This document shows, in pieces, positions 1 through 64,000 of a stretch of DNA of 64,000 nucleotides (position 1 is the first letter of the stretch; each line of letters starts with the position of its first letter). The notes beneath the pieces were generated by a model, which saw only the letters and a list, made by a program, of their open reading frames with translations, ran no database searches and was not told where the DNA came from. The translations under genes were made by a program, and so were the position numbers. Source of the stretch: Muribaculaceae bacterium Isolate-104 (HZI) (lineage in GTDB: Bacteria; Bacteroidota; Bacteroidia; Bacteroidales; Muribaculaceae); the NCBI GenBank assembly GCA_003762715.1, contig RIBJ01000039.1:1-64000 (forward strand). The letters are read 5' to 3'.

Positions 1-82
1 AAAATGTCTGATATAAAATATGACTATTTTCTTAACCCTAAAATTATGTTGTTATGATTAAAGTTAATGCACATATCCTTAA

Positions 83-556
83 TTACTTATCAAGTGATGC
101 AAACATAAATGTCATCGCCACATTAGAGGATTTATGTAATGGACAACATACATCTTCTACGACTATTAGGAATTTGTGAGCCTCGGAAGACTGGGCGGTG
201 TAGTTCAGGCGGAAGGTCTTGCTTTCGAGGAGCACGCGGTCGTTGTTGACCAGCACGGGACCGTCAACAAGTTTGAGCGTGCCTTCGCCGTCATACTGGA
301 AGTAGCGGATGGTATAGAGGGTGTTGGCATAGTTTCCTTCGGGCTTTATCTCGAAGCGCAGTTCTACGGTCTGCCCTTTGGTAATTTTGTCGCCGTATGG
401 CATGACTTCCACCGTGAACGGATAGGACTGCTGCACGTCGAGGTCGTCGGAGCAGGAAGTGAGAGCGAGAACGAGAGTGAAGAGGATTGCCCAGAAGCCG
501 AAGAAACGGGCGGGAGTGACGCGGGTTGCGCCGATTTTATTCAGTATTGTATTCAT
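83..556 (-). CDS. traQ: Conjugative transfer lipoprotein TraQ (DUF3872)
   Basis: This 157-residue protein has an N-terminal hydrophobic stretch ending in a lipobox (LALTSC, Cys at about residue 35), then an Ig-like beta-rich domain typical of the TraQ/DUF3872 family. It is probably an outer-membrane-attached part of the mating apparatus. It is the last transfer gene in the window, 6 nt downstream of the primase gene, which matches the CTnDOT order traP-traQ. The first 82 bases of the window after its stop contain no gene that I can support. The family assignment rests on position and on the sequence between residues 40 and 110; the exact role of TraQ is not known. Confidence 0.85.
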   Translation of the reverse strand: MNTILNKIGATRVTPARFFGFWAILFTLVLALTSCSDDLDVQQSYPFTVEVMPYGDKITKGQTVELRFEIKPEGNYANTLYTIRYFQYDGEGTLKLVDGPVLVNNDRVLLESKTFRLNYTAQSSEAHKFLIVVEDVCCPLHKSSNVAMTFMFASLDK

Positions 557-562
557 TGTTTT

Positions 563-1435
563 TCAGAGTTTTAATTTTGAGTTGTTAGAAATTTTGGGTT
601 GGGTAGCCACAAGGTAGTCGTTGAGATCCTTGTGGTCGGGATAGAGAGCTGACTTATCCATAATCTTATCGCCGAACTCCCTGCGGAGTCTGGCAAGGGC
701 GGATCGTCCAGCCTCGTCGTTATCGAGGTAACAGGCGATTACGGAATAGTCCGGGAAGATGGTCAGGGCTTTGCCGACATTGGCAACGGAGTTGAGAACA
801 ACCGAGTCGGAACCGTCATTGAGTCCGAGGCGTTCCGCTGAAAGGAAGTCAATGAAGCCTTCAAACACGTTGCACCGGGTGTTACCATCGGCGATGTGGG
901 TTATGTGCTTGGGTGGGTATGACCCCTTGTAGAAGGAGTTGCGAAGCTCAAAACCATGTGCGTTGTTCTCGAAACCGATGGCATAGTAGTCTTTGCCGTG
1001 AAGTCGGTAATCCACCTGCACACACCACCGCTGGGCGATGTTACGGGGAATACCTCTGTCGGCAAGATATTTCAGCAATGCCGGAGATTCCAGTTTTGAG
1101 ACTTTCACATCTTCAAAGGTCGGTTGCTCGATGAACGGCTCAGGCTTATAGGGCATTGCTATAGGCATCTGCATCTTCTCGGCGATGAACTCCGCCTGTC
1201 TGATGAAGTCGCTGGAGTTGCACAGTTCTCCGGCAAGAGTGAAGATGTCGCCTCCGGCACCACTGCCAAAATCGAACCATACATCTTTGCGGGGATTGAC
1301 GTGGAACGATGGCTTACGCTCACTTCGACATGGGGAGTAAAACCATAGACCTTTGCTGTCGCGTCCGGTAGGCTGATAGCCCAACTGATTGAGGAACTCG
1401 ACAAGCGAGATTTTCTTGATGTCATCAATGTTCAT
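563..1435 (-). CDS. traP: TraP-like DNA primase (CHC2-type finger plus Toprim)
   Basis: The N-terminal third resembles the CHC2 finger of DnaG-type primases (WFYSPCRSERKPSFHV, then WFDFGSGAGGDIF). The C-terminal half has a Toprim fold: an acidic start (FEGFIDFLSAERLG), DNDEAG at about residue 240, and KDLNDYL near the end. It probably primes complementary-strand synthesis on the transferred DNA in the recipient. Of the finger's metal ligands only one or two cysteines are obvious, so the finger may not bind zinc. It overlaps the upstream gene (1432-2124) by 4 nt (ATGA type), so the two are translationally coupled. Confidence 0.85.
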   Translation of the reverse strand: MNIDDIKKISLVEFLNQLGYQPTGRDSKGLWFYSPCRSERKPSFHVNPRKDVWFDFGSGAGGDIFTLAGELCNSSDFIRQAEFIAEKMQMPIAMPYKPEPFIEQPTFEDVKVSKLESPALLKYLADRGIPRNIAQRWCVQVDYRLHGKDYYAIGFENNAHGFELRNSFYKGSYPPKHITHIADGNTRCNVFEGFIDFLSAERLGLNDGSDSVVLNSVANVGKALTIFPDYSVIACYLDNDEAGRSALARLRREFGDKIMDKSALYPDHKDLNDYLVATQPKISNNSKLKL

Positions 1436-2124
1436 AAGCGCATCCTCCGTTTGGGTTTGTCAGGCTCCTGTTCCTGTTTGGGCGGCTCTATCTTCTGTTC
1501 CTTGTCTTTGGTCTTATCCAAAGCCGACATTTCAGAGGCGATATATCGGTTAAGTTCCGACATATTACACGAGCCGGTCAACTCATAGGCGAGGTCATAG
1601 ATTCCGCCGTATGCGCCGGACTTGGTATCACGCCAGAGATTAGTCTCGATGTTGATTACCATTGTCGGACCGAGTTTGTCATCGTAGGGAGCATTGTAAA
1701 TACGGAGATTACCGTCAGCCGCCACCGGGTGTTCCTGACCGAGAGCTTTCATAAAGTCAGTGAGTTTCACTTTCCTTATGTCGAGGCTGATAACTATCGG
1801 CTCCTGCGGACGACGTGCCATTGCCGAAAGCTCCTTGCTTTGCTCATATTCATTCATATACTTCAAGATGAAGTCGCGTGGATCCGTGTAGAGGTTAGGG
1901 TTCATCTTCAAGGCGGCGAGGTCGATGATGTCGCCACTCTGGTCTGTGGCATGGTCATACCATCGGTTTGTATTGGTATCTACCACTAACATCGGTTCGG
2001 AGTCATCGCGCTGGGGAGCATAGTATAGTTTCATGTCCCCGAAAGCCTTGACAGGCTTTTCGCCGAGAGCGGCCATAAACTCTGTCAGCGGGATATTCCT
2101 GATGTCATTTTTTGTATATCTCAT
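1432..2124 (-). CDS. Duplicated, cysteine-free primase-finger-like protein
   Basis: The 230 residues contain two tandem copies of one unit of about 75 residues (roughly 1-80 and 112-190). Each begins with a LTEFM/LTDFM-ALG helix, continues with a LYYAP or IYNAP strand and ends W(Y/R)D...G(D/G)I-DLA. This pattern matches the scaffold of the CHC2 finger in the next gene (SPCRSERKPSF...WFDFGSGAGGDIF) but lacks all the cysteines. The C-terminus is lysine/glutamate-rich. I infer a non-catalytic primase partner or DNA-binding accessory; no function is established. It is coupled by a 4-nt overlap to the primase gene and lies 3 nt after traO. Confidence 0.7.
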   Translation of the reverse strand: MRYTKNDIRNIPLTEFMAALGEKPVKAFGDMKLYYAPQRDDSEPMLVVDTNTNRWYDHATDQSGDIIDLAALKMNPNLYTDPRDFILKYMNEYEQSKELSAMARRPQEPIVISLDIRKVKLTDFMKALGQEHPVAADGNLRIYNAPYDDKLGPTMVINIETNLWRDTKSGAYGGIYDLAYELTGSCNMSELNRYIASEMSALDKTKDKEQKIEPPKQEQEPDKPKRRMRL

Positions 2125-2127
2125 AGG

Positions 2128-2715
2128 CTATTCAATTATGAATTTGACACCGACACCATAGGTTGTATGGTATATCTGAACATCGCTTCCGAAAGTAAAC
2201 CAGCCTTTGACATTGGCGGTCAGGGCTACTTTATCCGAGAGATAAAACTCCGCCTGCAAGTTGAGCGCACCGCCATAGATAAAGTTGTCGCCGTCATGTA
2301 GCGTAGAGCCGTCGGACAGCACATCCTTACCCCAGTTGACTGTCTCATACCCGGCAAGTGCGGAAATGCCGCCGTAGAGGTGGAATGTCATCGAGTAGTC
2401 GCTGAGGATATGGAGATTATATCCAGCCTCGCCAGTGAATTGAGCCACCGGGATGCGACCTTTCTCGCCGTATGGCTTGAAGGTCTGGAGATACTCGCCA
2501 CCGAAAGACCATGTATTGCCATGACTTCCTGTGAATACTGAATAGATTACTCCGAGGTCATAACCGCAGTCGCGGGACTTTCCGGTGTAGAAACCGTCTG
2601 CCATGTTCGCCTTTATTTCAACCGCAGACATTCCGGGGAGGCATCGCTGGGCAAATGCCTTCCCTCCGAGGAGGGAAAACACTGCCACAGCGAAGATTGC
2701 AAAAATCTTCTTCAT
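2128..2715 (-). CDS. traO: Conjugative transfer protein TraO (outer-membrane beta-barrel-like)
   Basis: This 195-residue protein has a clear signal peptide (MKKIFAIFAVAVFSLLGGKA, cleavage after AFA) and a body of alternating hydrophobic/aromatic strands ending ...YGVGVKFIIE. That is typical of small outer-membrane barrels and of the TraO family. In CTnDOT, TraO is one of the outer components of the mating channel. It lies 12 nt downstream of traN and 3 nt upstream of the primase-finger gene, inside the tra operon. Confidence 0.85.
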   Translation of the reverse strand: MKKIFAIFAVAVFSLLGGKAFAQRCLPGMSAVEIKANMADGFYTGKSRDCGYDLGVIYSVFTGSHGNTWSFGGEYLQTFKPYGEKGRIPVAQFTGEAGYNLHILSDYSMTFHLYGGISALAGYETVNWGKDVLSDGSTLHDGDNFIYGGALNLQAEFYLSDKVALTANVKGWFTFGSDVQIYHTTYGVGVKFIIE

Positions 2716-2727
2716 GGGATACTGTAT

Positions 2728-3738
2728 TTACTGAATTGATAACTCGTCGATTACATTGGCCCTCACGATGTCCTCGTTATCCACCACGAAGAACTGATGG
2801 CGGCCGCCTTCCTTTTCGGCGACCTCGATAACGAGCTGCTTGTCGTCGGGGATGGTGAATTTCTCCAAAGCGAAGACCGTACGCTCCGACTGCTTGCCGT
2901 GTACCACAGTCACGTAATTCTGGGCGCGGAGCGGTTCGAGTACCTGCTCCTGCATGGCGGTTCGCTTGATAACCTTCTTATCCACAATCTTGAACGATAC
3001 GTAGTCGATGTCGAAAGCGATATTGGAGGTGTTCTTCAGCTCTGTGTGGAAGTAGAGCATCCCGTTGTTGGTGTAAATGGATTTCAGGAGGAACTGCACC
3101 CCGAAACGCTTTGAGCCGATATGCTTGATCTCGCGCTTGTTCTGCTTGTAGATTGACTTCATAATCAGCTTGACAAGCATCGGCGACTCACTGCCCAATT
3201 TTTCGAGATATATCTCCTGAGCGTTATTTGGGCGATTGACAGCCTCGCCGTCATGGAGAAAATCGGTCATCTCAATGCTCAGAAGCAGAGGCTCTTTCGC
3301 AAATTTGACATTGAACGTGTAGTAGCTCCCATCATCGGTGATTACTGACAGATTCGTTTCGGTTTTGAAACGCTTAAACGCTGATTTAACGCGAAGTACA
3401 TTCTTCGCTCCATCAGCGAGACCTGCCACAAGGTTTTCGTTTCCGAGGTCCACATAAATTATCTCCGCAGGGAAGATAATATGCGTGGTTTTCTCGTAGC
3501 AGACCTCCAGTGCGTGGGGCGGAATCATACGGTCGAAACCGACCTTTCGGGTCAGACCGTCGAACTTGTCGCCGTCGGTGTAGTTGGCTCCGTACACGTT
3601 CATGTCGTGTTCGGCGACTTGTTCAGTATCAGACGACACATTGTTATCGGTGTTTTTGGGTGCCTTGTCTTTTGCAAAGGCGGGGGTTGCCATGCCGATA
3701 ACGGCAATGGCTGAGAGAATAATTGTTTTCAGTTTCAT
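2728..3738 (-). CDS. traN: Conjugative transfer protein TraN (VirB9-like, DUF4138)
   Basis: A signal peptide (MKLKTIILSAIAVIGMATPA, cleavage near AFA) is followed by a periplasmic protein of about 315 residues matching the Bacteroidales TraN/DUF4138 family. In CTnDOT-type systems it is thought to form the outer core with TraM and TraO. A leader element AACCACTTAAATCC lies just upstream of the ATG (3752-3765, minus strand) and overlaps the end of traM. The same kind of element precedes several other genes of this ICE (see findings). Confidence 0.88.
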   Translation of the reverse strand: MKLKTIILSAIAVIGMATPAFAKDKAPKNTDNNVSSDTEQVAEHDMNVYGANYTDGDKFDGLTRKVGFDRMIPPHALEVCYEKTTHIIFPAEIIYVDLGNENLVAGLADGAKNVLRVKSAFKRFKTETNLSVITDDGSYYTFNVKFAKEPLLLSIEMTDFLHDGEAVNRPNNAQEIYLEKLGSESPMLVKLIMKSIYKQNKREIKHIGSKRFGVQFLLKSIYTNNGMLYFHTELKNTSNIAFDIDYVSFKIVDKKVIKRTAMQEQVLEPLRAQNYVTVVHGKQSERTVFALEKFTIPDDKQLVIEVAEKEGGRHQFFVVDNEDIVRANVIDELSIQ

Positions 3739-3765
3739 AAAAATTTACGTTGGATTTAAGTGGTT

Positions 3766-4956
3766 TTAGTTGTTTTCGGGCTGGGAAAGCATCACCCTGT
3801 ACCCAGATTTAAGATGCACCTTGACAGTACGCATCTTCTTTGTGAGATACTGGCTCACACCGTTGATGAGGCCTCGACCCACATCGGATGCAATCTGCGC
3901 TCCGGCGTCGGTGGAGATATTTATTGAGCTGCCCATTGTTGACCCCATATTGGCGCCAATCTCGTGCAGCGCGTCAGTCTCCATTGAGTTGGGGATATTG
4001 ATACCCTCCTGACCGTCGGAATCATAGACTTTCAGTTCTACATCATAAATTGAGCCTTGACACTCAATAGAGGAAATCTCAATCTCCAGACGCTCGTCCT
4101 GCAATCTCGCTGCACCGACAAGGACGGTGTTACGGGGTATGAGCCTGTTGCCTATCCACATCGGTTCGGTGGTTCTCAACTTCACTGACTGCCCGTTGGT
4201 AACGGACTGGTTGCCGGCAATGACGGCGGCGATTGTATTCTTGCCGACCGACCTTTTCATGCCGACCGATGTGTTGAAGCCTCTCTCGTTTGTGGCGGCA
4301 CTCAACGTCGATACGACATTGTGGGTAACATTCTGCACCGGCTGGACATTCCGCTTTCCTTTCTCATCGACTTGTGGAGGCGGGACATTGCCAGCATTTC
4401 CATTACCCATATACTGCGCCGCCAACTGATACGACCTTTCAAGCAACTCCATTTCATTGGGTTGTTGCGACTGTTGCTGTGCCATAGAGTTCTGCATCTC
4501 CAGCTCATCGAGCCGTGCCTGCAACTTCGCTACCTGTGCCGATTCGTTGTACTCCGGGACATAGAAATCCTGCAACGATGCCTGAGCCTGTTGGTATGCC
4601 GCAGCCGAGTTCTGAATCTCATCGGGCAATGTCGGTTCCGCCGGAGCTGTAACGGTGTCGAGTTGTAGCGTCACGGCATTTATCGTGCTGTCATTACGCG
4701 CCTTGTCTTTCTGCGCCGCCTCCTGTTCGTATGCCTTCAGCTTGGTGTCGGGCATACCTGCGGAAGTCTGGTCTGGAAGTTCCATGTTCGCCTTTCCCTT
4801 GACGGCATCGTCATCGCCGCTTGGAGCGAAGATAATCCAGAAGCATACGAGGCACGAGAGAACCAGCAGCGTATAGACAGTTATCCGTTTCAACCGCTCA
4901 CGTTCTGCCGGAGTTTTCGGGGCGAATTTCGCTTTGAGGTCATCGAGCAGTTTCAT
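3766..4956 (-). CDS. traM: Conjugative transposon protein TraM (VirB10-like)
   Basis: The 396-residue protein has a cytoplasmic N-terminus, one membrane helix at about residues 27-46, a long Gln/Ala/Pro-rich periplasmic linker (roughly 60-200) and a conserved C-terminal domain from about 205 that resembles VirB10/TrbI beta-barrel domains. It probably spans the periplasm and couples the inner and outer parts of the channel. It overlaps traL by 17 nt. The family match is clear from the C-terminal domain and the gene order. Confidence 0.9.
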   Translation of the reverse strand: MKLLDDLKAKFAPKTPAERERLKRITVYTLLVLSCLVCFWIIFAPSGDDDAVKGKANMELPDQTSAGMPDTKLKAYEQEAAQKDKARNDSTINAVTLQLDTVTAPAEPTLPDEIQNSAAAYQQAQASLQDFYVPEYNESAQVAKLQARLDELEMQNSMAQQQSQQPNEMELLERSYQLAAQYMGNGNAGNVPPPQVDEKGKRNVQPVQNVTHNVVSTLSAATNERGFNTSVGMKRSVGKNTIAAVIAGNQSVTNGQSVKLRTTEPMWIGNRLIPRNTVLVGAARLQDERLEIEISSIECQGSIYDVELKVYDSDGQEGINIPNSMETDALHEIGANMGSTMGSSINISTDAGAQIASDVGRGLINGVSQYLTKKMRTVKVHLKSGYRVMLSQPENN

Positions 4957-5260
4957 CTTCTACCGTTTTAGGTGAGACATCGGAGGTACTTTGGGTCGGG
5001 AGTTCAAGTTGTCGGATATGCTCTATCTCAATTGCCTGCCGAGCATGACCGGCGCCCATCTTGTAACAGGAGTGACCGAACACGAAGAAGGCTACAAGAA
5101 TAAATGCCGATAAAAGAATGGTAACGACCATTAGGCGTTGCTTGTGGGGCATATCTTCACAGGCTTGTTTCACCCGTTCTTTGATTTTCCCTTTCGGGCC
5201 GTGCCACACCTTATTATATAAGGGCGACACGAGGTTGTGGATTTTCTGTTTTACACTCAT
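4940..5260 (-). CDS. traL: Conjugative transfer protein TraL (DUF3989)
   Basis: This small 106-residue protein has a basic N-terminus and one membrane helix (about residues 44-64, LMVVTILLSAFILVAFFVFG), followed by a charged periplasmic tail. Size, topology and position between traK and traM match TraL/DUF3989. It overlaps both neighbours (4 nt with traK, 17 nt with traM), so translation is coupled. Its role in the channel is not established. Confidence 0.85.
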   Translation of the reverse strand: MSVKQKIHNLVSPLYNKVWHGPKGKIKERVKQACEDMPHKQRLMVVTILLSAFILVAFFVFGHSCYKMGAGHARQAIEIEHIRQLELPTQSTSDVSPKTVEDETAR

Positions 5261-5892
5261 TGGGACAATGTTCGTTTTGTGGTTATCAAATCTTTGTTTT
5301 CCAGAATCGTCAGACCCTCGATCATGAATCCGTTGGGGTTATCGTCGGAACGGCCGGTGTTAACCAGACGACAATTCGTGATAAGCGACCTTTCGGTCAC
5401 GTTGCTCTGGCGGATGATCATCTGCCGGGCGTAGGTTCTGACCTGATAGGGGTAGTCGTTGAAATCGGCGACAATGCTGTCCACCTGAAGCACCTGCGTT
5501 ATGTTTCCGGCTATGATGCGGTTGTAGTAGCCTTTCTCCACATAGTCGGAATAATAGTTGTAGGCACTTCTGTCGGCCAGCGACATGGCGCGGTTGATGT
5601 TGTGCTCAATCGCCGATTTGTCGGGCGACAGGGTGAAGAACAGCTCATGGAAGCGTCGCACGTGTTCCCGTGCCTCTGCCGGGCGGTTCTGCTCCATATC
5701 CTGCGACAAGGCTAGCATCAGGCTCTTGCCGTTGTCAAGGACATAGATTTTCTCCCTCTGTTTCTCGGCGAAGTTCAGCGACAGCACCACGGCACCGATT
5801 GCGATGAAGGCGCAGAGCGATACCATAACAATGCCGAACAGCCTTATCTGCCGAAAGGAGGTCTCGATGTTTTTTAATGACTTAAATTCCAT
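5257..5892 (-). CDS. traK: Conjugative transposon protein TraK (VirB8-like)
   Basis: The protein has 211 residues with an N-terminal membrane helix at about 18-38 (LFGIVMVSLCAFIAIGAVVL) and a periplasmic domain of the VirB8/NTF2-like type. It begins MEFKSLKNIETSFRQIRLFG, which is characteristic of Bacteroidales TraK. VirB8-like proteins are inner-membrane assembly factors of type IV secretion systems. It sits 7 nt downstream of traJ and overlaps traL by 4 nt. Confidence 0.9.
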   Translation of the reverse strand: MEFKSLKNIETSFRQIRLFGIVMVSLCAFIAIGAVVLSLNFAEKQREKIYVLDNGKSLMLALSQDMEQNRPAEAREHVRRFHELFFTLSPDKSAIEHNINRAMSLADRSAYNYYSDYVEKGYYNRIIAGNITQVLQVDSIVADFNDYPYQVRTYARQMIIRQSNVTERSLITNCRLVNTGRSDDNPNGFMIEGLTILENKDLITTKRTLSQ

Positions 5893-5899
5893 TTGAATA

Positions 5900-6910
5900 C
5901 TATTTTAAGAGTTTACCGGCACGACCTGCGACATTACCCGCTACTCCTCCGGCTATGCTGCCGGCCCATGAGCCTCCGGTCATGGCGGTGTTGTTGATCG
6001 AGCGGTTGTAGCTGCCCATGCCTCCGGCCTGTATAATCCAGCCTGCGACGGTCGGAATCGTGAAGTATCCGATGATGCCGATGATCATGAACACCGTGTA
6101 AGCGGTGTTGCTCCCGTCGAGATCAACATTCGGGTTATTCGCCAGCTCCGAAATGTCATTCTGCAACATCAGGACTTGGATTTTGGCAAGGATTGTGGAG
6201 AATAAATCAGCCACAGGCAACCATAGATAGGTCTGAATGTATCGGCATATCCACTGGACAAGGGTGTTCTGGAAACCATCCCAGACGGATATGGCAAACG
6301 CTATCGGTCCCAATATCGCCAGCACTATCAGGAAGAATGTCCTTATCGTGTCTATCGTGAGCGAGGCAGCCTGAAAGAGCATTTCCAATAATTCGCGGAA
6401 GAAATTCTGGATAGCCTTCTTGACCTTATACATACCTCTCTCGATATACATTCCGGCGGCTGTGCCAATCTCTGTCACACCGAGTTCATCAATCTGCCTG
6501 TCAAACTCTGCATCGTCAACGAGATAAGCAGTGGACGGGTCGTTCATCATCTGTTCGTATTCCAGCCTGTCCTTTTCCTCCCGGTACTTCTTCATGTCGA
6601 GGGTCTGCCCTTCGAGCATCGAGGCGGTACCTTGAACGATGGGCGACATTACCGAGTTGATGGTGCCAAGCACCACCGAGGGAAAGAACATTATACAGAA
6701 ACCGATGACGAAGGGACGGAGCAGCGGGAACACATCAATCGGTTCGGCCCTCGCCAGCGACTGCCAGATGCGGTAAGCCACATAGAACAGGGCACCGAGA
6801 CCGGCTATGCCCTGAGCCACTCCAGCCATGTCGCCGCACAGAGGCATCATCTCGTCGTAGAGCGACCGGAGTATGGAGTGGAGGTTTGAAAAATCTATCG
6901 CGCAGAGCAT
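5900..6910 (-). CDS. traJ: Conjugative transposon protein TraJ (VirB6-like polytopic membrane protein)
   Basis: The 336-residue protein is strongly hydrophobic with several membrane segments (about residues 30-50, 65-85, 185-215 and 270-295) and a Gly/Ala-rich tail ending GGVAGNVAGRAGKLLK. This matches TraJ/VirB6-like inner-membrane channel subunits. A charged loop (about 105-165) separates the helix groups. It lies 3 nt downstream of traI and 7 nt upstream of traK. Confidence 0.9.
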   Translation of the reverse strand: MLCAIDFSNLHSILRSLYDEMMPLCGDMAGVAQGIAGLGALFYVAYRIWQSLARAEPIDVFPLLRPFVIGFCIMFFPSVVLGTINSVMSPIVQGTASMLEGQTLDMKKYREEKDRLEYEQMMNDPSTAYLVDDAEFDRQIDELGVTEIGTAAGMYIERGMYKVKKAIQNFFRELLEMLFQAASLTIDTIRTFFLIVLAILGPIAFAISVWDGFQNTLVQWICRYIQTYLWLPVADLFSTILAKIQVLMLQNDISELANNPNVDLDGSNTAYTVFMIIGIIGYFTIPTVAGWIIQAGGMGSYNRSINNTAMTGGSWAGSIAGGVAGNVAGRAGKLLK

Positions 6911-6913
6911 GGC

Positions 6914-7552
6914 TTACCAGTATTTTTCGGAGCCGTCACCATAGAGGTTCACAACACGCTGTGTGTCGGCTTTCTTCTTGGCGCGGAGATACGACACAGA
7001 GATGTTCTTGTTTGTATAATATGCCGTCAGGTTCTTCAGACGCTTCATCTCCTTGTGGCAACTGTCCACGATATCCATGCGATCCTTGTCGGTCATACTG
7101 AGCGTCGTGATGTTGACCACCTGCTTCAAGTCGCCCAGCACGCCGTTGGCTTCTTCGAGGATGCGGGTGTAGCCGGAGGCTATGGCCGATAGTTCGGAAC
7201 TCGTGAAATTGGGGTCGGTCAGCATCTTCTTGAAGTTGTTGACGTAATAACCGGATATGTCGCCGAGCATCAGGACTGTCTGCTGCACCTTTCGGGCGTC
7301 GCGGACGAGGTTGTTCACCGATTGCAGGGCATCGTAATATTTCTTTGCCTGCTGGTAAATCTTGACCGTCTCCTTGAAGTTGTTAATCATATTTTGGGCG
7401 GTCGTTGATTCCTGCACGAGTGATTTTGAGGAATTTACGATAGACTGGGCAATGTTTGACGGGTCGATTACCGTCCATTGGGCGTTTGCCCTGCCCGTGC
7501 CTAACAGAAGGCACAGGGCGATAAGTGGAAATAGATATTTCAGTTGTCTCAT
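6914..7552 (-). CDS. traI: Conjugal transfer protein TraI (DUF4141, VirB5-like)
   Basis: A signal peptide (LIALCLLLGTGRANAQ) is followed by a predominantly helical 190-residue domain of the DUF4141/TraI family. By analogy with VirB5/TrbJ it may be a minor, surface-exposed pilus component, but this is inference. The leader holds an ICE-type element (CAACTAAAATCC, 7562-7575 minus strand) close to the ATG. The upstream gene (7567-7926) ends 14 nt before this start. Confidence 0.87.
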   Translation of the reverse strand: MRQLKYLFPLIALCLLLGTGRANAQWTVIDPSNIAQSIVNSSKSLVQESTTAQNMINNFKETVKIYQQAKKYYDALQSVNNLVRDARKVQQTVLMLGDISGYYVNNFKKMLTDPNFTSSELSAIASGYTRILEEANGVLGDLKQVVNITTLSMTDKDRMDIVDSCHKEMKRLKNLTAYYTNKNISVSYLRAKKKADTQRVVNLYGDGSEKYW

Positions 7553-7566
7553 TTTTGCTTTGGATT

Positions 7567-7926
7567 TTAGTTGATTATGTCTGTCGCACTGTTGTTCACC
7601 ATCTGGGACTCAGCATTGTTGATGCTGATAGTCTGCGGCTTGCAACCGATTTGACCATAGGGATACAGGAATACTCCGATTGGAGAGAGAAACAGTTCTT
7701 CGCCGGTAGATGAAATGCCAACGGTGAATCGCCCATTGGGAGTGTCAAAAGCGAATACTTCGCTTTCAAGAGTGGGAAGCAGCAGGTACATGTGCTCTGA
7801 TCTGTTATCTCCGCGTTCACGTACCTTTACCATGGAAAGACCTTTGTTGTCTTGGAAGATGAGCTGGATTTTCTCATCAGTGGTCAGCCATAATGAATGG
7901 CGTAGTTTTTTTATTTCTTCGTACAT
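7567..7926 (-). CDS. Conserved hypothetical protein in tra operon (possibly DUF3876)
   Basis: The 119-residue product has no signal peptide or membrane helix. It is beta-rich (HMYLLLP, FTVGISSTGEELFLSPIGVFLYP), suggesting a small soluble cytoplasmic domain. A gene of this size often lies between traG and traI in Bacteroidales ICEs and is usually annotated DUF3876; I am not certain of that assignment. The leader contains AACCACAAAACC (7937-7948, minus strand), a variant of the shared ICE leader element, which supports its being a translated gene. Confidence 0.65.
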   Translation of the reverse strand: MYEEIKKLRHSLWLTTDEKIQLIFQDNKGLSMVKVRERGDNRSEHMYLLLPTLESEVFAFDTPNGRFTVGISSTGEELFLSPIGVFLYPYGQIGCKPQTISINNAESQMVNNSATDIIN

Positions 7927-7946
7927 TTTTACTTTTGGTTTTGTGG

Positions 7947-8093
7947 TTAACGGATTGAGGTGGCTGCGCCGCCTATAATTTTGATTAGTGCGAAGGTGAA
8001 CAGCAGCGGCAGCAGGAGCATGACTGCAAGTCCGGCTATCAGTCCGAAAGTGATTGCCATTAGTACCTTCACGATAGTTATTGCAATTTTCAT
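7947..8093 (-). CDS. Small membrane protein (48 aa) between traG and traI
   Basis: The reading frame starts at ATG 8093 and gives 48 residues, nearly all hydrophobic (ITIVKVLMAITFGLIAGLAV, then MLLLPLLFTFALIKIIGG). Its start overlaps the stop of the upstream gene as ATGA (8090-8093), and that gene itself overlaps traG in the same way. The chain of overlaps argues for real translation. It is probably a one- or two-helix inner-membrane protein of the mating system. The function is unknown, and I know of no established symbol. Confidence 0.6.
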   Translation of the reverse strand: MKIAITIVKVLMAITFGLIAGLAVMLLLPLLFTFALIKIIGGAATSIR

Positions 8094-8278
8094 AACGACA
8101 ATATTCTGTGGATTAGAAGATGGAAACCTTTAACGAACTCCGCAAAGTATGGTGCGGCGTAATTGGCGGCCTTGACCATTCCGACAAAGACTATCGTCAG
8201 AATTGCAATACCGGCGAGGAAGAGAATAAAGCCTGTCAGCACTCCGAGAATCGGATGAAAGAATTTGGGTATCTTCAT
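8090..8278 (-). CDS. Small membrane protein (62 aa) downstream of traG
   Basis: The 62-residue product has one long hydrophobic segment (about 9-36, HPILGVLTGFILFLAGIAIL) and an amphipathic C-terminal helix. Its ATG overlaps the traG stop (8275-8278, ATGA), and its own stop overlaps the next small ORF. Such coupled overlaps indicate co-translation with traG. The function is unknown; a small accessory subunit of the inner-membrane complex is plausible. Confidence 0.65.
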   Translation of the reverse strand: MKIPKFFHPILGVLTGFILFLAGIAILTIVFVGMVKAANYAAPYFAEFVKGFHLLIHRILSL

Positions 8279-10782
8279 ATGGCACCCTCCCTTCTTTCAT
8301 TGGCGAGCAATCGAATTGCCGCCTCTACGCTGCCACCGAGTTGCCGGGCTTTGTTCAACACCTGCACTTTCTCCGTTTCCTCGGTTGTATAGCAGAGATA
8401 TTCCTCCATCGACACCTCCGTGGCATAGACGGCGGATTGAGTGCCGCCTAAACCAATCCACACCTCTTTATAGAGGCGGTTCGGATTGTTAGCCATGTTT
8501 ATGGAGAGTATCTGAGCCTTCTCCTTGTCGGTCAGACCGAGCAGCTCCTGAATCTGGTCGAAACGGTTCATGTACTTGCGCTGGTCAAGGAGAATCTTGC
8601 AGTCGGAGTTGTTGATGATGGTTTCCTTGACAATCGGCGACGATATTATGTCGTCAACCTCCTGCGTAACCACCACAGCCTCACCGAAATACTTTCTGAC
8701 CGTCTTAAACATATACTTCATGTATTCAGCCATGTTAGCGGTCGAAAGTGCCTTCCATGCTTCCTCGCAGATAAGTACTTTGCGGATACCTTTGAGCCTT
8801 CGCATCTTGTTGATGAAAGCCTCCATGATGATAATCGTTACCACAGGGAAAAGGTCTTTATTGTCGCGGATAGCATCAATTTCAAAGACTACAAACCGCT
8901 TGTTGAGCAGGTCGATATTCTCTTTGGAATTGAGCAGGAAGTCGAAACGACCGCCGTGATAATACTGGCGCAGCGTAGTCAGGAAATTATCTATATCGAA
9001 GTCCTGTTTATAGATAGGGATAGGACGCTGTGCCATTTCAGCACGGTATTCATCACGCATGAACTCGTAGAACGAGTTGAAGCATGGAACAATATCAGGG
9101 TCGTTTCGCATCTTGTCAAGGAACATTGACAATGCCGAGCCAAGCTCACCGCTCTCCGTTTTTGTTACTCTGTCGTCCTCTGACTTCCAGAGCGTCAAGA
9201 GCAACGTCTTGATACTGTCCTTTTTCTCGACATCGAAAACACCGTCATCCGTGTAGAACGGATTGAAAGATATGGGGTTGTCTTCTGTGTAGGTGTAGTA
9301 GATTCCATCCTCACCGTGAGTACGGTTGTGGATAAGGTTGCAAAGACCTTCGTATGAATTACCCGTATCAATCAGCAACACATGGGCACCTTGTTCATAA
9401 TACTGGCGCACCAGATGGTTGGTAAAGAACGACTTTCCGCTACCTGACGGCCCAAGTATGAACTTGTTGCGGTTGGTAGTAATACCGCGCTTCATAGGCT
9501 CGTCGCTAATATCCAGATGGATAGGCTTACCTGTCAATCTATCGACCATCTTTATTCCGAAGGGCGATAGCGAAGAACGATAGTTCGTTTCCGCTGTGAA
9601 GAAACAGGCCGCAGGCTCGATGAAAGTGTAGAAACTTTCCTCGGCAGGAAAATCAGCCTCGTTGCCGGGCATCGCCGACCAGAACAGTGTCGGGCAGTCA
9701 ATAGTGTTATGCCGTGGCATACATCCCATTGTCGCCAGTTGGCCGCCGACATCATTCTTGACTCGCCGCAGTTCCTCGGTGTCATCACTCCATGTCATGA
9801 CATTGAAATGGGCCCGTACTGAGGTCAGTCCGTATGAATGTGCCTCGTTGAGATAGCGGTCTATCCACTCCTTGTTAATGGCATTGCTACGGCTATACCG
9901 TGAGAGACTGTTCATGTTGCGGGCAGTCTTCTCGAACTTCACTAAGTTCTCGTCATGGTCGTCAATCAGGATATACTGGTTGTAGATGTGGTTGCATGGC
10001 AACAACAATCCGACGGGACTTGCAAACGAGAGGCGGCTGTCGCTTCGGTCAGTCGATAGACGCTCGTACCGGTTGTCAGTGCTGACCTTTGCGGGCAGAT
10101 CTTCCGTGTCTGACAGTGTATGCAGACAGAGCATCTTGTCGCCGATTCTCATCTGCTGTGCCGAAAGGTCTATGTCCTCCAGACAGGTAACATCCTCCAT
10201 AGAGAGCGACATATATTTCTCAATAAGACCGGAAGACTTTTCTGTACCGACAAGTTCATCATCGGAAAGACGGCGCAGCCTGATATAGCCGGTATCGTTG
10301 ATGATACGCTCGAACTGCTCAACAGACTCCATGAACTTGACAACCATCTCGTGATTGAGTTCCTTCGGGGTTATCCTGCCTCGGCAGAGCGTCGAAAAGT
10401 TGCTCTGCTGACGCGCCCTTTCCTTCGTGGTCTTTGTCAGGAACAGATAACACTTGTGGGCGAGATACGGACGCTCGTTGAAATGACGCTCAAAGCTCCT
10501 GTCCAAAAAGGATAAATCATCCTTCTGGAGTTCCGGCTTATATCGCTCCGACACAAACCAGTCCTGCTTATGAAGCACCGAGAAGTGAGGCAGAACCTTG
10601 ATTGCCTTGCACCATGCTCCGTGCATCGCCTCATATTCGGCAGAAGTAACGGTGAAAAGCTCCGGTAGGCAGACCTCAAAGGCAACCGTAATGTCGGCGT
10701 CTTTGCTGATGATGCAGCCATGTTCCACTGCCAACAAGGGCAGTTTCGATTCCAGTGTTGTGGCTTTTAGCGTGTTTCTCAT
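8275..10782 (-). CDS. traG: TraG-family conjugation system ATPase (VirB4-like)
   Basis: The 835-residue protein has an N-terminal VirB4/CagE domain and a C-terminal P-loop ATPase. The Walker A motif (GPSGSGKSF) is at about residue 440, and Walker B with neighbours is near KVLICEEAWKALS, about residue 670. VirB4 ATPases energise assembly of the pilus and channel at the inner membrane. Length and sequence fit CTnDOT TraG. It overlaps traF upstream and the small membrane ORF downstream, both by ATGA junctions. Confidence 0.95.
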   Translation of the reverse strand: MRNTLKATTLESKLPLLAVEHGCIISKDADITVAFEVCLPELFTVTSAEYEAMHGAWCKAIKVLPHFSVLHKQDWFVSERYKPELQKDDLSFLDRSFERHFNERPYLAHKCYLFLTKTTKERARQQSNFSTLCRGRITPKELNHEMVVKFMESVEQFERIINDTGYIRLRRLSDDELVGTEKSSGLIEKYMSLSMEDVTCLEDIDLSAQQMRIGDKMLCLHTLSDTEDLPAKVSTDNRYERLSTDRSDSRLSFASPVGLLLPCNHIYNQYILIDDHDENLVKFEKTARNMNSLSRYSRSNAINKEWIDRYLNEAHSYGLTSVRAHFNVMTWSDDTEELRRVKNDVGGQLATMGCMPRHNTIDCPTLFWSAMPGNEADFPAEESFYTFIEPAACFFTAETNYRSSLSPFGIKMVDRLTGKPIHLDISDEPMKRGITTNRNKFILGPSGSGKSFFTNHLVRQYYEQGAHVLLIDTGNSYEGLCNLIHNRTHGEDGIYYTYTEDNPISFNPFYTDDGVFDVEKKDSIKTLLLTLWKSEDDRVTKTESGELGSALSMFLDKMRNDPDIVPCFNSFYEFMRDEYRAEMAQRPIPIYKQDFDIDNFLTTLRQYYHGGRFDFLLNSKENIDLLNKRFVVFEIDAIRDNKDLFPVVTIIIMEAFINKMRRLKGIRKVLICEEAWKALSTANMAEYMKYMFKTVRKYFGEAVVVTQEVDDIISSPIVKETIINNSDCKILLDQRKYMNRFDQIQELLGLTDKEKAQILSINMANNPNRLYKEVWIGLGGTQSAVYATEVSMEEYLCYTTEETEKVQVLNKARQLGGSVEAAIRLLANERREGAI

Positions 10783-11099
10783 TTTGTTCTTCCTTTAATC
10801 AGTCGGTTAAGGCGCGGACGGTTGATGATATAGCGGGGATGGTATTTGACAGCAGCTAACTTCATCAGACCGTATTGCCCATACTTGGCGTTGAGATGGA
10901 AGGTGAGCCAGACAAGGGCTGAGGCGGCAGTAACGCCGAATCCGATACATATCCATTGGGATACTCCGGCGATATACATGATGACGAACACCACGAACAG
11001 GGCGAGAAGCCCGCCGGCGAAAATGAACAGATACTGCGCCTTCAGTCCCTTGTACTCCACCGACCGTCCTATACCTTTGTTGATAGCATACTCGGCCAT
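10779..11099 (-). CDS. traF: Conjugative transfer protein TraF (DUF4133, VirB3-like)
   Basis: The 106-residue protein has two closely spaced membrane helices (about 23-45 and 48-68) and a basic C-terminus, as in VirB3-like proteins that pair with VirB4. It ends by a 4-nt overlap with traG and begins 9 nt after the traE stop. The fusion-like coupling of virB3 and virB4 is common in type IV secretion systems. Confidence 0.9.
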   Translation of the reverse strand: MAEYAINKGIGRSVEYKGLKAQYLFIFAGGLLALFVVFVIMYIAGVSQWICIGFGVTAASALVWLTFHLNAKYGQYGLMKLAAVKYHPRYIINRPRLNRLIKGRTK

Positions 11100-11108
11100 G
11101 TCGTCGAA

Positions 11109-11462
11109 TTAGAGGAAGAACGAGCGGAGGATTGTGGCTGCCACGATGAGAAAGATACAGGCACCGAACCATGACGCGGCGGTCTTGCTGGTGTCGGGAT
11201 CGCCCGACGACCACTTGGAATAGACCTTGATGCCGCCGATGAGACCCACCACGGCACCGATGGCGTAGATGAGCTTGGTGCCGGGGTCAAAATAACTGGT
11301 AACCATAGAGGTAGCCTCGTTGATACCGCTGAGGCCGTTACCTGCGGCGTATGCACGTATGCCCGTTGCAAGTGCCATGACAAAAAGCATGGCGAACTGG
11401 AAGCCACGGCTTCCGACGAGTTTACAGATAGTCTTGTTGAGATTCTTGATAGTCATTTTCAT
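11109..11462 (-). CDS. traE: Conjugative transfer protein TraE (DUF4134, VirB2-like pilin)
   Basis: The 117 residues start with a long signal-like segment (FQFAMLFVMALATGIRAYAA), followed by GNGLSGINEATSMVTSYFDP and two membrane helices separated by SKWSSGDPDT. This is the usual layout of DUF4134, the presumed pilin of Bacteroidales mating systems. The 157-nt gap upstream (11463-11619) is the largest inside the tra cluster. It contains an orphan copy of the ICE leader motif at 11570-11581, so a separate transcript or processing site for traE onward is possible. Confidence 0.9.
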   Translation of the reverse strand: MKMTIKNLNKTICKLVGSRGFQFAMLFVMALATGIRAYAAGNGLSGINEATSMVTSYFDPGTKLIYAIGAVVGLIGGIKVYSKWSSGDPDTSKTAASWFGACIFLIVAATILRSFFL

Positions 11463-11619
11463 GTTTTTGTTTCAGTTTTTGAAGCATGGACAGCCCCGAC
11501 CGCTCCACGGACGGGAGCAGCCACACTTCGGGTTGATAAATTGGGGTTGGGAATTTTGCCCTTTCGGACGTGGAATTTAGTGGAGTCTCAGAGAGACATG
11601 GATTCAGTGAATGGAGGAA

Positions 11620-12444
11620 TTATCCTACGAACTCATCGAGATCGAAATCATCGGAATTCAATTTGTTGAAATCATATCCTGATTGTTTTGCCCTCTCTTC
11701 CGATTCAGTCTTTAGCTGGGTTGTCTGCTTATCCGATTCAGTTGGTGTAACTTTTTTTTTCTCGTTATTAGAATCGGCTTTGGAAGAAATGGGTTTCATT
11801 GATAATTCCGCTCGAAGAGCGAGTGTAAGACAGAGTTCTATCCGACGGTCTATTTCCTCGTTGGTCGTTATCGCGTCGAAGAGTTTCGTCACAGTAAAAG
11901 GCTCAATAACCTTACCGGCCTCGGCCAGCTCTTCCTCTGATGATTTATTATCCATAGCTACATCCATAGCTTTTTCCAATTCATCCATAGAAGTTCCGGT
12001 TGCAACAGGCTCTGAAGGAGGCGTGTCATCAATGTTTCGCAAATCAGTGCTGAAAGCGTCATCGGTTTCATCCGAGTTCAGAGCCTTGAATTTTCTTGGG
12101 ACAAACTCTTCATCGGGTTCGGAGTCATCTTCAAAGCCGTCTTCAAATTTGACATCCGAAATCCTGACATCGCCAATAGCCTGCCTCAGTATTGTCGGAA
12201 GTTCTTTCCGAACATCGGAAATGACTTCCGATGAAATTTGAGCCATAAACTCGTCTACATTGAATTTGCTGGGTGCCACCACGTGAATGTTGTCGGATGC
12301 CGCTTCTTCTTTTGGAGGCAACTCCTCAGTCTTTTCTTCACTTGGCTTTTGAGATACAGGCTTGATGACGCCGGTCAAGAACAGCAGACAGAAAATCGCA
12401 GTCAGCAGAAATCCGCCACAGAAGAATATTTCAATACCGGTCAT
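11620..12444 (-). CDS. TraD-position membrane-anchored acidic protein
   Basis: The 274-residue protein has one N-terminal membrane helix (about 5-27) and then a long, low-complexity acidic region rich in Glu, Asp, Ser and Thr. It ends in acidic repeats (LNSDDFDLDEF). Position between the DUF3408 proteins and traE matches CTnDOT traD, but sequence identity with TraD is not something I can demonstrate. It overlaps the upstream gene by 14 nt. Residues about 170-205 (FDAITTNEEIDRRIELCLTL) look folded; the rest is probably disordered. Confidence 0.6.
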   Translation of the reverse strand: MTGIEIFFCGGFLLTAIFCLLFLTGVIKPVSQKPSEEKTEELPPKEEAASDNIHVVAPSKFNVDEFMAQISSEVISDVRKELPTILRQAIGDVRISDVKFEDGFEDDSEPDEEFVPRKFKALNSDETDDAFSTDLRNIDDTPPSEPVATGTSMDELEKAMDVAMDNKSSEEELAEAGKVIEPFTVTKLFDAITTNEEIDRRIELCLTLALRAELSMKPISSKADSNNEKKKVTPTESDKQTTQLKTESEERAKQSGYDFNKLNSDDFDLDEFVG

Positions 12445-13210
12445 ATCCTCTGAGCATTTTTTCAGTTCCCCGTTCAGTCAAAATGTTTATTTCCTCTGAA
12501 TGGGAATTGAGGTGGTCATTGAGGATATTGAATGCGACAGCACTTATCGAAAGCGGCTCGATGTTCTGGCTACCGCTGGCATTGGCATACGCCAGTGACT
12601 GAATGGTATCCCACAACTGAGGGGGAATTGAAATGCGCTTGACACCGATATTGTTGAGGCAGATACCGGGCCGCTTAAGGAATTTCTCGGAGTAATCCTC
12701 TACCTTGTCGTTACTCACTTTCTTGACCGTTTCTTCAATCTTGCCCTCATCCAATGCCGCTTGGAATGCTTCATCCAAATCCTGAAAGCCAATTGGTTTG
12801 CTTTGTCCATCAGACATTCTGGCAAGGTAATCGTCTAGATTAAACGGCACGGGGTCTTGATTCTCGCATTGAGCCAAATCGTCAACCGGCTCCAAAAACT
12901 CAATATCCGAATAATCCTTTTTAACATTGCATTTCACACATTCCTTGATTGTCTGTTGGATTTCATACATGACAACCTTCTGAAAATCGGGAAGAATCTT
13001 GTCATTAAAATCAGCAAGACGCTCAGATATACATGACAGAATCCTCTTTACGTCGCCATAAGTAAATTGTTCTTTTACCTCCGCCATATCTTTTGCCGTT
13101 TTCTTACTCCACACCCGACATCTGTCGAGTACAAGGAAGATAAGAAATAGAAGTATCGGCATTATCAAGAGCGAGCCATAGAATATGTAAGCGTATATCG
13201 AGGGACTCAT
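12431..13210 (-). CDS. Membrane-anchored DUF3408-like protein
   Basis: The 259 residues start with a membrane helix (about 5-28), followed by a helical region. The C-terminal domain of about 75 residues (KRISIPPQLWDTIQSLAY ... ISAVAFNILNDHLNSHSEEI) has the same plan as the DUF3408 domains of the next two upstream genes. DUF3408 proteins resemble ribbon-helix-helix DNA binders. It overlaps the upstream gene by 4 nt and the downstream one by 14 nt. It may tether transfer DNA or regulators to the membrane; that is inference. Confidence 0.65.
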   Translation of the reverse strand: MSPSIYAYIFYGSLLIMPILLFLIFLVLDRCRVWSKKTAKDMAEVKEQFTYGDVKRILSCISERLADFNDKILPDFQKVVMYEIQQTIKECVKCNVKKDYSDIEFLEPVDDLAQCENQDPVPFNLDDYLARMSDGQSKPIGFQDLDEAFQAALDEGKIEETVKKVSNDKVEDYSEKFLKRPGICLNNIGVKRISIPPQLWDTIQSLAYANASGSQNIEPLSISAVAFNILNDHLNSHSEEINILTERGTEKMLRGYDRY

Positions 13211-13524
13211 ACCAGAACAGTTTTTGCGCCACGATCAGTCAGTTCATTGATGACATCGCGATTTGCCACGAGGTGGGTAATCAGGATATTTGTCACGAAA
13301 GCACCGATTGTAAGATCGGGATTGCCGAAAAGCGATACCGTCTTCGCCAGTTTGTCGACCAGTTCCCTCGGTACGAAGATGCCTTTTCTTGATCCTACGG
13401 TATAGGGGGCGAGATATTTGGCGCGATAGGCGGCAATATCTTTGTCTATGGGTTGGCCGGATTCGACCTCTTGGGCGACTTTTACACCACAGGCGTTCAA
13501 GTCGCAGAATCTTGGATTGTTCAT
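13207..13524 (-). CDS. DUF3408-family small protein (TraC position)
   Basis: The 105-residue protein consists mostly of a DUF3408-type domain (GIFVPRELVDKLAKTVSLFG, LTIGAFVTNILITHL). No membrane helix or signal is seen. It sits between traB and the membrane-anchored paralogue. The leader carries a clear copy of the ICE element (AACCGCTAAATTCC, 13537-13550 minus strand) about 12 nt before the ATG. It is probably a DNA-binding accessory; its true role is unknown. Confidence 0.7.
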   Translation of the reverse strand: MNNPRFCDLNACGVKVAQEVESGQPIDKDIAAYRAKYLAPYTVGSRKGIFVPRELVDKLAKTVSLFGNPDLTIGAFVTNILITHLVANRDVINELTDRGAKTVLV

Positions 13525-13541
13525 GTTCTTTTTGGGGGAAT

Positions 13542-14021
13542 TTAGCGGTTGTTTAGTTTGGTGTTCTTGTTGAGAAGGCCGGTTATTTCGGCTTCATGCA
13601 GGTCAAAATGTTCCTTCAGCATATTGTTGATTATGCCTCCGATTGTCACATTATTCCCATGCAAAGCCCGAAGTATCGTGATCAGTGAATGATATTCCAC
13701 ATCAATCGGTACTTGTTTTCCCGACCTCCCGAAACCTATATCTACATTGTCGACAAGAAAGGTTTCTACGTAATCAGCCTCCTTGTCGTTCAAAGGCGAG
13801 ATTACAGTCGGTTTGTTTCTTCGTCGGCTTCCTCGTCTGCCACCGGAAGTTCTCTCTTCGACAGCGGAGGCACTCGTGTCGGCTGATGTCTCCTCCGGAG
13901 TGTCGACCTGGGGAGTCGCGCTTTGCGGCTCCCTCTTGCCGCCAATACTCGGAGAGAGATTGTCCTCGTACTCATCGAGGAACTTCTGGGGATCAAATTT
14001 TGACTTTTCATCTTTGGGCAT
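13542..14021 (-). CDS. traB: DUF3408-family protein TraB
   Basis: The 159-residue protein has a disordered, charged N-terminal half (Ser/Glu/Arg/Thr-rich, about 1-85) and a C-terminal DUF3408 domain (QVPIDVEYHSLITILRALHG ... GGIINNMLKEHFDLHEAEI). Its position directly after traA (5 nt gap) matches CTnDOT traB. With a ParA-type ATPase next door, a role as a ParB-like or DNA-binding partner is plausible but not shown. Confidence 0.78.
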   Translation of the reverse strand: MPKDEKSKFDPQKFLDEYEDNLSPSIGGKREPQSATPQVDTPEETSADTSASAVEERTSGGRRGSRRRNKPTVISPLNDKEADYVETFLVDNVDIGFGRSGKQVPIDVEYHSLITILRALHGNNVTIGGIINNMLKEHFDLHEAEITGLLNKNTKLNNR

Positions 14022-14026
14022 AGATT

Positions 14027-14788
14027 TCAGACTTTGATTACTTCACGAATTTCCTTAATCAGCTCAGGGAGATTGCTGTCTTTGAGCAGCCGTCTGTCCG
14101 GCGGGAGCAAAGTGGAGCGGAAAATTGTCGGCGACGCACCGGCTATGACTCCGTCCTTGAAATACTTGGTCGCATAAGTCATGACAGTTTTCAGAGACGA
14201 CAGTTGGAACTCCGACAGGTAGTTGTCAATCAGCTCGCAGATTTTCGTCTTCTGCCTTCCGGGGACTCTGTTCCAGACAAGTTTCATGTCTTTGATAGAG
14301 GTGTCACCGGAGTCGATCATCCGTTCCTTGACATTGACCGCAAAGCGTAGAGAACTTTTCAAGTCACCGGTATCCGGGGAGATGGGAACCAGCAGGTAGT
14401 GCATAGACGATATGAGATTTACAATCTCAAGGTCATTGATTGTTCCCGTGATGTCAAAGAGCACAACCTTGATTTCCGGATTCTGTCTTACATATTCTTC
14501 CGCGTCATCAACAGCAGCTCCCGGAGTTGAATAGATTATCTTGTAAGGCCGTTTGTTGAATTTCGTGTAGAATTTAGTGAATGTTTTGTTGATTGCAGGA
14601 TTCTCCTTGGTAACGCGTTTATCGTTATCCCTGTAATCCTTTTGAGTGTGCTGACGAGGGTCACAGTCCATGACAAGCACGTCCACCCCGTCAAGGTAAT
14701 AGAGGTAGCTTGCCGCGAGTGCCGTCAGCGTCGATTTGCCAGAGCCTCCCTTCTGGGAAGCAAAGGCGACGAATACGGTGTCGCTCAT
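14027..14788 (-). CDS. traA: ParA-family ATPase TraA
   Basis: I place the start at ATG 14788, which gives 253 residues beginning MSDTVFVAFASQKGGSGKST. The longer open frame adds 46 residues with no ParA homology. The deviant Walker A (KGGSGKST) sits at the expected N-terminal position, with MDCDPRQHTQ and FDITGT motifs following. ParA ATPases position DNA or protein complexes; in CTnDOT-type ICEs this gene begins the transfer operon. A TATTTTTG box lies about 135 nt upstream. Confidence 0.92.
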   Translation of the reverse strand: MSDTVFVAFASQKGGSGKSTLTALAASYLYYLDGVDVLVMDCDPRQHTQKDYRDNDKRVTKENPAINKTFTKFYTKFNKRPYKIIYSTPGAAVDDAEEYVRQNPEIKVVLFDITGTINDLEIVNLISSMHYLLVPISPDTGDLKSSLRFAVNVKERMIDSGDTSIKDMKLVWNRVPGRQKTKICELIDNYLSEFQLSSLKTVMTYATKYFKDGVIAGASPTIFRSTLLPPDRRLLKDSNLPELIKEIREVIKV

Positions 14789-14923
14789 TTGAAGAATTTG
14801 AGGGTAAATAAAATGATGATTTGCAGGGCCGATGCCATTGGGTGTCTTCGGTCTCAGATTACCGACAGACAGGCTCATCACCGTCACGAGTGGGTCGGAG
14901 AATGTGACTTTGGAATGATGTAG

Positions 14924-14931
14924 CAAAAATA
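14924..14931 (-). promoter_or_regulatory. Possible -7 box for the tra operon
   Basis: On the minus strand these bases read TATTTTTG, which fits the Bacteroidetes -7 consensus TAnnTTTG. It would give traA a leader of about 130 nt. No convincing -33 TTTG is seen at the usual 19-21 nt spacing. The operon may need an activator such as the RteB/RteC-like proteins. Confidence 0.4.
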
Positions 14932-15102
14932 ATCGCTTTCAATTCAATATATCCGAGAATTTCAGAACCGCTATACCATACACCAAAAATGCGGCTCATT
15001 TGATCTCATCAAGTATTTGATTTACTTGCGCTGTTCGCTTGATGGGCGTTTGTTAGGGAAACATAGCCGTTTGCGAAAAAGTTTATAATTTGATTCAGAT
15101 TG

Positions 15103-15458
15103 TCATCCATAGCCAAAAGTAGTTCATGAGCGGTCATTTGAACGACTTTTCATTCATACGATTGAATGTTTGAATTATCAGTAATTCGATTGATTGACCG
15201 ATAATCCGTCTGAACGTCTGAACAACTGAACGTCTGAACAACTGAACGTCTGAACAACTGAACGCTTGAACGTCTGAACCTTTGTTCAACTGAACGTCTG
15301 AACACTTGAACTGATGAACGGCAGAACATTCAACTGTATGTTCATTCGTAAAGTCAGACAGACATTCAGTCTTGCGAACACGGTTTTGAAACATTGTCTG
15401 TCTGAGAAAAGTTTAATTTTCATTCTCGATTTTCATCCATAGCCAAAAATAGTTCATG
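15103..15458. repeat. Flanking 26-bp direct repeats around the octamer array
   Basis: Two copies of a 26-bp sequence that begins TCATCCATAGCC and ends AGTTCATG lie at 15103-15128 and 15433-15458 with one difference, 330 bp apart in direct orientation. Similarity extends weakly for about 25 bp to the left of each (GTTTA-rich). They bracket the octamer array at 15209-15325 in the gap between traA and mobA, where the origin of transfer is expected. Confidence 0.8.
15209..15325. repeat. Tandem octamer array (CTGAACNN)
   Basis: About a dozen octamers of the form CTGAACGT or CTGAACAA (variants CTTGAACG, CTGATGAA) run head to tail, so the array has an 8-bp and partly a 16-bp period. It lies in the non-coding region between the divergent tra and mob operons. 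An open frame of 86 codons runs through it but is just translated repeat. Iterated sites here suggest binding of a relaxosome or regulatory protein. Confidence 0.85.
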
Positions 15459-15707
15459 TCCGTGCATGTCAGCATTTTGCAGTGAACAATTTTCTGGGTA
15501 TGCAGTTATTACTTTCACAAAGGAGATGCTCCCTTCGGGGCTTAAATAAAGCTTTTCAGATCTTCAATTACAACGCTCCATATCCAATTCAGTCATGGGT
15601 CGGACTGATTTCATTGTGAAAATCTTTCATTAAAGATGTGTTTTCGGAGACCGGAGTATTGTAATTATTCCCACAACGATTTTTCTATCGAACAGGATGC
15701 ACAAACG

Positions 15708-15774
15708 TGCATTGCAAGGTATGGTTTACGCTGCATGAAACTCATTTTGCAGCATAAACCGCCTTGCCATTGCA
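15708..15774. other. Candidate oriT hairpin upstream of mobA
   Basis: An imperfect inverted repeat runs from 15708-15736 to 15748-15774. TGCATTGCAAGG pairs with CCTTGCCATTGCA, and GGTTTA...GCTGC pairs with GCAGC-TAAACC, around a loop of about 11 nt. It lies 90 bp upstream of mobA. Relaxase nick regions typically sit beside such hairpins, next to the relaxosome genes, so this is the best candidate for oriT. The nick position is not identified. Confidence 0.5.
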
Positions 15775-15863
15775 TGGGGCTTGCGATTACTCCAAAGTCG
15801 TAATCGCCGAAGGTCTCCCTGCGGGGCAGTATCTCTATTTACCCACTAAATTCCATCCAATTT

Positions 15864-16292
15864 ATGAAACAAGTGAACTACCGTGGAGGGCGGCACAAGA
15901 AGGCCGACCCCTCCACAGCATTCCGTTGTTCGGTAAACTTTACCGCATCGGAACAGGCGAGATTACTCGAAATGCAGGAAAAAACCGGCATCGCATCTCT
16001 CTCGGCATTCATAAAAATGCAGCTCTTTGGAAAAACTTTCAAGGTACATTATATTGATGACAACAGCCGTATCTTCATCAGCAACCTTTCCGATTTCAAT
16101 AATCAGTATCGTCGGATTGTGAACGATTACGACCTATTGGTGCAGACATTGAAAGAGAATTTCACCGAAAAGAAAGCCTTGAAATGCCTTTATGCACTGG
16201 AGCAGGAGACTATCAAACTGGTAAAGCTAAACCGTGAGATTGTCGCTCTCGCCAAAGACTTCGACGAGCAATGGTTGCAAAAATCTCAGTAG
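15864..16292 (+). CDS. mobA: Relaxosome accessory protein MobA
   Basis: The 142-residue protein has a basic N-terminus (YRGGRHKKADPSTAFRCSVN), then a ribbon-helix-helix-like segment (FTASEQARLLEMQEKTGIAS, LSAFIKMQLF) and a helical C-terminus. This matches the small MobA proteins encoded before MobB in Bacteroidales ICEs. It presumably binds oriT and helps load the relaxase. The leader has a clear ICE element (ACCCACTAAATTCC, 15841-15854) 9 nt before the ATG. It overlaps mobB by 22 nt. Confidence 0.85.
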   Translation: MKQVNYRGGRHKKADPSTAFRCSVNFTASEQARLLEMQEKTGIASLSAFIKMQLFGKTFKVHYIDDNSRIFISNLSDFNNQYRRIVNDYDLLVQTLKENFTEKKALKCLYALEQETIKLVKLNREIVALAKDFDEQWLQKSQ

Positions 16293-17617
16293 GAAATTCT
16301 CTTTACGGGAGTCTGGTATATAACGGCGAGAAAATCAACAAGGAGAAGGGCAAGGTGCTTGCCACTAATAAAATCTACAATGACGGCAGCGGCACCATCA
16401 ACATCCACCGCGCTTTTGAAGACTTCAAGATGTGGATGCCTCAATCCACCAAAGCGGAGAAACCGATGATGCACATATCCTTGAATCCGCATCCAGACGA
16501 CCGTCTTAGTGATGCCGAATATGCTCAATTGGCACACGAGTATATGGAAAAGATGGGCTTTGCAGATATGCCATATCTCATCGTCAAGCACGAAGACATT
16601 GATCGCCACCACATTCACATTGTTGCTCTTAGGGTACGACCGGACGGCACGGCAATATCTACCAAGAACAACTTTTACAAGAGTAAGGAGATAACCCGCG
16701 AACTTGAAAAGAAGTATGGTCTTCATTCTGCCGAACGTCAGAAGGTTACGCCGGATATGCCAATCAACAAGGTTGATCCGAATGGAGATGTCAAGCGTCA
16801 GGTGGCTATGGCTGTAAAGCTGGTCGGGATGCGCTATAAGTTCCAGACATTAGGCGAATACAATGCTGTCCTCTCCTTATATAATATAAGGTGTGAGGAA
16901 GCCGACGGCCGATATAACGGTCGTGAGTATCATGGTCTGGTCTATTTCGCAATGGACGATGACGGCAAAACTATCTCAACTCCGCTGAAGGCTTCACGAC
17001 TTGGTAAGTTTGCCGGTCGTGAGGCTGTTGACCAGCGTTATCAGAATGCCAAAGAGAAGATAGATGTCAGACCCACGAAAAGAAAAGTCGCAGCGGTCAT
17101 GGCGCAGTCATCCGGCAAGGACGATTTCATTGCCCGTCTGAAAACGGAGAATATAGACCTTGTGCTTCGATACACCGATGATGGCCGGATATATGGGACC
17201 ACCTATATCGACCACAATACCCGGACAGTTCTCAACGGCTCCCGTCTCGGCAAGGAGTTTTCTGCCAACGCCCTTGAAAAGTGGTTCAATAATCCGGCTG
17301 AGAAACCGATTGTCCAGACGCATAGTAACACTAAGGACAACGGAACGGCTCCTGACAATAGTCAGCATCAGTATCAGCATCAGGGTGGAGACAGCCAATC
17401 CGACGGCACAGCATCCGACAATCAATCCAACCGGCACGGGCATACTGCACAATCAACATCCGCTCAAAGCCAATCCCACGGATATGATGACGCTTCCATG
17501 TTCGAGGGGCTGGGCGGTTTGTTCTCTGTCGGCCCGGCTTTCGATGCACAGGAAGAAGCCTTCTATCGCGAGATGCAACGGCGTAAGAAGAAAAAACGTC
17601 GTGGTCCGAAACTCTAA
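16271..17617 (+). CDS. mobB: Relaxase MobB
   Basis: The 448-residue protein has an N-terminal relaxase domain. The metal-binding motif is HEDIDRHHIHIVALRV (about residue 113-128), with the upstream HISLNPHPDD motif. The catalytic tyrosine is probably in the N-terminal part. The C-terminal third is Gln/His/Ser/Asp-rich and low in complexity, ending in a basic cluster (RRKKKKRRGPK). It nicks oriT and leads the strand into the recipient. It lies between mobA and the coupling protein gene. Confidence 0.92.
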   Translation: MVAKISVGNSLYGSLVYNGEKINKEKGKVLATNKIYNDGSGTINIHRAFEDFKMWMPQSTKAEKPMMHISLNPHPDDRLSDAEYAQLAHEYMEKMGFADMPYLIVKHEDIDRHHIHIVALRVRPDGTAISTKNNFYKSKEITRELEKKYGLHSAERQKVTPDMPINKVDPNGDVKRQVAMAVKLVGMRYKFQTLGEYNAVLSLYNIRCEEADGRYNGREYHGLVYFAMDDDGKTISTPLKASRLGKFAGREAVDQRYQNAKEKIDVRPTKRKVAAVMAQSSGKDDFIARLKTENIDLVLRYTDDGRIYGTTYIDHNTRTVLNGSRLGKEFSANALEKWFNNPAEKPIVQTHSNTKDNGTAPDNSQHQYQHQGGDSQSDGTASDNQSNRHGHTAQSTSAQSQSHGYDDASMFEGLGGLFSVGPAFDAQEEAFYREMQRRKKKKRRGPKL

Positions 17618-17643
17618 TTCTAAATTTCTAAATCAAAACAAGT

Positions 17644-19645
17644 ATGTCACAACAAGAAGATGACCTGCGGTCGCTTGCCAAAATCATGGATATGCTTCGT
17701 GGCGTAGCCATGATACTTGTGGTCGCTAATATCTATTGGTTCTGCCAGTCGCTTATAGGCGGCTGGCGGTTCCACGCCGAGACAATGAAGGTGCTCGGCA
17801 ATCTCAATGAGGCCGGCGGACTGTTCAACAATCCGTGGAACGCCAAATGGTGGGCGCTACTTTTTCTTGCCCTTTCGTGCTTCGGCACGAAGGGTGTCAA
17901 GAATGAGAAAATCCAATGGCGCCAAATCTGGATTATCCTGTCGGTTGGTGTCTCTCTGTTCTTCCTCAATTGGTGGATGCTCTATATCCCTTTGACGGTT
18001 CTCTATATTATTACTACAGTGGCAGGTTTTATCTGTCTCTTGTTGGGAGGTGTATGGATAAGCCGTTTGTTGAAGAACAATATGATGGACGACCGCTTCA
18101 ACGAGGAAAATGAATCGTTCATGCAGGAGACCGAGAAGAAGACAAATGAATATTCCATCAACCTCCCCACAAAATTCTTTTACAAAAAGAAGTGGAACAG
18201 AGGCTGGATTAACGTCGTAAACCCATTCAGGGCTACAATAGTGCTTGGCACCCCCGGCTCCGGCAAGTCATACGCGGTAGTCAATAACTTCATCAAGCAG
18301 CAGATTGAGAAGGGGTTCAGCTTGTACGTCTATGATTACAAAAGTCCTGATTTAACGATGATTGCATACAATCACATGTTGAACAACATGGATAAATATG
18401 GCCAATACCCGCCTCGGTTCTGCTTCATCAACTTCGATGACCCTGAACACTCTCACCGCTGCAATCCTATTCATCCCGATTTCATGACGGATATTGCCGA
18501 CGCTTACGAGTCGGCATATACCATCATGATGAACTTGAACCGCACGTGGCTGCAAAAGCAGGGAGACTTCTTCGTCGAGTCGCCAATCGTCCTGTTCGCC
18601 GCTATCATCTGGTATTTGAAGCGATTTGAGAATGGTAAATATTGCACGTTCCCTCATGCGATAGAATTTCTTTGCCGGCCATACGAACAGATATTCCCGA
18701 TTCTGACAAGCTATCCGGAACTGGAAAACTATCTTTCGCCATTCATCGACGCATGGCAGGGCAACGCGCAGGAACAGCTTCAGGGACAGATAGCATCGGC
18801 AAAGATTCCTCTTACCCGCATGATTTCGCCGCAGTTATACTGGATTATGACCGGGGATGATTTCACTCTCGACATCAACGATCCGAAAGAGCCGAAGATA
18901 CTGTGTGTCGGCAATAATCCCGACCGTCAGAATATTTACGGGGCGGCTCTCGGTCTGTATAACAGCCGAATTGTCAAACTCATCAACAAGAAGGGAATGT
19001 TGAAGTCTGGAGTGATAATTGACGAATTACCAACTATTTACTTCAAGGGACTCGACAATCTCATAGCAACGGCACGAAGCAATAAGGTTGCCGTCTGCCT
19101 CGGCTTTCAAGATTTCTCACAGCTCAAACGCGACTATGGCGACAAGGAGGCGGCGGTGGTGATGAATACTGTCGGAAACATCTTCTCCGGACAGGTCGTT
19201 GGCGAAACCGCCAACGACACTTTCCGAAAGGTTCGGCAAGGTGTTGCAGAAGCGTCAGTCCATGAGCATCAACCGCAATGATGTGAGCCACTCGTTCAAC
19301 ACCCAGATGGACAGTCTGATTCCGCAGAGCAAAATCTCGACACTGACACAGGGTATGTTTGTAGGCTCCGTGTCCGATAATATCGACCAGCGTATTGACC
19401 AGAAAATCTTTCATGCCGAGATAGTGGTGGACTCCGAGAAAGTCAAGGCGGATGAAGCAAGATACCGGCCGATTCCGATTCTTACAGACTTCAAGGATGA
19501 CACAGAGGACAAATCAAAAATGAAATTTGTGATTCAGAAGAATTACGAGCAGGTTAAGAAAGATGTCCGCGACCTTGTAGAACGAGAAATAGAACGCATC
19601 AAGGAAGATCCGGTTCTATGTAGATTGCTCCCCAAAGGTATATAA
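17644..19645 (+). pseudogene. mobC: Type IV coupling protein MobC, split by a 1-nt frameshift
   Basis: The first frame (17644-19281) gives 545 residues with N-terminal membrane helices, a Walker A (GTPGSGKSYA, about residue 203) and a VirD4/TraG fold, then runs into a short unrelated tail. The normal C-terminus continues in another frame up to 19645 (TLSERFGKVLQKRQSMSINR ... RPIPILTDF). The switch is near 19214, where ...GCCAACGACACTTTCC reads as ...GCCAAGACACTTTCC with one extra base. The full protein would be about 666 residues. If genuine, this should disable DNA coupling unless another coupling protein compensates; it could also be an assembly error. Confidence 0.88.
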
Positions 19646-19716
19646 ACAGCAATCCCGACTCATTCAGTTACTGAATGGGCCGGGATTATCATTTCATTGC
19701 GCTTTCACATAGTGAT

Positions 19717-20019
19717 TTATGCGCTCAGGCTTTCATATTCTTCATATTGGTCGTATTCATCGAAGTCGTCATATTCGTCGAAATCATCTTCGATATATTC
19801 GATGTCGTCCTCCTCGTCATCCGGGTCGAAACCCTCGTAGTGACCGGTGGAGGTGATTGATTTGAACACTTCATCTTCGGGGCTGTCTGTGGTGACAGCG
19901 TCTGCGAAGATTCTTACGAGTTCTTCCTGCGGAATCTCTTCATTGAAGCATCCGTCTTCTTTCAGAGCGTGATACAGTTCGGCAAACTGTGCTCTGTTAA
20001 ATTGTATAGATTCTTTCAT
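19717..20019 (-). CDS. Small acidic protein with an RteC-like helical unit
   Basis: The 100-residue protein has an N-terminal unit (FAELYHALKEDGCF ... EELVRIFADAV) that parallels the LCHAIKVGGCI...FSELVRNMAAAL unit in the neighbouring RteC-like protein. A very acidic tail follows (about residues 65-95, Asp/Glu/Tyr). The leader has CCACTAAATCC (20032-20044, minus strand), the ICE leader element. It may be a regulatory fragment or antagonist of the RteC-like protein; this is inference from the shared unit. Confidence 0.6.
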   Translation of the reverse strand: MKESIQFNRAQFAELYHALKEDGCFNEEIPQEELVRIFADAVTTDSPEDEVFKSITSTGHYEGFDPDDEEDDIEYIEDDFDEYDDFDEYDQYEEYESLSA

Positions 20020-20049
20020 ACTGGGAATTTCGGATTTAGTGGATGGACA

Positions 20050-20682
20050 TCAGGCTCTATCGTCTTCATTGTCAAGTCTGCGCTGCACGTCTTCTTCGAC
20101 GCCCTTTTTGAGGCCGTCAAGAAATTCCGTAACGCTCTTGCTTGAATCCTTTGATTTGAGCGATGATATTATGTTGTTGACGTAGTGGACTGTTACATCG
20201 AGGTTGAGTGCTGCCGCCATGTTGCGTACCAGCTCTGAGAACGAATCATCGTCCATGATGCAGCCGCCTACCTTTATGGCATGGCACAGGTGGGCGAAGT
20301 GTGATTTGGGTTTGCGCCAGCGGAGGGTGCTTTTGATGTCCGGCACACCGGTTTCAGGGGTGAATCCGGTCATGGCAGAGAGCGACTGGAGCTTTCGCGA
20401 CACATAACTGTGTGCGGTATTGAAGGCTGATGCCAACGCCTCGTTGACCTGATTGAGCATCATACGGCTCTTGATTTCCGATAACTGGATGTCGGCGATA
20501 GTAAGCAGTTCCAGCGCGTAGTTGTGCATGGGTGAGCCTGTTGCTGTGACCTCATGGATGGTTATGATGAGGTCTGTGAGTTGTGCAGGAAGCTCTGCTG
20601 AGAAAAGGCCCTGACGCAGATTCTTAAATACTTCAAGATTTGTCAGGTGGAACAGATCCAAACGTCTTGTTTCCATAAACAA
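20050..20682 (-). CDS. RteC-family regulator
   Basis: The 210-residue product has an N-terminal helical domain and a C-terminal part with the RteC pattern: HLCHAIKVGGCIMDDDSFSE, then NLDVTVHYVNNIISSL and SVTEFLDGLKKGVEEDVQRR. In CTnDOT, RteC activates excision genes. The length is close to RteC (about 217 residues). It is divergent from the RteB-like gene across 166 bp (20683-20848). The start could be the second Met two codons in. Confidence 0.72.
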   Translation of the reverse strand: MFMETRRLDLFHLTNLEVFKNLRQGLFSAELPAQLTDLIITIHEVTATGSPMHNYALELLTIADIQLSEIKSRMMLNQVNEALASAFNTAHSYVSRKLQSLSAMTGFTPETGVPDIKSTLRWRKPKSHFAHLCHAIKVGGCIMDDDSFSELVRNMAAALNLDVTVHYVNNIISSLKSKDSSKSVTEFLDGLKKGVEEDVQRRLDNEDDRA

Positions 20683-20848
20683 ATAGTTTTTTGTGGTTTC
20701 GAGGCATTCAACCGTGAATGCAGAATCATAACAAGCTGAATAGTCAATTTTGTTCGTTGTCGTCTATTAGTCAATGCGTTGAATTGCTGTGTTTTATGTA
20801 GTTGAGTGTATTCAGAATGTATTTTGAACTGTCTTTCTACATTCAAAA

Positions 20849-22318
20849 ATGTCTAAAGTGTTTTCAACCAAAAGAACTTTATCTGCTGATAGAATGTTTC
20901 TTAATGTGTATTTGAGATTTCAAGACTTCATTTTCTCCCCCAAAATTGGATATATCGAAGAAAAAATGAAAAAACGACCGAAAAAGATGCCTTTATCCGA
21001 ATGGAAGGTGCTCCTTTTTGCCTCAAAGGATGCGCCACTCGCGCTGCTGCTGGACTCAATCCCGGCAATGAGGTCACGTGTTACCATAACCCATGACTTC
21101 AAAAAAGCAATAGCGGAGATTAACGGCGGCAACTATACTCACGTTATGTCTGATGTCACTCAACAAGACCCGGTCGCCAGAAGAATCATGACGTGGGTTC
21201 ATATAAACCATTCCGAGATCGAAACCTGTTTTCTTGGAGTAAATGGTCATCCAAGTGGGGAGATTGATATATGGGAACTCTCTAACGGTAAGATTTTCAC
21301 TCACTCAATAACTGGAGTGGACCCGCTGACCGAGCCGTTGAGTGTCCTGTATTCCGAAGAAACGCCTCTGAAATGGCTCAGTCATGCAAAATGTGAGTGT
21401 CTGCAAGTCCGTGAAAGGCTGAATCCCCGAAAGAATAATGTGGTTTTGATAATGGGTGCCGGAGGAACCGGTAAGGCAGTCCTCGCGCAGATTGCCCATT
21501 TCAGTAGCCCGCGATGCGAAGGGTTGTTTGTATTTGCCAACTGTAGCTCAGACAGTAATATCCCCAATGATACTGTATGGACGGTGGAGTGTGAGAACCG
21601 ATTCCGGAAAAGCGTCAGGCACATGTTCGACCAAGCCGACAAGGGCACCTTATATATTCATGACATTGACAAACTCGATCGGGTTGCTCAAAAAATTATG
21701 TATGAGGAAATCAATAAAGTTGTGGATGCTCCTGTCGCTGACAAGAATCCCCGTCTTATAATCTGCGCCACAAACAAATACCTTGAACACGAGGTAGGCA
21801 ACGGAGACTTCTCCGCTGAGTTATACGCGCTTATCAGCGACTTTATCATCAACGTTCCTTCTTTAAGCCAGTTTAAGGAGGAATTGCCGATGCTGGCAGA
21901 CAATCTATTGAGGGCATATTGCCTTACGGCAAAAATTTCAGAACGGAAATTCACTAAAGATGCACTGGAGACTATTCGCGCCCATGTGTGGGATGAGAAT
22001 CTTCGAGGTCTTTATCAAGCTCTCAAACAAAGTTATATGATGGCTGACTCCATGTATATCAAGCCCTCTCACATGAACCTTACGCCACATCTTGACAGGA
22101 ATGACTCGCTGATTGACCAGAGCCATAGCATCAAAACAGCTTTGCTGAATAACAAAGGGGTTGTTATAAGAGCCGCAAAAGAGCTTGGCATATCAAGAAG
22201 CCATTTGTATAATCTCATGACGTTATTAGAAATCACGCATGGATTTGGCTTGCCCCCTCTAAAGAAAAAACAACGACTGGAAATGAAAAAGAATAAAAAC
22301 TCCGGAGAAAATAAATAG
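20849..22318 (+). CDS. RteB-like AAA+ regulator with Fis-type HTH, lacking a GAFTGA loop
   Basis: Residues about 50-150 resemble a degenerate receiver domain. Residues about 190-350 are an AAA+ ATPase with Walker A GAGGTGKA near 205 and a Walker-B-like TLYIHDIDKL near 270. The sigma-54 contact motif GAFTGA is absent from its usual place between them. The C-terminus has a Fis-type helix-turn-helix (NKGVVIRAAKELGISRSHLY). It is probably the ICE's RteB equivalent. The start could instead be ATG 20966 (MKKRPKKMPL), which drops 39 poorly conserved residues. Confidence 0.72.
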   Translation: MSKVFSTKRTLSADRMFLNVYLRFQDFIFSPKIGYIEEKMKKRPKKMPLSEWKVLLFASKDAPLALLLDSIPAMRSRVTITHDFKKAIAEINGGNYTHVMSDVTQQDPVARRIMTWVHINHSEIETCFLGVNGHPSGEIDIWELSNGKIFTHSITGVDPLTEPLSVLYSEETPLKWLSHAKCECLQVRERLNPRKNNVVLIMGAGGTGKAVLAQIAHFSSPRCEGLFVFANCSSDSNIPNDTVWTVECENRFRKSVRHMFDQADKGTLYIHDIDKLDRVAQKIMYEEINKVVDAPVADKNPRLIICATNKYLEHEVGNGDFSAELYALISDFIINVPSLSQFKEELPMLADNLLRAYCLTAKISERKFTKDALETIRAHVWDENLRGLYQALKQSYMMADSMYIKPSHMNLTPHLDRNDSLIDQSHSIKTALLNNKGVVIRAAKELGISRSHLYNLMTLLEITHGFGLPPLKKKQRLEMKKNKNSGENK

Positions 22319-22319
22319 A

Positions 22320-22481
22320 AATCGCCGAGACCACGACCGCGCCTGGCGGCAGCTTCGCCACCTCGACTTTTGCCGCCTCCATCTTATCAACGGCAATCGG
22401 CTCGTATCCGGCTCGCGTGAGCAGGCCCGACATAAGCCGACGGTCGGATTCGGAGGCTTCTACAATGAGAATCTTGTTCAT
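22320..22481 (-). pseudogene. N-terminal stub of a second RteB-type response regulator
   Basis: From ATG 22481 the frame reads MNKILIVEASESDRRLMSGL and goes on to KLPPGAVVVSA, the first 54 residues of an RteB-type receiver domain as found in related ICEs. At about 22320 the similarity stops and the frame continues antisense into the end of the plus-strand RteB-like gene, without receiver homology. The receiver's phosphorylation face, the ATPase and the DNA-binding parts are missing. It marks a rearrangement joint beside the phosphate cassette. It is probably non-functional. Confidence 0.75.
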
Positions 22482-22516
22482 TGTTAGATAATTTTTGAAT
22501 TATTAAAATACACAGT

Positions 22517-22552
22517 CAGATACGTTCCATGAAAGAGCATGAAACGTATCTG
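22517..22552. terminator. Hairpin terminator between phosphatase gene and RteB stub
   Basis: An inverted repeat CAGATACGTT ... AACGTATCTG with inner CATG/CATG pairing is followed on the plus strand by ATTTTTT. On the minus strand it lies 43 nt after the phosphatase stop. It probably ends the receptor-phosphatase transcript and could work in both directions. Confidence 0.6.
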
Positions 22553-22594
22553 ATTTTTTGTAGTTATTTGTCAGAATATCACATAAGTCATGTG

Positions 22595-23518
22595 TTATTT
22601 GGTGCGGTTTACTATATGGACCGTTTTGCCATCCTTATCAAGCATATTCAGTCTGAGATTATTTTTATCGGCGGTTAGGACTGAAAATCCGGGAGAATCA
22701 TTGCAGAAAACAGTGCCATCAATTTTTTGCGGAGTCCTCGTGAGGGAGCCGGATGTATTGACCACATAGTCGATTTTTGAATCTGGGCGGCGGATGTGCT
22801 GATAATTGTGAATATGACCGCAGATATACATATCTACATTGTGCTTACGTAGAATTGTATCGACTTTCTTCTGCATATCAGTTCGCTCAGATTCCGACTT
22901 ATCGGTATAGGCATAGATGGGATGATGACCGACCACAACGATCCAGTCTTCCGTCGCCTCAGTCAAAGTCTTTTCGAGCCATTGCAACTGGGCTTCGGTA
23001 TCCTGATTCACAGCATCGGGATATGTGTCGGTCTTTTTCCTGTATTTGTCAATCAAAGGAGTGGTGTCGAGAAATATCACCTTGACAGTTGTCCCGTCAT
23101 CTTCAAAGGTCTTGGCGTAATATCTCGCAGGCATCTCCCAACGGCGGGATATGCCGGAATAGTCGATAACCGCCTGAGTGTTGCCGCGATATTCATGGTT
23201 GCCGCAGATAGGATACCAGTTCACCATAAGCTCCGGGTGGTCGTAGATAAGCTCATAGTTGGTCATCCACAAGGGGTCTGTCACACTCTCCACTCCGCCG
23301 TAGTGATGTGTGTCGCCAAGAGCAAGAATAGCATCGGGTCCTATTTGTTCTGCAATTCTGCCCATCGTCGCGGCAACAGGCTTCTGGTCATAGTGACCAT
23401 TACGTCCGAGGTCTGACACTACCATAAGGTTCACATCGCCTTTGGCGATTTCAGTCTGGGCAATGGCTCCAAAAGAGGGGATGAGAGCCAAAGCCGCGAT
23501 AAGTAATTTACGAATCAT
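22595..23518 (-). CDS. Secreted purple-acid-phosphatase-like (TRAP-type) metallophosphatase
   Basis: A signal peptide (MIRKLLIAALALIPSFGAIA) precedes a metallophosphoesterase with the blocks expected of small purple acid phosphatases: a SDLG block near residue 36, GDTHHYGGV near 65, GNHEY near 105, GHHPIY near 195 and GHIHNYQ near 233. The GGVESVTDP segment resembles tartrate-resistant acid phosphatases. It would release phosphate from esters in the periplasm or at the surface. It follows the TonB-dependent receptor gene by 12 nt, so the two are one operon under the phased promoter at 26.3 kb. Confidence 0.88.
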   Translation of the reverse strand: MIRKLLIAALALIPSFGAIAQTEIAKGDVNLMVVSDLGRNGHYDQKPVAATMGRIAEQIGPDAILALGDTHHYGGVESVTDPLWMTNYELIYDHPELMVNWYPICGNHEYRGNTQAVIDYSGISRRWEMPARYYAKTFEDDGTTVKVIFLDTTPLIDKYRKKTDTYPDAVNQDTEAQLQWLEKTLTEATEDWIVVVGHHPIYAYTDKSESERTDMQKKVDTILRKHNVDMYICGHIHNYQHIRRPDSKIDYVVNTSGSLTRTPQKIDGTVFCNDSPGFSVLTADKNNLRLNMLDKDGKTVHIVNRTK

Positions 23519-23530
23519 TGTTTTGTATTT

Positions 23531-26281
23531 TTAGAATGTTACTTTTACACCGCCGTTGAATTTCACTCCGTAATATTCCTGTTGCATCGTGTAGTCCTTG
23601 CTGCCTTGGTAATAGCGCAGAGGCTGGTTGAGAAGGTTGTTGCAGTCGGCATATACGGTTATTTTTGTTTTGCGCCCGAATGTGTAGCTGACGTTCAGGT
23701 CCAGATATTTCACGGCATCATAGTATCGGTCGTAGAATGAACTTGCGCCCATTTCGTCGATAAATGCCGAGGCATAGTTGAATGAGGCTCTTGCGGAGAA
23801 ACCGCACTTGTCGAAATATAGCGAGAGATTAGCGGTATGTTCAGGGGAACCCGGCAGACTTAGACCTTTTTCGTTTTCACGACCCTCGAAATTGAAATCG
23901 GTGATGCGTGAACGTGTATAGGTATATGTTGCATAAAGTCCGAGGCATTTCATCGCCGGTGTGATGAAACTGAAATCGCGTTGCCATGCAAGCTCAACAC
24001 CGAATATATTGGCATTGCCGCCGTTCTTCGGTTGAGTGAATTTCGTCCATAAATTCCCTTCGTATTCCTTGTTGTAGGCCACCTCGTCGACAATAAAGCC
24101 CTCAATGCGTTTATAGAACAGACCGGCAGACACAAGTCCTATCGACTTCCAGTAATATTCGGCATTGAGGTCTATGTTGTGTGATGTGGTTGCCTTCAGA
24201 CCGGGGTTGCCCACCGTTATCTCATTGTCGCCGCGGCTTATTTTCATTCCCGGGACGAGTGCCGAATATTTTGGACGGGATATTGACTGGTTGTAGCCCG
24301 CACGGAACAGGAAATCCTTATTTATCTCCCATTTCAGAAGAAGCGATGGGAGGAAGTTTATGTAGCTTGAAGTTGCCGGCGCGGTTTTCGACACCTCTCC
24401 GGTCTCGTCGTCATAGATTCTGCCGATGTAACGCAAGTCGGTGTTCTCCACTCTCAATCCTCCCATAAACTGAAGATTGTCCGCGAGCCGTGAGTCGATG
24501 CGCATGTAACCGGAAGTGACATTCTCTCGGGCGTGGTAATTGCCCGCAAGTTCCTCAGCCACCTGTTCGCTCTCAAACTGATTTTTATCATCAAGATTCA
24601 GAAAGCCGAGAAAATATTTGTCAATGAATGTTCCCGCCTTGTATTTAGCCGAAGGCATAAAACGGTCTGTAGTCATATCGACAGTATGGGAGAAAGCATC
24701 CTTGTCAAAGGCCTTCTCATCAATGGGAGTGTATTCGTAGAAGTCTATCTCTTTGTTCTTGAACTTGCTGACGAATTTGAAGCCGAATTTGAGCTTTGCC
24801 CTGTCGCTGAGTTTTGTCTTGAAATCAAGAGCTGCCTTGAAGTCCTTCTCGACAATATCTTCCTGCTGCTGTGTCAGTTCCTTGAGTGAGAAATCATCAT
24901 TGAGTGTAATAGTGGAGCCTTCCTCCGGAGTGGCAAGCGGCTCCCGCGGATTCGACAGATCAATACTGAACTTCTGTTTTTTCAGACGATAATCGATATA
25001 GCGCTCGTTAGGCCTTTCCTCGGAGGCTCTCGCATATCCTAATTTCCAGTCAATACCGAAAATGCCGAGACGGTTCTCGCCTCCGAGAGTGAAGTCCATG
25101 GTGCGTTGGCGTTCCAGACGGGCGTTGCGGTTGTCGGGCGTGCCACCTTTGGTCTGCACCCTGACATCGGCTTTCCCCTCCGGGGTCATGTCTTTCAGCG
25201 TCGTGCGATAGCGGTTTTCCCAGTCGTTGCGGTTGTTGAAGATACCTTTGAACCATATCTTGTTGTAGTCGTTGAACTTCCAGTCGAGCGACAACGAATA
25301 ACTCTGACGCTCGCGGGTGACAAAATACTGCCTTATCTGATAGTCGTTGACATAGATTTTGCCGTCGTCATCTTTTTCCCATATAAATTCTGTATTATAT
25401 GATCCGGCTGGCGCATTATTATAGGAGGCTGCAAGCATCACTCCGAAGCGGTCATTGAAGAAACGGTTACCGAGAGTGAGTCCGAAATTCATCTGCGCCT
25501 TACGGCTTATCCAGTTGTAGCCTGTTCCCGCTACGGCTCCGACAGTAAATCTGTGTGGAGAATTTTTCGTAACGAGGTTGATAGAACCGCCGATGGCATC
25601 GCCGTCCTGATCCGGCATAAGTGTCTTGCTGACCTCTATTGTCTGAATCATATCGGACGGTATGAGGTCAAGCTGGACATTGCGAATGTCTCCCTCGGCC
25701 GATGGCAGTCTTGACCCGTTGATTGTCACTGAACTGAACTCAGCCGGAGTGCCGCGTACCTGACCGAAACGGGCCTCGCCCTGATCATACTGCACATTGA
25801 TACCGCTTATACGTTTCAGAGCGTCTCCGATATTCGAGTCGGGGAATTTGCCAATCTGGTCGGCAGACACCACATTGGTTATATTGATATTGTTCTTCTG
25901 GGCATTTATGGCTCTTTGCTGCCCGGAGAAAACGCCGGTCACTACAACTTCATTCAGTTCCCGTGATGTATCCGACATTACAATGTCGTCAACCGTCGAT
26001 TCTTCCGAAACCACGATTGTTTTACTGACCGGGAGAAAACCGATATAAGTTACTTTCAGATTATGATCCCCGGATGAAAGGTTGGCAAACGAGAAAAAGC
26101 CGTCGAGATCCGTAACCGCCGACAGCTTGTTGCTGTCAATGATAACCACCGCTCCCGGCAGCGGGTTCTTCTCATTGTCAAGGATGCGGCCTTTAAGTTG
26201 TCCGTATTTCGGACTGTCAGCCGCCATAATGGTCAGACTTGAAGCAAGCGCGACCAAAAAAGTTGACATTACTTTTTTCAT
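23531..26281 (-). CDS. TonB-dependent receptor of the phosphate cassette
   Basis: The 916-residue protein has a signal peptide, a carboxypeptidase-regulatory-like beta-sandwich domain (about residues 28-110, YGQLKGRILDNEKNPLPGAV), a TonB-box/plug region (LNEVVVTGVF ... FPDSNIGDALKRISGINVQ) and a large barrel ending VKFNGGVKVTF. There is no SusD partner. Linked to a phosphatase and next to a PhoBR-like pair, it probably imports a phosphate-containing ligand across the outer membrane; the substrate is unknown. The promoter at 26314-26369 shares the cassette's phased sites. Confidence 0.9.
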   Translation of the reverse strand: MKKVMSTFLVALASSLTIMAADSPKYGQLKGRILDNEKNPLPGAVVIIDSNKLSAVTDLDGFFSFANLSSGDHNLKVTYIGFLPVSKTIVVSEESTVDDIVMSDTSRELNEVVVTGVFSGQQRAINAQKNNINITNVVSADQIGKFPDSNIGDALKRISGINVQYDQGEARFGQVRGTPAEFSSVTINGSRLPSAEGDIRNVQLDLIPSDMIQTIEVSKTLMPDQDGDAIGGSINLVTKNSPHRFTVGAVAGTGYNWISRKAQMNFGLTLGNRFFNDRFGVMLAASYNNAPAGSYNTEFIWEKDDDGKIYVNDYQIRQYFVTRERQSYSLSLDWKFNDYNKIWFKGIFNNRNDWENRYRTTLKDMTPEGKADVRVQTKGGTPDNRNARLERQRTMDFTLGGENRLGIFGIDWKLGYARASEERPNERYIDYRLKKQKFSIDLSNPREPLATPEEGSTITLNDDFSLKELTQQQEDIVEKDFKAALDFKTKLSDRAKLKFGFKFVSKFKNKEIDFYEYTPIDEKAFDKDAFSHTVDMTTDRFMPSAKYKAGTFIDKYFLGFLNLDDKNQFESEQVAEELAGNYHARENVTSGYMRIDSRLADNLQFMGGLRVENTDLRYIGRIYDDETGEVSKTAPATSSYINFLPSLLLKWEINKDFLFRAGYNQSISRPKYSALVPGMKISRGDNEITVGNPGLKATTSHNIDLNAEYYWKSIGLVSAGLFYKRIEGFIVDEVAYNKEYEGNLWTKFTQPKNGGNANIFGVELAWQRDFSFITPAMKCLGLYATYTYTRSRITDFNFEGRENEKGLSLPGSPEHTANLSLYFDKCGFSARASFNYASAFIDEMGASSFYDRYYDAVKYLDLNVSYTFGRKTKITVYADCNNLLNQPLRYYQGSKDYTMQQEYYGVKFNGGVKVTF

Positions 26282-26313
26282 TGTGATTGTTGTTTTGTTT
26301 CTGATTCACGTTG

Positions 26314-26369
26314 CAAAATTCGCCAACTAATATTTCATGGGTTTATCAGATTTGTTTAGATTTTATGAA
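26314..26369 (-). promoter_or_regulatory. Receptor promoter with 11-bp-phased activator sites
   Basis: On the minus strand the -7 box is GAATTTTG (26321-26314). Exactly 15 nt separate the start of GAAAT (26336) from the box. Upstream blocks of 11 bp follow: GATAAACCCAT, TAAACAAATCT and TTCATAAAATC. The same spacing is found at 29041-29098 and 31491-31548. I read this as a PhoB-type operator that replaces the -33 element. The transcript leader would be about 25-30 nt. Confidence 0.6.
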
Positions 26370-26387
26370 ATAAATTGTGTCATTAAA

Positions 26388-26443
26388 CTTTTATTAAACT
26401 TTTGAGCATTAGGACAGTATTTGACCTATTATTAGTAATTTTG
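26388..26443 (+). promoter_or_regulatory. Two-component-system promoter with a tandem 11-bp repeat
   Basis: ATTAAACTTTT occurs twice in perfect tandem (26382-26392 and 26393-26403), an 11-bp period typical of PhoB-family boxes. A perfect -7 box TAATTTTG is at 26436-26443. The start codon at 26448 is so close that the transcript may be almost leaderless. These sites lie back to back with the receptor promoter in the 166-bp divergent gap. Confidence 0.6.
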
Positions 26444-26447
26444 CAGC

Positions 26448-27143
26448 ATGGAAACAAAAAAGAAGATACTTGTTGTCGACGATGAGGAGGCTTTGTGTGA
26501 CGGCCTCGGATTCAATCTTGAAGCGGAAGGCTATCAGGTTGACATGGCGTATAGCGCGGAGGAGGCTCTTGCCCTCAACCTTGCCGCCTATGACCTGATA
26601 CTCCTTGATATTATGATGGGGGAAATATCCGGGACTCAACTGGCACGCATAATGAAGTCGAATCCGGCAACTGCCTCCGTTCCCATCATATTCTGCACGG
26701 CCAAAGACACGGAGGAGGATATGATTGCCGGTCTCGACCTCGGAGCAGACGACTACATAATGAAGCCTTATTCTCTTAATGCCGTACTCGCTCGTGTTCG
26801 TACTGTGCTTCGCCGGACTGGGGCTTCTGTCGCACCCGCCAAAACGGATTCAGATCTTGTTTCATACAAAGGATTGGTACTGTCTGCCAAAAACAGGACT
26901 TGCACGGTTGACGGAACAGAGGTGAAAATGCCCAAAAAAGAGTTTGAGATACTGCTTAAACTCATTTCCAACCGTGGACAGATTTTCACCCGTGCGGACC
27001 TGCTGAACGAGATATGGCCCGACGAGGTTGTGGTGCTTGACAGGGTTGTTGACGTGAACATAACCCGCATCCGTCAGAAGATAGGAATCTACGGCAAGAA
27101 TATAGTAACCCGATCAGGATACGGTTATGGGTTCATTGAATAA
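26448..27143 (+). CDS. PhoB-like response regulator (OmpR family)
   Basis: The 231-residue protein has a receiver domain (residues 5-120) with the acidic pair DDEE, phosphoacceptor Asp54 (LILLDIMMG), a Thr in FCTAK and Lys in YIMKPY. A winged-helix DNA-binding domain follows (about 135-230, LVSYKGLVLSAKNRTCTVDG ... VDVNITRIRQKIG). It is coupled to the sensor kinase by a 17-nt overlap. Given its neighbours it most likely senses phosphate limitation and binds the 11-bp-phased sites in the cassette promoters; that target assignment is inference. Confidence 0.9.
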   Translation: METKKKILVVDDEEALCDGLGFNLEAEGYQVDMAYSAEEALALNLAAYDLILLDIMMGEISGTQLARIMKSNPATASVPIIFCTAKDTEEDMIAGLDLGADDYIMKPYSLNAVLARVRTVLRRTGASVAPAKTDSDLVSYKGLVLSAKNRTCTVDGTEVKMPKKEFEILLKLISNRGQIFTRADLLNEIWPDEVVVLDRVVDVNITRIRQKIGIYGKNIVTRSGYGYGFIE

Positions 27144-28575
27144 ACTTTCTTATCCGCAGCGTCTGTTCGTTTGGCTTCTCGGATATTCCCTGCTGATGGT
27201 CGGGTGCTTTGTAATTTTTCAATATCATAGGGAAAAGGAATTCAAGGCGGAGAAGATTGACAAGCAGCTCCAGCTCATCAACACATATATTCTTACAGAA
27301 CTGAGCGAAGGGCATGATGTCCAGGATATAAAACTTGACGAGTTCAAACCGTTCAACGATATTCGTATAAGCGTAATTTCCGACAAGGGACATATAATAT
27401 ACGACAATACTCTTGACTCGTTGCCGAAAACAAATCATCTTGACCGTCAGGAAATCCGGGATGCAATGCTGAATGGCTCCGGCTATGCTGTAAGACGGCA
27501 CAGCGAGAGTACAGGCAACTATTATTTTTACTCGGCGAGAAAGAGCAATGACGGCAATATTGTCCGTACCGCAGTGCCGTATTCCATATCGTTCAGCGGA
27601 CTATTGCAAGCAGATTACGGTTTTTTATGGATTATGGGGATTATTACATTGATTATGTGCATCCTGGGCTATTTCGCAACCCGGAGGGTAGGTCTCCACA
27701 TAATCAGGCTTAACAAATTTGCCGAGAACGTGGAAAACGGGGCACAGATTTCCGATACAGAACCGTTTCCCCACGATGAGCTTGGCGAGATTTCAAACCA
27801 CATAGTCCGTCTATATGCCCGTCTGCAACAGGCGGTGGCAGACAGGGACAGCGAGCATCGTGCCGCTCTTCATGAGCAGCTTGAAAAGGAACGCATCAAA
27901 AAGCAACTCACGAACAATATAAATCACGAACTGAAAACTCCCGTAGCGTCAATCAGGGTCAGCGTGGAAACGATGCTGGCACACAGGAATATGAGCGATG
28001 AAAAGCAAACGTTGTTCCTGCAACGCTGCCTTACGAACACGGAAAGGCTACAGCGGCTTCTGACCGATGTGTCACTCCTTACGCGCATGGATGACGGAAG
28101 CACCTCCATCATAAAGGAACAGGTCAATCTCACTGATATAATAAATGACGTGGTTGAGGACCGACAGATACTTGCCGCCACAAAAGGGATAACAATCGAG
28201 AATTTTGTTTCCCGCGACATCGTTATGGCCGGAAATTCGCCGTTGCTTGAAGCGGTGTTCAACAACCTTATCGACAACGCCATTGTTTATAGTGGAGGAA
28301 CAAGGATAAAAATAGGATTAACCGGTTTGGATAGCGACAAGGTGACGTTAACATTGTCAGACAACGGTTGCGGTGTACCATCCGAACACCTTCCAAGGCT
28401 GTTTGAAAGGTTTTATCGCATCGACAAGGGTCGGTCGCGTGCGGCGGGAGGAACAGGACTCGGCCTTTCAATAGTGAAAAACGCCGTGATTATGCATGGT
28501 GGCGAGATTATCGCCGAAAATAAATGCTCTGGAGGATTATTATTCAAAATAACATTTTCAAGGAACTCAAAATGA
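27127..28575 (+). CDS. PhoR-like sensor histidine kinase
   Basis: The 482-residue protein has two membrane helices (about 12-34 and 160-182) flanking a periplasmic domain of about 125 residues. A HAMP-like segment, an H-box NINHELKTPVAS (His about 267) and an HATPase domain follow, with N-box NNLIDNAIVYS, DNGCGVP, and GGTGLGLSIVKN. It phosphorylates the upstream regulator, which it overlaps by 17 nt. Its stop overlaps the mgsA start as ATGA, so all three genes form one operon. Confidence 0.9.
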   Translation: MGSLNKLSYPQRLFVWLLGYSLLMVGCFVIFQYHREKEFKAEKIDKQLQLINTYILTELSEGHDVQDIKLDEFKPFNDIRISVISDKGHIIYDNTLDSLPKTNHLDRQEIRDAMLNGSGYAVRRHSESTGNYYFYSARKSNDGNIVRTAVPYSISFSGLLQADYGFLWIMGIITLIMCILGYFATRRVGLHIIRLNKFAENVENGAQISDTEPFPHDELGEISNHIVRLYARLQQAVADRDSEHRAALHEQLEKERIKKQLTNNINHELKTPVASIRVSVETMLAHRNMSDEKQTLFLQRCLTNTERLQRLLTDVSLLTRMDDGSTSIIKEQVNLTDIINDVVEDRQILAATKGITIENFVSRDIVMAGNSPLLEAVFNNLIDNAIVYSGGTRIKIGLTGLDSDKVTLTLSDNGCGVPSEHLPRLFERFYRIDKGRSRAAGGTGLGLSIVKNAVIMHGGEIIAENKCSGGLLFKITFSRNSK

Positions 28576-29018
28576 AGACAAAACTGAAAATTGCGCTTGT
28601 CGCTCACGACCAACGCAAAGCCGATATGGTAGATTGGGTAAAATTCAACGCCCAATATCTTTCCCAACATGAGCTGGTATGTACCGGCACGACCGGAGGG
28701 CTTATAAAGAATGCTTTCTCAGAAGCAGGAATAGATGCTCAAGTCGAATGTATGAACTCGGGTCCGATGGGCGGTGATGCCGAAATAGCCGCAATGGTGG
28801 TAAGAAACGAGATTGACCTCGCTGTTTTCCTGATAGACGACCTTAATGCGCAGCCCCACGAGGCGGACATTCAGATGCTTTTGCGTCAATGTCGTCTCCA
28901 CAACGTGCCGATTGCCTGCAACCGTATAAGTGCCGACCTGATGATTTCAAGCCGCCTGTGGGATGACCCCACATATAAACCCATCGAACAGAGCTATATA
29001 CGGTTTGACCGCAATTAA
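28572..29018 (+). CDS. mgsA: Methylglyoxal synthase
   Basis: I place the start at ATG 28572, overlapping the kinase stop (ATGA). The 148-residue product aligns along its length with MgsA: HDQRKADMVDWV, TGTTGGLI, SGPMGGDAEIAAMV (with the catalytic Asp), DLNAQPHEADIQMLLR, and ADLMISS. MgsA converts dihydroxyacetone phosphate to methylglyoxal and releases inorganic phosphate; the known enzyme is inhibited by phosphate. Being in a PhoBR-type operon suggests it is used to free phosphate when it is scarce. The frame opens 16 codons earlier, but those codons show no homology. Confidence 0.93.
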   Translation: MKTKLKIALVAHDQRKADMVDWVKFNAQYLSQHELVCTGTTGGLIKNAFSEAGIDAQVECMNSGPMGGDAEIAAMVVRNEIDLAVFLIDDLNAQPHEADIQMLLRQCRLHNVPIACNRISADLMISSRLWDDPTYKPIEQSYIRFDRN

Positions 29019-29040
29019 ACTCTCTGACTGTTCGGTAGTT

Positions 29041-29098
29041 TTAATAAATGGTTAAGGATTTTGAAATATTCATGAAATGTTTTCTTAGTTACTTTGCA
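29041..29098 (+). promoter_or_regulatory. Phosphate transporter promoter with 11-bp-phased sites
   Basis: Four blocks run without gaps: TTAATAAATGG (29041), TTAAGGATTTT (29052), GAAATATTCAT (29063) and GAAATGTTTTC (29074). The first GAAAT-type pair and the TTAA pair each repeat with an 11-bp period. The -7 box TTACTTTG is at 29089-29096, 15 nt after the start of the last GAAAT. The layout is the same as at 31491-31548. Confidence 0.65.
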
Positions 29099-29122
29099 GC
29101 AGAATAAGTAATTAAGACAACA

Positions 29123-31405
29123 ATGGAAATACTGTTTCTTTGCGTAGTAATTTTTCTGTTTCTGCTGGCTGTGTTTGACCTGTCAGTAGGTGTGAGTAAC
29201 GATGCTGTCAACTTCCTGAATTCGGCAATCGGGTCTAAGGCGGCATCATTCAAAAGAGTCCTGATTGTCGCTTCCATCGGTGTTTTTATCGGTGCGGCGA
29301 TGAGCAACGGTATGATGGAGATTGCCCGGCACGGAATTTTCCGTCCCGAGCATTTTTCATTTTATGACCTTATCTGCATTTTCATGGCGGTAATGGTCAC
29401 AGACATCATCCTTCTCGACATCTTCAACTCGCTGGGTATGCCGACATCGACAACCGTGTCAATGGTTTTCGAGCTTTTGGGTGCTACATTCGTTGTAGCT
29501 CTTATCAAAATGGCGGGAGGCATCGGTCTCGGTTTTGATGACTTGCTTAACACAGAGAAAGCCTTGTCGGTTATTCTCGGAATATTCCTGTCTGTTGCGA
29601 TAGCCTTTTTCTTCGGTACGGTGGTGCAGTTCATATCCCGCATGGTGTTCTCGTTCAATTACCGGAGCAATCTGAAATGGAAGATAGGGATATTCGGCGG
29701 TATCTGCGCCACTGCGATTGTTTACTTCCTCCTGATTAAAGGGGCAAAGGATCTTTCTTTTATGACCCCTGAACTGAAAGCGTGGATAAAAAACAATACA
29801 GCGTTAATTATACTGTCCTGTTTCGCAGTTTTTACAGTGCTGATGCAACTGCTCCATATCTGCAAGGTCAATGTGCTGAAAGTGATTGTGCTGATGGGTA
29901 CATTCTCGCTTGCCGTGGCATTTGCCGGAAATGACCTTGTGAACTTCATAGGTGTTCCCTTGAGCGGTCTGGCTTCATATCAGGATTTTATAGCCAACGG
30001 CGGCGGAGATTCCAAAGGCTTCCTTATGGATTCGCTCAACGGCCCGGCAAACACCCCGATATATTTCCTAATCGGTGCCGGTGTCATAATGGTGGTGTCA
30101 CTTGCAACGTCAAAAAAAGCCCGGAATGTGACCAAGACTGAAATCGGACTCGGAAGCCAGCAGGGTGGCGATGAGATGTTCGGTTCATCCCGCATCGCCA
30201 GAAGATTGGTTAGATGGACTTTATCATTTCTATCTTGGGTGCGCCGTGTGACACCGATAAAAGTACGCCGTTGGTTCAACCGCCGTTTTAATGTGGATGA
30301 GACCATTATGGATCAAGGGGCGGCTTTCGACCTCATACGCGGCTCTGTAAATCTGGTACTTGCCGGCGCGCTTATTGCCTTCGGTACTTCACTAAAACTG
30401 CCCCTGTCAACTACTTTCGTCACATTCATGGTCGCTATGGGTACTTCTCTCGCTGACAGAGCATGGGGTCGTGAAAGTGCGGTATTCCGCATCACCGGTG
30501 TGATTTCAGTAATTGGTGGTTGGTTCCTGACTGCGGGAGCGGCGTTTATCGGTGCGGGAATGATTGTCGCTGCTATGCACTATGGCGGACAATGGGTTAT
30601 GCTTCTGTTGGCGGCTCTGACGATATTCATAATTATCAACAGCAATCGGAGATTTAGAAAGAAGACTGAGGAAGACAATGGCGATGCACTGTTCCAGACC
30701 ATAATATCCACTCAGGATAAAACGCAGACATGGCCGTTGCTTATGATGTATATCACGGAACAACAGGAGAAATTCATGACCTATGCCGAGGAAAAATACC
30801 GGGATATAACATCAGCTTTCATAACTGAAAGTTCCGGGGTGCTGAGCAAAACAGAGTCAAGCCTTGCACGTCAGAAAACGATACTTAAAAATGCTCGCCG
30901 CAAAGAGACTCTGTGCTTCCGTCACCTGACCCGAGAGATGTCGATAGAAAAAAGCACATGGTTCTATCTCAGTAATAACTGCTGCATGGGTATACTATAT
31001 AACCTGCGACGCATCAACGAAGTGTGCAAGGAACACATCGACAATAACTTCCTCCCGTTGCCGCCCCGATATGCCACTGAATACGAGTTAATCAGAACCC
31101 AAATAAGCACTCTTTTCAACGATACTCTCGGACTTATGAGAAGTGGTGACACCGAGACAATAGGCAATCTTCGCCGACACTGCGACGAAATCAAGGATAC
31201 CGTTTCCGATACATATCACCGTGTGCATGACCAGCTTCGCGACGGGGACACATCGGCAATGTCTGTTCTGTATGTATATGTCAATATGCTTCAGGAGACG
31301 CAGGAAATGGTATCGTCAATCCGTAAATACCTTCGTGCGTTTGCTAAACTGCGCGACTCGGAGTTCCGTACCCGCCCGGCAAAAATCGTGATGCCGACAG
31401 TATAA
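29123..31405 (+). CDS. Pit-family inorganic phosphate transporter with C-terminal PhoU-like domain
   Basis: The 760-residue protein has about ten membrane segments in residues 1-510. The duplicated PiT signature appears as SNDAVNFLNSAIGSKAASFK near residue 28 and as LPLSTTFVTFMVAMGTSLAD near 430. Residues about 520-760 are a soluble helical domain resembling PhoU/DUF47 proteins (FLPLPPRYATEYELIRTQIS ... LQETQEMVSSIRKYLRAFAK). It would take up phosphate with a built-in regulatory domain. It has its own phased promoter and a strong terminator at 31440. Confidence 0.9.
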   Translation: MEILFLCVVIFLFLLAVFDLSVGVSNDAVNFLNSAIGSKAASFKRVLIVASIGVFIGAAMSNGMMEIARHGIFRPEHFSFYDLICIFMAVMVTDIILLDIFNSLGMPTSTTVSMVFELLGATFVVALIKMAGGIGLGFDDLLNTEKALSVILGIFLSVAIAFFFGTVVQFISRMVFSFNYRSNLKWKIGIFGGICATAIVYFLLIKGAKDLSFMTPELKAWIKNNTALIILSCFAVFTVLMQLLHICKVNVLKVIVLMGTFSLAVAFAGNDLVNFIGVPLSGLASYQDFIANGGGDSKGFLMDSLNGPANTPIYFLIGAGVIMVVSLATSKKARNVTKTEIGLGSQQGGDEMFGSSRIARRLVRWTLSFLSWVRRVTPIKVRRWFNRRFNVDETIMDQGAAFDLIRGSVNLVLAGALIAFGTSLKLPLSTTFVTFMVAMGTSLADRAWGRESAVFRITGVISVIGGWFLTAGAAFIGAGMIVAAMHYGGQWVMLLLAALTIFIIINSNRRFRKKTEEDNGDALFQTIISTQDKTQTWPLLMMYITEQQEKFMTYAEEKYRDITSAFITESSGVLSKTESSLARQKTILKNARRKETLCFRHLTREMSIEKSTWFYLSNNCCMGILYNLRRINEVCKEHIDNNFLPLPPRYATEYELIRTQISTLFNDTLGLMRSGDTETIGNLRRHCDEIKDTVSDTYHRVHDQLRDGDTSAMSVLYVYVNMLQETQEMVSSIRKYLRAFAKLRDSEFRTRPAKIVMPTV

Positions 31406-31439
31406 AGTCTAAGGTAAGAAAGATTGTTCCTAAGGTTGA

Positions 31440-31468
31440 GATGGAAGATTTATTCTTCCATCTTTTTT
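31440..31468 (+). terminator. Rho-independent terminator after the phosphate transporter gene
   Basis: GATGGAAGA (31440-31448) pairs with TCTTCCATC (31454-31462) around a 5-nt loop and is followed by TTTTTT. It separates the transporter transcript from the promoter at 31491. Confidence 0.9.
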
Positions 31469-31490
31469 GTATTGCAATCGTCTGAGCGAT

Positions 31491-31548
31491 TTAATATTTA
31501 TCTAATATTTCCGATATAAACGTGAAATAAAAATGAGGTTACTTTGCA
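31491..31548 (+). promoter_or_regulatory. Promoter of the PhoU-like/porin operon with 11-bp-phased sites
   Basis: Blocks TTAATATTTAT (31491), CTAATATTTCC (31502), GATATAAACGT (31513) and GAAATAAAAAT (31524) are phased at 11 bp; TAATATTT repeats exactly at 31492 and 31503. The -7 box TTACTTTG (31539-31546) starts 15 nt after the start of the last GAAAT block, as in the transporter promoter. Confidence 0.65.
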
Positions 31549-31568
31549 ACAAAGAAAACTTATAAATC

Positions 31569-32270
31569 ATGTGCATAACAGTTATCTCCATCATATCTCT
31601 GGCAGGAATCATTGTCATGTTGCAAAGACATATCAGCAGACGAAAAATAAAGGAAAGATTTTGTCTTGTCTCTTCTGGTCGGCCTGTTGGAAAGTCGTGT
31701 TTGATTATGACGATGCAGTCATGTGGCCCGATTATCGACAAAGCATTGGAATGTCTTTCAAGCAATGACAATATTGAGGTTTGTAAGAACCATCGAACAG
31801 GATCTCAGACCATTGATATAATCAGCGATAAAGTCCGGGATTGTTCGGCAGACACAGAAGGAAAGATCGGTAAGACCTCACTATATTGCGAATATATGCT
31901 TGAGGCCACTGACAAGATAGCCGAAACGACACGGCATCTTGTCACTTCCCCCGACAGTTATATCCCGATTTCATACAAATGCGAGATTGAGACAATCCGT
32001 GGAGGAATTGTCAGGCTATCTCGATTGGCTGACGGCATCCTCGGTGTTGATGACGATATAATAAAGATTGCCGGAGACACAGGTCTGGAGAAGGATTTTA
32101 TAGAACACAGCATAGCCGTACATTCCAAAGGGATGACCCATGAAGACTTTGATGAAGGAGCACCCGCATATTCCTATCTTATGCTCCTGTATTATCTTCA
32201 TTCCTTTGTCAGCTCCTTTTCACAGGCACTCAGAAACATCGAAACCAACAATAAATTAAAGACAGCATGA
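31569..32270 (+). CDS. Membrane-anchored PhoU-like helical protein
   Basis: The 233-residue protein has one N-terminal membrane helix (about 2-19). The rest appears all-helical and resembles PhoU/DUF47-type bundles in its central segment (SLYCEYMLEATDKIAETTRHL). The similarity is loose, so the family call is tentative. It overlaps the porin gene by 4 nt (ATGA) and sits under a phased promoter, so a role in phosphate uptake or its control is likely. Confidence 0.55.
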   Translation: MCITVISIISLAGIIVMLQRHISRRKIKERFCLVSSGRPVGKSCLIMTMQSCGPIIDKALECLSSNDNIEVCKNHRTGSQTIDIISDKVRDCSADTEGKIGKTSLYCEYMLEATDKIAETTRHLVTSPDSYIPISYKCEIETIRGGIVRLSRLADGILGVDDDIIKIAGDTGLEKDFIEHSIAVHSKGMTHEDFDEGAPAYSYLMLLYYLHSFVSSFSQALRNIETNNKLKTA

Positions 32271-33277
32271 AACAAATTTTAATTATGACGGCGGTGTTGT
32301 CCGTAATTGCAATGTCTGCCGTGGCTCAGAATAAAAATCCATTCATTCCTGAAATACACGGAACAATCCGTGCCAAATATGAATATGAACCTCAGATAGA
32401 CAAGGGACGCTTCGAGATACGCAATGCACGGCTGAGCGTGGAAGGCAAGGTGATTCCCATTGTGAGATACAAGGCAGAGATAGACCTTTCTGACGAGGGA
32501 ACAATAAAGATGCTCGACGCATACGTGCGACTGCAACCAAAGGATGCGTTAAAATTCACCTTCGGTCAGATGAGAGTGCCGTTTACCATTGACGCTCATC
32601 GTTCACCACATCTACAGTATTTCGCCAACCGATCCTTCATAGCAAAGCAGGTCGGCAATGTGCGCGATGTCGGAGCATCAGCGTCATGGACGTTCAATGA
32701 CCGTATGCCCATTACTCTTGAAGGGGGTATATTCAACGGCTCGGGACTTACAAATCAAAAAAATTTCTGGACCGACAACTATAATTTCTCGTTCAAGGCG
32801 AATACTATGATTGCCCGGCAATTCAATATAACACTCAGTTGCCAAAAGGCAAATGCCGGGGATGTGAACGTGATGATGTACGATGCAGGAGCCTATTGGC
32901 AAAATCAGAGATGGCACATTGAGGCTGAGTACCTCCGCAAGCATTATGCCCACGGCTCTTTCGCTCCTGTAAATGCTGTTGACGCATTTGCCGCATATCG
33001 ACTTCCGTTGAAAAAGGGGCTGACGTCCATATCATTCCTCGGTAGATATGACTATATGTCAGACCATAGCAAAGGTACGAAAGATGAATCCGGCAATCTA
33101 AAAATAGATGATCCTGAAAGACACAGACTGACCGGTGGTGTTACATTCAGCATGGGAAAGAAATCATTGCAGGCGGATATTCGCTTCAACTATGAGCAAT
33201 ATTTTTACAACGAAGGTGTAACTCCGGCAATTTCAGAACAAAATAAGATAGTCTTGGAATTTGTAGCCCATTTTTGA
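32267..33277 (+). CDS. Phosphate-selective porin (OprO/OprP family)
   Basis: A signal peptide (MKQILIMTAVLSVIAMSAVA) precedes a 16-stranded-type barrel with the family's early motifs (FEIRNARLSVEGKVIPIVRY, LKFTFGQMRVPFTIDAHRSP) and a C-terminal strand ending LEFVAHF. Such porins form outer-membrane channels for phosphate or polyphosphate. It is the last gene of the cassette and is followed by a hairpin terminator. The length (336 residues) is a little below OprP (about 440). Confidence 0.88.
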   Translation: MKQILIMTAVLSVIAMSAVAQNKNPFIPEIHGTIRAKYEYEPQIDKGRFEIRNARLSVEGKVIPIVRYKAEIDLSDEGTIKMLDAYVRLQPKDALKFTFGQMRVPFTIDAHRSPHLQYFANRSFIAKQVGNVRDVGASASWTFNDRMPITLEGGIFNGSGLTNQKNFWTDNYNFSFKANTMIARQFNITLSCQKANAGDVNVMMYDAGAYWQNQRWHIEAEYLRKHYAHGSFAPVNAVDAFAAYRLPLKKGLTSISFLGRYDYMSDHSKGTKDESGNLKIDDPERHRLTGGVTFSMGKKSLQADIRFNYEQYFYNEGVTPAISEQNKIVLEFVAHF

Positions 33278-33299
33278 CAATAAAGTGCAAAAAACAAAA

Positions 33300-33333
33300 C
33301 CGACAGCATTGAATCCAATTCAGTAGCTGTCGG
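33300..33333. terminator. Terminator at the end of the phosphate cassette
   Basis: CCGACAGC (33300-33307) pairs with GCTGTCGG (33326-33333), with additional TTGAAT/ATTCA pairing inside. The plus strand continues CTTT, and the minus strand continues in an A/T-rich stretch. It lies between the convergent porin gene and the helicase fragment, so it may serve both. Confidence 0.75.
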
Positions 33334-33342
33334 CTTTGCCAT

Positions 33343-35183
33343 CTATCGTAATCCAGTGAAAGTACGCCGTGAGGCATACATATAAATAGGTTCAGCCACC
33401 ATCGACTCCTTTGAGCCGGAGGATTGTGCCGGGTTCTCGACCCGCTGTGATTGCTGTGGCTGCTCATCCCGCTTGACTTCCTCGCCGTCTTTTTCATCGT
33501 GTTTAGGGGCAAGTTCGGCGGTAATCTTGCGGTCGAGGGCGGCAAGTTCGGATTTCAACGCCTTTAACTCATCCTCTTTGCCCCATGTCTTGGCGACGAT
33601 GCCTTCGAGAACTGGAACATCGGCCTTGAGTTTGGCCGTGCGTTCCTCGTACTGGGCGATTATGCCGGGGATTTTCTCCAGAGCGTTGACGAAGTTCATG
33701 CAGGCGGCATGTGTGTCGCTCATGGCAATGAAGCCGTTGTTGAACTTGTATTTGTAGTTGCCTTCGACAACAAAACGGTTCTGGATGCCTTCTCTGCCGT
33801 CAACGACCGTCCGCTCCGATATTATGCTTATCGGGAAGCCATAGACCTCGCCGACACGGACGTATTTACCGTGGGTGTCGGTCGTGCGAGCCAATCCTTG
33901 CAGGTAGATGCCCATGTTCTGCTCATCCTTATACTTACAGTCGTCAAGGACAAGACTGTTGACCGGATTGCCGTCCTTGTCTCGCTGAACAGCAGACTGA
34001 TACTTGGCAGCGTCTTCCTTCATCCGTGCGATAGCCGCCTCATTGTTGGCGATGTCGTGGCTGATGGTCTGGAGTCTGAAACGGGAGTCTCCGATGCCCT
34101 TGTTGAAGGATTTGCGCTCACTCTCCAATGCCGCTATGCGCTTTTCGAGTTTCGCTTTATCCAACAGGTCGGTGTTACCGCTGAGTATAGCCATGTATTC
34201 CGAGAAGTTCATGCCGTTCTTCTCATCCATCGAACCCTCGTCAATGGTTCTGGCTCCCATAGCACCGGATTTCAACTGGGCAATGAAAGTAGCCTTGCAG
34301 TGAAGAAGATTGAACTTGTAGGAGTCCAGCGACTTCTCGACAGCATAGATGATTACATCCACCTTGTTATCAGCATACAACTTGGCAATCTCGTTGCCGG
34401 CTCGTATCGCACGGCCCTCACGTTGTTCAAGGTCACTCGGTCGCCAGGGGCATTCGAGTTCATGGACCGCAACCGCTCTGCGCTGGGCGTTCACGCCTGT
34501 GCCGAGCATGGTTGTCGAACCGAACAAAACTCTGACATCACCGCTGTTCATAGCCTCGATGACAGCCTTTCGGCTACGTTCCGTCTTACACTCCTGAATG
34601 AAACGTATCTCATGCGCCGGGATACCATAATCCTCAATCAGCTTGCGCTTGATTTCGGAATAGACATTCCATTCGCCGGGCTTGTATGTGCCGAGGTCGC
34701 TGAAAACAAACTGTGTACCTTTCTGCGCGTCGTATTTGCGGTAGTATTCGGCAATCATCTTGGCGCAATGGCTGGCCTTGTTGTTCGGATCGTCGCCGTA
34801 TGAAGGGTCAACGAGCCGGAGGTCAAGAGCCATCTTGCGGGCATAGTCCGTGGCAATGAGCATCTTCGCTTTTTCCTCGGTGTCAGACAATGGCGCCCTG
34901 CCGAGTATCGTGGCATCGCCACTCTCGGCAAACTTCATCAGTTTCTCGATGAAAGCCTCCTGCGCCGGTGTCGGAGGGATGTTGTGAAGAATCTCACGTT
35001 TCTCCGGCCGGTCAACACCTACATCCTCGGCGGTACGATAGTCCGTTATCTCGTTGTAGAATGCCGCCAGTTCCGGCACCTTGATGAAGTAGCGGAAACG
35101 CTCCTTCTGAATCAAGTTGTTGGTGACGGAAAACTCGAAGTCGGTTGTCTTCTTGGCGAAGATAGCCGCCCATGCGTCAAAAC
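33343..35183 (-). pseudogene. C-terminal part of the ICE helicase/methylase, cut off by an inserted element
   Basis: From about 35183 the frame reads [20 protein letters not shown] and continues through the helicase C-terminal lobe ([12 protein letters not shown] ... [15 protein letters not shown] ... [11 protein letters not shown]) to a coiled-coil C-terminus. It joins exactly to the N-terminal part at 40268-44498 (ending ELERQEIRS) once the 5.1-kb element is removed. It lacks its own natural start; an internal ATG at 35115 opens a 590-codon frame. Whether any protein is made is unknown. Confidence 0.9.
35177..35183. repeat. Left attachment core of the nested element
   Basis: TCAAAAC here matches TCAGAAC at 40261-40267 with one difference. 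The left copy keeps the Phe codon of the conserved FDAW motif in the host gene, so this is the host version. A mismatch within the exchanged 7 bp is familiar from Bacteroides integrases that tolerate heterologous coupling sequences. Confidence 0.75.
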
Positions 35184-35306
35184 AAACGATAACCTAACGT
35201 GGGGAAAAAGAATATAACTAAATATAGTTGGTTGCAATGATTATCAGCTATTTAGCAAATTGCGAAATTTGATTGATTTGTGGCTTTTTCTACTTATTTT
35301 CGCATT

Positions 35307-35324
35307 TAGTACACAATTAGTACA
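35307..35324. repeat. Integrase arm-type site candidates, left end
   Basis: TAGTACA occurs at 35307-35313 and 35318-35324, an 11-bp spacing. A matching pair with the same spacing lies at the right end (40195-40212). Such subterminal pairs are the usual form of arm-binding sites for tyrosine integrases. Confidence 0.55.
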
Positions 35325-35412
35325 TTTCGATTGTTAATAGAAGTTGAGGGCGATTTTCACGTTTCGCAACGTGTGGCTACCTTTGCTTTACAACCACAAA
35401 ATTACTCTATTA

Positions 35413-36663
35413 ATGGCGAAAATCCAAACACGGAACAAACAAAATCCGAAACTGCAACAGTCCGAGCTGAAAGACGGTCGGGCGAGCCTTTATCTGGAAT
35501 ATTACCTCGGACGCACCGAAACTCCCGTGCTTGACGATGAGGGAAACCAAGTCTATTACACCACCGGGGCAATGGCGGGAAAACCCAAATACAAGGTCAA
35601 GCACGACCGCCGAAAAGAAAACCTCAATCTATACATCTGGATACATCCGAGAAATCTACAAGAGAGGACACAGAACAAGAACACCCTCGCACTCGCCGAG
35701 AAGATACGCTTTGAGCGTGAGCAGGCGTTTTTGGAGGATAGAGCCGGATATAGGTTGAAGAAAGACAGGCAGACCAACTTTCTCGCATATTTCAAAGAGA
35801 AATGTGAATCCGAGAGGTTCACCTACTATGTTCGCAAATCGGTCGTTCAGACCTATAACCGCTTCATCCGTTTCCTCAAAGAAACTCCGAGATACAGCAA
35901 GTATGACAAGTTCCTGCACATGGAGACCGTGACACCCGAACTTGTGATGAAGTTCGCAGACTTTCTCCGAGCCAACGGCAAGGGTGAGGGACCAAACAAG
36001 ATGTACCATTATTTCAAGCGGATTGTCCTTGACGCTATCGAGGACGGTTTGATGAGGGTCAATCCATGCAAGGGTATATCCGTAAAGCATGACCGCAACC
36101 AAGTGAAAAAGGAGGTTCTTACTCTTGACGAGGTAAGAACGCTTGTCAACACCCACTATGAGGGTGAACACAAGGAGGTGCAGAGGGCATTTATTTTCAC
36201 TCTCTTCACAAGCATACGCTGGTGTGATGTGAAACTGCTGACATACGGAAATGTTGACGCCACCACACGCACACTGCGTTTCAACCAGAAGAAAGTCGAA
36301 TCAAGGAGCGCACACAGTGCCGTGTCGTTCCCCCTTAACGATGATTTGCTCTCTTTGATAGGCAAACCGTCAGAGCCATACGACCCCAATGAGCCGATAT
36401 TCAAACTGCCCAACTATTCAACCTGCAACAAGCACCTCAAACGGTGGATTAAGGAAGCGGGGATAACGAAGTGGATTTCATGGCACTGCGGTCGCCATTC
36501 ATTCGCAGTCAATATGCTTGACAACGGTGTCAACATAAAGACGGTATCGGAACTTATGGGGCATTGCGGAATATCCACCACCGAGAAATATCTCCATGTC
36601 TTCGACAGGCAGAAAATGGATGCCGTCAACAGCCTCGGCTCTATCGGCTATGCTATGCCGTAG
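35413..36663 (+). CDS. Tyrosine recombinase of the nested element
   Basis: I place the start at ATG 35413 (MAKIQTRNKQNPK), giving 416 residues; the longer frame reaches into the arm-site region. It has an N-terminal arm-binding domain, a core-binding SAM-like domain (about 110-215) and a catalytic domain with all the residues: Arg in TSIRWCDV, Lys in NQKKVES, HCGR in SWHCGRHSFAV, His in MGHCGIS and Tyr in EKYLHVF. It catalysed insertion into the helicase gene. It reads away from the left att site. Confidence 0.92.
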   Translation: MAKIQTRNKQNPKLQQSELKDGRASLYLEYYLGRTETPVLDDEGNQVYYTTGAMAGKPKYKVKHDRRKENLNLYIWIHPRNLQERTQNKNTLALAEKIRFEREQAFLEDRAGYRLKKDRQTNFLAYFKEKCESERFTYYVRKSVVQTYNRFIRFLKETPRYSKYDKFLHMETVTPELVMKFADFLRANGKGEGPNKMYHYFKRIVLDAIEDGLMRVNPCKGISVKHDRNQVKKEVLTLDEVRTLVNTHYEGEHKEVQRAFIFTLFTSIRWCDVKLLTYGNVDATTRTLRFNQKKVESRSAHSAVSFPLNDDLLSLIGKPSEPYDPNEPIFKLPNYSTCNKHLKRWIKEAGITKWISWHCGRHSFAVNMLDNGVNIKTVSELMGHCGISTTEKYLHVFDRQKMDAVNSLGSIGYAMP

Positions 36664-36671
36664 TTTTTACA

Positions 36672-37005
36672 CCGTGGCATTTTTGGCACTTTGGCATTTT
36701 GGGAACTCTCCGACCGACATCGGAAGGTTCTTCCTTTTTTCGGTGGTCACCATCTATTGATTTTGGTTTGGTTCAGTACGGGGGTGTATATATAAGACTA
36801 AACCAAACCATAAGGCTTAGGGGCGATGAAAAGAAAAATCAGCGTAAAGGCTTTGCACTTTCTGCATTTTCTGCATTTTGGGACTTGAAAATGCAGGAAA
36901 TGCAGATAGTGTGGCGAAATCCGTCAACATTTTTCAGGATTACCCCATTGCACACCTTGCACTCTGACACACTTTGAAAATGCCAAAGTGTCAAAAATGC
37001 CACGG
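36672..37005. repeat. 29-bp inverted repeat enclosing a strong hairpin
   Basis: The left arm (36672-36700, starting CCGTGGCATTTTTG) and right arm (36977-37005) are inverted copies with one mismatch in 29. Between them CTGCATTTTCTGCATTTT (36862-36879) pairs with 36888-36905 over 18 bp with one G-T type mismatch and an 8-nt loop. The shared word is TGCATTTT or TGGCATTTT. Confidence 0.85.
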
Positions 37006-37460
37006 GGTAATATTGGAATAACGCAGATACCATACTCCCTTATTCCTTGATGAAGTTGAACCTTGATTGTGCAAAAGTGCAAAGAATGCAAGGGGTGACA
37101 ACGAGAAAACAATAAGATACGGCAACGAGAAAAAAGACGGGATTTTCGTAGTTGGGCAAGATACCTTTTGAGTTTCTCAAAAGGCTGTGTATGCTCCCGA
37201 CGGTCGGTTGATGCCATTATAGTGACTGCGGTCATTACAATGACGAAAGGCAACGAGAAAAAAGGAGTGCAAGGATATGTTTCGGGATTCCTTTTTCTCC
37301 GAAAAGCCACCGCCGAAACCGCAGTCACGGCCGTGACCGCTCTTTGTTTTTCTCATTGCCATAAGAGGTCGTTTTAGGGTGGAGCGAGTTTATGTTTAGG
37401 TATTACCAGTAATCCCAAAACGCTCCACCTATCATCTCCCGATAACGCCCTCTAACATCA

Positions 37461-37608
37461 ATGATGAAATGACTGAATAACAAAGTGACCAATCATCCGG
37501 ATGATTAAATGATTAGATGAATTGATGACTGAATGATTAATCATTTAAATGGCAAAATGACTGAGTGATTAATCATCTAATCATTCAGTCATTTAATCAT
37601 TCAGTCAC
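37461..37608. repeat. Array of degenerate ATGATTA/TAATCATT words
   Basis: Words such as TGACTGAATGATTA and their inverse TAATCATTCAGTCA are repeated many times, giving a large quasi-palindromic array. The right part (37562-37608) mirrors the left. It resembles in style the CTGAACNN array near the ICE oriT, although the words differ. Confidence 0.75.
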
Positions 37609-37777
37609 TCCCTAAATCAATATCAAAGCCAATGCAAAATACAACTACAACACCGTCATGGAAATTACACAGACAGGAAATTCCTTAGCATATTAGGGAA
37701 TTTTCCGAGCCGCATTGACAAGTCAACGCTGAAAATATCCCAAATATGCCAAAGGTCAACCTTTGGAAACCTCTCCT

Positions 37778-38476
37778 TTACTTTCTCATCATTGAAACAA
37801 AAGCTTTGACATCTATGTCCAATGTCTGATTATTTCGCAAGAACCAATCAATGTAATTTGGATCGATTGCAAAAATTTCTCGAAAAGTTTTTCCTTTATA
37901 CTTTCCAAAAGAAATCACGTCATCGGGAGTTGCCTTTGGAAAAACTCGAGTTATTTCGTCCTCAATAATACGCTCTCTATCCGATGTGTTTTCAGGGATG
38001 TTTAGCAGTTGGTCGAAATCAACCCTAAAATAATGGTCTTTCTCCATTAGCCAAAAGATATATTTTGGGTCTTGGGAATATATCTCTTTTATCGTCTTGC
38101 CTTTGTATTTTCCAAACTCAATAACATAGTCGGGATTTCGAATGGGGAATATTTCGTTCATGTCAACTCCGGGGACATCAAGAAGAACCCATTCTCCACA
38201 TCCTGCGCAGGGGATTTCCTCATCTTTGATATTTGGATAGCACCCTTGTCTATAACTATCATCCGGCTTACCATCCACAAAGCATTTACCATAAGCCTTA
38301 CCATACTTACCCCGTGGCTTTACAGTTTCAACTAAAAAAGTTCTATCTCGATTAGGGTCATGACGTCTTTCTTCGCTTGAAGAACGAGCCAACCCCAACT
38401 CACACCTTTTTACCAAGAATGGGGTTCTCTTGCCAATGTTATAGTATATGCTGAATATATTATCGCTTGGATACAT
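37778..38476 (-). CDS. Protein with two ExoX-C/DUF3820-like FGKYKGKT repeats
   Basis: The 232-residue protein has two copies of a unit of about 35 residues: VIEFGKYKGKTIKEIYSQDP with KYIFWLMEKDHYFRVD (about 120-155), and VISFGKYKGKTFREIFAIDP with NYIDWFLRN (about 188-222). This unit is found in the C-terminal domain of ExoX-like exonucleases and DUF3820 proteins. The N-terminal half contains several cysteines (including CAGCGEW) that could bind zinc. No nuclease domain is present. The function is unknown; nucleic-acid binding is a reasonable guess. Confidence 0.65.
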   Translation of the reverse strand: MYPSDNIFSIYYNIGKRTPFLVKRCELGLARSSSEERRHDPNRDRTFLVETVKPRGKYGKAYGKCFVDGKPDDSYRQGCYPNIKDEEIPCAGCGEWVLLDVPGVDMNEIFPIRNPDYVIEFGKYKGKTIKEIYSQDPKYIFWLMEKDHYFRVDFDQLLNIPENTSDRERIIEDEITRVFPKATPDDVISFGKYKGKTFREIFAIDPNYIDWFLRNNQTLDIDVKAFVSMMRK

Positions 38477-38479
38477 ATG

Positions 38480-38989
38480 CTATTTTTTAGAATTGAACAA
38501 AGGCTTTAGTGCGCTTTGAATTGCTTTACGAACATCATCAGCTTCCGTTTCACCTTGACCCTCTGCCGTACAGGTACAAATTGGACGCTGTGTATATGCT
38601 GATATAAACTGAATTGTAACCTCAATAGAATATCCGAGGTTGACATTTCTGCGCCCAGTTTCTCCAAAGTTCACAATCATTGTTTCCTTTGCGTTGTTAG
38701 GGTTCACCTCATTGACTTGGATAAATCCATTCTTAAAAAGGATACCCGATATTAAAGAGGCTGGGTTAATGGATTTGGTTGTTCCTCCATAAACGCCATA
38801 TTGATTGCCATAAACTCCGGCACTTGACGTGTAATCACCAGTTGGAGATATATAGAAATATCGATAATTATCAATGGAGTCATCGTAAGTATGGATGACA
38901 GGAGGACGCATAGACGCACACCCGCTCAACATACAGATTGCCAATAAAGATATTATGCTTATGTAAGCGTGCTTATAAATCCTCTCCAT
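38480..38989 (-). CDS. Cargo lipoprotein of the nested element
   Basis: I choose ATG 38989 (MERIYKHAYISIISLLAICM), which places a lipobox LSGC at about residue 24. The mature part is about 146 residues, with a Gly/Tyr-rich segment (SSAGVYGNQYGVYGG) and a C-terminal domain with an assembly-like pattern (YSIEVTIQFISAYTQRPICT ... DDVRKAIQSALKPLF). It overlaps the upstream secreted-protein gene by 17 nt and stands 3 nt upstream of the ExoX-C-like gene. I do not recognise the family. Confidence 0.7.
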   Translation of the reverse strand: MERIYKHAYISIISLLAICMLSGCASMRPPVIHTYDDSIDNYRYFYISPTGDYTSSAGVYGNQYGVYGGTTKSINPASLISGILFKNGFIQVNEVNPNNAKETMIVNFGETGRRNVNLGYSIEVTIQFISAYTQRPICTCTAEGQGETEADDVRKAIQSALKPLFNSKK

Positions 38990-39653
38990 TTGCACGATTG
39001 TATTCGTTATCATAGAACATGGTGATATAATATTTGCCATAGAGTTCAGAAATCATAAACCATACTGGCTTTTTGGAACACAAATCCATCATATAATCAA
39101 ACGATATTTTCATTAGCTCCTTTTGCATTTCCTCAGTTGGATTCGCAAGTTCTTCTGCCGTATATTTCTTCAAGATTATGGGCATTAGTTTTTCTCGCAA
39201 TAGCGTAGTGTCTGACAATTCTGCCGGTTGCTGATAGAAGATAGCCTCATATCGTTTGTTCTTTACGCTGATATTGCAGGATATGTCTTCATCATCAGGT
39301 ATAAGTTCATTCCCTAAAGACATATATTTAGGGTTCTTTTCAAACTGCTGTATTAGTCTGTTGAATCGGATTTGGATTGAACGCTCGTCCACATTATTGG
39401 CATCGCATACCATTATTCGGCACACTTTATCGCCATTTGTTGCAATGTGGATATTTACGTCCATCCCATTAAATTTCCCCTCCAAAACATCCTTGTTATA
39501 AGAATTGGCATGAAATCCTTTGGCCTTTAACTTTTGAATCATTGCCGATTTAGAGCCGTCAACAGGAATTCCGAGGAACTGCGTTACGTCTTGTTGGGCG
39601 TATGCACATATCGCAACCAAAACGACGATAACGCCTGCTATTATCTTTTTCAT
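38973..39653 (-). CDS. Secreted protein of unknown function, nested-element cargo
   Basis: The start at ATG 39653 gives a signal peptide (MKKIIAGVIVVLVAICAYA, then QQ) and a mature protein of about 207 residues. Its N-terminal portion (FLGIPVDGSKSAMIQKLKAK, GFHANS) is a pattern seen in Bacteroidales periplasmic proteins of unknown function. An earlier in-frame ATG at 39725 would bury the signal peptide. The leader upstream is strongly structured (39707-39823). Confidence 0.72.
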   Translation of the reverse strand: MKKIIAGVIVVLVAICAYAQQDVTQFLGIPVDGSKSAMIQKLKAKGFHANSYNKDVLEGKFNGMDVNIHIATNGDKVCRIMVCDANNVDERSIQIRFNRLIQQFEKNPKYMSLGNELIPDDEDISCNISVKNKRYEAIFYQQPAELSDTTLLREKLMPIILKKYTAEELANPTEEMQKELMKISFDYMMDLCSKKPVWFMISELYGKYYITMFYDNEYNRANGEDL

Positions 39654-39706
39654 ATTCTGATGTAAGCGCACCTCAGTTACCATAAGTGCAATTAAAAACC
39701 AAGAAG

Positions 39707-39823
39707 CGTGGAACTGTAATGCCACGTCTTAATGCGAAGGTGGTAGGAATACCTTGATGAGCAGATGTGGGAATAACAGCCCCACGCATATGCGTGGAGA
39801 CCATTACGCCGTCTCTTGCTCAT
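39707..39823 (-). ncRNA. Multi-hairpin structured leader or RNA
   Basis: An outer 7-bp stem (ATGAGCA 39757-39763 with TGCTCAT 39817-39823) encloses GTGGG/CCCAC (39767-39785), a 16-bp palindrome CCACGCATATGCGTGG (39782-39797) and GAGAC/GTCTC (39797-39815). Next to it are GGTAGGAATACC (39742-39753) and CGTGG/CCACG (39707-39726). Alternative pairings compete for the same bases. It lies 53-170 nt upstream of the secreted-protein ATG. It could be a cis-regulatory leader or an independent RNA; the type is not recognised. Confidence 0.45.
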
Positions 39824-40253
39824 GTGAATAAAGTTTCCTACGCTTATCGCATACAAGAAGAAGACATAACGCCTCTTTTTTTCAAAATGTCGTGACGGGA
39901 CTACTCCCAATTAACTGCAAAGTTACGACTTTTTGCGTTGCAAGTCAATAGGCTGGGCAAAAATAAGTTTGGTTTGGTTCTATATATAGATATATAAACC
40001 GAACCAAGCCTATAAATATATGCTGGGCAAAAGAGAAATGCATATATCAGTTTTTCTTTTCACCAACCCCTATATCATCCTTTATACCGACCACCGAAAG
40101 AAGAAAACCGAGGCAAAAGAATAGAACTAAAAATAGCTAACACCTGCAAATTAAACTTAAATCCATGCTATTTACTTGTGCCAATTTTCTCACTTAGTAC
40201 ATTTTCAGTACACTTAAAATTGTATTATATCTTGAATATCAAATAATTAAATA
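39824..40253. other. Right subterminal non-coding region of the nested element
   Basis: No gene is supported. It contains an inverted pair GGTTTGGTT/AACCGAACC (39971-40005) around a TATATATA core, mirroring a similar pair at 36765-36809. It also has GACCACCGAAAGAAG (about 40079), an inverted match to TTTCGGTGGTC near 36740, and the arm-site pair at 40195-40212. These shared elements suggest protein-binding sites at both ends. Confidence 0.6.
40195..40212. repeat. Integrase arm-type site candidates, right end
   Basis: TAGTACA (40195-40201) and CAGTACA (40206-40212) are 11 bp apart, in the same orientation and spacing as the pair at 35307-35324. They lie about 50 bp inside the right core site. 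Confidence 0.55.
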
Positions 40254-43200
40254 CTATACATCAGAACTGCGGATTTCCTGCCGCTCCAGCTCATTCGGTC
40301 GTAGATACTTGAAGAGCAAATACAGTTCAGTCAAAGAATTGGAGATTGTCGTGCCACTGAGAAAGGTCGCCCCTAGGTCTTTGCCTGTACGTTCCTGAAT
40401 GGTGCGTATAGCATAGAGAAGATTGAGGGAGCGTTGGCTTCCGTCGGCGTTGCCGAGACCGGCGACACGGGTGTGACGGGTGTTGAACATCAAATTTTTA
40501 TAGTTCTGAGATTCGTCAACGAATATGTGGTCGATACCCATCTGTTTGAAGTCCACCACGTTGTCGCGGTTCTGCTCCATCTGATACTGGATGGTGGCAA
40601 TCTTGGCGGTAAGATTCTCCTTGCGCTTGATAAGACCTTTCAGCATGGCGCGTGACACGTCATGCCCCTGCTGCCTGACAACTTCAAGGTTCTCCTCCAC
40701 GCTGTCAAGTTCCGCCTGAAGAATCTCCTGCTGGATTTCGGGCGACTGCGGTATCTTGCCGAACTGGTCGTGCGACATTATAATGCAGTCATAGTCGTTG
40801 TTCTTCATTTTATTGAAGAACGCCACACGGTTGTCCGCCTTGAAACTCTTTTCATCGGCATAGAGAATCCTCGCGTTGGGATAGGCACTATGGTATGTCA
40901 TGGCAATTTCTGCCACATTCGCCTTCATTCCGATAATCATCGGCTTGTGGGCAAGTCCGAGACGTTTCATCTCATGTGCCGCCATACACATTATCAGTGT
41001 CTTGCCGGTCCCGACTTGATGGTCACAGATGCCGCCGCCGTTCTGCAACAGCATCCACACACAATCCTTCTGCGACTGATACACGGAGTGTATGCCGTAG
41101 CGGTCTCCGAGCATCTTCATATTGAGGTCGGGGAACGTCTGGTGGCTGCCGTCATACTGCGGACGCACAAAGCAGTTGAACTTGCGGTTGTAGAGGTCAG
41201 AGAGTTTCTCCTTGAACTCAGGCGACTGCGCTTCGAGCCAGTCGGCAAAACCGTTGCGGATTTCGTCGATTTTGGTATTGGCAAGCTGAATCGCCTCGCT
41301 GTCAGGCACCTTGATATCGTGGCCGTTCTCATCCTTTCCGGCAGACTTCTTGATGTCGGGGACGGTGTTGTGCAGGGCGTGTTTCAGAAGGCTTATGCCG
41401 TCGTATGTGCGGTAATAGCCTCTGACGCAGAATTCCTCCCATATCTTCATGTTCTTGCGTGGCGCGTCACATGAATACTCGTCCATCGAGGATGAATAGG
41501 CAATCTTTATGTCGGTGCCATACAGATTGCTCATGTAAGCGGAGTATATGCCGGTGGGTATCCACCTCTCGCCGAAATTGAAGTCAAGTTCGGCGAAAGT
41601 GATTTTTCGCGGGGTGGCTTCTTCAAGTGCTTTGAGAGAATCCTGCGCCATAGCGATATATGGCTCGATGCCGTCATATCCGGGGAAGTTTTTGATACGT
41701 TCTTCTTCGCGGTCAATCCATGCCTTGACATCCTCGGCTTTCTGCACCACGTTTCCGGCGATAAACCTGTCCTTGATTTCATAATTCTCCACCAGAGGGT
41801 TATAATATATGTGTCCCTCCAGACTCTGAATCAGATTTTCCTCGGACATATCCACTAATCCGGTCATATAGTCCAGATTGACGGCACCGAACTTGTTGAG
41901 CGATGCAGATAACGCCTCCATAGGAGTATCGACACTTGTCAGTTCATCCACAGCGAATGAAACAGGATGATCGAAGATGTCAGCCTTGACAAACCTACCG
42001 TTCTCGCCGCGCTCCAATGCCAGTGCGTCACGCCCATTGGCGTCAATGAGGATAAATCTCACATTCTGTTTCTCGTTGAGATTACCGTATTTCTCCACAA
42101 ACTCATCATAATACTGATTGAGGTGTTCGCGCAGCTCGGCACTTGCCTCGTGCGTTTCAGCCTCGTAGTTGTAGAGTTGCTGGTATGTCTCCGACAGGGT
42201 GACATAGAGCATGGCGCGTTTCGCCTGTTCCGGCTTCAACTCCAACGGATTGAATGTTGCTCCGTTCTTGCGGACTTCCGAGAGGAATCCGACCATGCCG
42301 TCCTGAACGACCATACTGCCGTTATGGTGGAAGAACTGAATGTCCTCCGAGAAAGGACGGGGAGACATATCCCTTTCGACAGGCTCCGGCTTTTGTGGAA
42401 CCACTCTTGGCTGTCTGCCGGGTATGAAGTCGCCTTCGGTTCTTTCAATGACGGTGCCGCTTTCGTTGATAGTCTCGCCATTTGCAGCGGCTTGTTTGGC
42501 GGCTTCTTCCGCCTCACGTTCCAGACGCATTTCTTCAAGCTGGCGGTGGGCAATAGACATCATGGTTTCGTAGAATCCATTGATGGGCGGATTGTCCTCC
42601 CAGTTAAGAGAGCCATAAAACTCCAGCTCCTTTTCATTGAGCGGACGGAATTTCTTTACGGGTATGTCCTTGACTTCGACACTCGGTTTCGGCTTGGGGG
42701 CATCCTCAGCCTGTTTCGGCTGACGGCGGGGTTTGCCGATAGGCTCCAATTCGCCGAAGAGATTGTAGGCAAACAGGCGAGGGTCGGGATTATCGGTGTA
42801 ATCAGGACTGCCGTCGGTCTCTATATCCTTGGCTGGTTCCATTTTTGATGAATCAACAGGAGCGGGGGCAGGCTTTGGTTCCGGCTCAGGCTCCGCTTTT
42901 GGAGGCTGATTGGGTGTAACCGTTTCAACCACCTTCTGCTTAGGTGTCTTTTTCAGCTTCGGGTCTTCCAACTGTTCGCAGATTGCCACACGTTTGCCGG
43001 CCCGCACAAGTTTGGGCAGATATGTGTCAAGAGCATGATGCGGAAAGCCAGCCAATTCAATATAATTGTCCCTGCCGTTGGCTCTGCGGGTCAAAGTTAT
43101 ACCTAATATTTCCGAGGCTGTCACGGCATCCTTGCCGAATATTTCATAGAAATCACCCACACGGAAAAGAAGTACAGCATCAGGATGTTTCTTTTTCATC

Positions 43201-44498
43201 TCCTGATACTGTTGCATCAGAGGTGTATTGGTATGGCTCGACTTTTTTTCAGCTCTTGGAACTTCCACCTTCGCATCCTGCTTGGGTGTAGGAGTTGGCG
43301 TAACAGGGTCAGGTGTAGGCGGCTTAATGCCTTTGGAATTATACAATTCCAGATTCAGGCGCAGGTGCAACGACTCGTCGAGTGCCTTACGCAAGTCTTG
43401 TGCAATGCCATCGACACCTCCGTCATGGTGGTACACGATAGCAGGTTTGCCATACTGGTCAGTGCCAACCTTGGCGTCGGTGCATATAACATTCTGCGGA
43501 AACGCCTGAAAGAACTTGTTGCCTGGCACTTTTGTACCCCGGTCAACTACCGATTGAATGAAAAACTCTTCATCAGCCGACAAAGACTTCTTTTCGGTGT
43601 GCTTCTGGAAAATAATCAGGTCAGAGCCGACATCTGTTCCAGCATTTTCGCTGAACGTATTGTTGGGCAGACGCAGAGCCGCCACAAGGTCAGCCTTTTT
43701 CACAAGCTCCATTCTTATGAAAGGCGAAGCGGCGTTCATTACACCCTGCGATGTGATAAAGGCAATCAGGCCTCCTTCTCTCACTTGGTCAAGACCTTTG
43801 AGAAAGAAGTAATTGTGCAACGACTTGGAAGCCTGACGATAGCCAATCTCCTTGCTAACGGCATAAGCCGGGTCTGCAACCGCGAAATCTCCGAAAGGAA
43901 CATTGGAGGCAGCAACATCAAAGTAACCGTTGAAGTCACTCTCAATCTTCTCGAACCTCTCTATGCGTGTCAGCATTGACGGGTGCAGGGCTGACAAGAT
44001 TTTACCGGTGAGCAAGTCCTTTTCGTAAGCCAACACCTCGGCTCCGGGGTATCTGTCATTGCGCAGGAAAGAGTCGATAAACGCTCCCTGTCCGGCAGAC
44101 GGTTCAAGAAAACTTTTTATCTCTACACCCTGATATTTAAGCGCATCGGAAATAGCATCAACAATACGGTTGTCGGTATAGAATGCTGTCAGCGTTGACG
44201 CCTTCAACGACTCCATATAGCGGTTAAACTCCTTATCATCACGAGAATAATCGTGAATCAGCCGACGCAGCTCTACCGTAGGCGCGAACAGTTCAATGTC
44301 GCTCTTGCTCCACTTGGCGGCATCCGCCAGTTCATTGGCATCGTTGAGAATACACTTCAACCCACCGAATCCGGCATACTTGCGCAGCACTGCAATCTCC
44401 TCGGCAGTCTGCGCCCCGCGCCCCTTGACACCGAGACTAAACGCCATCCGTATCGCCTCGATGTTGTCGCGCATTGTTTGTAGTCTATTGTAACTCAT
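40254..44498 (-). pseudogene. N-terminal part of ICE helicase/N6-methylase with a MutS-I-like domain
   Basis: The 1414-codon frame holds an adenine-methylase-like domain ([11 protein letters not shown] near 135 and NVPFG, in the place of NPPY, near 200). Next come a MutS domain-I-like segment (about 425-515, [16 protein letters not shown] ... [12 protein letters not shown] ... [10 protein letters not shown]), Pro/Lys-rich linkers, and an SF2 helicase N-lobe ([11 protein letters not shown] near 1155, [11 protein letters not shown] near 1330). It ends at the nested-element junction with ELERQEIRS plus four foreign residues. The intact gene would encode about 2,030 residues. It overlaps the DUF1896 gene by 14 nt. 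Confidence 0.9.
40261..40267. repeat. Right attachment core of the nested element
   Basis: TCAGAAC matches the left core TCAAAAC except for one base. Host coding sequence resumes immediately to the right (TGCGG..., which is ...IRS on the minus strand). Confidence 0.75.
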
Positions 44499-44940
44499 TG
44501 CGGTATTGTTCTAAAATGTCCGCAATGGTACCCGCTAACTCGTTCTGTAGCCTCGGGTAATCTTCTCTGCTGAGGAAGTCCCCGTTGACTTCATACTTGT
44601 CAAGTATGGCGTTGACGTAACGGAGTCCGAGCAGTAATTCTGCCCACTCAATTTTTGCTTCTTCAGTCGGCAGGTCGTTGTGGAACAGTTCTTCAAGGAG
44701 GTTGAATATCACATCCCAACGGGACACATAGTGACCTTCGAGAAGAACACGCATGGCGAGTTCCTCGGCTACGGACTGACTGCGCCCTTCGAGGATAAGG
44801 TGGGTCATGGTCTTATATGCTTCGCCGGCGCGGGTATTGATAAACTCTGGGTCTGTTAATTCGGGAAAGCGGTGGTCACGTAGGTGACCGTAGAGATAGG
44901 CTGCGAAATAGTCCATCTCATTTTCATGAGATTGTTTCAT
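44485..44940 (-). CDS. DUF1896 family protein
   Basis: The start at ATG 44940 ([20 protein letters not shown]) gives 151 residues. The [20 protein letters not shown] segment and the later helices ([20 protein letters not shown]) fit DUF1896, which usually precedes the large helicase gene in these ICEs. The longer frame to 45054 runs into the structured leader and is unlikely. The ICE leader element AACCACTAAATTCC (44949-44962, minus strand) lies just upstream. The function is unknown. Confidence 0.85.
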
Positions 44941-45013
44941 TATGGTGGGGAATTTAGTGGTTTGCCGAAATCCTGTTTGCTTAAAGTGGTGTATGGTAGG
45001 CATATAAGCAAAA

Positions 45014-45039
45014 GGACACCGGGTTCCCGCCCGATGTCC
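45014..45039 (-). promoter_or_regulatory. Leader hairpin upstream of the DUF1896-helicase operon
   Basis: GGACACCGGG (45014-45023) pairs with CCCGATGTCC (45030-45039) with one mismatch. It lies between the presumed promoter (45098) and the DUF1896 start (44940). It is flanked by inverted copies of the leader motif (44949-44962 and 45040-45052), which could extend the stem. It may regulate expression by attenuation. Confidence 0.45.
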
Positions 45040-45097
45040 AACCACTAAATCCACGTCAAAAATGAAACAAAAACATTATATGACGTTGAATCAAGTG

Positions 45098-45105
45098 CAA
45101 AGATA
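45098..45105 (-). promoter_or_regulatory. -7 box for the DUF1896-helicase operon
   Basis: The minus strand reads TATCTTTG, a perfect match to TAnnTTTG. It implies a leader of about 150 nt that includes the hairpin at 45014-45039. No clear -33 element is seen. Confidence 0.5.
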
Positions 45106-45163
45106 CAAAATCTTCGGGACATTCGGGAGGAGTTATTGATATTTTAGCTGATTTTCAAGCCTC

Positions 45164-46243
45164 TTAACCCGCTTTCTTGTGGGATTTACGCTTCTTGCGG
45201 GCTTTCTTCTGAAAATCATTCTCGTCGGGGGTGAAGGCCTCGATGACTCGCTTCACGATGAGGTTGTAGAGTTTTTCCTCGTCACGGCTGAGGTCGGTGG
45301 GATGCAGCCCGGTCGTGACTATGCCATGACCGTTATAGGGCGTTTCGCCATTGTGGAAGGTGTTGCGGGTGCTGAGCCATCCCACTTCTTTAGCCATCCG
45401 GCCGTAGCAGGGGTTGTGTTCCAGCACACGGAAGTCACGACGCATGGAGTCATAAACATTGCCGGGGATGCCGTTCTGGTAGAGGTAGGGGTATGAGATC
45501 AGCCCTTTGGCGTAAAGTTTGTGGGCGATGAGGAACGTCGGCTCAAAATCGTAGCCGAGTTCCATAGTGGCATCCATCCACAGGGTGACCATGTTGTGAA
45601 GAGTCTGACCCTTCACGATATTCAGTTCCACGTCGCCGCTTTCATCGGCTGATTCGTTCTCAGCCGATTCGATGTCGAGGTCTTTTCCTGCGGCCTCGGA
45701 ATTGGCTTTGAGAAAAAAATTCACGAGTTCCTCCGCGAGCCATGCCTCATGCTTGTCGGGAGAATATGTGCCGTTCTCGACAGCCCGGATGATGATGGGC
45801 TTACGCAGACGTGGAAGCCATGCGCGGCGCACAGTCACCGGCATACGGAGATACCAGTACAGGTTCAGGAACGCCAGTTCTCCTTCGAATGTGGGTTCCA
45901 TGGCGTTGACGACGACATTGCTTTTTGCCCACAGCGTCTTGATTACGGAGAGTTGGGCTTCGTCGGCTTTCGACTTCTCCCAGCCGAGCAGCGCATCATA
46001 GTTGCGCATCCTGAAATTGAAGTGGTGCGCGTACATCTGGCGCATGTCCTGACCGGAGTTCATGACGAACTTTTCGCCATGCTTGTATTCGGATTCGATG
46101 ATTTCGCCGTTGGTCCATGTCACGGCATAGCCGTTGCCATGATAGTAGCCTTCGAGTTCGGAGGTTGCGCCGATTGCGCGGGCAATGGTCTCAGCCATGA
46201 AACGGTTGGCGGTTACGACTGTCACGAGTGTCTTCTTTGTCAT
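45164..46243 (-). CDS. Degenerate type IA topoisomerase (TopB-like) of the ICE
   Basis: The 359-residue protein keeps the outline of topoisomerase III. The N-terminus (TLVTVVTANRFMAETIARAI) corresponds to the Toprim start but lacks the AEKPS glutamate. KLYAKGLISYPYLYQNGIPG matches the LITYPRTDSRYLP active-site region, but the arginine and the TDS residues are replaced. HGIVTTGLHPTDLSRDEEKL matches the HHAIIPTG...LYDLI block. It is much shorter than TopB (about 650). It is probably catalytically inactive and may act as a DNA-binding accessory. Confidence 0.72.
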   Translation of the reverse strand: MTKKTLVTVVTANRFMAETIARAIGATSELEGYYHGNGYAVTWTNGEIIESEYKHGEKFVMNSGQDMRQMYAHHFNFRMRNYDALLGWEKSKADEAQLSVIKTLWAKSNVVVNAMEPTFEGELAFLNLYWYLRMPVTVRRAWLPRLRKPIIIRAVENGTYSPDKHEAWLAEELVNFFLKANSEAAGKDLDIESAENESADESGDVELNIVKGQTLHNMVTLWMDATMELGYDFEPTFLIAHKLYAKGLISYPYLYQNGIPGNVYDSMRRDFRVLEHNPCYGRMAKEVGWLSTRNTFHNGETPYNGHGIVTTGLHPTDLSRDEEKLYNLIVKRVIEAFTPDENDFQKKARKKRKSHKKAG

Positions 46244-46289
46244 ATTTGAAATGTTTTTATTGTGAGTTGGGAATTTTGAGACGAAAGCG

Positions 46290-46312
46290 TCGGGAGGTTC
46301 CGGACCCTCCCT
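46290..46312. other. Hairpin between DUF3945 and topoisomerase-like genes
   Basis: GGGAGG and CCTCCC arms surround a TTCCGGA loop in the 123-nt gap between the two minus-strand genes. It could be a weak terminator or a processing site. No T-run follows on either strand. Confidence 0.35.
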
Positions 46313-46366
46313 AGGCGTTTCATCCGCGTGGGTTCAGTGGTTGTGGATTATACTCTGCTGTGGGAA

Positions 46367-47890
46367 TCAGAGTCGCGGGCCCTTTGGCTTACGCTGCTGC
46401 TTTTGCTGGATTTCGTCCTTCGGCTGGGTCTGTCCCTTGGTCAGAGGGTCGGTGATGTTCTTCGTCTCCTCGTTGGTGAGACCGTCGTTGTTCACCGCCT
46501 TCTGGGTGCGGGATTCGTCGGCGACCTTGACACGCGGGTCATTGAGCGATGTCACCGGACGCTGTTTCTCCTTGTCGAAGTACAGATAGACAGTGCAGGG
46601 CTGTCCCTTCTCATCGACCATGTTGTCGAGCTTGGCGACACGCCCGTTGGCGTAGTCTTCCTTCTGCTGTTCGGTGAGCGGAATCTTGTTCCATTGTCCG
46701 AGAGGCTTGATGCTGCCGTCTTTGAGTGTCCAGTTGGGTTTCCTCTCAGCCTTCTTTTCCGAAGCCTCGGTCGAAACGGATTCGCCTTTGCCTTCTTTCT
46801 TGGCTTCGGCGGCACGCTTTGCCTGCTCCACCTTCTCATACCAGTGTATGCCGTTGGGTACAAATTCGACAGCCTTGCGGTCGACATTGTACTGGAGTAT
46901 TCCCGTGCGGGTCTTTCCATCGCGGCATACCACCTCTTTGGGGGGCAGGGGAAGACCTTTCTTCAGGGTCATGATCTCCGGCATGGTCAGCTTCGTCTGG
47001 CCGAAAGTGTCACGGATTCTGACATCCTTTGCCGGGATTGCCAGCAGCTCGTTGGTGTAGCGGTCCCGGCTGATGAGCGATGGAACTTTCTCTCCGGTGG
47101 CAGGGTCGATCAGTTCTACAATACGACCGAGGTTGCCGTTCTCTTTGAGATTTGCCTGATCGATTTTGTCGAATTTGTGTCCCATGAACTGGTCGAGCTT
47201 CTGTTCGCTCTGGATGAAGTGAGGGACAAGTTTGACGCTGCCGTCGGGGTCAGTGCGGAAAGAGAGTCGAGCCTCGATGCTGAATTTTTCTCCTCCGAAG
47301 GTCGGGGTGATATTCACCAGCTTGGATTTCCGGTTATAAAGCATCTCCCTCAGGTCGCCGGAGGCTTCGAGAGCCTCTTTGTCGATGCCCCATTTCTCTT
47401 TGAGCATATCCCAGTCGATTTTCGACTGGTCGATAGCCTGCCACTTGGGTTCCTGCGACATGGTTGTCTGAGATTGAGCTTCATCCGCTGTCTGCTCCGA
47501 TGGTTCCGCAGAGGTTTCTGTCTGCTTGGACTGCTCGACTTTCAGAGCCGGGAGCGCCACATCGACCTTGTTATCTTTGAGTATCTCGGCATTCGCCACA
47601 GGGTCTTTGGCGAGGTCGCCGATTACGGTGCCCACCGTGTCGTATCGGTCGGCGGGTACGCGGAAGAATCCGAATGTCGAGGGGTTCTTGCACTGGCGCA
47701 CGAAGTTCGACATAAAAGCTTCGAGAGGGTTCTGGCCTTTTGAGAATTTCACGAGGTCAGAGAGTTTCGCCGACTTTACATCGGTCATTTTGGGTGTGCC
47801 GTCCTCGTTGAGTCCGGTCACCGCGCCTACCTGCCCGGTGTCGTTGTTGCGGGCGATAAGGACTTCTTCTTGATTCAGCTCTTGTGCCAT
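46367..47890 (-). CDS. DUF3945/DUF4099-type ICE protein
   Basis: The 507-residue protein starts MAQELNQEEVLIARNNDTGQ and has repeated beta-rich units of the DUF3945 type (GREILFDRK-like segments: GEKVPSLISRDRYTNELLAI, LPPKEVVCRDGKTRTGILQY). It ends in a long Lys/Glu/Gln-rich tail (QKQQRKPKGPRL). Such proteins are regular members of the helicase/topoisomerase block of Bacteroidales ICEs. The function is unknown. No signal or membrane segment is present. Confidence 0.8.
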   Translation of the reverse strand: MAQELNQEEVLIARNNDTGQVGAVTGLNEDGTPKMTDVKSAKLSDLVKFSKGQNPLEAFMSNFVRQCKNPSTFGFFRVPADRYDTVGTVIGDLAKDPVANAEILKDNKVDVALPALKVEQSKQTETSAEPSEQTADEAQSQTTMSQEPKWQAIDQSKIDWDMLKEKWGIDKEALEASGDLREMLYNRKSKLVNITPTFGGEKFSIEARLSFRTDPDGSVKLVPHFIQSEQKLDQFMGHKFDKIDQANLKENGNLGRIVELIDPATGEKVPSLISRDRYTNELLAIPAKDVRIRDTFGQTKLTMPEIMTLKKGLPLPPKEVVCRDGKTRTGILQYNVDRKAVEFVPNGIHWYEKVEQAKRAAEAKKEGKGESVSTEASEKKAERKPNWTLKDGSIKPLGQWNKIPLTEQQKEDYANGRVAKLDNMVDEKGQPCTVYLYFDKEKQRPVTSLNDPRVKVADESRTQKAVNNDGLTNEETKNITDPLTKGQTQPKDEIQQKQQRKPKGPRL

Positions 47891-47969
47891 ATTAATTAGA
47901 AGTTTTTGGGGTTGGAAACTTGTGCCTGAAAAGAGGCACGTTAATTATTGGTGTATGGTGGTATGGTTT

Positions 47970-48302
47970 TTATCTTCTTGTGGTTTCAAATGCGATTCTG
48001 GCATCTGCCCAGCGGAAGGTCACGCGGGACTGGCGGCTGTCACCGGATTTTATGAATGGTAGTGTACCGTCAGCCATCATGGATTCTATTTTGGTTTTGC
48101 CGACATTATACATTTCCATGAGCTGTGCCTTGGTCAAAACTCTTTCTTCCGGCTCAATGATACCCTGATTTGTCAGGACAGCATAAATCTCTTTGCTGGC
48201 TTCCTTGATTTCGCGTCTGATTTCACATTTGATTTCTGCTCGAAGATCATCAATTATGGCTCTGAAATCAGAGAGGATTGCTCTTTTCTCTAATACTGTC
48301 AT
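47970..48302 (-). CDS. Helix-turn-helix (excisionase-like) protein, 110 aa
   Basis: An N-terminal coiled coil (about 1-45) is followed by a winged-helix/MerR-type unit: LTKAQLMEMYNVGKTKIESM ... GTLPFIKSGDSRQSRVTFRW. This is the layout of small DNA-binding excisionase-like proteins at ICE ends. It lies 1 nt downstream of a second HTH gene. A possible role is directionality factor or regulator of excision; it could also be a DUF3853-type protein. Confidence 0.7.
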   Translation of the reverse strand: MTVLEKRAILSDFRAIIDDLRAEIKCEIRREIKEASKEIYAVLTNQGIIEPEERVLTKAQLMEMYNVGKTKIESMMADGTLPFIKSGDSRQSRVTFRWADARIAFETTRR

Positions 48303-48303
48303 A

Positions 48304-48687
48304 TCAATATCGGGGTAATCGGGTTACACGTTTCATTGCTTTCTCGTATGCCACCGGATTCCAAGGACATTGGAACTTTTCGATAGCCTCCACAAGTTCC
48401 TTCAGGAAGTAGTGGGTTTCTCGACCGACCTTCTTCCATTTCAGCACCAGCCGTTTTCGGATGCGCTGAAGGTGTCGGGGTGATACACAGAGGATAGCAG
48501 CGGCCTCATCCTTGCTCACCATAGGCTGGTTGGGAAGCCGCTCATGGATAAATCCATATTCCTCGGCTTTATGAATTTTCTCATCCTGAGCCGCGAGAAA
48601 CTTTTCAAGACGGCTGAGAGTGCCTTGCATTCTCTGTACCTCTTGTGCCAGATCGGGATGAGGGGGGAACATAACGTAATTGTCCAT
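48304..48687 (-). CDS. Helix-turn-helix domain protein, 127 aa
   Basis: An N-terminal helical segment (AQEVQRMQGTLSRLEKFLAA) is followed by an excisionase-type HTH (VSKDEAAAILCVSPRHLQRI ... VGRETHYFLKELVEAIEKF). Together with the next gene it forms a pair of small DNA-binding proteins beside the integrase, as in CTnDOT excision operons. The leader has AACCGCTAAACCC (48695-48707, minus strand) and a TAACTTTG -7 box at 48719. Confidence 0.75.
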   Translation of the reverse strand: MDNYVMFPPHPDLAQEVQRMQGTLSRLEKFLAAQDEKIHKAEEYGFIHERLPNQPMVSKDEAAAILCVSPRHLQRIRKRLVLKWKKVGRETHYFLKELVEAIEKFQCPWNPVAYEKAMKRVTRLPRY

Positions 48688-48718
48688 ATCAGGTGGGTTT
48701 AGCGGTTTGTTTGTGATG

Positions 48719-48726
48719 CAAAGTTA
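48719..48726 (-). promoter_or_regulatory. -7 box for the HTH gene pair
   Basis: The minus strand reads TAACTTTG, fitting TAnnTTTG, about 32 nt before the ATG at 48687. No good -33 element was found at the standard distance. Confidence 0.55.
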
Positions 48727-48917
48727 CTTCGGGAAAAGGAGGTGCATCTATGATAACTCCGGGATAGAGTTGGGATAAGTGTAGGATAAAAAACGCTTGA
48801 TTTTCTAAAATCCGCAATAATTCATCGTTGAATAACAGCGACTTATACAAATACTCTTAATGAATGTTAAAGTAGAAATTTGTGGAAATTTTTTTGAAAA
48901 TCTCACGTCAGGACACA

Positions 48918-48953
48918 GCGAGTGCCGTCCGAGCATTCCCGAACGGCACTCGC
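48918..48953. terminator. Strong hairpin at the end of the integrase gene
   Basis: GCGAGTGCCGT (48918-48928) pairs perfectly with ACGGCACTCGC (48943-48953) around a 14-nt loop, 24 nt after the integrase stop on the minus strand. There is no immediate T-run, but T-rich sequence follows about 25 nt later. The rest of 48688-48976 contains no gene. Confidence 0.65.
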
Positions 48954-48976
48954 AAGAGGCTTATGGAATGTTCAGC

Positions 48977-50194
48977 TTAGAAATCGAGATTGCCGAGGTT
49001 TTTGGAAAGAATGTCCATATCCTTTCCGATTTTGTCGGCGGTAATTCTCGCGTAGATCTGTGTGGTCTGGATATTTGTGTGGCCGAGCATCTTTGATACC
49101 GACTCGATGGGCACTCCACGGCCGAGGGTCATGGTAGTGGCGAAGGTGTGCCGGGCGAGATGGAACGTCAGGTTCTTCTCGATGCCACAGATGTCGGCTA
49201 TCTCCTTCAGATAGCAGTTGAGCTTCTGATTGGTGATTATCGGCATGAGCTGGCCGTCGGTGTAGCAGCCCTCATATTTGTTGAGGATTTTCAGGGCCGG
49301 CGGAAGTAGGGGTACCATTACCTTCGTGTTGGTCTTCTGACGGTGGGTGACTATCCACAAGCGACCGTCGAACATCTTCTGGATGTTGTCGACACGGAGG
49401 TGGGCGAGGTCGATGTATGCCAGCCCGGTGAAGCAGGCGAAGATGAAGATGTCGCGCACCTGTTCCAGTCGCTTGGAGGCAAACTCTTTCTGCATCATCT
49501 TGCAAAGCTCGTCTTCGGTAAGATAGCCACGGTCAACACGCTCGATGGAGATTTTGTAGCCGTTGAAGGGGTCAACGGTTATCAGTCCGGCGCGGATGGC
49601 TTTGTTGATTACCTGCTTGAAGAACTTCATGCACTTGTAGGTGGTGTTCTGCGAGTATTTATACTCGGTACGGAGGAAGAACTCCAAGTCCACGATGAAC
49701 TGATACTTTATCTCTCTCAGGGGAATGTCGGTGATATTGTACTTCTTCTTCATGAACTCCACCACGCGGCGGTACATTCTTTCGTACTTGCGGTAGGTGG
49801 GGTCGGCTTTGCTGAGTCCGACGAGCTTCTTGGTGTCCTCCAGATGCTGCTCATAGAGTTTCAGGAGTGATTCCTCCCGCTGGGTGATGCCCATGTAGGC
49901 GTTGCGCACCATTTCTACGGTAACGTAGCCGTGACGACGCTGGATGTCATAGAAATGATTGGTCAGAATAGTCTGAATATCCTGAAGATGGTTATTGATC
50001 TCAAAAGACTTGGATGAACGACCGGTGGCTTTACCGGCTTTCCCATCCCATCTTTCTGGCTCGCAAACCAATTTTGTGCTCCAGTCCTGTCTTTCTCCGT
50101 CAATAGACACGCGCACGATGATGGCGGATGTACCATCCTTGTTGACATGATTGCTTCGGAGATAGAACAGAATCTTAAATGTGCTCTGTTTCAT
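48977..50194 (-). CDS. int: ICE tyrosine recombinase (integrase, IntDOT-like)
   Basis: The 405-residue protein has an N-terminal arm-binding domain (FKILFYLRSNHVNKDGTSAI), a core-binding domain (about 110-215) and a catalytic domain. HLARHTFATTM, LGHTNIQTTQIYARI and a Lys in RQKTNTKV are seen. In place of the first catalytic arginine it has CFTGLAYIDLAHL, as in IntDOT-type integrases. It drives insertion and excision of the ICE. The leader contains AACCACCAAATCC (50204-50216, minus strand). Confidence 0.93.
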   Translation of the reverse strand: MKQSTFKILFYLRSNHVNKDGTSAIIVRVSIDGERQDWSTKLVCEPERWDGKAGKATGRSSKSFEINNHLQDIQTILTNHFYDIQRRHGYVTVEMVRNAYMGITQREESLLKLYEQHLEDTKKLVGLSKADPTYRKYERMYRRVVEFMKKKYNITDIPLREIKYQFIVDLEFFLRTEYKYSQNTTYKCMKFFKQVINKAIRAGLITVDPFNGYKISIERVDRGYLTEDELCKMMQKEFASKRLEQVRDIFIFACFTGLAYIDLAHLRVDNIQKMFDGRLWIVTHRQKTNTKVMVPLLPPALKILNKYEGCYTDGQLMPIITNQKLNCYLKEIADICGIEKNLTFHLARHTFATTMTLGRGVPIESVSKMLGHTNIQTTQIYARITADKIGKDMDILSKNLGNLDF

Positions 50195-50501
50195 CTTACA
50201 TTTGGATTTGGTGGTTATGATTGCGCAGGGTTTTTACCCCCTTGCAAAATTCATAACGAGTTAAACTTAATTTTGCTTAGACTCACCTCGGCCAATAGAG
50301 GACGAATAGCGGACATGATGTCCTGCGTATTCTGACGGAGTGCATGGGAATAGAAAATTAGGTATCAAATGTAAGCTTCGGACTATGCCACCGGACTCCA
50401 TTTCTTGTGTGCCATCAGATGTCCGATTTTGGCCGCTATTTTCCGACTTATGTCAGAGTTTCGGTTTCGTAAAGTGCTGCACAAAACATAGTTACGACAC
50501 T

Positions 50502-50550
50502 TACTGCTACACAACTGCTACATTTGGCATCTCACGATTTTTGTGTAGCA
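50502..50550. repeat. Candidate attachment-arm sites at the ICE right end
   Basis: ACTGCTACA repeats at 50502-50510 and 50513-50521 (11-bp period). CTGCTACACAA (50503-50513) is repeated in inverted form at 50540-50550. The region 50195-50629 has no gene and lies between the integrase and the ssrA terminator, where the right attachment site is expected. The core cannot be defined without the left end. Confidence 0.55.
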
Positions 50551-50629
50551 GATTTGCAACCAATGGGTGTCTTGTTCAGTCTTTTTTCTGTCCGATGACG
50601 GTCCTGAGTCGTCATTTTTAGGCATTAAA

Positions 50630-50661
50630 AAACCGCACAATAAGTTGATATTGTGCGGTTT
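50630..50661 (-). terminator. Rho-independent terminator of ssrA
   Basis: AAACCGCACAATA (50630-50642) pairs perfectly over 13 bp with 50649-50661 around AGTTGA. On the minus strand the hairpin is followed by TTTTTT, 47 nt after the tmRNA 3' end. Its integrity shows that the ICE sits beyond it. Confidence 0.9.
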
Positions 50662-50708
50662 AGTCTTGTTTAGACTTTTGTTGGCCGGAATCTGTCCGAC
50701 CCGTCAAG

Positions 50709-51104
50709 TGGAGCTGGAGGGAGTCGAACCCTCGTCCAAACGCGGAACTAATGCGCTTTCTACATGCTTAGTCTTTACTTGGTTTTCGTGCTGCAGCAGG
50801 CTAAAGACTACCAACCACAGCCTTATCCTCTAAATTTTCGGGAGCCTCCCGAGGCTATCAGCTCCCTATTCCCGATTTACCTGCACCGCTTGACCGATTA
50901 GTCTCGGGACGACGACAATCGAGCGATGTCTTGTCTTCGCAACTGTTGCGAAGATTAAGCTAATCTACTATACTTCAATTAAGCAGCAAGAGCGTAGTTG
51001 TTTTCGCCATTTGAAATTTTGATGTCCCATATTATAGAGCGTAGCCATCATTGCTCTGCATGCTTACACACCACCTCTACGCGCTGTCAAAGCCAGTCAG
51101 CCCC
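50709..51104 (-). ncRNA. ssrA: Transfer-messenger RNA
   Basis: The 5' end (GGGGCTGACTGGCTTTGACA) and the 3' tRNA-like end (T-arm GGGTTCGACTCCC, acceptor CAGCTCCA) fit tmRNA, and the acceptor arms pair. The terminal CCA is not encoded. The tag reading frame (about 50979-51011) ends NGENNYALAA followed by TAA, the typical Bacteroidetes degradation tag. It rescues stalled ribosomes with SmpB. The length is about 396 nt. Confidence 0.97.
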
Positions 51105-51248
51105 GTATATGCGTGACGGTAACGATTGCAAAGTTACTATTTTTACAATGTTTTGGCAACTTTTTTGCCGTACTTACCTGTTTTTTTATGCGATTTGTTT
51201 TGTTTTTTAGTTTATAATCGGCTATTAGTCTTAAAAACATCTTCTCTT

Positions 51249-51280
51249 TTTGTAGCGGCGGATTTTTTGTTGTAATTTTG
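51249..51280 (+). promoter_or_regulatory. Promoter of the NhaC-family gene
   Basis: TTTG (51249-51252) is followed after 20 nt by TAATTTTG (51273-51280), a textbook Bacteroidetes -33/-7 pair, 25 nt before the start codon. Confidence 0.75.
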
Positions 51281-51305
51281 TCAGGAATAAAAATACGATA
51301 AAATA

Positions 51306-52766
51306 TTGAAAAGATTATTCACACGCAGTACTAATCCGTCTTTGGTTATTTCTCTGGTTCCGGTAGGGCTTCTGTTGTCGGCGATTATCCTCGTGATAAC
51401 GTTTGCCGGAGCCGGCGCCGTTCAGGATTACAGTTACATGATTCTTCTTGGAGCGTCTGCGGTATGCGTAGCTCTTAGTCTCGCATTCTCTTCGCGACCC
51501 AAAAAATTGCTTGTTGCCGGCATCCGCAAGAGCGCCGGTCAGATTTTACCCGCAGTGCTGATATTGTTCTTTATCGGTACTCTCAGCGCCACATGGATGC
51601 TGAGCGGTGTTGTTCCGGCGCTGATTGACTACGGGTTGCGGGTGCTTAATCCCAAGCTGTTTCTTTTGTGTGCCTGCGCGGTGTGCGCTCTTGTTTCCGT
51701 GATAACCGGTACTTCCTGGACCACTATCGCCACTATTGGTGTGGCATTCATGGGGATAGGCACTGTAATGGGCTATAATCCGGCATGGATTGCCGGTGCG
51801 GTTATTTCGGGTGCGTATTTCGGCGACAAGGTTTCTCCGCTGAGCGATACCACGGTACTTGCTGCTGCGACTACGGGGGTGGATTTGTTCACACATATAA
51901 AGTTTCTGATGCTGACCACTATCCCGGCAATGACTATAGCTCTTGCAATATACGGTCTGACGGGATTTTTTACTGACACGGTTTCCGCCGAGAATGCCAT
52001 GAATATCAGGGATGCTATCGAAAGTACTTTCAACATCTCTCCATGGCTGCTGGTGATACCGGGCATGGCAGCGGTTATGATTGCTCTGCGCTGGCGCACG
52101 GATGTGGTTCTCGCCATGAGTTCAATAACCGGACTCGCAGGTTTTTTCTTTTTTCAGCCGCAGCTTGTAGAGAAAATTTGTTCGGGTACTGAATTTGCAG
52201 ACTATGTAGCCGGCGCTCTCAGGATTCTTTCTACGTCAAACGAGATTTCTACGGGCAACAGTCTTCTTGACTCGCTTGTGGCAACATCGGGCATAGAAGG
52301 GATGCTTCCTACCATATATCTTGTGCTCAGCGCTATGATTTTCGGCGGAGTAATGATAGGCAGCGGAATGCTTTCGGCAATCACCCGCTCAATAACACGT
52401 CATCTGCACTCTCCGCGAAATCTTGTAGGTGCCACTGTGGGGAGCGGACTGTTTTTGAACTGCTGTACCGGCGACCAGTACCTTTCCATTATAATCGGAG
52501 CCAATGTGTACAAGAACACATACAAGCGTGCCAATATGAAGCCGCAGTTGCTTGGGCGCACTCTTGAGGATTCGGTGTCCGTGACTTCGGTATTGATTCC
52601 GTGGAATTCGTGCGGACTCACTCAGTCGGCTGTGCTCGGAGTTGCGACCCTCGCCTACTTGCCTTTCTGTTTTTTCAATATACTGAGTCCGGTGATGACT
52701 CTTATTATGGGATGGACCGGCTGGAAAGCCCGGATTTCCAATGCGGCTGTAAGACAGCCGGCATAA
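51306..52766 (+). CDS. nhaC: NhaC-family Na+/H+ antiporter
   Basis: The 486-residue, about 11-helix protein carries NhaC-type blocks (GTLSATWMLSGVVPALIDYG, VTGTSWTTIATIGVAFMGIG, GAYFGDKVSPLSDTTVLAAA, GDQYLSIIIGANVY, SVTSVLIPWNSCGLTQSAVL). It exchanges sodium or another cation for protons at the inner membrane. The start is TTG at 51306, since no ATG fits the promoter and the first membrane helix. It is convergent with the next gene, with 1 nt between their stops. Confidence 0.92.
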   Translation: MKRLFTRSTNPSLVISLVPVGLLLSAIILVITFAGAGAVQDYSYMILLGASAVCVALSLAFSSRPKKLLVAGIRKSAGQILPAVLILFFIGTLSATWMLSGVVPALIDYGLRVLNPKLFLLCACAVCALVSVITGTSWTTIATIGVAFMGIGTVMGYNPAWIAGAVISGAYFGDKVSPLSDTTVLAAATTGVDLFTHIKFLMLTTIPAMTIALAIYGLTGFFTDTVSAENAMNIRDAIESTFNISPWLLVIPGMAAVMIALRWRTDVVLAMSSITGLAGFFFFQPQLVEKICSGTEFADYVAGALRILSTSNEISTGNSLLDSLVATSGIEGMLPTIYLVLSAMIFGGVMIGSGMLSAITRSITRHLHSPRNLVGATVGSGLFLNCCTGDQYLSIIIGANVYKNTYKRANMKPQLLGRTLEDSVSVTSVLIPWNSCGLTQSAVLGVATLAYLPFCFFNILSPVMTLIMGWTGWKARISNAAVRQPA

Positions 52767-52767
52767 A

Positions 52768-52959
52768 TTACCGGTTTTTATCGCGGTCTCTTTCCCGTTT
52801 AAGGAGTGTGAGGCGCAGCAGAAAAATGACAAGCAGCGTGGCTGCAATTATTCCGAAGTAGAACAGGTAGTGTCCGTCATAAAACTGCTGGCGCCCGATG
52901 TAGCACATCACACCAAGGTAAACCAACAGCAATGCTGGTATTATTGTAGAGCGTTTCAT
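52768..52959 (-). CDS. Small two-helix membrane protein
   Basis: The 63-residue protein has two membrane segments (about 5-20 and 30-50) and a basic tail (LLKRERDRDKNR). Its start overlaps the exonuclease stop by 4 nt, making it the last gene of the glyA operon. No function is recognised. Confidence 0.7.
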   Translation of the reverse strand: MKRSTIIPALLLVYLGVMCYIGRQQFYDGHYLFYFGIIAATLLVIFLLRLTLLKRERDRDKNR

Positions 52960-53594
52960 TCTTTGTTTTCAATGATTTCAGTAAGGTATGGGGAACTCAT
53001 GGGGTCAAACTCCCCTGCACTCAGCAGGTTGTATATCCTCAGGCATGCCCATGCGTCAATTGCGGCATAGTGCTGCTGAGCCTCGGTCAGAGAATCGGCT
53101 TCCCAGTTGGAAAGACGCTGCCCTTTTGAGATGCGTTTTCCGAACAGTATGGCAAATATTCTTTGCAGGCTCGCATCAGCAATCTTAAATTCTTTTACAT
53201 AGGACTGGAGGTCGACAAAGCCTTTGGGTTCGAATTCCGCACTGCGGTGCATCACAAAAAAGTCATCTTTAATAGACAATCCGACCTTCAGTATAGCGTC
53301 GTTTTCAAGAAAGCGTTTCACGGCGCCGTCCACACCGAGCCTGTTGACTCTGAACAGCCAGCATCGGTCTTCGCCACTCACCTGCATGAGCGCCACATTG
53401 TTTGTCTTCCCTTTGCGGAATGCCGGTTTTGTTTCGGTGTCAAAGCCCACCACGCTACATGATAGAATTTCATCGAGCGCCTTGTCTGCCAGTTCGGGAG
53501 TGTCGACTATCGTTATGCAGCCGGGGTATGTGACCAACGGCATTTCCGCGACAAGATCTTTCGGGATGCTTACAACAGTGCGGGTGTCTGTCAT
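52956..53594 (-). CDS. 3'-5' exonuclease domain protein (DEDDy, RNase D-like)
   Basis: The 212-residue protein has exo motifs I (VVGFDTETKP), II (LKVGLSIKDDFFV) and III (QQHYAAIDAWACLRIY), so the DEDDy catalytic set is complete. No HRDC domain follows, unlike RNase D, so it is a stand-alone exonuclease domain found widely in Bacteroidetes. The substrate (RNA or DNA) is unknown. It overlaps bioD by 4 nt. Confidence 0.88.
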   Translation of the reverse strand: MTDTRTVVSIPKDLVAEMPLVTYPGCITIVDTPELADKALDEILSCSVVGFDTETKPAFRKGKTNNVALMQVSGEDRCWLFRVNRLGVDGAVKRFLENDAILKVGLSIKDDFFVMHRSAEFEPKGFVDLQSYVKEFKIADASLQRIFAILFGKRISKGQRLSNWEADSLTEAQQHYAAIDAWACLRIYNLLSAGEFDPMSSPYLTEIIENKE

Positions 53595-54229
53595 TTCAGT
53601 GAGGGGATAAGAATCACCGGTGCGTCGGGGAAGTATTTTCCGACGTACATTTTCATATATTCAAGCGAGTCGGCTGCAATCACAGGATCGTAGTCGAAAT
53701 GGGTGTTGTACAGGAGCGAATGCAGGCGCATACCTCTCGCACGGATAGCCTCAAGAGCGAGTATAGTATGGTTAATAGACCCCAGTTTTCCGTTTGTAAC
53801 CAGCGCTACCGGCAGGTTGTTTGCCAGCGGGAAGTCTATTGTCAGAGTGCCTTCATAGTCAAGCGGCACCATCAGACCGCCAGCTCCTTCGACAAGCAGT
53901 GTGTCGTAAGCTCCGGCAAGACGTTCCATGCAATTTTCTATTTTGCGCAAATCCACAGGACGACCGTCAATCTTAGCGGCAAGCGAGGGGGATGCCGGGT
54001 AAGAGTATATCTCGGGGGCGGTTATGCCGAGTTCGTCTTCAGGTATGGAGTCGACACCCATCAGGCGGCGGTGAATCTCTATGTCTTCGGAGCGACCTAC
54101 ATTGCCGGTCTGCACGAATTTCATAGTAGCCACCGTATCTCCCTCGCGGGCTATTTGCGCCGCCAGCCAGCCGGTAGCGTAGCTTTTACCGGCATCTGTA
54201 TCGGTACCGCTTACAAATATTATATTCAT
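53591..54229 (-). CDS. bioD: Dethiobiotin synthetase
   Basis: The 212-residue protein has a P-loop VSGTDTDAGKSYATGWLAA and VEGAGGLMVPLD, both typical of BioD. It forms dethiobiotin from diaminopelargonate, CO2 and ATP. No other biotin genes are seen nearby; the operon partners are lgt and an exonuclease. It overlaps both by ATGA. Confidence 0.93.
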   Translation of the reverse strand: MNIIFVSGTDTDAGKSYATGWLAAQIAREGDTVATMKFVQTGNVGRSEDIEIHRRLMGVDSIPEDELGITAPEIYSYPASPSLAAKIDGRPVDLRKIENCMERLAGAYDTLLVEGAGGLMVPLDYEGTLTIDFPLANNLPVALVTNGKLGSINHTILALEAIRARGMRLHSLLYNTHFDYDPVIAADSLEYMKMYVGKYFPDAPVILIPSLK

Positions 54230-55089
54230 TTTTTATTAGTGGAATTGTCCTCGTCGGCAAACCTGTCGGGGAACGGGATGTCAACTTTCGGGCGACACAT
54301 AGCCCTAATGACAAGAAACACGCCCGCGAGGACGAAGGGGATGCTTAGGAGCTGCCCCATGTTCAGAGTCATGGATGCTTCAAAACCGACCTGGTCGTTC
54401 TTGATAAATTCAATAAGGAATCTCGGCAGGAATATTCCGATAAAGAACACTCCGAATATGAGGCCGGGACGCGTTTCCGCATTTTTGCGCCAGTACATCC
54501 ACATGAGCAGGGCAAACAGCGCGAAGTAGCAGAATGCCTCGTACAGCTGTGTGGGATGACACGCCATGCCTTCGTACATTCTGTGCCACTGGGCGGAGCG
54601 CACGAACATGAAGCCCCACGGCAGGTCGGTAGCTGTGCCGAATATCTCGGAGTTCATGAGGTTGCCTATTCGAATCATGCCGCCTACCAACGCCACAGGA
54701 ATCACGAGTCTGTCAAATGTCCATATGGGACTTTTCTTAGTGGTGAACACCGAGTACAGAATCACGGCGAGTATAATGGCAAGCGTGCCTCCGTGACTCG
54801 CGAGCCCTCCTTCCCACACCTTTAGGATGTCAGCAGGATGCGCGCTGTAGTAGCTCCATTCGTAGAAGAACACATGTCCGAGGCGCGCTCCTACAATTGT
54901 GGCGCCCACGACCCACAGCAACAGGATGCCGAGCCATTTCTCGGGCGCGCCTTCATGACGGTAGATGCGCCCGAGAATATTATAGCCAAGCCAAAAACCT
55001 ATAGCGAACATCAGTCCGTACCACCTGACGGTGAACGGACCGAGTGACAGAAGGTCGGGATTCGCGTTCCAGACTATGAACTGAAACAT
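54226..55089 (-). CDS. lgt: Prolipoprotein diacylglyceryl transferase
   Basis: The 287-residue protein has seven membrane segments and the signature GGMIRIGNLMNSEIFG (R-x-G-N-x-x-N-x-E), HGGTLAI, and LYEAFCYFALF. Lgt adds diacylglycerol to the lipobox cysteine of prolipoproteins. It follows glyA by 7 nt and overlaps bioD by 4 nt. Confidence 0.97.
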   Translation of the reverse strand: MFQFIVWNANPDLLSLGPFTVRWYGLMFAIGFWLGYNILGRIYRHEGAPEKWLGILLLWVVGATIVGARLGHVFFYEWSYYSAHPADILKVWEGGLASHGGTLAIILAVILYSVFTTKKSPIWTFDRLVIPVALVGGMIRIGNLMNSEIFGTATDLPWGFMFVRSAQWHRMYEGMACHPTQLYEAFCYFALFALLMWMYWRKNAETRPGLIFGVFFIGIFLPRFLIEFIKNDQVGFEASMTLNMGQLLSIPFVLAGVFLVIRAMCRPKVDIPFPDRFADEDNSTNKK

Positions 55090-55096
55090 TATTCAA

Positions 55097-56377
55097 TCAG
55101 TAAGCGAACATGGGATACGCCTCCATCATTTCGTTTACGCGTGCGCGCACAGAGGCTATAACGTCGGTGTTTTCGGGAGCAGAAAGCACTTCGTCAATCA
55201 AGTCCACAATCTTAGCCATTTCCGCTTCCTTGACACCGCGTGTGGTGATAGCGGGAGTGCCGAAACGGATGCCGGATGTCTGGAAAGGCGAGCGGCTGTC
55301 AAAGGGCACCATGTTCTTGTTTGCGGTTATGTCTGCATCAACAAGCGCTTTTTCCGCCACTTTACCTGTGAGTTCGGGGAATTTGGTGCGGAGGTCAACG
55401 AGTATGCAGTGGTTGTCTGTGCCGCCGCTGACAATTTTGTAGCCTTTGTTCATAAGGGCTTCCGCCATTGCGCGGGCGTTTTTCTGCACCTGCTTCTGGT
55501 ACTCCTTGTATTCGGGTTTGAGCGCTTCACCGAATGCAACAGCCTTTGCAGCGATGACATGCTCAAGCGGACCGCCCTGCACTCCGGGGAACACAGCGCT
55601 GTCGATAAGAGAGCTCATCATTCTCACCTCGCCTTTGTTGTTGGTTTTGCCGAAGGGGTTGGGGAAATCCTTGCCCATGAGAATGATACCGCCACGGGGA
55701 CCGCGTAGGGTCTTGTGAGTGGTAGAGGTGACGATGTGCGCGTGCTTAATCGGGTTTTCAAGAAGACCGGCGGCTATGAGACCGGCGGGGTGAGCCATGT
55801 CAACCATAAATATCGCACCGATTTCGTCAGCGAGTTTTCTCATGCGGGCGTAATCCCATTCGCGTGAGTATGCGCTCGCTCCGCCGATTATCAGTCTGGG
55901 GCGCTCGCGACGAGCCACTTCCTCCATCTGTTCATAATCGACGAGTCCGGTTTCGGCGCTCACGTTGTACTCAAGCGCCTGGAACATCAGACCGCTGAAA
56001 TTGACGGGGCTGCCGTGGCTGAGGTGACCTCCGTGACTGAGATTGAGTCCGAGGAATTTGTCACCGGGCTTAAGAACAGTCATGAACACCGCCATATTTG
56101 CCTGAGCGCCGGAGTGGGGCTGCACGTTAGCGTATTCGGCGCCGAAAAGCTGCTTAACACGGTCGATAGCAACCTGCTCCACCTGGTCCACCACACCACA
56201 GCCGCCGTAATAGCGGTGTCCGGGATAGCCTTCGGCATATTTGTTTGTCAGGCATGAGCCCATTGCCGCCATAACTTCGTCGCTGACAAAGTTTTCAGAG
56301 GCTATAAGTTCAATACCTTTTTTCTGACGCTGATGCTCGCGCTCGATAAGATCAAAAATAACGGTGTCTTTTTTCAT
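55097..56377 (-). CDS. glyA: Serine hydroxymethyltransferase
   Basis: The 426-residue protein carries [31 protein letters not shown], and the PLP-lysine motif [15 protein letters not shown] (Lys about 228). It interconverts serine and glycine with tetrahydrofolate. It is the first gene of a minus-strand operon; a TAATTTTG box lies 40 nt upstream. Confidence 0.98.
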
Positions 56378-56416
56378 TGCACTTCGTTGGGTAAAATGTT
56401 GATGTTTTTATGGGCG

Positions 56417-56424
56417 CAAAATTA
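56417..56424 (-). promoter_or_regulatory. -7 box of the glyA operon
   Basis: The minus strand reads TAATTTTG, a perfect match to the -7 consensus, in the 73-nt gap between the flavin reductase gene and glyA. The -33 region is not a clear match. Confidence 0.6.
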
Positions 56425-56450
56425 ATGAAAAAAAGTGAGATTCAAGCCTC

Positions 56451-57023
56451 TCACTCCTTTTTCTTGACAGACCAGCCGAAGCGTCCGATTTCGGCTCCCA
56501 GTCCGTAATAGTGTCCGTGGCTGTAAGCGAGGAGCCCTGCCGCTCCGAGGTCAAACGCTCCGGTTTCGGGGTCAATTAGTTCTTTATCGGCAAGCACGTC
56601 AAGCACTTCGCCGATAATCATGTCGTGACTGCCGAGTTTCATTATTTCTCTGACGCGGCACTCTATGCTGAGGGGGGATTCCTTCACATAGGGGCATGCC
56701 ACTTTGTGCCCGGGCTGCGGAGTGAGTTTGGTATGCTGCCATTTGTCATAGTCGCGACCGCTGCGCACGCCGCACCAGTCAACCGCCTTTGCCATAGCCT
56801 CGGTAGTGAGGTTGACGGTAAACTCCATATTCTCCTTTATCATATTATAGGAGTGGCGTTCGGGGCGCACGGAAATGTAGAGCATGGCGGGGTCGGTACA
56901 CACCGTGCCTGTCCACGCCACGGTAATGAGGTTGGAGCTGTCGCGGTTGCCACAGCTCACCAGCACAGCGGGCACGGGATACGCCATAGTGCCGGGCTTC
57001 CAGATTTCGCGACCGTTCAGCAT
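56451..57023 (-). CDS. Flavin reductase-like domain protein
   Basis: The 190-residue protein has the FMN-binding split-barrel pattern of the flavin reductase family (PAVLVSCGNRDSSNLITVAW, YISVRPERHSYNMIKENMEF, FTVNLTT, MIIGEVLDVLAD). It binds FMN and may reduce it with NAD(P)H; the exact reaction is unknown. It overlaps pyrI by 7 nt, an unusual partner that is otherwise unexplained. Confidence 0.88.
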   Translation of the reverse strand: MLNGREIWKPGTMAYPVPAVLVSCGNRDSSNLITVAWTGTVCTDPAMLYISVRPERHSYNMIKENMEFTVNLTTEAMAKAVDWCGVRSGRDYDKWQHTKLTPQPGHKVACPYVKESPLSIECRVREIMKLGSHDMIIGEVLDVLADKELIDPETGAFDLGAAGLLAYSHGHYYGLGAEIGRFGWSVKKKE

Positions 57024-57478
57024 ATCTGCGCGTCCACACTTTTGACGGTTTTGCCACAGTAGTGGCAGCGAATGGTCACATCGTCGCGGTCAATGACGTC
57101 AAACCGCGTGCGCATAGGCTCGTTGTTGGTTATGCACTTGGGGTTGCCGCACCGCACCACACCGACAAGAGTGTCGGCAAGACGAACTTGCCTTTTCTCC
57201 ACCACCTCGAAATCACGAATTATATTTATCTTGGCGCCGGGGGCAATAATAGCTATGCGGTTGAGAGTTGCCTCGGGAAATGTAACATCGGCAATCTTCA
57301 CAATACCTTTGGTGCCCATGCGGCGGCTCGGCAGGTTGTTGCCTATTGTCACATGAGTGTCCATGCCCTCTATGTCAAGCAGCTTGACAACCTTGAACAG
57401 GACGTTGCTCGGAATATGGTCAATCACGGTGCCGTTTCTCAGAGCGGCTACGGCGAGTTCTTTTTTATCGGTGTTCAT
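57017..57478 (-). CDS. pyrI: Aspartate carbamoyltransferase regulatory chain
   Basis: The 153-residue protein has the allosteric domain (VAALRNGTVIDHIPSNVLFK) and a four-cysteine zinc domain (CGNPKCITN and RCHYCGKTV). It binds nucleotides and the PyrB trimers to control pyrimidine synthesis. It starts 3 nt after pyrB. Confidence 0.97.
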   Translation of the reverse strand: MNTDKKELAVAALRNGTVIDHIPSNVLFKVVKLLDIEGMDTHVTIGNNLPSRRMGTKGIVKIADVTFPEATLNRIAIIAPGAKINIIRDFEVVEKRQVRLADTLVGVVRCGNPKCITNNEPMRTRFDVIDRDDVTIRCHYCGKTVKSVDAQIC

Positions 57479-57481
57479 CGC

Positions 57482-58405
57482 TTAAAGTTTTTGAGGGTCA
57501 ATGTCAAGAGCGCGGCAAATTATAGCCTGGCGCGCGAAGAGTCCGTTTCGCGCCTGCTCGAAATAGTATGCCTTGGGGTTGTCGTCCACATCCTGGCTGA
57601 TTTCGTTTATTCTCGGCAGCGGATGCAGCACCTTGAGGTTGTCTTTGGCATCGGCGAGCATGGCGTTGTGAAGGGTATAGAGGTTTTTCACCTTTTCATA
57701 CTCCATTATGTCGGTAAACCGCTCACGCTGCACTCTTGTCATGTACAGGATGTCGCTGCTGTTTATCACTTCGGGAGAAAAATCCTTGTGCTCGCTGTAG
57801 CGTATGCCGTTTCTGTCACAGAAGCGGCGGTACTCCGCCGGCATCTGCAGTTCGTCGCACGCCACAAAGTTGAATGTCGGGTTGAAATACCTCATCGCCA
57901 TGAGCAGACTGTGCACCGTTCTGCCATACTTCAGGTCACCCACCATGGTTATGGTCAGGTCGTTGAGCCGACCTTGTGTCTTGCTTATGGAGTATAGGTC
58001 AAGCATGGTCTGCGAGGGGTGCTGGTTGGAACCGTCGCCGGCATTAATCACCGGCACATCGGTCACTTCCGTTGCATAGCGGGCAGCGCCTTCGAGGTGG
58101 TGGCGCATCACGATAAGATCAGCATAATTGCTCACCATTTTTATGGTGTCTTTTAGAGTCTCGCCCTTGGCAGAGCTTGAGGTGCTGGCATCGCTGAAGC
58201 CTATCACCCGCCCGCCGAGACGGTTCACCGCGGTTTCAAAACTCAGGCGAGTGCGCGTGGAGGGTTCAAAAAACAGTGTTGCCACAACCTTGCCGTCAAG
58301 CACTTTAAGGTTAGGGTTTTCTTCAAAATAGCGTGCTCTCTCAATCAGGTCGAGAATCTCTTCACGGCTGATGTCGTCGATAGACACAAGGCTCTTGCTG
58401 TTCAT
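57482..58405 (-). CDS. pyrB: Aspartate carbamoyltransferase catalytic chain
   Basis: The 307-residue protein has the carbamoyl-phosphate motif [14 protein letters not shown] (about 50-63) and the aspartate-loop [10 protein letters not shown] near 265. It makes carbamoyl-aspartate in pyrimidine biosynthesis. It begins the operon pyrB-pyrI-flavin reductase, with a TACCTTTG box 28 nt upstream. Confidence 0.98.
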
Positions 58406-58432
58406 AGCGCGGATGGTATTTGGTTACATCTG

Positions 58433-58440
58433 CAAAGGTA
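58433..58440 (-). promoter_or_regulatory. -7 box of the pyrBI operon
   Basis: The minus strand reads TACCTTTG, matching TAnnTTTG, 28 nt before the pyrB ATG. The remaining 200 nt to 58639 hold a TATATAATAATATAT stretch but no gene. Confidence 0.6.
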
Positions 58441-58639
58441 ATACATCAAAAAAGCGGAAGCAAGAAATATAAAAAATTTTTATCACGCCCACCAAACCGC
58501 ACCTTATATAATAATATATGAGTCTTGGGGACTTCCCTACCCCAATAAAAGCGACAAAGACGAATCTCACGATCCGTCCTTGCCTAATTATTTTTTTAGT
58601 ATGTAAAAATATTACCGGGTTAACGGTAATGCGTTCAAA

Positions 58640-60154
58640 TCATTTCTGTGGACGTGTTGCCTCCCAGTTAGGAGTCTGCTCCACACCGAAGCCTGCATTG
58701 ATTTCATCTGCAGGAATCGGGAAGACAACGCCGGAAACATTAACGTTATTAAGCTCATACTTGATGTTCGGAGCGTCATAAGCGTATAGATTTGTGGTCT
58801 CGTTCCAACGACGAAGATCCCAAAGACGATGTCCTTCCTGGAACAATTCGCGAGCGCGTTCATCCTTCAGGAATGCAAACAGAGAAGCTGCATCAGCGGG
58901 CAGGTCGTTGACAGAAGTGATATCCTTGTTGCGCTTTGCCACAACGAGCAGTTCATTTTTGGCATCATTAAGATTGCCGAGTTTTATGTCGGCTTCAGCC
59001 TGAATGAGGAACATTTCGGGAGCGTTAATCAGATAGTTAGTCTGAACAGCAGGGTTACCGCCTGTAACAGCGTTGAAAGAGCCTGTGCCGAATTTGCCGC
59101 CGCCATACCAAGGTATAGCATCACCATACTCGACATACTGGGTTCCTTGCTGATTAGTCCAATACATGATTGACTTACGCACGTCACCATCTTCATAAAG
59201 CGATACGAGGTAAGGGCTCGGACCATAGCAGTATGAGGTGTAGAGTGTGCCACAAGAGTTTGCGCTCCAGTTTGTGCTGCTGTCAAGAGCAAGGAAAAAT
59301 ATGCTCTCGCCATTAGACCAAAGACCAGAATAAAGAGCTGCGTAGTCAGCATCAGTGTAGGCAAGTGAGTTTATTCCACTGAGGGTAAGAGCTTTGTCTG
59401 CCGCCTCTTTGGCACCTGTCCAATCCTCAAGATAGAGTTTCACACGAGCCATAAGACCGTAAACCGCGGCAGGGCTGAACACCTGACCGGATGTACGGCT
59501 TACACCGGCTTGCTGATATGCCTGAATCGAATTGTTCAAGTCAGAAAGAATCTGTGTGTAGCAATCGCCTACAGAAGAGCGAGAAACTTCAGCAAAAGCC
59601 TCTACCGGCTCGTTCACAACAACCACACCGGGTTCTGAAGAGAAGTCCTGTCCGTCAACTTTTACCTGATGACCGAATACATTTGTAAGAACGCTCATTG
59701 CATAAGCTCTCAGGGCATATGCTTCGGCTTTGTAAAGCTGAAGATCAACTGCATCTTCTGAATTTGCGTCAGGCAGTAGCTCGTCGCATGCCTTGATTAT
59801 ACGGGCAGAGTTGTCTACAACCTTGTAACCATATACCCATACATACTGAAATCCATAATAAGTGTCAAGATATGTGTACTCATAAATAGCGTTCTGATGA
59901 TTATTGTCGCCATTCCAGTACATTATGTCCGAACCAAGATCGCCAAATGTTGTAGCATAGTTGCCGGCAAAATAATATTGACACAGACGGTAATATGTAC
60001 CATTCAGTGCATAGCCAATACTACCCGGTGTTGCCAGACCACTTTCCAAATCGACCGCATCATAGATGTCAGTCTCGAGAAACTTGTCACCGCAGCCTGT
60101 TGCTCCGAAAGCGAGCATCAAACCGGCAAGAGACTTGATAAATATATTTTTCAT
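58640..60154 (-). CDS. SusD/RagB-family nutrient-binding lipoprotein
   Basis: I place the start at ATG 60154 (MKNIFIKSLAGLMLAFGATG), giving a lipobox cysteine at residue 21 and 504 residues. The N-terminal TPR-like helices (YALNGTYYRLCQYYFAGNY, AEAYALRAYAMSVLTNVFG) and the C-terminal block (FLKDERARELFQEGHRLWDL, RRWNETTNLY) are standard for SusD. It binds a ligand on the cell surface and closes the partner SusC. It is 36 nt downstream of the susC-like gene. The substrate cannot be told. Confidence 0.95.
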   Translation of the reverse strand: MKNIFIKSLAGLMLAFGATGCGDKFLETDIYDAVDLESGLATPGSIGYALNGTYYRLCQYYFAGNYATTFGDLGSDIMYWNGDNNHQNAIYEYTYLDTYYGFQYVWVYGYKVVDNSARIIKACDELLPDANSEDAVDLQLYKAEAYALRAYAMSVLTNVFGHQVKVDGQDFSSEPGVVVVNEPVEAFAEVSRSSVGDCYTQILSDLNNSIQAYQQAGVSRTSGQVFSPAAVYGLMARVKLYLEDWTGAKEAADKALTLSGINSLAYTDADYAALYSGLWSNGESIFFLALDSSTNWSANSCGTLYTSYCYGPSPYLVSLYEDGDVRKSIMYWTNQQGTQYVEYGDAIPWYGGGKFGTGSFNAVTGGNPAVQTNYLINAPEMFLIQAEADIKLGNLNDAKNELLVVAKRNKDITSVNDLPADAASLFAFLKDERARELFQEGHRLWDLRRWNETTNLYAYDAPNIKYELNNVNVSGVVFPIPADEINAGFGVEQTPNWEATRPQK

Positions 60155-60190
60155 TTTGTTATTATCCGTTTTTATTGTGAGTTTCAACTA

Positions 60191-63187
60191 TTAGAATGTA
60201 ACCTGAACACCACCGGTAAATGTGAATGTTGCGGGATACTGCCATGCGATTTCACCGCTTGAGTATGTTTCGGGGTTGTAGCCCACAAAGTCAGAAGCAG
60301 TCCATGTGTGTACGTTGTCAAATGTGGTGTAGAAACGAACTTTCTGCATGAATGCCTTGCGTGTTACCTTAGCAGGAAGAGTATATCCGAAAGTGATGTT
60401 GCTCAGGCGCAGGTAGCTGCCGTTCATCAGCCAGCGGGTAGATGTACCCATAGTCGAATATGGGTCTCCTTGAATGTACTGCGGATATTTTGCATTTGGA
60501 TTCTCAGGTGTCCATGAGTTGTCAGCTACAATTTGCAGAGGCGTTCTCTGACTCATGCCCCAGCCTGTGAATGAGTGACCGGTATCCATTACCTTGTTGC
60601 CGAGACGATAGTTGAACTGCATTGCGAGGTCAAAGCCGTAAGCGTTGGCATTGACTCCGAACGCGCCGAATACCTTGGGTTCCGCACTGCCGACATAGCG
60701 TTTGGCTGCAGATGCTAAATTTTCAGTCAGCTCGTCACCCTCCTCGTTAAGATAGTACTGAGCCTTACCGTTTTCGGGATTAACTCCCGCGTACTCGGGC
60801 ATATAGAACTGACGATAAGGGCGTCCCTCCTCAATAATAGAGTATGTACCTTCGATTGAACCGTCAGCGAGCTTTATAACCTTGTTTTTGTTCCATGTGA
60901 TGTTTGCAAACACATTTACTATCACATCGTTGTTTGAGTAAACCGCGCTGTTTGCACCGAACTCTATACCGGTGTTGCGCATTTTGCCGATGTTTTTGTA
61001 TGTTGATGACAAACCCGTTGTGTAGGAAAGGGGCACTTTGTAGAGAGCGTCATCGGTATCGTCGTTGTAGAAGTCGAAAGTGAATGTGGCGCGGTTGAAA
61101 ATTGTAAAGTCAAAGCCTACATCAAATTTCTTTGATGTCTCCCATGTAAGTTCGGGGTTTGCAATCTGCGAGGGCACTATACCGGGAGAACCTGCATAGT
61201 TGAAGCCTGTGGCATAGAAACCACGCGCTGCATAAACCGAGGGCAAGCTTTGGTTACCTACAGTACCGTAGCTTACGCGGAGGGCTGCGTTGGTAATCGC
61301 GGTATTGCCTTTGAGGAATGCTTCTTCGCTGATGCGCCACTTGCCACCGACGCTCCAGAAGTTACCCCAACGGTGCTTTGAGCCGAATACAGAGCTGCCG
61401 TCGCGACGATAGGAAGCAGACAGGTAGTAGCGGCTTGCATAGCTGTAGTGGAAGTCGCCGAAATATGAAGCTAGGCGGCTTTCATTTTTATAATACTGGC
61501 TGTCATTCCATGCGCCTGCGGTAGCAAGGTCGCGCATTCCCTGATCTGCAAACGGGAAATCATAACCACAATAATATTCATACCAGTAGTTGCGGCGCTG
61601 CATTTCCTGTCCGAGGAGCAAATCGATTGTGTGGTCGCCGAAAGTCTTGTTCCAACCTATGGTGTTGGTCCATGTAAGTGTGGTAGTACGGGAGTTATAC
61701 TGCTGACCGAGACCGTTGTAATTCATGCCCTGAGGATTGTATATAGCACTCCAGTAGTTGTACTGGCGCTGATCCATCATGTTCACGCCGAAGTTGGTCT
61801 TAGCCCAGATGCCGTAGCCGAAATCGACACGCAGCCAGGGGTTGGCAACAAGAGTCTGGTTATTTACCTTGTTGAGGTCGCCGAGATCGGGATCCATAAC
61901 CGCGAGAGGGTTGTAGCTGATGGGATTATAAATACGATCCGCACCGGTTCCTACATAAGGAGCGTCCATAGGAGTCATTGCCGATACAGCAGCGGTAAGA
62001 GGAGAGCTCATTGTTCCGTTGGTAGATGCAGAAAAACTCTGGTTGTCAGAGTAGCTATATGAAGAGTTGATGCCGACACTGAGGAACTTGTACTTGGTGT
62101 CAAGGTTGATACGACCTGAATAGCGTTTGTTGTTTGAACCGATAACAAGACCGTCAGCATCGTTGTAGCCGAGGCTTACAAAATAATTTGTAGTACCGAC
62201 AGTACCGTTAAAAGCAAGGTTATAGTCAGCATAATAGCCTTTGCGGGTTATCACATCAATCCAGTCGGTATTTGTAACGCCGTCCCAGTCAAAGTAATTC
62301 ACATAATATTCACGTCCAGCCTCAACACTTGGAACCATACCTCTGTTATAACGTCCGAGTGCAAACAGATCTATTGTAGTGGCAGCGTCGGCATACTTCA
62401 TATTGTTGTTTGCCATAGAGGTGAAGCCCTGACGGGTTTCGAAAGTGACGTTGAGCTTGCTCTGACCTCCTTTTTTGGTGGTGATGACAATAACGCCGTT
62501 TGCAGCGCGGCTACCGTAGATAGCAGTGGCTGCAGCGTCCTTGAGCACTGTAACGCTCTCAATATCGGCAGGGTTGTAAGCCGACATCGGGTCAAAATAG
62601 TTGTTGTTGCTGCTCATGTCATCATAATCGGAGTTTACAGGCACGCCGTCAATAACGTACAGCGGCTGAGAAGAGCTGCTGAGCGAACCCATACCACGCA
62701 CGTACACACTGCCCCACTGACCGGGCGCGCTGGTTGAGTTGTTGTACTGGAAGCCTGTAACCTGACCTTCGAGCGACTTAACGAAGTTTACATCGCTCTT
62801 GCGGTCTACCACCTCGCCGTTTACAATAGAAGCCGCGCCGGTAAAGGCAGCCTTGCGGGTTGCGCCGTAGCCGGTAACGACAACTTCGTCAAGCACGTTT
62901 TCGCTCTCTTCCATGAGGATGCGCATGTTTGACTTGACGTCGACAGTGACGGGGTACATTCCGATGAAAGACACCTCAATGCGCTTTACGGTGCTCGGAA
63001 TTGTGAGAGTGAACTCACCGTTGGCATCAGTCATAGTACCGATGGCGGTGCCCTGAGCCTTGACAGTGGCGCCGATTACCGGCTCTTCGTCGCTCGCCTG
63101 AAGCACCACTCCCCTGACATTCAATGTCTGGGCGGACGCTGTGAGCGCTACTACCACAGTCACAAGTAGTAAAAGAAACTTTTTCAT
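60191..63187 (-). CDS. SusC/RagA-family TonB-linked outer membrane receptor
   Basis: The 998-residue protein has a signal peptide (MKKFLLLLVTVVVALTASA), a carboxypeptidase-D-like domain (LNVRGVVLQASDEEPVIGAT), the SusC TonB-box and plug (LDEVVVTGYGATRKAAFTGA, PLYVIDGVP, VTVLKDAAATAIYGSRAANG) and a barrel ending FTFTGGVQVTF. It imports a ligand with its SusD partner. No sigma/anti-sigma or glycoside hydrolase gene lies in the visible neighbourhood, so the substrate is unknown. Confidence 0.96.
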   Translation of the reverse strand: MKKFLLLLVTVVVALTASAQTLNVRGVVLQASDEEPVIGATVKAQGTAIGTMTDANGEFTLTIPSTVKRIEVSFIGMYPVTVDVKSNMRILMEESENVLDEVVVTGYGATRKAAFTGAASIVNGEVVDRKSDVNFVKSLEGQVTGFQYNNSTSAPGQWGSVYVRGMGSLSSSSQPLYVIDGVPVNSDYDDMSSNNNYFDPMSAYNPADIESVTVLKDAAATAIYGSRAANGVIVITTKKGGQSKLNVTFETRQGFTSMANNNMKYADAATTIDLFALGRYNRGMVPSVEAGREYYVNYFDWDGVTNTDWIDVITRKGYYADYNLAFNGTVGTTNYFVSLGYNDADGLVIGSNNKRYSGRINLDTKYKFLSVGINSSYSYSDNQSFSASTNGTMSSPLTAAVSAMTPMDAPYVGTGADRIYNPISYNPLAVMDPDLGDLNKVNNQTLVANPWLRVDFGYGIWAKTNFGVNMMDQRQYNYWSAIYNPQGMNYNGLGQQYNSRTTTLTWTNTIGWNKTFGDHTIDLLLGQEMQRRNYWYEYYCGYDFPFADQGMRDLATAGAWNDSQYYKNESRLASYFGDFHYSYASRYYLSASYRRDGSSVFGSKHRWGNFWSVGGKWRISEEAFLKGNTAITNAALRVSYGTVGNQSLPSVYAARGFYATGFNYAGSPGIVPSQIANPELTWETSKKFDVGFDFTIFNRATFTFDFYNDDTDDALYKVPLSYTTGLSSTYKNIGKMRNTGIEFGANSAVYSNNDVIVNVFANITWNKNKVIKLADGSIEGTYSIIEEGRPYRQFYMPEYAGVNPENGKAQYYLNEEGDELTENLASAAKRYVGSAEPKVFGAFGVNANAYGFDLAMQFNYRLGNKVMDTGHSFTGWGMSQRTPLQIVADNSWTPENPNAKYPQYIQGDPYSTMGTSTRWLMNGSYLRLSNITFGYTLPAKVTRKAFMQKVRFYTTFDNVHTWTASDFVGYNPETYSSGEIAWQYPATFTFTGGVQVTF

Positions 63188-63267
63188 ACTTAAGAAAATG
63201 TGTAAAATTAAATATGTGTAATGTGCGGAAATACTGTACCGGTGTGTGACGGCTGATAAATCCGATT

Positions 63268-63312
63268 CAAAGGTATGAAATGTATTTTAAAACTTATTAA
63301 CTACCCCCCCCC
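63268..63312 (-). promoter_or_regulatory. SusC promoter with an upstream poly-C/G tract
   Basis: On the minus strand TACCTTTG (63275-63268) is a perfect -7 box, about 80 nt before the ATG. A run of nine C (63304-63312; nine G on the minus strand) lies 28 nt upstream of it, close to where the -33 element would be. No TTTG is found at the standard distance. Confidence 0.5.
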
Positions 63313-63400
63313 ATTTTAATGAATTTTATCTTCTACAAAGACGAATGCAAATTATTGTAAACGAAAATTTCGTTTACACCTTATATATAATATAGTCCAA

Positions 63401-64000
63401 TCAGAACGCAGCCCTCGCAGCAGCGAGGGTGTCGGGCTTGCCGATGTCAAACCAGCGGTGAGCTATCGCAGGCACAAATGCCCTGATGTCAAGAGCTTCG
63501 CAATTTTCGGCATAAAAAGGGGTAGTAGAGAACACCCGCCCCACAGCCGACGCATGGCGCTCCAGCAGAGGGAATACGGCGGGACTGACCACTGATACCC
63601 CTCCGAACGCAAGCGGCGAAAGACCGGCAACATCAAGACCGGCGGGTATGGAGGCGGAGCCGTCTGCCCTACTCCAGCCACGGAGACGCAAAGTGCTGTC
63701 AAACATAAAATGGCGCGATGTGGGTCTGTGCTGAGACAGCAGGGTTACATCGGCACCGCTGTGACGGTGGGCGGCAACAATGTCGCCAATCGGCATGTCG
63801 GTCATAATGTCGGCATTGTGCACAATAAAAGGCTCGCCCCCGTCAAGCCAACTGCGCGCGGCGAGAATGCCGCCGCCGGTATCAAGCAGGCACTCACTCT
63901 CGTCACTTATATGAATATCCATGCCGAAACAGGAGCGCGATTCAAGAAAGGCGCGTATCTGCTCCGGAAAATGGTGAACATTTACCACTGCCTCACACAC
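63401..64000 (-). CDS. Nucleotidyltransferase (sugar-1-phosphate type), cut by window edge
   Basis: The visible 199 residues lack the N-terminus; the GTG at 64000 is almost certainly an internal Val codon. LLDTGGGILAARSWL, PFIVHNADIMTDMPIGDI, and FGGVSVVSP match the Rossmann-type nucleotidyltransferase family that includes MurNAc-1-phosphate uridylyltransferase (MurU) and HddC. The signature GxGTRL should lie beyond the window. It probably activates a sugar phosphate for cell-wall or surface polysaccharide synthesis. Confidence 0.82.
   Translation of the reverse strand: MCEAVVNVHHFPEQIRAFLESRSCFGMDIHISDESECLLDTGGGILAARSWLDGGEPFIVHNADIMTDMPIGDIVAAHRHSGADVTLLSQHRPTSRHFMFDSTLRLRGWSRADGSASIPAGLDVAGLSPLAFGGVSVVSPAVFPLLERHASAVGRVFSTTPFYAENCEALDIRAFVPAIAHRWFDIGKPDTLAAARAAF

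Follow-up and report, generated by a model that had tools for sequence, protein, structure and literature searches.

The conjugative elements of gut Bacteroidales are best known for the resistance, secretion-system, glycan or vitamin genes that they carry, and in marine cyanobacteria phosphate genes occur on phages and islands. For Bacteroides fragilis, excerpts of a study of PhoB (PMC3547664) assign an acid phosphatase to the PhoB group that depends on phosphate and report that loss of phoB alters a porin O and a phosphate/sulphate permease, in groups called phosphate-independent. In Flavobacterium, according to excerpts of PMC8115612, low phosphate induces outer-membrane transporters that lie beside phosphatases. 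A term search found the word 'phosphate' absent from the main text of a survey of gut-bacterial mobile elements (PMC6907783), and among the titles and abstract openings that we searched, which covered few subscription journals, a phosphate regulon carried as the cargo of a conjugative element of the ICE type was not found described.

Here we analyze a 64-kb window (the whole stretch of DNA under study, 64,000 nucleotides) from a Muribaculaceae host whose genome belongs to Paramuribaculum, in which eight adjacent genes very probably form a complete PhoB-controlled phosphate-acquisition module that a CTnDOT-type ICE, seated at the 3' end of ssrA, carries as cargo. A first-pass annotation, made from the letters of the sequence, had claimed eight genes at 22595-33277; all eight ORFs are where it put them (Table 1), with families assigned by Pfam- and NCBI-type profiles and by structure and fold matches. 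The names that it gave to the PhoB regulator, the receptor, the Pit permease and the phosphatase stand on scores above cut-offs or on strong matches; the other names are less secure, in that the PhoR-like kinase scores 464 where the cut-off is 500, the porin match is partial, methylglyoxal synthase passed NF003559 and missed TIGR00160, one of the two models applied, and the PhoU parts are recognized by predicted fold.

Table 1. Features of the block and of the ICE around it, in window coordinates
Feature	Position	Strand	Evidence
ICE transfer region (TraQ, primase-like, TraO, TraM, TraK-like, TraJ, TraG, ParA-like, others)	83..14926	-	Pfam
ICE MobC, MobB relaxase, coupling protein	15864..19281	+	PF19514, PF03432, PF14293 (YWFCY); NF041325 MobB 534, cut-off 400
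ICE RteC-like regulator	20050..20682	-	PF09357 27.0, cut-off 25.3
ICE sigma-54 activator (RteB-like)	20849..22318	+	PF00158 1.2e-14
rteB-like N-terminal fragment, 53 aa, left edge of block	22321..22481	-	58% over 78 aa to G087 RteB-like protein, from identical stretch of L108
Purple-acid-phosphatase-like (TRAP-like) metallophosphatase, 307 aa	22595..23518	-	PF00149 7.3e-21; phmmer to 1war 5.8e-34
TonB-dependent receptor, 916 aa; phosphatase gene downstream, same strand	23531..26281	-	TIGR01782 488 bits, cut-off 310; Plug and barrel domains
PhoB-box-like 11-bp direct repeat between divergent receptor and phoB genes	26383..26402	+	TTAANNTTTNNTTAANNTTT; lag-11 peak
PhoB response regulator, 231 aa	26448..27143	+	NF053854 329, cut-off 270
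PhoR-like sensor kinase, 482 aa	27127..28575	+	NF053855 464, cut-off 500 (below); HisKA and HATPase_c
Methylglyoxal synthase, 148 aa	28572..29018	+	NF003559 168 > 84; TIGR00160 139 < 147; 1vmd 3.4e-33
Pit (PHO4) permease with C-terminal PhoU-fold domain, 760 aa	29123..31405	+	PHO4 7.7e-23, score 81 > 34
PhoB-box-like 11-bp repeat upstream of 233-aa gene	31491..31510	+	one mismatch to TTAANNTTTNNTTAANNTTT; begins 78 bases before start codon
233-aa protein: N-terminal helix and PhoU-like helical domain	31569..32270	+	AlphaFold2 model
OprP/O-type porin, 336 aa	32267..33277	+	PF07396 49, cut-off 20.9; alignment limited to residues 44-165
ICE helicase gene, C-terminal part; 3' end adjoins block	33343..35115	-	Helicase_C
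ICE helicase gene, N-terminal part	40254..44498	-	MutS_I
ICE tyrosine integrase	48977..50194	-	Phage_integrase, SAM-like, arm-binding domains
ssrA (tmRNA); 3' end is right ICE junction	50708..51104	-	ARAGORN; ~100% identity to P. muris and IMSAGC_004 until about 50718-50743, then divergence

The metallophosphatase falls among the purple acid phosphatases by its match to solved members, the closest structure being that of the human enzyme (1war); its two-metal site, for which the motifs were inspected by eye, and its phosphatase activity are predicted. By eye, its N-terminus resembles a signal peptide; elsewhere in the block, the likely start of the methylglyoxal synthase gene overlaps the phoR stop. 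The PhoU assignments of the Pit C-terminal part and of the 233-aa protein rest on predicted folds and not on sequence: the AlphaFold2 model of the last 251 aa of Pit (pLDDT 91.5) has PhoU 4q25 as its top PDB match (TM 0.72/0.85, E 1.2e-4), and the 233-aa protein, whose N-terminal helix is probably a membrane anchor, is a candidate PhoU by the resemblance of its model. The Pfam PhoU model matched neither part at E up to 10, a PDB sequence search with the Pit C-terminal profile gave no PhoU at E up to 1, PhoU being found by the fold search only, and a profile comparison of the two families gave no useful link (probability 9.5%).

The position of the block between regulatory genes and the helicase gene of an ICE, as the first-pass annotation described it, is borne out, with the RteC-like regulator and the sigma-54 activator to the left and the helicase to the right. 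The helicase is split in the window, and its two parts correspond to one 2023-aa ORF in the genome IMSAGC_004; to the right of the block the split helicase is accompanied by DUF1896, topoisomerase-like, DUF4099 and integrase genes, and then ssrA. With tra genes, a relaxase, a coupling protein, an integrase near one end and ssrA as the insertion site in three hosts, the element is a CTnDOT-type ICE. Its left end lies outside the view of the window, since the window contig begins inside the element, and a search of the left 10 kb of the Palleniella muris contig for a flanking repeat found the ssrA 3' end duplicated over no more than 10 bases. No rteA-like sensor was found among the ICE genes scanned, and near-match searches of plasmid records and searches of viral contigs returned no relative.

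Evidence that the block moves with this ICE comes from two other lineages, P. muris (Prevotellaceae) and IMSAGC_004. In P. muris, window positions 152-20000 recur at 100% and 45100-51105 at 98% identity, and the block locus itself matches the window at 96% over 13.6 kb and at 98% over a further 3.3 kb, with the order kept. In IMSAGC_004 the stretches 152-4817 and 14851-20000 recur on two contigs at 100% and 45100-51104 recurs at 98%, and its block locus is 99.96% identical over 20.7 kb, without a nested 5-kb element; window 4818-14850 was not found there at high identity, the ICE of this genome being split over contigs. Identity to both stays near 100% up to window position 50718 or slightly past, at the ssrA 3' end, and then drops because each host has its own ssrA. 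The hosts themselves are far more divergent: the serine hydroxymethyltransferase (SHMT) of P. muris is 72% and that of IMSAGC_004 76% identical to that of the window host, and the IMSAGC_004 protein is nearer to those of Prevotella MGM1 (83%) and P. muris (80%). Since the ICE is close to 100% identical as far as ssrA in P. muris, and in pieces in IMSAGC_004, we infer from this near-identity that it was recently transferred between families together with the block, and we take the match as direct sequence evidence of such transfer. The differences between P. muris and the window over the 13.6 kb are concentrated in one mosaic stretch, at about 22.6-27.6 kb, which covers the phosphatase, receptor and phoB genes and the start of phoR, with at most 1 difference per 500 bases elsewhere; cargo alleles seem to have recombined.

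A search by DNA of 397 genomes of the family, in which one or two candidate places were scored per genome and which thus gives a lower bound, found the block in at least 12, the window included, with the 11 others at 83-95% identity, a recurrence that goes beyond chance. Four of these 11 (G110, G156, G119 and G074) hold it end to end in one piece; in the remaining seven it is split, shortened or interrupted by an insert. When named genomes were scanned for the 233-aa family, 15 loci emerged; they added IMSAGC_004, P. muris, Prevotella MGM1 and MGM2, and the MAG S32_Bin2, which is partial (the 233-aa gene and porin alone on a short contig), for 17 genomes in total. In an order-wide draw of 393 genomes, with a limit of 1e-100 and again one or two places scored per genome, no block was found besides that of the window; of the 13 genomes with any match (the window among them), most matched through Pit alone, and three genomes of family f68 through Pit and porin. 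The 233-aa gene occurs in 13 of the 397 family genomes, 11 with this block and two (G087 and G129) with related modules, and we dropped the idea that it is a general ICE gene since all 13 have the block or a related module.

Taking an rteB-like gene or a helicase piece beside the block as a mark of the ICE, at least one mark adjoins the block in 14 of the 17 genomes and both do in six. Eleven genomes have the rteB-like N-terminus next to the phosphatase gene (the window, IMSAGC_004, P. muris, G074, G081, G110, G119, G156, G182, G278 and MGM2), in longer versions than that of the window in G278, G081 and MGM2, and a helicase piece lies beside the porin or 233-aa gene in nine (the window, G001, G081, G082, G110, G278, IMSAGC_004, P. 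muris and S32_Bin2); the piece in G001 has the opposite orientation. Further genes of this ICE are visible only in the window, in P. muris and, over two contigs, in IMSAGC_004. The block of G156 has an integrase piece after it and, about 11 kb further on, the start of the tra genes of another ICE. The three carriers that have no mark next to the block are G171, whose contig ends near the block on both sides, MGM1, and G202, where the shortened block adjoins ORFs that by eye are rpoBC-like and an integrase piece lies 11 kb off on the other side. A different ICE, in G087, carries a related, reshuffled module (phoB, phoR, receptor, phosphatase, Pit, 233-like, synthase, porin) that ends at the helicase 3' end, along with a full rteB-like gene and mobilization and transfer genes. 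The idea that the block is ICE cargo is upheld by its position, by the near-identical ICE copies with the block in two other lineages, by the common ssrA junction and by the marks in 14 of 17 genomes; the stricter idea, that the block always sits on ICEs, is not, as the other copies are ICE relics, are limited by contig ends or, in G202 and MGM1, are unmarked.

The block copies share common descent: 12 block Pit proteins form one clade (support 100/99), and the other Pit copies of G000, G001, G119 and G156 fall outside it; identical, partial (G001, G202) and X-bearing proteins were left out of the tree, and the 12 rows stand for more loci. When the window is compared with as many as 13 further block loci, dN/dS is 0.01-0.16 across all eight genes, a range from which G087 is excluded, with reads below 90% of full length skipped, pairs without synonymous change giving no ratio, and IMSAGC_004 not included; these values support the view that every one of the eight is under purifying selection. 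Several hosts have retained the block amid the decayed remains of the ICE.

PhoB sites in E. coli are direct repeats with an 11-bp period, and 11-bp direct repeats that resemble them, and that we regard as candidate sites, stand at the heads of transcription units in the block. The repeat between the receptor and phoB genes, TTAANNTTTNNTTAANNTTT, has a single exact match in the window on both strands, at 26383, and 15 of the 29 distinct regions upstream of phoB contain it without mismatch (0.1 expected). Nine of 11 distinct upstream regions of the 233-aa gene match this pattern with at most two mismatches (0.4 expected), and 38 of 49 pit upstream regions match with at most three (8.9 expected), in counts in which related copies weigh and for which the pattern was derived from the window's own phoB promoter; the window's pit promoter has three mismatches. 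A match with three mismatches also precedes the other pit gene of the window host, and the promoter of its other phoB gene (L002) has no match within three. Because the pattern was taken from the window and the counts include related copies, we added a scan of all lags from 8 to 25, in which upstream regions at least 70% identical to one already kept were merged. Upstream of phoB (16 regions), pit (39), the 233-aa gene (2) and the receptor (4) the scan peaks at lag 11, and 0 of 300 shuffles reached that peak for any of them; the receptor and phoB signals are not independent, since one intergenic stretch is common to both. Lag 11 is not raised for the phosphatase (283/300 shuffles) or the porin (81/300), and is also the top lag upstream of the synthase gene (2/300) and phoR (7/300), both inside an operon. 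Gene families, repeats at the heads of transcription units and purifying selection on the eight genes together favor the unified phosphate role first proposed for the block.

Methylglyoxal synthase releases phosphate, which in turn inhibits the enzyme. In the circuit that we propose, in which the response of the block to phosphate is itself inferred, low phosphate would lead PhoR to activate PhoB, which would bind the 11-bp repeats and turn on four transcription units: receptor and phosphatase; phoB, phoR and the synthase gene; pit-phoU; and the PhoU-like protein with the porin. The receptor, whose substrate is putative, and the porin would then carry phosphoesters and phosphate across the outer membrane, the acid phosphatase would release phosphate outside the cytoplasm, and Pit would import what is released; the PhoU parts may damp uptake or signaling, and methylglyoxal synthase would release phosphate from dihydroxyacetone phosphate within the cell. 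Scoring the PstB profile TIGR00972 in 34 chosen genomes, some of them drafts, and in 14 controls gave a hit above cut-off in 2 of 34 (IMSAGC_004 and G057) versus 13 of 14 controls, with none in any of 12 Muribaculaceae carriers, in G087 or in P. muris. Most of the carriers tested thus have no Pst above cut-off, and the block would therefore add an inducible phosphate system. It is a tentative and somewhat doubtful extension of this that the ICE gives Pst-less Muribaculaceae and Palleniella hosts their main inducible phosphate circuit, from sensor to recycling, and that its PhoB acts on host PhoB sites; if true, a conjugative element would install a second nutrient-control system in its host.

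The distribution of the block could also be read as that of an ordinary chromosomal island of Muribaculaceae, picked up once by the ICE by chance and spread mainly in other ways. Most block copies are not within an ICE that is visible whole, G202 and MGM1 have no mark beside theirs, and PhoBR-Pit loci occur off ICEs too in the family; however, among the 14 carriers besides the window, P. muris and IMSAGC_004, 11 show at least one of the two marks, rteB-like fragment or helicase piece, at the edge of the block, and on a second ICE, that of G087, a related module runs up to the 3' end of the helicase gene, which makes this history improbable. We give a considerably smaller chance to the possibility that the cargo serves the ICE itself, for example by tying excision or transfer to the phosphate state through PhoB: the window contains the exact box pattern nowhere but between the receptor and phoB genes, and the remaining genes of the block are for uptake and hydrolysis, even though the block adjoins ICE regulators and its PhoB could conceivably act on ICE promoters.

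That the common ICE reflects contamination or an assembly error is the least probable of these accounts, with a very slim chance. Single-cell genomes of the kind to which IMSAGC_004 belongs are composites, and such an origin is a point in its favor. IMSAGC_004 reportedly comes from a single-cell genomics study (PMC6977353). The P. muris contig, however, extends past the ICE into an ssrA whose sequence is its own, and the P. muris block differs from that of the window in the mosaic stretch; it is therefore not the same DNA as the window. A PhoB-controlled module carried as cargo by a CTnDOT-type ICE remains our preferred reading, and from the sequences compared here phosphate scavenging looks like a trait passed between families of gut bacteria. 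If an entire phosphate regulon travels as cargo, phosphate would become a trait under selection that bacteria of the gut can share; the ICE would also offer a testable example of mobile DNA that enters hosts with a like regulon and supplies a sensor and binding sites of its own, and would tie methylglyoxal synthase to the phosphate economy of the gut bacteria carrying it.

CTnDOT-type ICEs share with the window ICE their transfer genes, MobB and MobC, RteC-like and sigma-54 regulators, and topoisomerase-like, helicase and tyrosine integrase genes; unlike CTnDOT, the window ICE has a phosphate module as cargo, ssrA at its right end and no rteA-like sensor among the genes scanned. In the B. fragilis PhoB regulon, as described in excerpts of the same study (PMC3547664), an acid phosphatase, porin O and a phosphate/sulphate permease are affected by PhoB, which parallels the block, but the genes lie at scattered loci together with a pst operon, whereas the block is one mobile unit without Pst genes. 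The phosphate utilization systems of Flavobacterium, as far as the excerpted account goes (PMC8115612), likewise co-locate outer-membrane transporters with phosphatases; the block differs from them in having no SusD gene and in combining a TIGR01782-type receptor with a TRAP-like phosphatase. Metabolic cargo on an ICE is of a known kind, and here the parts are ordinary and the carrier is of a known kind. The phosphate genes of marine cyanobacteria resemble the block in lying on mobile or variable DNA, and the block is unlike them in that its sensor, regulator, uptake and hydrolysis genes move together on a conjugative element.

Among the eight genes of the phosphate block, the one for the 233-aa PhoU-like protein is the fastest-evolving; the protein is 77-82% identical to its counterparts in more distant copies of the block, and dN/dS for the gene is 0.13-0.16. 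Variation of another kind adjoins phoB, where four family genomes, two of them with related modules rather than the block itself (G087 and G129; the others are G081 and G278; loci L087, L091, L095 and L097), carry a different or additional receptor gene together with a lipoprotein-like gene, as if the outer-membrane part of the module were exchangeable.

G110, G119, G074 and G182 (L075, L079, L080 and L081) each carry, outward from the block on its phosphatase side, a MATE-type gene and one for a hexapeptide acetyltransferase. In G110, the sole genome scored, the MATE-type gene exceeds the TIGR00797 cut-off and the acetyltransferase gene reaches 231 bits against the Vat family, below the cut-off of 300; farther out than both, the rteB fragment occurs a second time. 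The right end of the block and the ICE helicase are also present in S32_Bin2, a MAG labelled Oscillospiraceae (L110), probably through mis-binning.

The ICE helicase gene of the window is itself interrupted by a nested element that holds, besides its integrase, an ExoX-like gene and small genes. Compared with the window, IMSAGC_004 and P. muris lack this element at the same place in the helicase gene, and the copies share a 7-base core at the junction.

Features in the window
Feature	Position	Length	Remark
233-aa PhoU-like protein	31569-32270		
Nested element	35184-40260	~5,077 bp	interrupts ICE helicase gene
Tyrosine integrase of nested element	35344-36663		

In P. muris, the ICE has an insert of its own in the helicase region, ~34 kb long (contig C56, ~48-83 kb; L173 and L174), which, judged by eye, reads like a Mu-like prophage.
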